Shown here: positions 1-25,967 of the stretch, piece after piece
How positions within the stretch are numbered: the first letter of the stretch is position 1
How the letters are laid out: every line of letters begins with the position of its first letter
Source: a virus
Length of the DNA: 25,967 bases
Strand: one strand, 5' to 3'
IMG/VR virus record: IMGVR_UViG_3300027708_000268
Span: 1 to 25,967 of that record
Notes under the pieces: generated by a model
The model's input: the letters and a program-made list of their open reading frames with translations, nothing else
Told to the model about the DNA's origin: nothing
The model's database searches: none
Program-made: the position numbers and the translations under genes

Positions 1-1200
1 GTAGCGATAGTACCAATTAAACTAGCACCAGTTACGTTACCAGTTACACTAACAACACTACCTAAGTGACTACTACCTGTAATTGTACCAGTTGAGCTAA
101 TTAAACCACCAGTTAACAAGTTACCACTTGTTGTGTTACCAGTTACAGCTAATGATGTCAATGTGCCAACTGCTGTAATGCTCGTTTGACTTGCTGTAGC
201 GATAGTACCAATTAAACTAGCACCAGTTACGTTACCAGTTGAGCTAATTAAACCACCAGTTAACAAGTTACCACTTGTTGTGTTACCAGTTACAGCTAAT
301 GATGTCAATGTGCCAACTGAGGTAATACTTGGCTGACTTGCTGTAGCGATAGTACCAATTAAACTAGCACCAGTTACGTTACCAGTTACACTAACAACAC
401 TACCTAAGTGACTACTACCTGTAATTGTACCAGTTGAGCTAATTAAACCACCAGTTAACAAGTTACCACCAGTTACGTTTGCTGTAGCACTTACGCCAAC
501 GTTAGTACTCCAAGCGTTAGCTGTACTATTATAAGTCCAGTTAGTTAATACTGCTCCAATAGGACCAACGTTGAAACCAGCACCGTTAATGTTGGAATAT
601 GTTGTTTGGTTATTAGCTAATTCAATGTACAAATCATTAGTTGTAATAACGTTACTATTAATAAATGTAATATTACCTTGAACGTTCAAGTTACCAAGGA
701 TGTTTGCATTAGAACTAACATATAATGTGTTAGCTGATACTTGACCACCGGCGCTGATCAAGCCACCTGTTAACAAGTTACCACTTGTTGTGTTACCAGT
801 TACAGCTAATGATGTCAATGTGCCAACTGCTGTAATACTTGTTTGACTTGCTGTAGCGATAGTACCAATTAAACTAGCACCAGTTACGTTACCAGTTACA
901 CTTGTTGATGTACCTGTCATTACACCACCAACAACACTAGCTGCTGTTACGTTACCTGATACACTCAATGATGTCAATGTGCCAACTGAGGTAATACTTG
1001 GCTGACTTGCTGTAGCGATAGTACCAATTAAACTAGCACCAGTTACGTTACCAGTTACACTAACAACACTACCTAAGTGACTACTACCTGTAATTGTACC
1101 AGTTGAGCTAATTAAGCCACCTGTTAACAAGTTACCACTTGTAGCATTACCACTTACACTCAATGATGTCAATGTACCAACTTGTGTTAAACTACTTGTA
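1..1200 (-). repeat. Near-identical in-frame repeats in the giant fibre gene (left end)
   Basis: The plus-strand string gtagcgatagtaccaattaa recurs at 1, 196, 343, 853 and 1012. Spacings are 195, 147, 510 and 159 nt, all multiples of three. The copies at 1, 343 and 1012 look identical over about 105 nt. The copy at 196 lacks a 48-nt (16-codon) piece that those three contain. The protein reads as TGNVTGASLIGTIATASQ-type repeats. Identity at third codon positions implies recent duplication or ongoing recombination. Confidence 0.9.
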
Positions 1201-4200
1201 ACAACGTTACTGCTTAATGTTGTACCAGTAATATTACTACCTGCTACTGCGTTTGCTGTGTTTGCGTAGTTGGCTTGTGTAGCTAAAGCAACAGTACCAC
1301 TTACATTGGCGCCAGCAACAGCGTTTGCTGTGTTTGCGTAGTTGGCTTGTGATACTGAACCAGTTACGTTACTGCCAGCAACTGCGTTTGCTGTGTTTGC
1401 GTAGTTGGCTTGTGTTGCTAAAGCAACAGTACCACTTACGTTAGCACCAGCAACTGCGTTTGCTGTATTGGCATAATTTGCTTGTGTAGCTAAAGCAACA
1501 GTACCAGTTACGTTAGCTCCTGGGATACTTGTTAAGCCAGCACCTGATCCATTAAACTGACTTGCTGTAACAGCACCAGTTGAGCTAATTAAGCCACTAG
1601 TTAATATGTTACCGCCAGTAATGTTAGCTGTAGCACTAATACCAACATTAGTTGACCAAGCATTTGCTGTTGAACCATAGGTCCAGTTAGTTAATGATCC
1701 ACTACCACTGTTACCAGCCTGTAAACCAACTCCGTTTATATTGGCATGCGTTGATTGGTTATTAGCTAATTCAATATACAAGTCATCAGTAACAATAACA
1801 TTACTATTAATAAACGTAATGTTGCCTTGAACATTTAAGTTACCAAGAATATTAGCATTGCTGTTAACTAACAATGTGTTAGCAGTAATTTGACCAGCAG
1901 CACTAATTAATCCACCCGTCAATACATTACTACCGGTTACGTTACCACTTGTGATTGCGCCAGTTGTTGATATTGTATTAGATCCAAATGCCGCTAAGAA
2001 ACTAGCTGCTGTAGCGTTCGAGTAGCCAGCTGGTAATCCAGTTAACTGACTACCGTTACCAATAATGTAACCACCTGTAATATTACCAGTAGCACTTACA
2101 TAACCACCTGTTAAAATGTTACCGCCAGTAGCGTTACCACTTACACTCAATGATGTCAATGTACCAACTTGTGTTAAACTACTTGTAACAACGTTACTGC
2201 TTAATGTTGTACCAGTTACGTTACTACCAGCAACAGCGTTTGCTGTGTTTGCGTGGTTCGCCTGTGTTGCTAAAGCAACAGTACCACTTACGTTAGCACC
2301 TGGGATACTTGTTAAGCCAGCACCTGATCCATCAAACTGACTTGCTGTAACAGCACCAGTTGAACTTAATGATGCTAATATGCCAACTTGTGTTAAGCTA
2401 GATATAACAACGTTACTACTTAATGTTGATCCAATTATTGAATCAGCATTAGCATTACTAGCTTCAACACCAGTTAACTGACTACCATCACCAATAAAGT
2501 AAGCAGCAGTAATGTTACCAGCAGCACTAATTCCAGCACCTGAGACTATATTACCACCAACTCCCATACCGCCCACAACTACTACAGCACCTGTTGTGCT
2601 ACTTGTAGTGGCTAAAGTGTTAGCAAAATACGCGGGAGTGGAAGCAGTAACTACAAACTGGCCTGAACCATCTGCGTTGACATTTACGTTACCGTTTGTT
2701 CCTGCTGGTGTTGTTATAATACCGTTTGATGCTAATAGCAAGTTACCGCCACTGATGTTACCAGCGGCACTCATTGCGCCAGCTGTGCGTAAATTGCCAC
2801 CAACAATATTGCCGGTTGCTGTGATATTTGTACCGGAAATTATGTTACCAGCTACACCTAAACCACCTGCGATAGTTACAGCACCAGTTGTACTTGATGT
2901 TGCTATGCGCGTATTAGCAAATACAGCAGGAGTAACATTAGTTACAACAAACAATCCAGTGCCGTCAGGATTAATTGTTACGTTGCCGTTTGTTCCAATT
3001 GGTGAAGTAATTTGACCACTAGCTGCTAACGTTATGTTACCGCCTGTGATATTGCCAGACGCGCTGTAACTCGCTGCTGTGCTAATACCACTTGTCAATA
3101 CGTTGCCACCAGTTACGTTACCACTTAAACTAGCTACAGTACCTAAGAAACTTGAACCAGTTACAGTGCTAGCAGCACTGATTAAGCCGCCAGTTACAAC
3201 ATTACCGCCAGTTACGTTACCGCTCAAGCTGGCTACAGTACCCAAGAGACTTGAACCAGTTACCGTACCAGTTGCGCTAATTAAGCCGCCTGCTAAGACA
3301 TTAGTACCTGTTTGCACGTTGCCACTTGCGCTTATATCACTACCAGAGAACAACGCACCGCCAGTTAAATTACCAGTGATTGTCATATTTCCCGTTGTAG
3401 TAGCAGTGCCATTGGCATTAGCTGTAACGATTGGGTTACCATCCCATGATAAACCATTGCCAGCTGTCAATGACATTGGTATGTTACCGATGTAGATAGT
3501 ATTACCGCTTACATGTAATTCTTTCCACTGTCTTGCCGCAGTACCTAAACTATAAACACTATTAGCTGAGGGTACAAAGTTACCTGTTATTGTTGTTTGT
3601 GCTGTACCAACATTGATTACGTTACTTACGCCATTAACTTGGAATGTTACATTACTACTTGGAGTAGCGATAGCAACATTACTTGCGCCACTAACGATAT
3701 GTGTAGCATTAACGTTGGCACTTAAGTTGGTTAACTGACTACCATCACCAACATAATAATAACCATTAGTTAATACTAAATTGGCATTTGCTAAATTAGC
3801 AGTACCTGGATTTTCCAATGAAAATATTGAGGTACCTGTTGGATCAGCAAGAGCTGTAACTGTTGTGGTTGTAGTCAGTTCACGCACTTCAATCGTATCG
3901 CTAACTTGTGGAGCTTCAGTAAATGTTAATGTATACACACTTACACTATATGATACTGTTGGGATCTGTACCACACCGTTGATAGTAACGATACAACTAT
4001 CTGTGGTTTGTGGCTGATTAGCTATTTGTGCTAGTGTTAATGTGAATACTGTAGTGGATCCGTCACCTTCAAATTGTTCATTTTGAATAACTGTGAAGTT
4101 TGTAGCACCAATACTTTCCCACATTGAACCACTCCACATTTCTAATACAGAAAGTGTAGTATTCCAACGCTGCATACCAATTACAGGACTTACAGGACGT

Positions 4201-7200
4201 TGAGCTGTGTTACCAACTGGGATTCTGAAACTGTCGGTCGCGTTAATAGCAAATGTAGCGCCTGTTACGACAGAGCTATTACCAACTTCTACTGTGTTTG
4301 TTGTGCCATCTACCCACAATACGTTAGCATTACTACCGTTTACAGCAAAGCTGCTTGCATTCAATGCTGGATTAACTGTTAAGGTAGAACCAGCATCACT
4401 AGCAACATTATTTGTATATGTTGTGTTCCATGCTAAGTTAGCTTGACCTAAGTAGTAAGTGTTATCAGCACTAGGAACAATGTTACCAGTGACATTAACA
4501 GTATTGCCCGCTGTAATGTTACCAGATATACTTAAGTTACCACCGTAGATATTACCAGCAGCACTTACTTCGCCTGCTGTGTCTACGTTGCCAGCAATTA
4601 CAGTACCACTTACACTAACAGCTGAACCAAAGAAGTTAGTACTGTACACGTTACCAGCAGCACTTACATCGTTACCTGTTAAGATGTAAGCACCAGTAAT
4701 ATTGCCACTTGAACTTACACCACCGTTAATTACTGTATTAGCTGTTACAATGTATGCGCCGTATACATTACCACTTGCTGTTACGGTAACAGCATGAATT
4801 ACATTGCCAGTTACATCGCCAGTAGCTGATACATTACCTGCTGTTGTTAAATTAGCACCAGTGATAGTACCTGTAGCAGTTACGTTACTGCCGTCAGTTG
4901 TAAATCCAACATTACCTAATAATTTACCATCTGCTCCTGCGTAAACAACTTCTGTACTTACCAAGCTAGCATCAAAGATGTTGCCACTGGCACTTAAAGT
5001 TCCTGCGGCTACGGTCGCTGTTACACTTACATTCGCGCCATCGTATACGAAACCGCTGTTACTTGCTAATACGCCATTGTCGCTGTATACAACTTCAGTG
5101 TTAACTAATCCAGTGTCGATGTTGCCTGATACACTGATGTTACCAGCAGCGATATTGCCCATTACACTTAGATTAGTGCCGTCTGTGGTCAAGCCTGATG
5201 TACCAACCATCTGACTACCTGTACTGATAAACACAATACTTGAATTACCAATACCACTGTCAAAGATGTTACCAGCTACACTAACATTACCAGTAGAGAT
5301 ATTACCTTGTACACTGATGTTTGTACCGTCAGTGGTTAGGCCTGAACTACCAGTTAACTTACTACCAGTTGTTGCATATACAATACTTGTGTTTGAGATA
5401 CTTGCGTCAACAATGTTACCAGAAACACTAATGTTACTTGAAAGTACTGTGCCGGCTACACTAACATTTGTACCATCTGTTGTAAAGCTGCTACTGCCTA
5501 ATAATTGACCATCTGCTCCGGAATAAACAACTTGTGTATTTGCTAAACTAGCATCAAAGATATTACCAGCTGCGCTGATAACATTACCTAAGAAGTAATC
5601 ACCAATCACATTTCCAACTGCGCTGATGAATCCAGCGGATGTAACATTACCGGCATTGACATATCCGTCTACATTTAGGTTACCTACCACATTTCCACTA
5701 AAGCTAATGCTATTAGCTGTTAATGTGCCTAATATGTTAGCGTTACCTGCGGTTATATTACCAGTTATACTTACTGTTGTGCCATCAAATGTAAAGCCAC
5801 TGTTACTTAATAACTGACCATTCAAGCCTGAGTAAACAATTTGTGTATTTGACAAGCTAGCATCAAATATATTGCCACTTGCGCTGATATTGCCACTTGA
5901 AACAGTACCTAATACACTGACATTTGTTCCATCTGTGGTAAATCCAACATTGCCTAATAATTTACCATCTGCCCCTGCGTAAACAACTTCTGTACTTGAT
6001 AAACTAGCATCAAATATATTGCCACTGGCACTTAAGTTTCCACTCGATACTGTACCAAGCACACTTACATTTGTACCATCAGTTGTAAATCCAGCGGCAC
6101 CTACTAGCTTACCGTTTAGACCAGAATAAACAACTTGTGTATTTGATAAGTTAGCATCAAAGATGTTGCCGCTTGCGCTGATATTGCCACTTGAAACAGT
6201 ACCAAGTACACTTACATTTGTTCCATCAGTTGTAAACCCGGCGGCGCCTAATAACTGACCATTCGCACCGGCGTAAACAACTTCTGTGTTTAATAAACTA
6301 GCGTCAAATATATTGCCACTAGCACTTAAGTTTCCACTTGAAACTGTTCCGAGTACACTTACATTTGTACCATCAGTTGTAAATCCAGCAGCGCCTAATA
6401 ACTGGCCACCTGCTCCGGCGTAAACAACTTCTGTGTTTAATAAACTAGCATCAAATATATTGCCAGCAGCACTTAGTGTAGTAGTTGTAATGTTGCCAGA
6501 GGCTATATTACCTGTTACACTTAAGTTACCAGTTTCCAATGTCTGTGTGCTGTCAACATATGTAAGATTAACACTGGTTGTTAATCCGCCTTGAGCATTA
6601 CCAAATACAACACTAGTATTGCCTACGCTACTGACATACGCAAATCCTGAACTAATATAACCAGTAGCACTGACGTTGCCAGCAGTTTGAATATCGCCAA
6701 CTGCGCTTGTAGCACCAGTAATTGTTAAATTACCAAGACTTACATTACCACTTGTGTTAGCTGTGGCACTCAATGTACTAAATGTGGCATTGCCTAATGT
6801 TGGGTTTACTAATGTTAAGTTTCCAATTACACTAAGTTGGTTGCTGGCATTTACTACTACTGTAACATTGTCAGGCAATACATCAAACTGTGTACCTGTT
6901 AGGCTTAATGCTGTGCCTGCTGAGTAAGTACCGGCACCAGAGAATTGTACAAAAGTAATTGTCGTAGTACCAACAGTAATTGGCGAAGTTTCTAAATTGT
7001 TTGTACATGTCCATCCAGAACTTGCATTCTTTGTACCTTCTTCTACAAACATGAATGCGCCGTACATTTGTGATGCTATATCAAAGTCACTTGTGCGTGT
7101 TAAAACTGTACTTGTAGGACCAGTGGATGTAACTGTATATATGCCGTTCCATGCTCCATCGCTGCCAGTATACGCACCTTCATTCTTAATTAAAACACGC

Positions 7201-10200
7201 GAATTGACACCGTAATCAGCATAAATTGTAGCTAAACTTACATCGTCGATGGCTAACTGACTTGATGTTGTAACAGTTATTGTTGCTCCGACTCCACTTG
7301 TTCCATTATTATAAACAACATTTGTAACTCCAGCAACATTAGCTAGATATGTTGTAGAAGCAACTTGTACAGAAGCTTTAGAACTTAAACCTTGAGCTAC
7401 AGTATCAACGTATGATTTACTAGCAGCATCTTGTGGATTAACGGGAGGAGTAGCTAAATTGGTAATGTAAGTATTACCTACATTGATATTGCCAGTTGCG
7501 CTAAACAGTACTCCGTTACCAGCATTGATATTTAATTGACCACTTGTTACTACGTTTGGCGTAACAACATTAGCACCAGTAATGTTACCATTTGTACCTG
7601 CGTAGATATTGCCGCTAGCCGACACATCACCTGCTGTAGCATATATGTTACTAGCACTTACATTATTTGTAACATTAACATTGGCACCAGCATCAATATT
7701 ACCACTTACCGATGCGTATGTAGCAAAAACGTTAGAGAACGTAGCATTTCCAGCTACGCTTAATAATCCACTAGTTGCGATATTGCCGCCAGTTACGTTG
7801 CCACTTGCTGATACTGTAACAGCATTAATTACGTTGCCAGTGATTGTACCGGTTGCTGATACATTACCTGATGTAGCAAAGTTAGCACCAGCGATGTTGC
7901 CAGCAGCTGATACATTGTTAGTAACATTAACATTATTAGCTGTTACAGTGCCAGTTACATTCAATGGACTTGTTACGTTGCCACTTAAACTTAATGATAC
8001 GCCATTTAATGCGTTGGATGAAACGACATTGCCCAATGCTGATACGTCTGTTGTAGCAACTACATATTGTGCTGTAGCAGTACCAGTTACGTTTAATGGA
8101 CTAATAACATTGCCACTTAAACTTAAGTTTGCTGAGTTAACTGAACCAGCTGATACAACATTACCTAAGGCACTTACGTCTGTTGTAGCAACTACATATT
8201 GTGAAGTAGTTGTTCCGGTTACATTCAATGGGCTTGTTACGTTGCCACTTAAACTTAATGTTGCGCCATTTAATGCGTTAGATGATACAACGTTACCTAA
8301 GGCACTTACATCGGTTGTAGCTACAACATACTGAGAAGTAGTTGTACCAGTTACGTTCAATGGGCTTGTTACGTTGCCACTTAAACTTAATGTTGCGCCA
8401 TTTAATGCGTCAGCAGTTGTAATATTACCAGTTGAGCTAACTGTGCCACTAGTTAATATATTTGCGCCAATTACGTTACCACCAGCACTGACATAATCAG
8501 TAACTGTTAAATTAGCCAATGTTCCTACTGTCTGTAAACTAGAATAAATTACGTTTGAACTTAATGTGTTGCCCGTTAAATTAGCAGCATTCATTGAACT
8601 AGCAATTACGCCAGTTAACTGACTACCGTTACCAATGTAGAAGCTAGCAGGATCAACAGTGATATTGCCGCTTGCGCTGATTTGACCAGTGGCGATATTG
8701 GCTAGTTGTACGTTGCCGCTTGTGCTGATTGTACTAGCATTAATGTTATTAACTGCGGTTAAATTACCACCAGTAATGTTTGAAGTTACATTCAAATCGC
8801 TTGTAACATTACCGCTTAAACTTAAAGTATTGGTATTAACGGCAGCATAAGCATTAATATTACCAGCCGAGCTAACTGTGTTAACAGCATAAACATTGTT
8901 AGCTGCGACATCACCTGTTACATTCAATGGGCTAACAACATTACCACTTAAACTCAATGACTGACTATTAACTGTGTCATAAGCATCAACATTACCAGCT
9001 GAACTGATTAAAGTTGTAGCAAAAACATTGGCTGCTGTAACTGTACCTGTTACATTCAATGGGCTTAAAACATTACCACTTAAACTTAAGTTAGCACCGT
9101 TTAATGCTGAGTATGTTGTGATATTGCCCTGAGCACTGATCTGACCAGCAGTTGAAACGTTACCAGCAGTTACGTTACCGCTAGCACTTACTGTAGCAGC
9201 TTTTACACTTCCACTTGCGCTAAGACCGGCAGAATAAACTGTGCCTTGTGCTGTTAAGTTACCAGCACCGTCTGTAGTTAAGTAAGATCCAGCAGTTACT
9301 AAACCAAATGAATCATTAACGTAAAATAACTCGCCTGGGGTTGTTGTACTTAGACTATACAAGTCAGTTGCTAACACACCAGAAGCAGAAATATTACCAG
9401 TAGCACTTAAGTTACCTAAACCGTCTGTTTCTACGCCCGATGCGCCTAAAACTTCACCGTCAGCACCAGCATATAATACAGTACTAGGAGTTGATAAAGT
9501 AGTAACATAAAGGCTATCAACATTGGCATTTGCGCCAACAACGATGTTACCAGTTGTACTTAATGTACCGGCACTGTATATTAAGTTACCACTACCAACT
9601 AACATACCATTTGAATCTGTGTAAACTACTTGTGTAGCTGTAATACCACTGTATATGTTGCCAGAAACTACACCAGTGGCAGTTACGTTGCCGCTAGGGA
9701 CAACAACATTACCAGCAATAACATTGCCAGTAGCACTTACGAAACCAGGCGTAGCTAAATTACCAGCATTAACATAGCCACTAACATCTAAATTTCCTAC
9801 CACATTGCCAGTAACAGTAACATTACTAACAACTAATGTACCGGTTACGTTGGCGTTACCAGTTATAATATCAGCGTAACTTAAAATAGCGATATTAGTC
9901 GCACCGCCAGTTGAACTAGTGTAAACAGTTACGAAACTTTTAAGTGTTTCATCCCATACGAAAGCGATATTAGTACTGTTGCCACGTTGTCCAATATAAC
10001 CAATATCTACTGTAGGGGAGCCAGTTTGATTACTGGCTAATAGCAGCAACGGATCTTCAATAGTAACGTTAGTTGTATCGATAGCAGTAACGTTACCTGT
10101 AATCGACAAGTTACCTGCGATGGTTAGATCTGATCCATAGCTTAAGTTGTTTGCTAAAAGTGTTGAAGTAATGGAATATGGCTGAACTTTAGCATTCGCA

Positions 10201-10283
10201 TTAATACCAAATTGTGTATTACCAGAGACAGCATCGCTGATCTGGTTATTATTAATTCTTGTTAAACTGTTTCCTGTAGTCAC
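1..10283 (-). CDS. Giant repeat-built tail fibre/adhesin-like structural protein (partial, runs off left edge)
   Basis: A stop-free frame of at least 3,427 codons; the codons at positions 3-44 still read TGNVTGASLIGTIA in frame. The start is GTG at 10283, preceded by TAGGAG 9 nt upstream; an in-frame TAG overlaps that ribosome site, so no earlier start is possible. The N-terminus (about residues 65-130) carries EDPLLLLASNQ and DIGYIGQRGNSTNIAFVWDE, a module common in T4-like fibres. The rest is mostly TGN-V-type beta repeats in 44-, 49- and 24-residue units. About residues 945-1140 (nt 6870-7440) form a tail-fibre domain with NPQDAASKSYVD, SVQVAST, FVEEGTKNASSGW and FVQFSGAG. Nt 3890-4240 hold the IPVGNTAQRP and GDGSTTVFTL modules. 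Nt 2540-2990 hold two STTGAV..GG.GV.GN modules. Nt 480-750 and 1621-1900 are duplicated ELANNQT...LTNWTYNSTANAW modules. The role in adsorption or virion decoration is inferred; the receptor is unknown. Expressed from the late promoter at 10308-10315. Confidence 0.85.
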   Translation of the reverse strand, partial: MTTGNSLTRINNNQISDAVSGNTQFGINANAKVQPYSITSTLLANNLSYGSDLTIAGNLSITGNVTAIDTTNVTIEDPLLLLASNQTGSPTVDIGYIGQRGNSTNIAFVWDETLKSFVTVYTSSTGGATNIAILSYADIITGNANVTGTLVVSNVTVTGNVVGNLDVSGYVNAGNLATPGFVSATGNVIAGNVVVPSGNVTATGVVSGNIYSGITATQVVYTDSNGMLVGSGNLIYSAGTLSTTGNIVVGANANVDSLYVTTLSTPSTVLYAGADGEVLGASGVETDGLGNLSATGNISASGVLATDLYSLSTTTPGELFYVNDSFGLVTAGSYLTTDGAGNLTAQGTVYSAGLSASGSVKAATVSASGNVTAGNVSTAGQISAQGNITTYSALNGANLSLSGNVLSPLNVTGTVTAANVFATTLISSAGNVDAYDTVNSQSLSLSGNVVSPLNVTGDVAANNVYAVNTVSSAGNINAYAAVNTNTLSLSGNVTSDLNVTSNITGGNLTAVNNINASTISTSGNVQLANIATGQISASGNITVDPASFYIGNGSQLTGVIASSMNAANLTGNTLSSNVIYSSLQTVGTLANLTVTDYVSAGGNVIGANILTSGTVSSTGNITTADALNGATLSLSGNVTSPLNVTGTTTSQYVVATTDVSALGNVVSSNALNGATLSLSGNVTSPLNVTGTTTSQYVVATTDVSALGNVVSAGSVNSANLSLSGNVISPLNVTGTATAQYVVATTDVSALGNVVSSNALNGVSLSLSGNVTSPLNVTGTVTANNVNVTNNVSAAGNIAGANFATSGNVSATGTITGNVINAVTVSASGNVTGGNIATSGLLSVAGNATFSNVFATYASVSGNIDAGANVNVTNNVSASNIYATAGDVSASGNIYAGTNGNITGANVVTPNVVTSGQLNINAGNGVLFSATGNINVGNTYITNLATPPVNPQDAASKSYVDTVAQGLSSKASVQVASTTYLANVAGVTNVVYNNGTSGVGATITVTTSSQLAIDDVSLATIYADYGVNSRVLIKNEGAYTGSDGAWNGIYTVTSTGPTSTVLTRTSDFDIASQMYGAFMFVEEGTKNASSGWTCTNNLETSPITVGTTTITFVQFSGAGTYSAGTALSLTGTQFDVLPDNVTVVVNASNQLSVIGNLTLVNPTLGNATFSTLSATANTSGNVSLGNLTITGATSAVGDIQTAGNVSATGYISSGFAYVSSVGNTSVVFGNAQGGLTTSVNLTYVDSTQTLETGNLSVTGNIASGNITTTTLSAAGNIFDASLLNTEVVYAGAGGQLLGAAGFTTDGTNVSVLGTVSSGNLSASGNIFDASLLNTEVVYAGANGQLLGAAGFTTDGTNVSVLGTVSSGNISASGNIFDANLSNTQVVYSGLNGKLVGAAGFTTDGTNVSVLGTVSSGNLSASGNIFDASLSSTEVVYAGADGKLLGNVGFTTDGTNVSVLGTVSSGNISASGNIFDASLSNTQIVYSGLNGQLLSNSGFTFDGTTVSITGNITAGNANILGTLTANSISFSGNVVGNLNVDGYVNAGNVTSAGFISAVGNVIGDYFLGNVISAAGNIFDASLANTQVVYSGADGQLLGSSSFTTDGTNVSVAGTVLSSNISVSGNIVDASISNTSIVYATTGSKLTGSSGLTTDGTNISVQGNISTGNVSVAGNIFDSGIGNSSIVFISTGSQMVGTSGLTTDGTNLSVMGNIAAGNISVSGNIDTGLVNTEVVYSDNGVLASNSGFVYDGANVSVTATVAAGTLSASGNIFDASLVSTEVVYAGADGKLLGNVGFTTDGSNVTATGTITGANLTTAGNVSATGDVTGNVIHAVTVTASGNVYGAYIVTANTVINGGVSSSGNITGAYILTGNDVSAAGNVYSTNFFGSAVSVSGTVIAGNVDTAGEVSAAGNIYGGNLSISGNITAGNTVNVTGNIVPSADNTYYLGQANLAWNTTYTNNVASDAGSTLTVNPALNASSFAVNGSNANVLWVDGTTNTVEVGNSSVVTGATFAINATDSFRIPVGNTAQRPVSPVIGMQRWNTTLSVLEMWSGSMWESIGATNFTVIQNEQFEGDGSTTVFTLTLAQIANQPQTTDSCIVTINGVVQIPTVSYSVSVYTLTFTEAPQVSDTIEVRELTTTTTVTALADPTGTSIFSLENPGTANLANANLVLTNGYYYVGDGSQLTNLSANVNATHIVSGASNVAIATPSSNVTFQVNGVSNVINVGTAQTTITGNFVPSANSVYSLGTAARQWKELHVSGNTIYIGNIPMSLTAGNGLSWDGNPIVTANANGTATTTGNMTITGNLTGGALFSGSDISASGNVQTGTNVLAGGLISATGTVTGSSLLGTVASLSGNVTGGNVVTGGLISAASTVTGSSFLGTVASLSGNVTGGNVLTSGISTAASYSASGNITGGNITLAASGQITSPIGTNGNVTINPDGTGLFVVTNVTPAVFANTRIATSSTTGAVTIAGGLGVAGNIISGTNITATGNIVGGNLRTAGAMSAAGNISGGNLLLASNGIITTPAGTNGNVNVNADGSGQFVVTASTPAYFANTLATTSSTTGAVVVVGGMGVGGNIVSGAGISAAGNITAAYFIGDGSQLTGVEASNANADSIIGSTLSSNVVISSLTQVGILASLSSTGAVTASQFDGSGAGLTSIPGANVSGTVALATQANHANTANAVAGSNVTGTTLSSNVVTSSLTQVGTLTSLSVSGNATGGNILTGGYVSATGNITGGYIIGNGSQLTGLPAGYSNATAASFLAAFGSNTISTTGAITSGNVTGSNVLTGGLISAAGQITANTLLVNSNANILGNLNVQGNITFINSNVIVTDDLYIELANNQSTHANINGVGLQAGNSGSGSLTNWTYGSTANAWSTNVGISATANITGGNILTSGLISSTGAVTASQFNGSGAGLTSIPGANVTGTVALATQANYANTANAVAGANVSGTVALATQANYANTANAVAGSNVTGSVSQANYANTANAVAGANVSGTVALATQANYANTANAVAGSNITGTTLSSNVVTSSLTQVGTLTSLSVSGNATSGNLLTGGLISSTGTITGSSHLGSVVSVTGNVTGASLIGTIATASQPSITSVGTLTSLSVSGNVTAASVVGGVMTGTSTSVTGNVTGASLIGTIATASQTSITAVGTLTSLAVTGNTTSGNLLTGGLISAGGQVSANTLYVSSNANILGNLNVQGNITFINSNVITTNDLYIELANNQTTYSNINGAGFNVGPIGAVLTNWTYNSTANAWSTNVGVSATANVTGGNLLTGGLISSTGTITGSSHLGSVVSVTGNVTGASLIGTIATASQPSITSVGTLTSLAVTGNTTSGNLLTGGLISSTGNVTGASLIGTIATASQTSITAVGTLTSLAVTGNTTSGNLLTGGLISSTGTITGSSHLGSVVSVTGNVTGASLIGTIA
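1249..1530 (-). repeat. 24-codon tandem repeats (ANYANTANAVAGANVSGTVA type)
   Basis: The plus-strand string gcgtttgctgt recurs at 1249, 1321, 1384 and 1456, spaced 72, 63 and 72 nt. A further copy of the block lies near 2238. On the minus strand this encodes ATQANYANTANAVAGANVSG-like units, a motif widespread in phage tail fibres. The units lie inside the giant fibre frame and preserve it. Confidence 0.85.
4969..6595 (-). repeat. 147-nt (49-residue) tandem repeat array in the giant fibre gene
   Basis: The anchor g(c/t)(a/g)tcaaa, encoding the FDAS segment in antisense, occurs at 5257, 5404, 5551, 5860, 6007, 6154, 6301 and 6448. Every step is 147 nt except 5551-5860 (309 nt). A related anchor lies at 4969. 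Each unit encodes about 49 residues: GNIFDASL, then VVYAGADGKLLG, then GFTTDGTNVSV, then GTVSSGNISAS. The five rightmost units are in perfect register. Confidence 0.92.
7940..8420 (-). repeat. 132-nt (44-residue) tandem repeats, first block
   Basis: Anchors on the plus-strand string (c/t)aatgg(a/g)ct fall at 7963, 8095, 8227 and 8359, exactly 132 nt apart. Each unit encodes 44 residues that include LSLSGNVTSPLNVTGTT and VVATTDVSALGNVV. The period is fixed and in frame, within the giant fibre gene. Confidence 0.92.
8780..9110 (-). repeat. 132-nt tandem repeats, second more diverged block
   Basis: The same caatgg-type anchor recurs at 8794, 8926 and 9058, again 132 nt apart. The sequence is more diverged than the block at 7940-8420. 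The offset between the two blocks (8359 to 8794, 435 nt) is not a multiple of 132, so they are separate arrays of one repeat family. Confidence 0.85.
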
Positions 10284-10292
10284 GGTTGTGGT

Positions 10293-10298
10293 CTCCTA
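10293..10298 (-). promoter_or_regulatory. Ribosome binding site for the giant fibre gene (decides the GTG start)
   Basis: On the minus strand the site reads TAGGAG, then nine bases to GTG at 10283. The TAG inside it is in frame with the giant gene and closes the frame upstream. GTG is therefore the only usable start near this site. Confidence 0.8.
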
Positions 10299-10305
10299 GT
10301 ATGAA

Positions 10306-10331
10306 AGTATTTATGGTACTTTGGAAATACT
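10306..10331. repeat. Inverted repeat overlapping the late promoter of the giant fibre gene
   Basis: AGTATTT (10306-10312) and AAATACT (10325-10331) are perfect 7-bp inverted arms around a 12-nt spacer. One arm contains most of the late promoter box. It could be an operator-like or hairpin element, or a chance consequence of the AT-rich promoter; no function is shown. Confidence 0.5.
10308..10315 (-). promoter_or_regulatory. T4-type late promoter, CATAAATA
   Basis: The minus strand reads CATAAATACTT, one base from the T4 late consensus TATAAATA. It lies 24 nt upstream of the GTG start of the giant fibre gene, in the 82-nt gap after the previous gene. The same octamer occurs at 15795-15802. 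In T4-like phages such boxes are read by the phage late sigma factor and its clamp partner. Confidence 0.8.
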
Positions 10332-10365
10332 ATGGGGCTACCGTATCAAAATTAAAAAGTGTGTT

Positions 10366-11688
10366 TTAAGAAGAGATAGTGCTGCCTAATGTTACTCGTT
10401 TCCATGCTGTACCATCAAAAACAGCAAGACAAGGGAAGCCAGAATTACCATTTGACACAAAAATAACCTGCCCAGCTTGAGCGCCCATTATGTTTGCCAC
10501 CTGTGCTACGGTATAAGAGGGAAGTTTTAAACTCGTACCCACAATGTCAAAAACCCCGGTATTATTAACTGTAACCACAGGAGTACTATTAGTGATGAGA
10601 TTGATATTGCCGGCCGGGGATACACTAACAGATGCGTTGCCAGATACGTTGGTTAGAGATGATACTGTTTGAGTATAACTTACGAATCTTATGTCTATGA
10701 GATCGCTAGTCATAGGAGCACTGCTAAAAGTAATCGTAGTATTAGCAACAGTATACGCCACACTAGGAAGCTGTAGTACACCATTAATTGATACCAACAA
10801 CCCAGTCGCAACGGCTGGTTGATTTAATGTATAATTAGTTGACACACCATCGGGGGTGATTTGCTGATCAGTAATACTACCCGTGCCGCCTCCGCCGCCT
10901 CCGCCACCAGATACCCACGATATACCGTCCCAAGATTCTAAAGTGTTAGCAGTGGTATTAAATCTAGTTGTTCCGATCGGAGGAGCAGTGGGATATTGAC
11001 TGCTTGACCCGGCAGGGATCACGATACCGCCAGTGCCAGCAAACGCAATTAAACTGTTGGCGTTTGAAGACGAAAACGTCGTGTTAGATATATTAATATT
11101 GGCGATGTTAGTATTACTGGGTAAATTTGTAACTCCAGTCAACCCAGAATAAACATAGCCAGTAATATAAACAACGTTGCCTGTGGTCAGTACATTGGGT
11201 ATGGTTTCACCAATGAAATTTAGTGTCCCTGCTTGATAATCAAAGTAATACTCACCTGGGTTGGCACCACCCTGTCCATTTGCCGATATAAAAGTCACAG
11301 CAGCTCCGGTCAAGTTGGCTATGTTAGCTGGACCAACATATGCCTGTATCATATAACTAGATCCAAACTGCTGAGGTATCCACTCGGGTATATTAGTTAA
11401 CCAAGTTGGATATATTGACTGCCCTGAGCTATTAAGCACTGGTACGGTGGTAGTATCTGGTACACACCGAATTGGGTTGCTATTTCCACGTTGAGTAATC
11501 AAATTTGCTATATTCGCAGCCATCGTGGGAATTTGATTTGCTTGTGTCCATACAGTATCACCACGATTTAACTCGGGGCTAGGTATAGACTCGTTTGACG
11601 GACTTTTATTAGTTTGGGTATCGGTTTTGGCAACACCGTACAGCTTTTTAACTAATAAGTCAACATATTGATCTAGTGGTATCGACAT
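10366..11688 (-). CDS. Virion structural protein, tail-fibre-like, 440 residues
   Basis: Residues 1-190 hold a block familiar from T4-like marine phages: MSIPLDQYVDLLVKKLYGVA, RGDTVWTQANQIP, IPEWIPQQFGSSYMIQAYVG and YYFDYQAGTLNFIGETIP. Residues 220-258 are the IPAGSS..YPT/TRFNTT..LESWDG..W module. Residues 261-268 are eight glycines in a row, a flexible linker. Residues 270-336 are the LNQP...VSINGVLQLPSVAYTV module, also seen in the 131-residue protein and the giant fibre. The C-terminus has LPSYTVAQV, QVIFVSNGNSG and CLAVFDGTAWKRV, a common phage fibre ending. The start overlaps the stop of the upstream gene by one base (TAATG), indicating translational coupling. It is probably a baseplate- or tail-attached structural protein; the exact place in the virion is unknown. 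Confidence 0.85.
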   Translation of the reverse strand: MSIPLDQYVDLLVKKLYGVAKTDTQTNKSPSNESIPSPELNRGDTVWTQANQIPTMAANIANLITQRGNSNPIRCVPDTTTVPVLNSSGQSIYPTWLTNIPEWIPQQFGSSYMIQAYVGPANIANLTGAAVTFISANGQGGANPGEYYFDYQAGTLNFIGETIPNVLTTGNVVYITGYVYSGLTGVTNLPSNTNIANINISNTTFSSSNANSLIAFAGTGGIVIPAGSSSQYPTAPPIGTTRFNTTANTLESWDGISWVSGGGGGGGGTGSITDQQITPDGVSTNYTLNQPAVATGLLVSINGVLQLPSVAYTVANTTITFSSAPMTSDLIDIRFVSYTQTVSSLTNVSGNASVSVSPAGNINLITNSTPVVTVNNTGVFDIVGTSLKLPSYTVAQVANIMGAQAGQVIFVSNGNSGFPCLAVFDGTAWKRVTLGSTISS

Positions 11689-14438
11689 TAGTTACTCGCT
11701 GTTTGTAAAGAAAGTGCCGTGACACTTTGCCCAGATGTAAGTCTAATTCTTACATAAATTTCGTTAGAGCTGGTACTAGAACTAGATACAGTACCAAATG
11801 TACAAGTATAACTTCCATTAATGGCTGTATTTAACGGGATAGCTCCGCCCAACGAACATCCGTTAGATCCATTTCCGCCGTTCGCGGTATTCGCTCCTGG
11901 TCTACCACTACCACCATACGGTAAACTCATATTAAGCCAACCATTCAAATCCGATGTTGGCCCAACTCCACCACTATTAGTATCTAATACACTGCCAGGC
12001 AACGCTACCCATACTCCACCCACTGTGCCAGCTATCGCGATGTTAAATTTACTAGTTGATGCTCTTGTAAATTTGAATGTAAACCACTGTCCAGCCGCTT
12101 GGCCAGATAGATTAGGCCCAACTGGCGAATATCCACTGGTAAAGTTAGTTTGACTAAATGTCAATAAACCCTGTGTGCCACTACCAACTACAATGGCATC
12201 ATATGTATATAACGGGCCTGTTTGACTGTTGAATGTAGATTCATTGCCAGTAAACACCGGAGTATTGCCTGTACCAGGATTTACTATTCTAAATGCGTTA
12301 CCCGACCCTATACCAATAGTTGAACCAATCACGATATTTCCTTCATCGATCGCAGTGGTGTTACCGGTTTTATATAGTACTGTTGTGCCAGGGTTAAAAG
12401 TGTTAGTGCCTGTAGCGTAGCTATTGACTACACTAAGAGCAGGCCCAACACTACTAGCACCAAATCCTGAAATAATTGTAGCAGTGGTTGATATACGAAT
12501 ATTTCCAGTATTTGCGTATAAATTTTGTGGTAACGGCGTAGTTACATTGGCCGTGGCATATGTCAAACTCACCGGAGCTCCAAATGCGCCACCTGCTGAG
12601 CCGCTGACAAATGTGTCTGACAGCGGATACATATTACCACTTAATCTGTTTATGTTGGCAGACAATGTAAAATTATTAGTATTGATATAATGAGGTATAG
12701 TGCTGCTATAAGTATAAACCGGAGATACCGGAGTCGCTATTGCAGTATTTGTAAACTGCGGGGTGCCTGGGTTGCTATTATCATAATACCATACGGTAGT
12801 ATTGGTATTTGAAGCAACATTATCACCTATATAAACTTCGTTCCAACCCTGTACGACATTCCCCGACGCAGAAGTTGAAAATACATACCAAAAACCTAAA
12901 TTAATATTGGCATTGGCATAATGATAGTCAAAGTTATTAAAGACAGTTAGATTACTATAAACACCATTGGCAGTAGGTGTGGCATTGGGGTTGAATGTGA
13001 CATTGCCGGCCGCGCTGCTGTTTAGATATACGGTCAATTTACCAGAATCCCCTGGGCCAACTGTCGTGATGGATGAAGTGCCGTATGTATTTGAGCGCAG
13101 TACTGTAGATACCACAGTGCCTCCACCTACATATTTGGCACTGGTTTTAGTGTTATCTTGTTGAGTTACACCGTTGGCCATTCTATAACTGGAAGAATTG
13201 TTAATGGACAAAAACTGTGATGCTGGGAATGTAGGAGGAGCCGGGGGAACTAATTTGCCCAGCACTTGATTTAATTCCGCTATGCCGTTCGTAACTGATG
13301 TGTAAGTATATAATGTAACAGCATTACTTACTAGATTACCCAATGTGGGTGTTCCCATCGCAATGCCCGTAGCTCCGCCGTTCACATCTGTAATTGTTAC
13401 GATGCCGTTCGCTCCGGGAGCAAAGTTAATATTTGAATTTATATTACTGGTAATGTTGCCCACACCAACGTTACCAAAATAAACAGGTAAATAAGCCGCC
13501 ACGTTAGCATTACTATAAGATGCTGCCAGGCCAGTTAATAGACTACCATTGCCCAGTATATAATTGCCAGCAACATTACCAGTTGTTGAAATGCTGGCAT
13601 TTATAACAGTATTACCACCACTGGCAATAATATAATTTCCAGTTACATTACCACTTGTGCTGACAGTAACAGCAGTCACCGCATTACCAAATACAGAATT
13701 TGCTAGTATATTGCCAGTTACTGACACTACACTGCCTAAGAAACTAGTCCCGGATACAGCGCCTGCGGCTGAGATATTACCGCTGGTACTAATATTATTG
13801 CTAAAAATATTGGCACCAGCAATATTGCCACCAGCACTGATATAGTTAGATACTGATATATTGGATAGCGTCCCTACTTGAGTTAGACTTGATATCAATA
13901 CATTAGAACTTAAGATGTTGCCCACTAAAGCATTAGCGTTGACACTGGCAGCATTAACACCGGTTAACTGGCTACCGTTACCTGTAAAATAACTAGCAGA
14001 GACATTGCCCGTTGCCGTTACATTGCCCGCAACCGCCAGTACATTATTGGTATAGTCAAAGGTTAAATTACCTGAAGCACCAATATTACCCAATTGATTG
14101 AATAAAATATCAGTGGTGTTACCTGTCACTGATACATTGCCCACAACATTACCCACAAAATAATAAGCAGAATAAACATTGCCCGTGGCACTTAATAGTC
14201 CGGGTGTTAAGATATTGCCTGCTACGATATTGCCAGTCGATGATAAATTATTGGCATGTATGTTGCCATTTACGTCAAGATCTACCGCAGGTGTTGCTGT
14301 ATTGACTCCTATTTTTGAATTGGCTACATCAATATAAAGTACTGGAGTAGAATTAGCAGTGTTGACCACCGATAATGGAACACCATCTCTTTCAAGAGTG
14401 GTATTTAACATCTGTCCCGATAATCGACTAATTGCCAT
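11688..14438 (-). CDS. Tail fibre-like structural protein, 916 residues
   Basis: The N-terminus (about residues 30-60) has LYIDVANSKIGVNTATPAVD, a typical fibre opening. Residues 60-330 are TGNV beta repeats with two GNGS(Q/L)LTG motifs, closely resembling the repeats of the giant downstream protein. NTDILFNQLGNIGASGNLTF is a module also found, diverged, in the 201-residue protein. The second half (about 360-916) is non-repetitive, rich in Ser, Thr, Asn and Gly, and ends in a beta-rich domain. The start is backed by GAGGAAA about 7 nt upstream and lies 12 nt after the previous stop. Its stop overlaps the next start (TAATG). Likely a fibre or adhesin; receptor and virion location are not visible. 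Confidence 0.82.
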   Translation of the reverse strand: MAISRLSGQMLNTTLERDGVPLSVVNTANSTPVLYIDVANSKIGVNTATPAVDLDVNGNIHANNLSSTGNIVAGNILTPGLLSATGNVYSAYYFVGNVVGNVSVTGNTTDILFNQLGNIGASGNLTFDYTNNVLAVAGNVTATGNVSASYFTGNGSQLTGVNAASVNANALVGNILSSNVLISSLTQVGTLSNISVSNYISAGGNIAGANIFSNNISTSGNISAAGAVSGTSFLGSVVSVTGNILANSVFGNAVTAVTVSTSGNVTGNYIIASGGNTVINASISTTGNVAGNYILGNGSLLTGLAASYSNANVAAYLPVYFGNVGVGNITSNINSNINFAPGANGIVTITDVNGGATGIAMGTPTLGNLVSNAVTLYTYTSVTNGIAELNQVLGKLVPPAPPTFPASQFLSINNSSSYRMANGVTQQDNTKTSAKYVGGGTVVSTVLRSNTYGTSSITTVGPGDSGKLTVYLNSSAAGNVTFNPNATPTANGVYSNLTVFNNFDYHYANANINLGFWYVFSTSASGNVVQGWNEVYIGDNVASNTNTTVWYYDNSNPGTPQFTNTAIATPVSPVYTYSSTIPHYINTNNFTLSANINRLSGNMYPLSDTFVSGSAGGAFGAPVSLTYATANVTTPLPQNLYANTGNIRISTTATIISGFGASSVGPALSVVNSYATGTNTFNPGTTVLYKTGNTTAIDEGNIVIGSTIGIGSGNAFRIVNPGTGNTPVFTGNESTFNSQTGPLYTYDAIVVGSGTQGLLTFSQTNFTSGYSPVGPNLSGQAAGQWFTFKFTRASTSKFNIAIAGTVGGVWVALPGSVLDTNSGGVGPTSDLNGWLNMSLPYGGSGRPGANTANGGNGSNGCSLGGAIPLNTAINGSYTCTFGTVSSSSTSSNEIYVRIRLTSGQSVTALSLQTASN

Positions 14439-14450
14439 TGCGTTTCCTCA

Positions 14451-14846
14451 TTAGGTTGTATGAATTACATCAATGGTGGCACCCAAGGGAGGAGCACTGG
14501 TAAATGTAATGTCAAAATTTGAAACGGTATAATTGACATTGGGAATTTGATACAATGAGCCCACGAATACTAGTATGGCGCTGGCAGTGTTTACAGCAAT
14601 GGTCATGGTAAATGTGGTTGTTGCCCCATCGCCGGGACCTAAATTATCCACAGTATAATGCATAGATCCAGAAGATGCCAAATACTGGAAAATGACACCA
14701 TTGAAAAATTCTATCTGTCCTTGATCTGTGTTGTACCGTATTAGCCCAAATACAGGATTGTCAGGACGTGTAGACGACGATCCTGTGGGAATCACCACAC
14801 CAGTACTACCTGACTGTAATCGACGATTTTTTACAAAGTATCCCAT
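14451..14846 (-). CDS. Small structural protein with shared fibre modules, 131 residues
   Basis: Residues 17-50 carry VVIPTGSSSTRPDNPVFGLI then RYNTDQGQIEFFNG. Residues 68-131 carry GDGATTTFTMT and VFVGSLYQIPNVNYTVSNFD. Both modules recur in the 440-residue protein and mid-way through the giant fibre, so this gene is essentially the two modules standing alone. Its start codon shares one base with the stop of the upstream 104-residue gene (TAATG). The role is inferred to be virion decoration or a fibre accessory, from module content and neighbours. Confidence 0.78.
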   Translation of the reverse strand: MGYFVKNRRLQSGSTGVVIPTGSSSTRPDNPVFGLIRYNTDQGQIEFFNGVIFQYLASSGSMHYTVDNLGPGDGATTTFTMTIAVNTASAILVFVGSLYQIPNVNYTVSNFDITFTSAPPLGATIDVIHTT

Positions 14847-15160
14847 TAAATTGAAGTATAGGAAGTTATTGCGGTAATAGTGCCACTAGTCTGCGCATTA
14901 GCATAGATAGCATCGCCTGGCCCTAGTAGTAATTTCTCTGCAGCGGCATAAATTTGATAGGTATCATTAGATTGTATCAGCAAGTTAGCCAACATTATAT
15001 TGTTTGTAGAGGGCGAGGAGCTATTTGGCACCACAAATAAATTTGCTGTGACATTGCTAGCTGAGTAATTGCACAAAGTCAATGAAGTAACAGCAGAGTT
15101 TCCTGTACTAGAATAAATTGCGCCGACAGATGTTGTAAGTGAGTTAACTACTATGGTCAT
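14846..15160 (-). CDS. Small beta-rich virion protein, 104 residues
   Basis: No named domain is recognised. The body is a Ser/Thr/Asn-rich beta pattern: TSLTLCNYSASNVTANLFVV, then IMLANLLIQSNDTY, then EKLLLGPGDAIYANA. Similar short proteins are common in the structural regions of tailed phages, from recall rather than a search. AAGGA lies 7 nt upstream of the start, and the gene begins 9 nt after the previous stop. It sits among structural genes and is coupled to the next by a one-base overlap. It has no signal peptide or membrane segment. Confidence 0.72.
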   Translation of the reverse strand: MTIVVNSLTTSVGAIYSSTGNSAVTSLTLCNYSASNVTANLFVVPNSSSPSTNNIMLANLLIQSNDTYQIYAAAEKLLLGPGDAIYANAQTSGTITAITSYTSI

Positions 15161-15169
15161 TTGTGTTCC

Positions 15170-15775
15170 TTAAAATATTAAACTGTAAACGATGGCTTTT
15201 GATTTGCTTACTAATTCGCCTGCTGCAGTGGGCGATACAAAATATAATCCTGTGCCACCGCCACTCACTGGATTACTAAACATTAGTGTGGTATTGGCCA
15301 CAATGTTAGCCGGCGCAGCGTTACCAACATTAGTCAATGCTTCCACTCCCGACAGTGTAAGCACATTATTAGCATAGTCAAAAGTTAAATTAGCACTGGC
15401 AGCTAGATTTTGTCCGCCGTTATATTGAATCTGTGTATTTGATCCAGCTACAGTGGTATTGCCAGTGGCAATATTAACATATGCGCTGATCGGAGCACCA
15501 TTTGAAGCCACACTAGAACTAATTTGCCAAGTGTTAGCAATCGCATCAAATCTTAATCCAGCAAAAGATGTGCTGCTCAACTGTGCCAGCATGCCCATGT
15601 CTGATATAGAGCCAGTATTATTAGCTGCCACTGTTATAAACGGGTTCATTGTCACGGCAGGTACTGTATAAGTTACATTGCCCTCAAATACAGTTTGCGC
15701 ATTAACCGTAAATATACCATTACCATTATTGCATGTCAGGGTGTAATCTTGGTTAACAATTTTGAATGATGACAT
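15170..15775 (-). CDS. Structural protein, fibre-like, 201 residues
   Basis: The N-terminal half (MSSFKIVNQDYTLTCNNGNG, VFEGNVTYTVPAV, FAGLRFDAIANTWQISS) looks like a virion or fibre attachment domain. Residues 110-145 carry the fibre module SNTQIQYNGGQNLAASANLT with FDYANNVLTLSG, which recurs in the 916-residue protein. The C-terminus is VSGGGTGLYFVSPTAAGELV. AAGGA lies 9 nt before the ATG, and a late-promoter octamer 19 nt before it, so this is the first gene of a five-gene structural operon. The exact role is unknown. Confidence 0.78.
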   Translation of the reverse strand: MSSFKIVNQDYTLTCNNGNGIFTVNAQTVFEGNVTYTVPAVTMNPFITVAANNTGSISDMGMLAQLSSTSFAGLRFDAIANTWQISSSVASNGAPISAYVNIATGNTTVAGSNTQIQYNGGQNLAASANLTFDYANNVLTLSGVEALTNVGNAAPANIVANTTLMFSNPVSGGGTGLYFVSPTAAGELVSKSKAIVYSLIF

Positions 15776-15794
15776 CAGAAAGAATCCTTTTGAG

Positions 15795-15802
15795 TATTTA
15801 TG
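15795..15802 (-). promoter_or_regulatory. T4-type late promoter, CATAAATA
   Basis: The minus strand reads CATAAATACTC, 19 nt upstream of the ATG at 15775 and just downstream of the terminator at 15826-15853. That placement at the head of a packed gene cluster, and the identical octamer before the giant fibre gene, support it as a late promoter. Confidence 0.82.
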
Positions 15803-15825
15803 TTGTATTTTGCAGGAGGTGTCAA

Positions 15826-15853
15826 CAAAAATCCCCGGGTTTTAAGCGGGGAT
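15826..15853 (-). terminator. Rho-independent terminator after the 319-residue structural gene
   Basis: On the minus strand a 7-bp GC-rich stem, ATCCCCG / CGGGGAT with a 9-nt loop, is followed directly by a run of T. It lies 30 nt past the stop at 15884 and before the late promoter at 15795-15802, so it separates two transcription units. Confidence 0.82.
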
Positions 15854-15883
15854 CTTGCGTATCGTACTAGTTAATAAACTATA

Positions 15884-16843
15884 TTAAGATGTATAGCTTG
15901 ATACTTGTGCTAACGTCATATTACCATTGTTTCCATTAAATGTAGCCACATCTGCGCCGGATTTAGCAGTCGTTGATGCTGCCAATGTAAATGTAAGACC
16001 AGTTGTATTGCCCGCAGTGGTGACGATATTGGCACCACCTGTAGTAGCAGCTAACACAAACGCATTGCCAGTCGCTGTGCTAATGACAAAATAGTTAGTG
16101 GGGTTAACATAGCCTGATATCGTACCCGAAGCATTGGCCGCCGAACCAGAAACAGTTACCACTTGTCCAGTTGTAATACTAGCCACGTTAGAAGTAAATC
16201 CACCAGCAGTATTGGCAATGGCCACGTTGGTCAGTGGTACCCCAGTTGACTCGCCGGCTACAAAGAAGTTAACAGCATAACGATTTTTGGAACTATCAAA
16301 AATATATTTGTTAGTTAAACGGCTAGCATATACTGTGTTGCCATTTACTTTGAACGTCATATTCATTTGACCACTGCTAATACCGGCACTGGTTACCAAT
16401 GAGCATTGTCCAGCATCTGATGCTGTGCCAGTTCCCGCTCCCGCTCCCGTCGCTGTAAACACTTGACCAATCTGTGGATTAATACCAGCGCCTATTTTAG
16501 TCCAGTCGGTTGTGCCCAATGACAAAATTTGATATGAAAAACCCGGTGTGAATGATCCGGCTGTAACTGAATTTTCACCAGATACTAGATATTTGGTGGT
16601 GCCTTTTTGTGTAATAATATGAGCAGCACCTTGCTGTCCATTAACATTGGCAGTGATGGCTACTACTGGAAATGCGCTAGTAGCAATATTGACGTTACTG
16701 CCACCGACTACACCTAAAAACTCACTTGATGTCATGCCTACAGGAATAACTGCTGTTGTAGGATCTAAATTTGCGAAACTGTTAAAACCAACGTCCGTTG
16801 GCACTGAATTATTTAATTTTGCTATCTTTAATGGGCGGCCCAT
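15884..16843 (-). CDS. T4-like phage virion structural protein, 319 residues
   Basis: The opening MGRPLKIAK, followed by GGSNVNIATSAFPVVAI and AHIITQKGTTKYLV, is a block I recognise from uncharacterised structural proteins of marine T4-like phages. Residues 99-142 hold the inserted module TPGFSYQILSLGTTDWTKIG with VFTATGAGAGTGTA, which turns up in many tail-fibre proteins. Residues 200-305 are Thr/Gly/Asn-rich beta repeats. AAGGAA precedes the ATG. The gene is transcribed alone, from the divergent gap at 16844-16985 to the terminator at 15826-15853. Whether it is a head or a tail protein cannot be told from sequence. Confidence 0.8.
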   Translation of the reverse strand: MGRPLKIAKLNNSVPTDVGFNSFANLDPTTAVIPVGMTSSEFLGVVGGSNVNIATSAFPVVAITANVNGQQGAAHIITQKGTTKYLVSGENSVTAGSFTPGFSYQILSLGTTDWTKIGAGINPQIGQVFTATGAGAGTGTASDAGQCSLVTSAGISSGQMNMTFKVNGNTVYASRLTNKYIFDSSKNRYAVNFFVAGESTGVPLTNVAIANTAGGFTSNVASITTGQVVTVSGSAANASGTISGYVNPTNYFVISTATGNAFVLAATTGGANIVTTAGNTTGLTFTLAASTTAKSGADVATFNGNNGNMTLAQVSSYTS

Positions 16844-16985
16844 GAGAAATTCCTTTGTTTTTGAACTGTGGGTTCTATTCCACTACGCGGAGATGATGCC
16901 GCATAAAGAGCACTATTACTCTGACAAGTATTTAGCAGAACTATCAAAAATTTAGTCTAGTCATTTACAGCCATTAAATATTGTC
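16844..16985. promoter_or_regulatory. Divergent intergenic region with a weak late-promoter-like box
   Basis: This 142-nt gap separates the minus-strand structural gene from the plus-strand glycosyltransferase gene, so both promoters should lie here or upstream. On the minus strand GCTAAATACTT (box at 16929-16936) matches the late box at its last six positions only. On the plus strand no clear ribosome site precedes the ATG at 16986. Confidence 0.4.
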
Positions 16986-18140
16986 ATGACTATAGACGAA
17001 CTTATCACACAGGGAAATCACTTCAGAGCGATTTCACAACCAGAAAAAGCCATAGCTTGCTATGCGCAGGCATTTTTACAAAATCCTAAATTAGGCGCTG
17101 CTTATAATAACTACGGCAACGTCATACGTGAGATGGGGTTTCCTCGCCAAGCGATTGGATTTTTATTAAATGCCATTGATCTAAACCCCAACGACAGCAT
17201 AGCACAGTTTAATCTTGCTGTGGCTTACCTGCTGGCCGGTGATTTAGATCGCGGCTGGCGGCAATATGAAAAACGTTGGCACTTTGAGCATTTAGATGGT
17301 AAATTACCGCAACTAGCTCAGCCACGCTGGCAGGGCGAAAGTCTACAGGGACGAACCATCTTAGTCACTGGCGAACAAGGCCACGGTGATAATATACAAT
17401 TTGTACGTTTTGTTGAACAATTAATTACAGCCGGTGCCGGACAAGTTATAGTCAGTGTTGACCCCAGTCTCAAAACACTATTACAAGCATCATTTACCTC
17501 ATCGACTGTAGTGGTAAGTGGCAATGATATATTGCCACCATTTGATGTTTGGTCGCCTATCATGAGTGTACCAGGATTTTTAGGTATAACTTATGAAAAT
17601 TTACCCTATAAGATGCAGTATCTCACTGCCAGTAAAGACAGCATGGATGTGTGGCGGGATAGATTAGGGCTAAAACGTAAACTGCGTGTGGGATTTTGCT
17701 GGAGTGGACGTAGAGACAGTTGGATCAATCAGCATAAAGCTGTGCCATTTGCCAAGATGTTTGAGCTAGTCAAATGTAATCCCCAGTATGAGTGGATCAA
17801 TCTGCAGACAGACTGCAGCCAGGAAGAAGAAGCACAATTACTAGCTGAAGGTGTCAAGGCCTACCCTGGCACTATCACCTGCTGGAATGACACTGCGGGA
17901 TTGATACAGCAATTAGATGTGGTCGTGGCTGTAGATACTGCGGTAGGACATTTGTCTGGCGCTATGGGCAGACCATTTTGGCTACCACTAAATCAGTTTG
18001 GTCAAGATTGGCGTTGGCTGTTGGACCGTAATGACAGTCCCTGGTATTCCAGCTGCAGAATATTCCGTCAACCCAGTATCGGCAACTGGGATGAACCCTT
18101 GGCTCGCATACATAATAATTTAAAACTGTTTAAGATCTAA
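16986..18140 (+). CDS. TPR-repeat protein with glycosyltransferase-like domain, 384 residues
   Basis: Residues 4-36 and 38-71 are tetratricopeptide repeats (for example EKAIACYAQAFLQNPKLGAA). Residues 87-115 (GDLDRGWRQYEKRWHF to PRWQGESL) lead into a glycosyltransferase-like domain with LVTGEQGHGDNIQFVRF (127-142), LRVGFCWSG (233-241), DTAGLIQQLDVVVAVDTAVG (302-321) and DWRWLLDRNDSPWY (341-354). This arrangement is typical of bacterial TPR/glycosyltransferase-fold proteins of about 380-600 residues. It may modify a host surface polysaccharide or phage virion protein; donor and acceptor are unknown. It is the only gene on the plus strand, flanked by opposite-strand genes, which suggests an acquired cassette with its own promoter. 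There is no clear Shine-Dalgarno, and no earlier in-frame start is evident. Confidence 0.82.
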   Translation: MTIDELITQGNHFRAISQPEKAIACYAQAFLQNPKLGAAYNNYGNVIREMGFPRQAIGFLLNAIDLNPNDSIAQFNLAVAYLLAGDLDRGWRQYEKRWHFEHLDGKLPQLAQPRWQGESLQGRTILVTGEQGHGDNIQFVRFVEQLITAGAGQVIVSVDPSLKTLLQASFTSSTVVVSGNDILPPFDVWSPIMSVPGFLGITYENLPYKMQYLTASKDSMDVWRDRLGLKRKLRVGFCWSGRRDSWINQHKAVPFAKMFELVKCNPQYEWINLQTDCSQEEEAQLLAEGVKAYPGTITCWNDTAGLIQQLDVVVAVDTAVGHLSGAMGRPFWLPLNQFGQDWRWLLDRNDSPWYSSCRIFRQPSIGNWDEPLARIHNNLKLFKI

Positions 18141-18194
18141 GTTGCGGGGTATTAGTTCGTCGAGCTGCCGTCGCCAAACAGCAGCCACTTTGAC

Positions 18195-18959
18195 TTATTG
18201 CTTATATTGAGCAGACCAACTTTCATCAGTGTTGTCGGTGAATGTCACTGATAGATCGGATCTAGCACTGGGTGCGACATAAAACTCAAATTCAGGATTT
18301 TCACTGATGCTGATGTCTAAATCAGCAGTGACGACCGTGACACCGCCGTGGCTAACTGTCATACTGCGTACATAGTGCGCAGGTGCGTAATCGCGTGTTA
18401 ATTGATCCATGGCCAAACCCGAATCGTTGGGATGACGTATCTGTGCTTGTAGTAGTGCTGGGCGACCAGGTCTAGCACTGAGTTCATATAGTTTGATACT
18501 GCCAATACCCTTGGCCGCCGCACGGCTAACCGGGGCCGAACAGCCACCCGATGCTTTGATAAATCTCACTGCTTGATGATAACTGCCGTCATTGACACGA
18601 GCCACGGCTCTAATCAGTGTATACTCGTTGATTCTCACACGAGTCTCGATGTCGGCTTGACCAGATTCTCCAGTGAAACTGAAATGTGCGGCCACAGGAC
18701 TGGGATTTTGATCTATGATCAACCAAATATCAGTGATGTAACGTTGTTCAGACTGCGGAAACATCGCGTGAATACTGATGGGCACTATGGCAGCATCTTC
18801 GGCACGACTGGCAGCAGTCAATGTGACAGTGCTGGCATCTTCTTCGATGACGACCCCGGGAAATACGGCCTGTGATATCCGCTGCCAACTGTCAGGATTC
18901 ACTGCGCCAGCAGTCAAGGACAAGGTCAATGCGGTTAATATCAGTAATAGTGTTTTCAT
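18195..18959 (-). CDS. Quinoprotein dehydrogenase-associated SoxYZ-like carrier protein (auxiliary metabolic gene)
   Basis: Residues 1-19 form a signal peptide (MKTLLLILTALTLSLTAGA), so the product should be periplasmic. Residues 24-142 are SoxY-like: LIIDQNPSPVAAHF, TRVRINEYTLIRAVA and KASGGCSAP. Residues 155-254 are SoxZ-like: QIRHPNDSGLAMDQLTRDY and DISISENPEFEFYV. Cys140, in GGCSAP, is the only cysteine and corresponds to the carrier cysteine of SoxY. The 254-residue fused form matches the family encoded beside pyrroloquinoline-quinone (methanol-type) dehydrogenases rather than separate SoxY and SoxZ; its biochemical role is not settled. The frame is intact. It lies between HNH and glycosyltransferase genes in a cargo region. 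AAAAGGAG stands a rather long 13 nt before the ATG. A 60-nt sample (18481-18540) has 33 G+C, richer than the adjacent HNH gene, consistent with bacterial origin. Confidence 0.88.
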   Translation of the reverse strand: MKTLLLILTALTLSLTAGAVNPDSWQRISQAVFPGVVIEEDASTVTLTAASRAEDAAIVPISIHAMFPQSEQRYITDIWLIIDQNPSPVAAHFSFTGESGQADIETRVRINEYTLIRAVARVNDGSYHQAVRFIKASGGCSAPVSRAAAKGIGSIKLYELSARPGRPALLQAQIRHPNDSGLAMDQLTRDYAPAHYVRSMTVSHGGVTVVTADLDISISENPEFEFYVAPSARSDLSVTFTDNTDESWSAQYKQ

Positions 18960-18980
18960 GTGTATACTTATGCTCCTTTT

Positions 18981-19874
18981 TTACAACGTGGTCCATGCCA
19001 GCGTGTGTACATGGACTGGTTTATGTTTGCACTTGTCGCCGTGATACGCATTATATCTTGCTTTACTGGCTTGAACATGACAGTAGGGACACTGTTTTTT
19101 AGGTTGTTGTGTATAGTGTGTGCCTTCTTCTATTTGTTTTGCTACTGTGGCACTTATTGCTTCTCCTTGCTCTTTACTTTTTTTGACCCCTTTACATCCT
19201 TTTGAAATAGAATCTTTTTGTGATTGGGGCATGAGACCGCGAGGATTTTCTTTGAAATACTTAAGTGAGCCAGCACTTATATTAGCCTTTTGCTGTGAAC
19301 TGCGTTTTTGCCCGCGAGTTTTTACAGTGACTACATTGGGATCTCGATTAGAATTTTTTTCGCATATGTCACCATGATATTGTTTGTAGTTTGATGGCGT
19401 AAACTGTCTTTGGCAATGCGGACATGTTTTTTTGTTTGCGTCTCGTTTTCTAGCAGCATTTCCAATATTTTCTAATACTTCAGACCTGTCTTCTTTTTTT
19501 CCTTTGTTAGGAGCAGCTCTACCTTTCATCTTAATAGAGTGTGATACCGAAAATTCTTCTTTTAACTTGGCATATAGTCTGCCAGTAACACGATGTCTGT
19601 TTCCATTTTCATCTTCCATATTTACCATACGCCATGCGGCAGCAATAAGCCCATAGTTTTCGCCAGGTGGCAACATTTTCCTTAGTAGTAAATGACATAC
19701 TAAATGCTCATGAGCAGTTAACTCTATTAGATTCGATGACTCATCATCACCACCTATACATCTTGGTATAATATGATGCGTTTCTGAATATCCATCCCAA
19801 TATCTTATCTTGGCATTATTAATAATGGCATAATAGGTTTTTGTATATTTGTTGTTTAAAAATTTATTATTCAT
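18981..19874 (-). CDS. Free-standing HNH homing endonuclease with two zinc-finger motifs
   Basis: The HNH core reads SETHHIIPRCIGGDDESSNL with HEHLVCH about 30 residues into the protein, giving the His-His, Asn and His ligands. A NUMOD3-like DNA-contact segment follows (KGRAAPNKGKK). Two matching fingers of form C-x2-C-x12-H-x3-C follow: CPHCQRQFTPSNYKQYHGDIC spans one, and CPYCH...AYHGDKC near the C-terminus the other. I chose ATG at 19874; the frame also extends to TTG at 19931, but that start abuts the terminator. Neither start has a clear ribosome site. The gene is AT-rich (a 60-nt sample at 19441-19500 has 19 G+C) and sits just after gene 23, a conserved spot favoured by homing genes. 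About 298 residues; appears intact. Confidence 0.85.
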   Translation of the reverse strand: MNNKFLNNKYTKTYYAIINNAKIRYWDGYSETHHIIPRCIGGDDESSNLIELTAHEHLVCHLLLRKMLPPGENYGLIAAAWRMVNMEDENGNRHRVTGRLYAKLKEEFSVSHSIKMKGRAAPNKGKKEDRSEVLENIGNAARKRDANKKTCPHCQRQFTPSNYKQYHGDICEKNSNRDPNVVTVKTRGQKRSSQQKANISAGSLKYFKENPRGLMPQSQKDSISKGCKGVKKSKEQGEAISATVAKQIEEGTHYTQQPKKQCPYCHVQASKARYNAYHGDKCKHKPVHVHTLAWTTL

Positions 19875-19940
19875 ATTTTTATTTAGCAAAACTTTACATT
19901 CACTTAATAAGTTTGAATTATATTTAAACAAAAAGCCAAC

Positions 19941-19963
19941 AAAAAAGCGCCTTGCGGCGCTTT
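19941..19963 (-). terminator. Rho-independent terminator downstream of gene 23
   Basis: On the minus strand the sequence reads AAAGCGCC, a GCAA tetraloop, GGCGCTTT, then a run of T: an 8-bp stem with a GNRA loop and U-tract. It lies 60 nt past the gene 23 stop and before the HNH gene, closing the head transcription unit. Confidence 0.93.
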
Positions 19964-20023
19964 CTTGCTTCCCATCCCTGAGAATTTTTGTAACAAAATA
20001 CTGTACGTAAGTCTTTGATTTTT

Positions 20024-21220
20024 CTAGGAAAAGCTCAAATTTTGTACGGCAATTTCACCAACGTAGTCGGCGGCATTTCCAAAACTGCTGGCGGTGTTAG
20101 TCAATTCAACAAACCCGTAGCGAGTCATAAATGAAACCACTGGTTCGAAGGTACTTGGATCCAATACAACACCACTACTCATTAAAGGAATATATGGGCA
20201 GTAGAACGCAGCAGCATCAGCTTCACTAGAACCTTTGTAACCAACCAACACTGACTGTGTGTCAGGAGCATAGCTGTTTACAAACACGCGCATCGAGCCA
20301 TTTAATGTACCAACAAATTTAGTGTTTGTAGGTGCTTCAAATGTGCCTTCTGTGGTGCGAGCAAATGCTGATGTTGTCGCTGACTGTAATACTGTCAATG
20401 CTGCTGAACTTACAACAGCCCAGTTACCTGCGCCACGACGTGTACGCTGGGCGATCAAGTTAGCAACACGATTGATAAGAACAGCTAGAGCAGCGTGTTC
20501 GTCACCAACGAATGTAGCAGTACCTGAAACGGTAGCTTGGTTGTATGTGTACTCAGTGGCAGCTAAACTACTTAGACTTAATAAGATCTCTTGGTCGATT
20601 TCAGCTGTGATTTCCTGTGCTAAGGCAGCCATGATTTCTGCTTCAACATCGATACCATGCATAGCCTGCGCATCTTGAGCACTTTCAAATGTCCAACGAG
20701 CTTGTAACTTACGTGTCTTAGCTTCAACAGCTTGCTTTAAGATCTGGATGGAGATCTGCTTACCGCCTGTGCCTTCCATTGTAGCTGTATTGTTACCGGT
20801 ATAACCAGTAGCAGTAGTAGTACCCTGGGGAACAGTTGAATATGCTGTGGCGATGGTAAATGGGCTTAACGCTTCTTGACCAGCTGTTACACTTGTAGCT
20901 GCTTGACTGTTGTCAGTTAAACTCTGTGCATAACGTACACGTAATGTATGGATCTGACTGACAGGACCAGTCATTGGCTGTACGCCCACTAATTCGTTGG
21001 CGATAACTGTTGGCATCACACGACGGATCACTGGAAGAATTACACGATTAAGTGTGGCAATGTTACCTGAAGCTGTACTACCCGAAGTAGCGTTCTCTTT
21101 CAAATACTTGCGTGTGTTTTCTAGGATTACACTCATCGAGTTGCGTTTAGCGCCATTTAAGCCTTCTAGTAACGCACCTTTGGTTTCACCCCAACGGCTT
21201 TCTAATAAATCTTGTGACAT
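20024..21220 (-). CDS. 23: Major capsid protein, T4 gp23 family, 398 residues
   Basis: Forms the hexameric capsid lattice. Recognisable gp23 blocks: RRVMPTVIANELVGVQPMTG (66-85), KQAVEAKTRKLQARWTFESA (162-181), QAMHGIDVEAEIMAALAQEI (185-204), RRGAGNWAVVSS (261-272) and DPSTFEPVVSFMTRYGF near the C-terminus. The N-terminal 45 residues are helical and charged, like the gp23 pro-region that the gp21 protease removes; a cut near KYLKE is possible but not certain. At 398 residues it is shorter than T4 gp23 (521), mainly between about residues 100 and 155, where T4 has its insertion domain. AAGGAGA lies 6 nt before the ATG. The terminator at 19941-19963 follows. Confidence 0.95.
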   Translation of the reverse strand: MSQDLLESRWGETKGALLEGLNGAKRNSMSVILENTRKYLKENATSGSTASGNIATLNRVILPVIRRVMPTVIANELVGVQPMTGPVSQIHTLRVRYAQSLTDNSQAATSVTAGQEALSPFTIATAYSTVPQGTTTATGYTGNNTATMEGTGGKQISIQILKQAVEAKTRKLQARWTFESAQDAQAMHGIDVEAEIMAALAQEITAEIDQEILLSLSSLAATEYTYNQATVSGTATFVGDEHAALAVLINRVANLIAQRTRRGAGNWAVVSSAALTVLQSATTSAFARTTEGTFEAPTNTKFVGTLNGSMRVFVNSYAPDTQSVLVGYKGSSEADAAAFYCPYIPLMSSGVVLDPSTFEPVVSFMTRYGFVELTNTASSFGNAADYVGEIAVQNLSFS

Positions 21221-21242
21221 TTAAGTCTCCTTTGTCTTTTTT

Positions 21243-22343
21243 TTACAGCCCTGCCAAACGCTTTAAGTCAATAACGTTGCTAGTTGTGTCGTCAACGCTA
21301 TCGTGCTCTTGGCCACGGGCAGATTTATCGCCAGTTACAGTGGTCAATGATTCAGTAATCACTTTTGGTGTTTTTGCTGAACGATTTTCCAATACAGCTG
21401 GTAGATACTTTTCAAAAGCGGCCTTTAACCTCGGGGTCTGGACGCTTTCCAATAAATTGCGCATAATCTCTGCTTTTTCTTCGTTTAGAGGACTTAATAG
21501 CTCATCTAATGTACTGCTGCGAAGATTGCTTTCTTTGACTATACGTAACTCACGTTCTTTTGATTCAACCAAAACTTTTGCCTTTTGGGTGAATCGGATG
21601 GCCTCGGCCAGTTTAAGATCTTTTTGACTGATGACATCATGCAGCTTGCGAACTTCTGCTTTCTCATTGAGATGAGTAGCTCCAAATTCTGCTGAGTATG
21701 CTTCAAAAATCCTGCGACCAAAATTGTTCTCACGAGCAATCTGTATGTCTTCTTTTAACTGACCAAGTTCGGCCTTGAGATGATGGCTAACAGCACGAGT
21801 CATCTTGGCTGCGGATTCTTTTACAAATCTCTGCTTTAATGACTGTAGTTTTCTACGAGCTTCTGCTACTAAACGTACACGGGCTTCCACCACTTCACGT
21901 TTGTCTTGAGCAAATTCTCTGATCTCTTGTGCTAACGCATGAACGATAAAGCCCTGTAATTTCTCTAGGCCTTCATTGTGCGTTTTTCTGTCACGACGTA
22001 GTTCGCCGAGTTCTTCTGCCAATTTACTGACCAAAAATCCATTGAACTTTTGGGCACTTTCTTTCATTGTAGTTTGGAACTTGACGCGATCTTGGGCTAA
22101 GGCTTTTTTCTCAGCTCTCACACCGTTGACTTCTGCGACGAGACTTTCTGTTACCATGCGATCTAAGGCTTCCACCATCACTTGTCGATCATGTTGATAA
22201 CGCTGCGCGAACTCTTCACGGAGTTCTGCACGAGCCTGCTCACGAGCTTCAACTAACTTGGCTTCCCAAGCTTCATTGATCTCTTGACGAGTTTCCTCGT
22301 TGATCAGTTCGCTATCTAGTAACGGTTTTAGACTATCTAACAT
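21243..22343 (-). CDS. 22: Prohead core scaffold protein, T4 gp22 family, 366 residues
   Basis: The main internal scaffold on which the T4-type prohead forms, later cut up by gp21. It is almost entirely charged heptad-like helix: AWEAKLVEAREQARAELREE near the start, then long coiled-coil stretches to about residue 290. Family signatures are ARENNFGRRIFEAYSAEFG (about 204-222) and MRNLLESVQTPRLKAAFEKY (about 290-310). The C-terminal 50 residues are looser and Ser/Thr-rich. It lies directly before gene 23 with a 22-nt gap. AAGGGA lies upstream of the ATG, and a 101-nt gap separates it from gene 21. Confidence 0.92.
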   Translation of the reverse strand: MLDSLKPLLDSELINEETRQEINEAWEAKLVEAREQARAELREEFAQRYQHDRQVMVEALDRMVTESLVAEVNGVRAEKKALAQDRVKFQTTMKESAQKFNGFLVSKLAEELGELRRDRKTHNEGLEKLQGFIVHALAQEIREFAQDKREVVEARVRLVAEARRKLQSLKQRFVKESAAKMTRAVSHHLKAELGQLKEDIQIARENNFGRRIFEAYSAEFGATHLNEKAEVRKLHDVISQKDLKLAEAIRFTQKAKVLVESKERELRIVKESNLRSSTLDELLSPLNEEKAEIMRNLLESVQTPRLKAAFEKYLPAVLENRSAKTPKVITESLTTVTGDKSARGQEHDSVDDTTSNVIDLKRLAGL

Positions 22344-22388
22344 AGTAATTCCCTTATATCTAAACTATACTTTACAGTACAGCATTTC

Positions 22389-22402
22389 CTGCCTTACGGC
22401 AG
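22389..22402 (-). other. Small GNRA-type hairpin between genes 21 and 22
   Basis: CTGCC and GGCAG form a 5-bp stem around a four-base loop (GTAA on the minus strand). There is no T run after it, so it is not a convincing terminator. It lies in the 101-nt gap between gene 21 and gene 22 and might stabilise or process the late transcript. No late-promoter box is seen in this gap. Confidence 0.4.
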
Positions 22403-22444
22403 ATACTTTGGCAGCTGATCACTCAACCGCTAAAATTCTCAACA

Positions 22445-23089
22445 TTAAAGTTTTAATCCTTTAATTAAACGTAGTACTTCGTTTGAAACTGCTCGCTGTG
22501 CTCGACTGGTCTTGGCCGGATCCTTAAACATTTCCAGTAGCTTTTGACCACCGCGATGATTTAATAATCCTTCGTAGATCGCTGTAGGATATGCGTTTGG
22601 CGCCGAAGGTTGGGCTACTATATCCACAGTGACGATTTCAAAATCACTGACGTGTCCATTGTGATCATTGACATTGCCTGATCCACGACTACTTACACCC
22701 AATTTTACACCTGAATCCAACATGGTTTTTACTAATGATCCCATCGGTGTGGGCAATATCTTTAGTTTACCATAGCCACAAGCATCATCCATCCACATGT
22801 TTTCTATCATGTGACTGACACGATCGAGATTGATCTTGAGATCGTCGGGATGATCTACTTCACCTAATACACTATGACCGGTTTTAATCTGCTCATTGAT
22901 AGTGTCAACAGCTTTGGCGATTTCATGTACTGGATATACTCGTTCGTTGGCGTTTCTTACCCCGCCTTCTATGCATATTCCCTTCATGTAAAGCGTTTTA
23001 CCTGATCCATCGGCAGCTTCCTCAGACTCCAATACTACACGAGCCTGAGTAAAGCTGAGATGTTCTTTAAGATAGGTATTGCGAGCCAT
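22445..23089 (-). CDS. 21: Prohead core protease, T4 gp21 family (S21 fold), 214 residues
   Basis: Serine protease that matures the prohead by cleaving scaffold, core and capsid proteins. The catalytic pattern of the herpesvirus-assemblin-like S21 family is visible: HSVLGEVDHP with His80, and VKLGVSSRGSG with the serine at 133 or 134. ERVYPVHEIAKAVD (49-62) and FEIVTVDIVAQPSAPNAY (150-167) are further family blocks. The length is close to T4 gp21 (212). It starts 9 nt after the acidic core gene stop with no strong ribosome site, suggesting coupling. It carries an LKEH at the N-terminus and a basic C-tail. Confidence 0.95.
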   Translation of the reverse strand: MARNTYLKEHLSFTQARVVLESEEAADGSGKTLYMKGICIEGGVRNANERVYPVHEIAKAVDTINEQIKTGHSVLGEVDHPDDLKINLDRVSHMIENMWMDDACGYGKLKILPTPMGSLVKTMLDSGVKLGVSSRGSGNVNDHNGHVSDFEIVTVDIVAQPSAPNAYPTAIYEGLLNHRGGQKLLEMFKDPAKTSRAQRAVSNEVLRLIKGLKL

Positions 23090-23098
23090 GTCTATCTA

Positions 23099-23980
23099 TT
23101 ATGCCTTAGGGAAAGGAGTTCTAGTATTAACACCAGCGGCTTGAGCAGTCACAGGCTTAGGCGTAGGTTCCATCTTGGCACCGTAGCCATCTTTAGCAGG
23201 TACGTTCTTAAACTTTCCAGCTCCGGGCAAATCGCCACGGCCTTGATCAGCATAGCTAGTTGGTGCTTTATAAGCGGCTGTGCCATCGGGATTGGCTTCA
23301 CTGGCTGTATTTTTTACTGGACGACCCTGCATGCCAGCTGCGCCACTGTTAAATCTCGTTGGGCTCTTAGGATTAGCACCGTTGTCGCCGTGCTTAACTG
23401 GGGCAACTTTGTCTAATGCTATGTTCTCGCTCATAGGCTGTGATTCATCATGGAATTCACTTGTGTCGTCATCCATGTAAGCATCGCCGCCAACTTCATC
23501 ACTGTTGGGTTCCATCTCATCATGCTCATGGCCATGATCACCCATCAACATCTCAAATTCAGCCATTAATTCATCTAATTTGTCTTCGAGATCAACTACA
23601 CGGTCTTCGATGTCATGCTCAATTTTATTGCCTTCATCGTGGTCGTGTTCGAGGTCATGTGTTTCGTCTTCGCCAGCTTCTTCGGCTTCGTCGTCGAATT
23701 CTACGTCTTCTTCCTCGTCTTCGTACATGCCTTCTTCTTCTGTTTCTACTTCACGCATTAAATCTTGGCTGGCATCTCCGGAAGTGTGATCCATGCCTTC
23801 TTCGATGTCTTCATCGCACTCGCAAGGATTAGCGTGACAATGTTCACACTCTTCTTCGTTCATTAAAGTTTCATAGATTTCGCGTGACTTTTCCACTACG
23901 ATATCGTGGAAAAGAGCTTTGGCTTTATCTTCTTCATCGTTGATTACATATTCAATCAACTGTTCAAATTTTGACGTCAT
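23099..23980 (-). CDS. Acidic prohead core protein (gp67/gp68-like), 293 residues
   Basis: The N-terminal helix FEQLIEYVINDEEDKAKALF with DIVVEKSREIYETLM resembles the start of T4 core protein gp67, from memory. Residues 42-150 are extremely rich in Glu and Asp with many His (for example HDLEHDHDEG), including a short amphipathic stretch near 127-145. Cys45, Cys48, Cys53 and Cys55 make a CEHC...CEC cluster that could bind metal. Residues 190-293 are basic, Gly/Pro-rich and unstructured. Position between portal and protease genes fits an internal core protein cut by gp21. It is much longer than T4 gp67 (80) or gp68 (141), perhaps merging both roles. AAAGGAGA precedes the ATG. Confidence 0.75.
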   Translation of the reverse strand: MTSKFEQLIEYVINDEEDKAKALFHDIVVEKSREIYETLMNEEECEHCHANPCECDEDIEEGMDHTSGDASQDLMREVETEEEGMYEDEEEDVEFDDEAEEAGEDETHDLEHDHDEGNKIEHDIEDRVVDLEDKLDELMAEFEMLMGDHGHEHDEMEPNSDEVGGDAYMDDDTSEFHDESQPMSENIALDKVAPVKHGDNGANPKSPTRFNSGAAGMQGRPVKNTASEANPDGTAAYKAPTSYADQGRGDLPGAGKFKNVPAKDGYGAKMEPTPKPVTAQAAGVNTRTPFPKA

Positions 23981-24098
23981 TTAATTCTCCTTTAGAATGG
24001 CTCGTACAATATTTAAGGAGGAATTAGAAAAAGACGTATATTAAGGGGAGATACTACCAACTTTTGTGTAAAAGATATTACATATTATGTAAAAAGTA
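23981..24098. other. 118-nt intergenic gap with a short palindrome at 24078-24092
   Basis: The gap between the 71-residue gene and the acidic core gene holds TTACATA-T-TATGTAA (24078-24092), a perfect 7-bp inverted repeat around one base, and a further attacat copy right beside it. The loop is too small and the T run too weak for a terminator. No late-promoter box is present. The function is unknown. Confidence 0.4.
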
Positions 24099-24314
24099 TT
24101 ACATAGGTTCTGCCGCAGGGGCATATTGAAGTCTTAATAATTTTAATTTGGCTTTGAATTCTGCTTTGCGCAGATCATTCATTTTTCTCAGCTTGTTGAT
24201 CTGTGCCAACGTAAGGCGAGTTTTACGCAGTTGACCCATCTGAGGTTGGGTGTTGTCGTCATTGACGTTTTGATAAGCACTGGGATCACGCTGATAAAGT
24301 TCGTTTAATATCAT
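24099..24314 (-). CDS. Small basic conserved protein between portal and prohead-core genes, 71 residues
   Basis: The product is strongly basic after residue 28: LRKTRLTLAQINKLRKMNDL, then RKAEFKAKLKLLRLQY, a predicted helix. Similar short proteins lie beside gene 20 in T4-like marine phages, from recall. It occupies the place of T4 genes 67/68 but does not resemble the acidic gp67, so I leave it unnamed; a role in the prohead core or portal vertex is inference. The late-promoter box TATAAATAC ends only 7 nt before the ATG, so a transcript from it would be nearly leaderless. There is no Shine-Dalgarno beyond a weak GAG. Confidence 0.75.
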   Translation of the reverse strand: MILNELYQRDPSAYQNVNDDNTQPQMGQLRKTRLTLAQINKLRKMNDLRKAEFKAKLKLLRLQYAPAAEPM

Positions 24315-24321
24315 AGTCTCG

Positions 24322-24329
24322 TATTTATA
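24322..24329 (-). promoter_or_regulatory. T4-type late promoter, exact TATAAATA
   Basis: The minus strand reads TATAAATACGA, a perfect match to the T4 late consensus, in the 27-nt gap between the portal stop and the 71-residue gene. It would drive the core, protease, scaffold and capsid genes down to the terminator at 19941-19963. Confidence 0.82.
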
Positions 24330-24341
24330 ACTAGGAGAAAA

Positions 24342-25967
24342 TTATAAACTAGCAGCATTATTAGCAGCGGGCATACCTGGAGTCGGGGTTACAGCAGGCT
24401 GTGGCCCGGCCCCAGTGTCAACATCACCCATGCCTAGACCACTGTCAGCCATTTCATCGCCTGTGGCTAAGTCAGCACTTAAGCCTGCGGGAGTGATACC
24501 AATGTTGCGCAAGTCAGCACCTTGTGCTGTGGCAACCTCGGGATTATCACGCTCTTCGCGCCACATTTCTTCATTTTCACGTATTTCAGCTTCACTTAGG
24601 CCTAGGAAACGTTTCATAGCGAAACGTTTGCTCATGTAAGGCAGTGGCTCTACATTAGAAAAATTAGTGATACGCGCAGTGTCTAACTCACTTTGACGAT
24701 AGCTAGCAAAATTCTGTGGCTCAGTTAAGGTAATATTGAATAAGCCATTGTCAATATTAAACCCGCGCCACTTCATAAACATCTTAAACTCATCATCTAA
24801 CTTCTGCATGATCAGTCTTTGTAGTCGTTCACAGTATTTGTTAAAGCGGAATTCTTGTATCAACGCTGTGCCCACACGCCCATCATTCATTGGCTGACTA
24901 CTGTCGTCTGGGCCAGTGGGTAAATAGCTACTGGGCACTCGTAGGCCGCGAGCCATTTTATTATTGAAGTACTTTAAGTCATCGATTTCGCCTAAGTTTG
25001 AATTTTTGGTAAACACACCGGCACTTAACGCAAACGTATGATAGCCATGATAAATTTCATCACCGTCGATAGTTAAAGTACCAACATCCATTGGCTCATC
25101 TAAGTATTCAATTTTAGCAATTCGATGGTTGTGAACGCTTTCTTTTTTACGGAAATCAGACCAGCTAGTATAGCCATACTGTTTAACCATACTAGTCAGT
25201 CCTGTTGCTGTAAATCCTTTGTCTATACTCCAATTGCGAACTTTTTTATCTTTGTTTAATATTGCCAATTCATTAACGATGTTGATATTTTTATTCAGTT
25301 CATCGATAATATCATTAACAGTTATTTCGTGCGTAGTTTTGTCTTTAACCATATCGATCACACGCTTAAGCATACTGTGAGAATATGACACTGATTGCAA
25401 TTCTTTCATATTGCTACGACGTTTTTCGTTGTTTTTCCAATCTTTTAGGTTACGGCCAGATACAAATTTACTACGTTCTTCTCTTAGCTCACTAGTCCAA
25501 CCAGCTTTTTGTTGTTCACATACCCATTGACGATATTCTTCATCTTTGGCCATTTTTTCTAGTTTTGTTTTGTTTGCTATTTTAAATGCAGCTCTACTGT
25601 TAGCGGCCCGGATTGCCTTTGAATCATCATCTAATGATTCAAAGTACTTTTTAAGTCCAACTGCCTTATTCTCATTTAATTCTACTAGTTCTTCTTCTGT
25701 TAATGAACTATACCAATTTGTAAATCTTTCACCAACAGTTTTACAATATTTTTCATATTCTGCTAGATTATTATCTTTAAGATTTTGTAATCTACGTTTT
25801 GCGGCTAGTGTACCCAACTGTTGAGATTCTTTAGAAAATCCATGATGTTGATGTAGTTTTTGATGGTCGTGCCATGCCATCCAGCATAAATTTTCCGGGC
25901 TGTTATCATGCCTGTTAAAATTTACATGATGTCTGACATCATATTTGCCATCACTGTATTCTTCGTT
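24342..25967 (-). CDS. 20: Portal vertex protein, T4 gp20 family, interrupted by an intein (partial, runs off right edge)
   Basis: The frame is open from the stop at 24342 to the window edge; the 29 codons right of the first ATG (25880) also read through, so that ATG is internal. Codons 24342-25001 encode the C-terminal 219 residues of the portal: SNLGEIDDLKYFNNKMARGL, VGTALIQEFRFNKYCERL, LTEPQNFASYRQSELDTARI and RFLGLSEAEIRENEEMW, all gp20 family blocks. The portal ring anchors the packaging motor and the neck at one capsid vertex. The extein is cut before the Ser at 24999-25001. The tail is Gly/Pro/Ala-rich and probably disordered. The N-terminal part lies outside the window. Confidence 0.92.
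   Translation of the reverse strand, partial: NEEYSDGKYDVRHHVNFNRHDNSPENLCWMAWHDHQKLHQHHGFSKESQQLGTLAAKRRLQNLKDNNLAEYEKYCKTVGERFTNWYSSLTEEELVELNENKAVGLKKYFESLDDDSKAIRAANSRAAFKIANKTKLEKMAKDEEYRQWVCEQQKAGWTSELREERSKFVSGRNLKDWKNNEKRRSNMKELQSVSYSHSMLKRVIDMVKDKTTHEITVNDIIDELNKNINIVNELAILNKDKKVRNWSIDKGFTATGLTSMVKQYGYTSWSDFRKKESVHNHRIAKIEYLDEPMDVGTLTIDGDEIYHGYHTFALSAGVFTKNSNLGEIDDLKYFNNKMARGLRVPSSYLPTGPDDSSQPMNDGRVGTALIQEFRFNKYCERLQRLIMQKLDDEFKMFMKWRGFNIDNGLFNITLTEPQNFASYRQSELDTARITNFSNVEPLPYMSKRFAMKRFLGLSEAEIRENEEMWREERDNPEVATAQGADLRNIGITPAGLSADLATGDEMADSGLGMGDVDTGAGPQPAVTPTPGMPAANNAASL
25002..25967 (-). mobile_element. Intein with HNH endonuclease domain inside the portal gene (partial)
   Basis: The C-terminal splicing block reads MDVGTLTIDGDEIYHGYHTF then ALSAGVFTKN, ending in Asn (25002-25004) followed by the extein Ser. 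The penultimate residue is Lys where His is usual. An HNH endonuclease core lies at the window edge: DGKYDVRHHVNFNRHDNSPE with NLCWMAWHDHQKLHQHH, giving His-His, Asn and a distal His pair. Between them lie about 230 residues of charged helices, likely DNA-contact segments. The block is AT-rich (25261-25320 has 15 G+C in 60). The N-terminal splicing block is outside the window. Excision should restore the portal, if active. Confidence 0.85.

Follow-up and report, generated by a model that had tools for sequence, protein, structure and literature searches.

A fused SoxYZ carrier of the quinoprotein-associated subtype as cargo of a T4-like lake phage, with a probable role in PQQ-dependent alcohol oxidation

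Fused soxYZ genes on phages are already published: Kieft et al. (2021; PMC8190135) described them on T4-like or other myovirus contigs in a set of 191 contigs and read them as genes of thiosulfate oxidation. In that work the phage soxYZ of Lake Croche was placed in a 'Betaproteobacteria clade', the phage:total gene share was put at 3% for lakes and 34% for Tara samples, and soxYZ counts served to estimate what viruses add to the oxidation of thiosulfate in lake and ocean waters. In the thiosulfate multi-enzyme system itself, true SoxY and SoxZ (2oxg, 4uwq) are two separate proteins, with the cysteine in a C-terminal GGCGG. A further group, the quinoprotein dehydrogenase-associated SoxYZ-like carriers of the NCBIfam family TIGR04557, includes PP_2677 of the ped cluster of P. 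putida. According to PMC11237559, a direct part in sulfur metabolism is unlikely for SoxYZ fusions lying beside PQQ-ADH or xoxF (clades S2 and S4); a viral sequence is noted there in the xoxF-linked S4 clade. The bacterial homologue is reviewed in PMC12997753, where the roles considered are maturation, redox control or shielding PQQ against sulfur adducts, and no function is regarded as proven. Both PMC12997753 and PMC11237559 associate SoxYZ fusions with quinoproteins; apart from a remark in the latter, we found no paper among those searched that links phage soxYZ with PQQ, and phage gene content and PqqA linkage, treated here, do not figure in the passages of PMC11237559 consulted. Freshwater T4-like phages of Methylophilaceae from Lake Baikal, which carry methanol dehydrogenase and PqqA, appear to support methanol oxidation by their hosts (PMC7678222).

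The DNA we analysed is a 25,967-nucleotide stretch (hereafter the window) of a T4-like phage from a lake, IMG/VR record IMGVR_UViG_3300027708_000268. On its minus strand, an open reading frame at 18195-18959 begins with ATG, has no internal stops and encodes a 254-residue carrier. Pfam SoxY matches residues 31-140 (18540-18869, minus strand; 109.4 bits) and Pfam SoxZ residues 162-252 (18204-18476, minus strand; 88.3 bits), both over their cut-offs. TIGR04557 gives 237.9 bits against a curated equivalog cut-off of 140, whereas the models of true SoxY (TIGR04488, 62.6 bits against 125) and true SoxZ (TIGR04490, 61.2 against 76) stay below theirs. The only cysteine, C140, lies in a GGCSAP motif (18531-18548, minus strand) in which G138, G139 and C140 are invariant. 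This sulfur-carrying arm is internal: as in TIGR04557, both halves belong to a single chain and are separated by GGC(S), and the free C-terminal GGCGG arm of the true SoxY set is absent, C140 of 254 being followed by the SoxZ half. The gene is thus firmly identified as an intact, fused SoxYZ of the quinoprotein-associated subtype, as the sequence-only reading had proposed from both carrier halves and the single cysteine; the idea that such a subtype would be new on a phage fell to PMC8190135.

The AlphaFold model of the carrier (pLDDT 80.9) retains the folds of true SoxYZ, its SoxY half matching 2oxg_Y with a TM of 0.84 and its SoxZ half 2ox5_A with a TM of 0.79. The loop that holds the cysteine shows little order and is tethered at either end, with pLDDT below 50 at residues 142-147. 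Residues 1-19 (18903-18959, minus strand; MKTLLLILTALTLSLTAGA, followed by VN) read as a putative Sec-type signal peptide and form a separate N-terminal helix in the model, suggesting that the carrier is exported to the periplasm. In its fusion, GGCSAP arm, signal-like N-terminus and score, the carrier resembles bacterial TIGR04557 members; unlike these it stands alone, with no dehydrogenase, cytochrome, SoxH or rhodanese gene beside it, and it is at most 54% identical to any bacterial copy found. It shares fusion and the ggCs cysteine with the phage genes of Kieft et al. and lacks the 'CC' motif of their marine copies.

The neighbourhood is that of a phage. Upstream of the carrier lie the major capsid gene gp23 (20024-21220, minus strand; Pfam Gp23, 3.1e-97), a gene at the gp22 position with a PHROG match of unknown-function class, the prohead protease gp21 and a T4 portal (Pfam, PHROG); on the other flank are fibre-like genes. 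Compared with the gp23 of jumbo T4-like phages (280-470 kb), the product shows 65-67% identity, and one related contig measures 303 kb. Between gp23 and the carrier, 21 bp upstream of the latter and on the same strand, is a TTG-started HNH-type homing endonuclease gene (18981-19931, minus strand; phrog_655, 1.5e-40). On its other side the insertion site is bordered by a plus-strand gene at 16986-18140 encoding a TPR and GT9-like glycosyltransferase (Pfam), which follows gp23 in 14 of 80 contigs with related gp23, at 48-69% identity. The carrier was not seen in any of these 80 within the flanks available, and relatives that have no SoxYZ likewise show HNH genes after gp23. In some relatives gp23 and the glycosyltransferase-like gene are only 67-208 bp apart, against 1,883 bp here, where the HNH gene and SoxYZ lie between them. 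Given these empty sites, SoxYZ has been inserted at a variable position and the gene at 16986-18140 is not cargo; the inserted part is the HNH gene and SoxYZ only.

A sister contig, IMGVR_UViG_3300009182_003548, assembled separately from metagenome 3300009182, agrees with 18055-25967 of the window at 99.87% over 7.9 kb (9 mismatches, one gap). Since this independent contig repeats the junction of capsid and sox genes, a chimera there is very unlikely; taken with the empty sites, it rules out an artefactual or host insert. The same metagenome stands in the host-search list of PMC8190135. The carrier is therefore firmly phage cargo between phage genes, as had been suggested; of the segment 16900-19000, for which a chimeric host insert had been named as a possible refutation, 16986-18140 proved to be a conserved gene of the phage lineage, leaving the HNH and SoxYZ genes as what was inserted. 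The T4 late promoter TATAAATA has a single match in the window, below chance expectation and not near the carrier gene.

Where the gene came from was addressed with two trees, building on the earlier proposal to place it among bacterial homologues. In both, the window carrier groups with that of a T4-like phage (L041) and that of a bacterial genome, G563 (support 99/98-99), inside a fused betaproteobacterial group; true SoxYZ form their own clade apart from the fused carriers (100/100). Plasmid copies from Azoarcus and Caballeronia fall in the same clade as the window carrier, and we infer a betaproteobacterial origin from this. With the sister contig, the empty site and this nesting among bacterial copies, the gene is a host-derived metabolic gene within a phage genome, an AMG. 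No isolated phage in INPHARED carries it. A Methylophilaceae host was considered and rejected: the putative Methylophilaceae-like copies, from small genomes, fall in another clade and are not nearest to the window carrier, in contrast to the Methylophilaceae hosts of the Baikal phages, which also differ in carrying the dehydrogenase itself, with no mention of sox in the paper's text. Two small genomes of 1.3-1.4 Mb (G672 and G750; loci L232 and L233) encode divergent fused carriers of about 30% identity in a separate clade; in the tree built with true SoxYZ, L232 adjoins these, on long branches that leave its placement unsure.

The bacterial relatives lie in a consistent setting. In G563, whose copy is the closest found (54% identity), the carrier follows fhcB-A-D-C, the formylmethanofuran dehydrogenase/formyltransferase genes of one-carbon oxidation (the B subunit scoring below its model's cut-off), and a SoxH-type quinoprotein relay hydrolase (TIGR04559). 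Other near copies adjoin SoxH, methanol dehydrogenase, cytochrome c and substrate-binding protein genes, two of them also PqqBCE, and plasmid copies in Azoarcus, Phyllobacterium and Ruegeria share this quinoprotein setting. A PQQ-ADH was matched in all 21 genomes with near or Methylophilaceae-like carrier copies (over cut-off in 19). SoxB exceeded its cut-off in only four of the 21, G563 among them, so that kin of G563 may oxidise thiosulfate.

Similar carriers are widespread in viruses. A pattern-based profile scan of IMG/VR, whose count is a lower bound, recovered at least 41 viral contigs with intact fused carriers. TIGR04557 matched all 29 aligned viral representatives and was the best model, by a wide margin over true SoxY and SoxZ, for each of ten carriers scored singly, seven of which exceeded its cut-off while three fell just under it (134-136 bits). 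Scanning viral contigs with a true SoxY alignment (two patterns) gave no true SoxY among the matches listed. Most marine viral carriers have an extra CC motif, absent from the window carrier; since Kieft et al. describe such a 'variable CC motif', the marine set is very probably theirs. About four changes of viral label are needed on the tree, of which starred branches force at least two, and phages have therefore probably acquired the carrier more than once. Its marine viral copies show dN/dS of 0.11-0.52, indicating purifying selection. A PQQ alcohol dehydrogenase was found in none of 33 viral records tested, nearly all with SoxYZ, and a scan of viral contigs for methanol dehydrogenase with narrow patterns gave one contig, L255 (a 78.7 kb record), on which a cytochrome c gene lies close to the dehydrogenase and SoxYZ is absent from the stretch examined.

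Many marine carrier contigs also encode a peptide, MAW(S/N/T)KP.ITEI.VGLEINSYACAE, that is PqqA, the precursor of PQQ; TIGR02107 scores the viral peptides at about 37-41 bits against a cut-off of 20. It is encoded on the carrier's strand, 0.5-4.6 kb downstream, in 15 of the 18 viral carrier contigs whose downstream sequence extends for 4.6 kb or more, and at none of 80 gp23 control loci. These contigs come from related marine phages and therefore represent few, non-independent events. PqqA is absent from the window and from the L041 record, which counts against a quinoprotein role, and the carrier is absent from all 21 larger viral records with PqqA, all of which are fragments. The idea that PqqA specifically marks SoxYZ phages was rejected, many phage fragments having PqqA and no SoxYZ. 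Viral PqqA genes are in fact common: one narrow pattern found at least 120 stretches (for example L050:12151, L054:13505, L061:1671, L076:5659 and L088-L207), mostly with neither SoxYZ nor a PQQ dehydrogenase on the fragment. In L076, a marine phage with both SoxYZ and PqqA, genes for HesB/IscA-like (PF01521) and NifU_N/IscU-like (PF01592) iron-sulfur assembly proteins lie at 5036-5359 and 6760-7152, within about 2 kb of the carrier.

Since all 29 viral representatives match TIGR04557, the two-pattern scan found no true SoxY and PqqA accompanies 15 of the 18 carriers with enough downstream sequence, the phage 'soxYZ' most likely supports a PQQ-dependent alcohol or methanol dehydrogenase of the host. 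We regard a service to the quinoprotein system as the best reading, with a probability of roughly 0.7; the association with PQQ dehydrogenase genes itself is seen in bacterial relatives and not on the phage record, and the 33 viral records with no PQQ alcohol dehydrogenase, like the minimal phenotype of the homologue in RB-TnSeq of P. putida (PMC12997753), count against it. According to this model, a jumbo-type T4-like phage would have taken the gene from a methylotroph-like betaproteobacterium and inserted it beside a homing endonuclease, between gp23 and the glycosyltransferase-like gene. The exported product, with SoxY and SoxZ units in one chain and its single cysteine on the tethered loop between them, would enter the periplasm of the infected host and there carry sulfur for the PQQ-dependent alcohol or methanol dehydrogenase system, acting together with a SoxH-type zinc hydrolase and a rhodanese of the host. 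One may speculate that its most likely job is to strip sulfur species from the enzyme, from PQQ or from its vicinal-cysteine site; the exact carrier chemistry in this scheme is speculative. The oxidation of methanol or alcohol, with the electron flow that comes from it, could then continue, which would benefit the phage. Of the early suggestion that the phage tunes 'periplasmic alcohol or sulfur oxidation' in a methylotroph, the alcohol branch and a methylotroph-like host appear likely, and the sulfur branch is disfavoured.

That sulfur branch is the published reading, in which phage SoxYZ replaces or boosts the host's SoxYZ in the SoxXA-SoxB-SoxCD cycle and raises its energy yield. It draws on the proposal made for fused phage soxYZ in PMC8190135, on a cysteine and fold that are Sox-like and on the SoxB of the nearest bacterial genome, yet our family tests favour the quinoprotein-associated carrier. 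The carrier scores below the true SoxY and SoxZ cut-offs, belongs to a clade separate from true SoxYZ and holds its cysteine in an internal GGCSAP rather than a C-terminal GGCGG; 17 of the 21 carrier genomes have no SoxB over cut-off while all match PQQ-ADH, and the two-pattern scan found no true SoxY in viral contigs. We therefore consider it unlikely that the gene serves thiosulfate oxidation. Alternatively, the carrier might scavenge reactive sulfur in infected or stressed cells with no single dehydrogenase partner. A single-cysteine carrier would suit such detoxification, and protection of PQQ enzymes from sulfur adducts is discussed in PMC12997753 and PMC11237559, but the consistent adjacency of the bacterial gene to PQQ dehydrogenase genes and the PqqA linkage in marine phages make this quite improbable. 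A chance passenger of the mobile HNH gene, useless to the phage, would explain the same-strand endonuclease 21 bp away, the absence from 80 gp23 relatives and a GC content above the window's (0.486 against 0.413), but is very hard to reconcile with an intact gene retaining all invariant residues, with a second T4-like phage that keeps a related copy at a different locus with no HNH alongside and with purifying selection on viral copies elsewhere.

The quinoprotein reading of the carrier bears on the published estimates, and the value of the finding lies in the evidence that the published functional label of phage soxYZ, thiosulfate oxidation, is probably wrong. For phage soxYZ as a whole, we lean somewhat towards a phage strategy that sustains PQQ-dependent methanol or alcohol oxidation in methylotrophs, together with phage PqqA and elsewhere methanol dehydrogenase. 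If so, estimates of phage thiosulfate oxidation from soxYZ counts would need revising, and the shares reported for lakes and Tara samples would belong to one-carbon metabolism and not to sulfur cycling. That the carrier is paired again and again with PqqA in marine phages offers a concrete test of the PQQ reading.

Other features of the window deserve mention. The portal gene gp20 (24342-25880, minus strand; 261-4618 in L002) apparently holds two inteins, the first ending in HNFALSSGIFVHN before S, as seen in L002, and the other in HTFALSAGVFTKN before S, where the window stops. In the window this second intein has an unbroken frame, and in L002 it is frame-shifted between 3329 and 3407, either a real difference or an assembly error. 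At 3-10295, a single minus-strand frame of at least 3,431 aa with fibre-like repeats and TGN/VTGN motifs runs off the left end, and the plus-strand frames listed there are its shadows.
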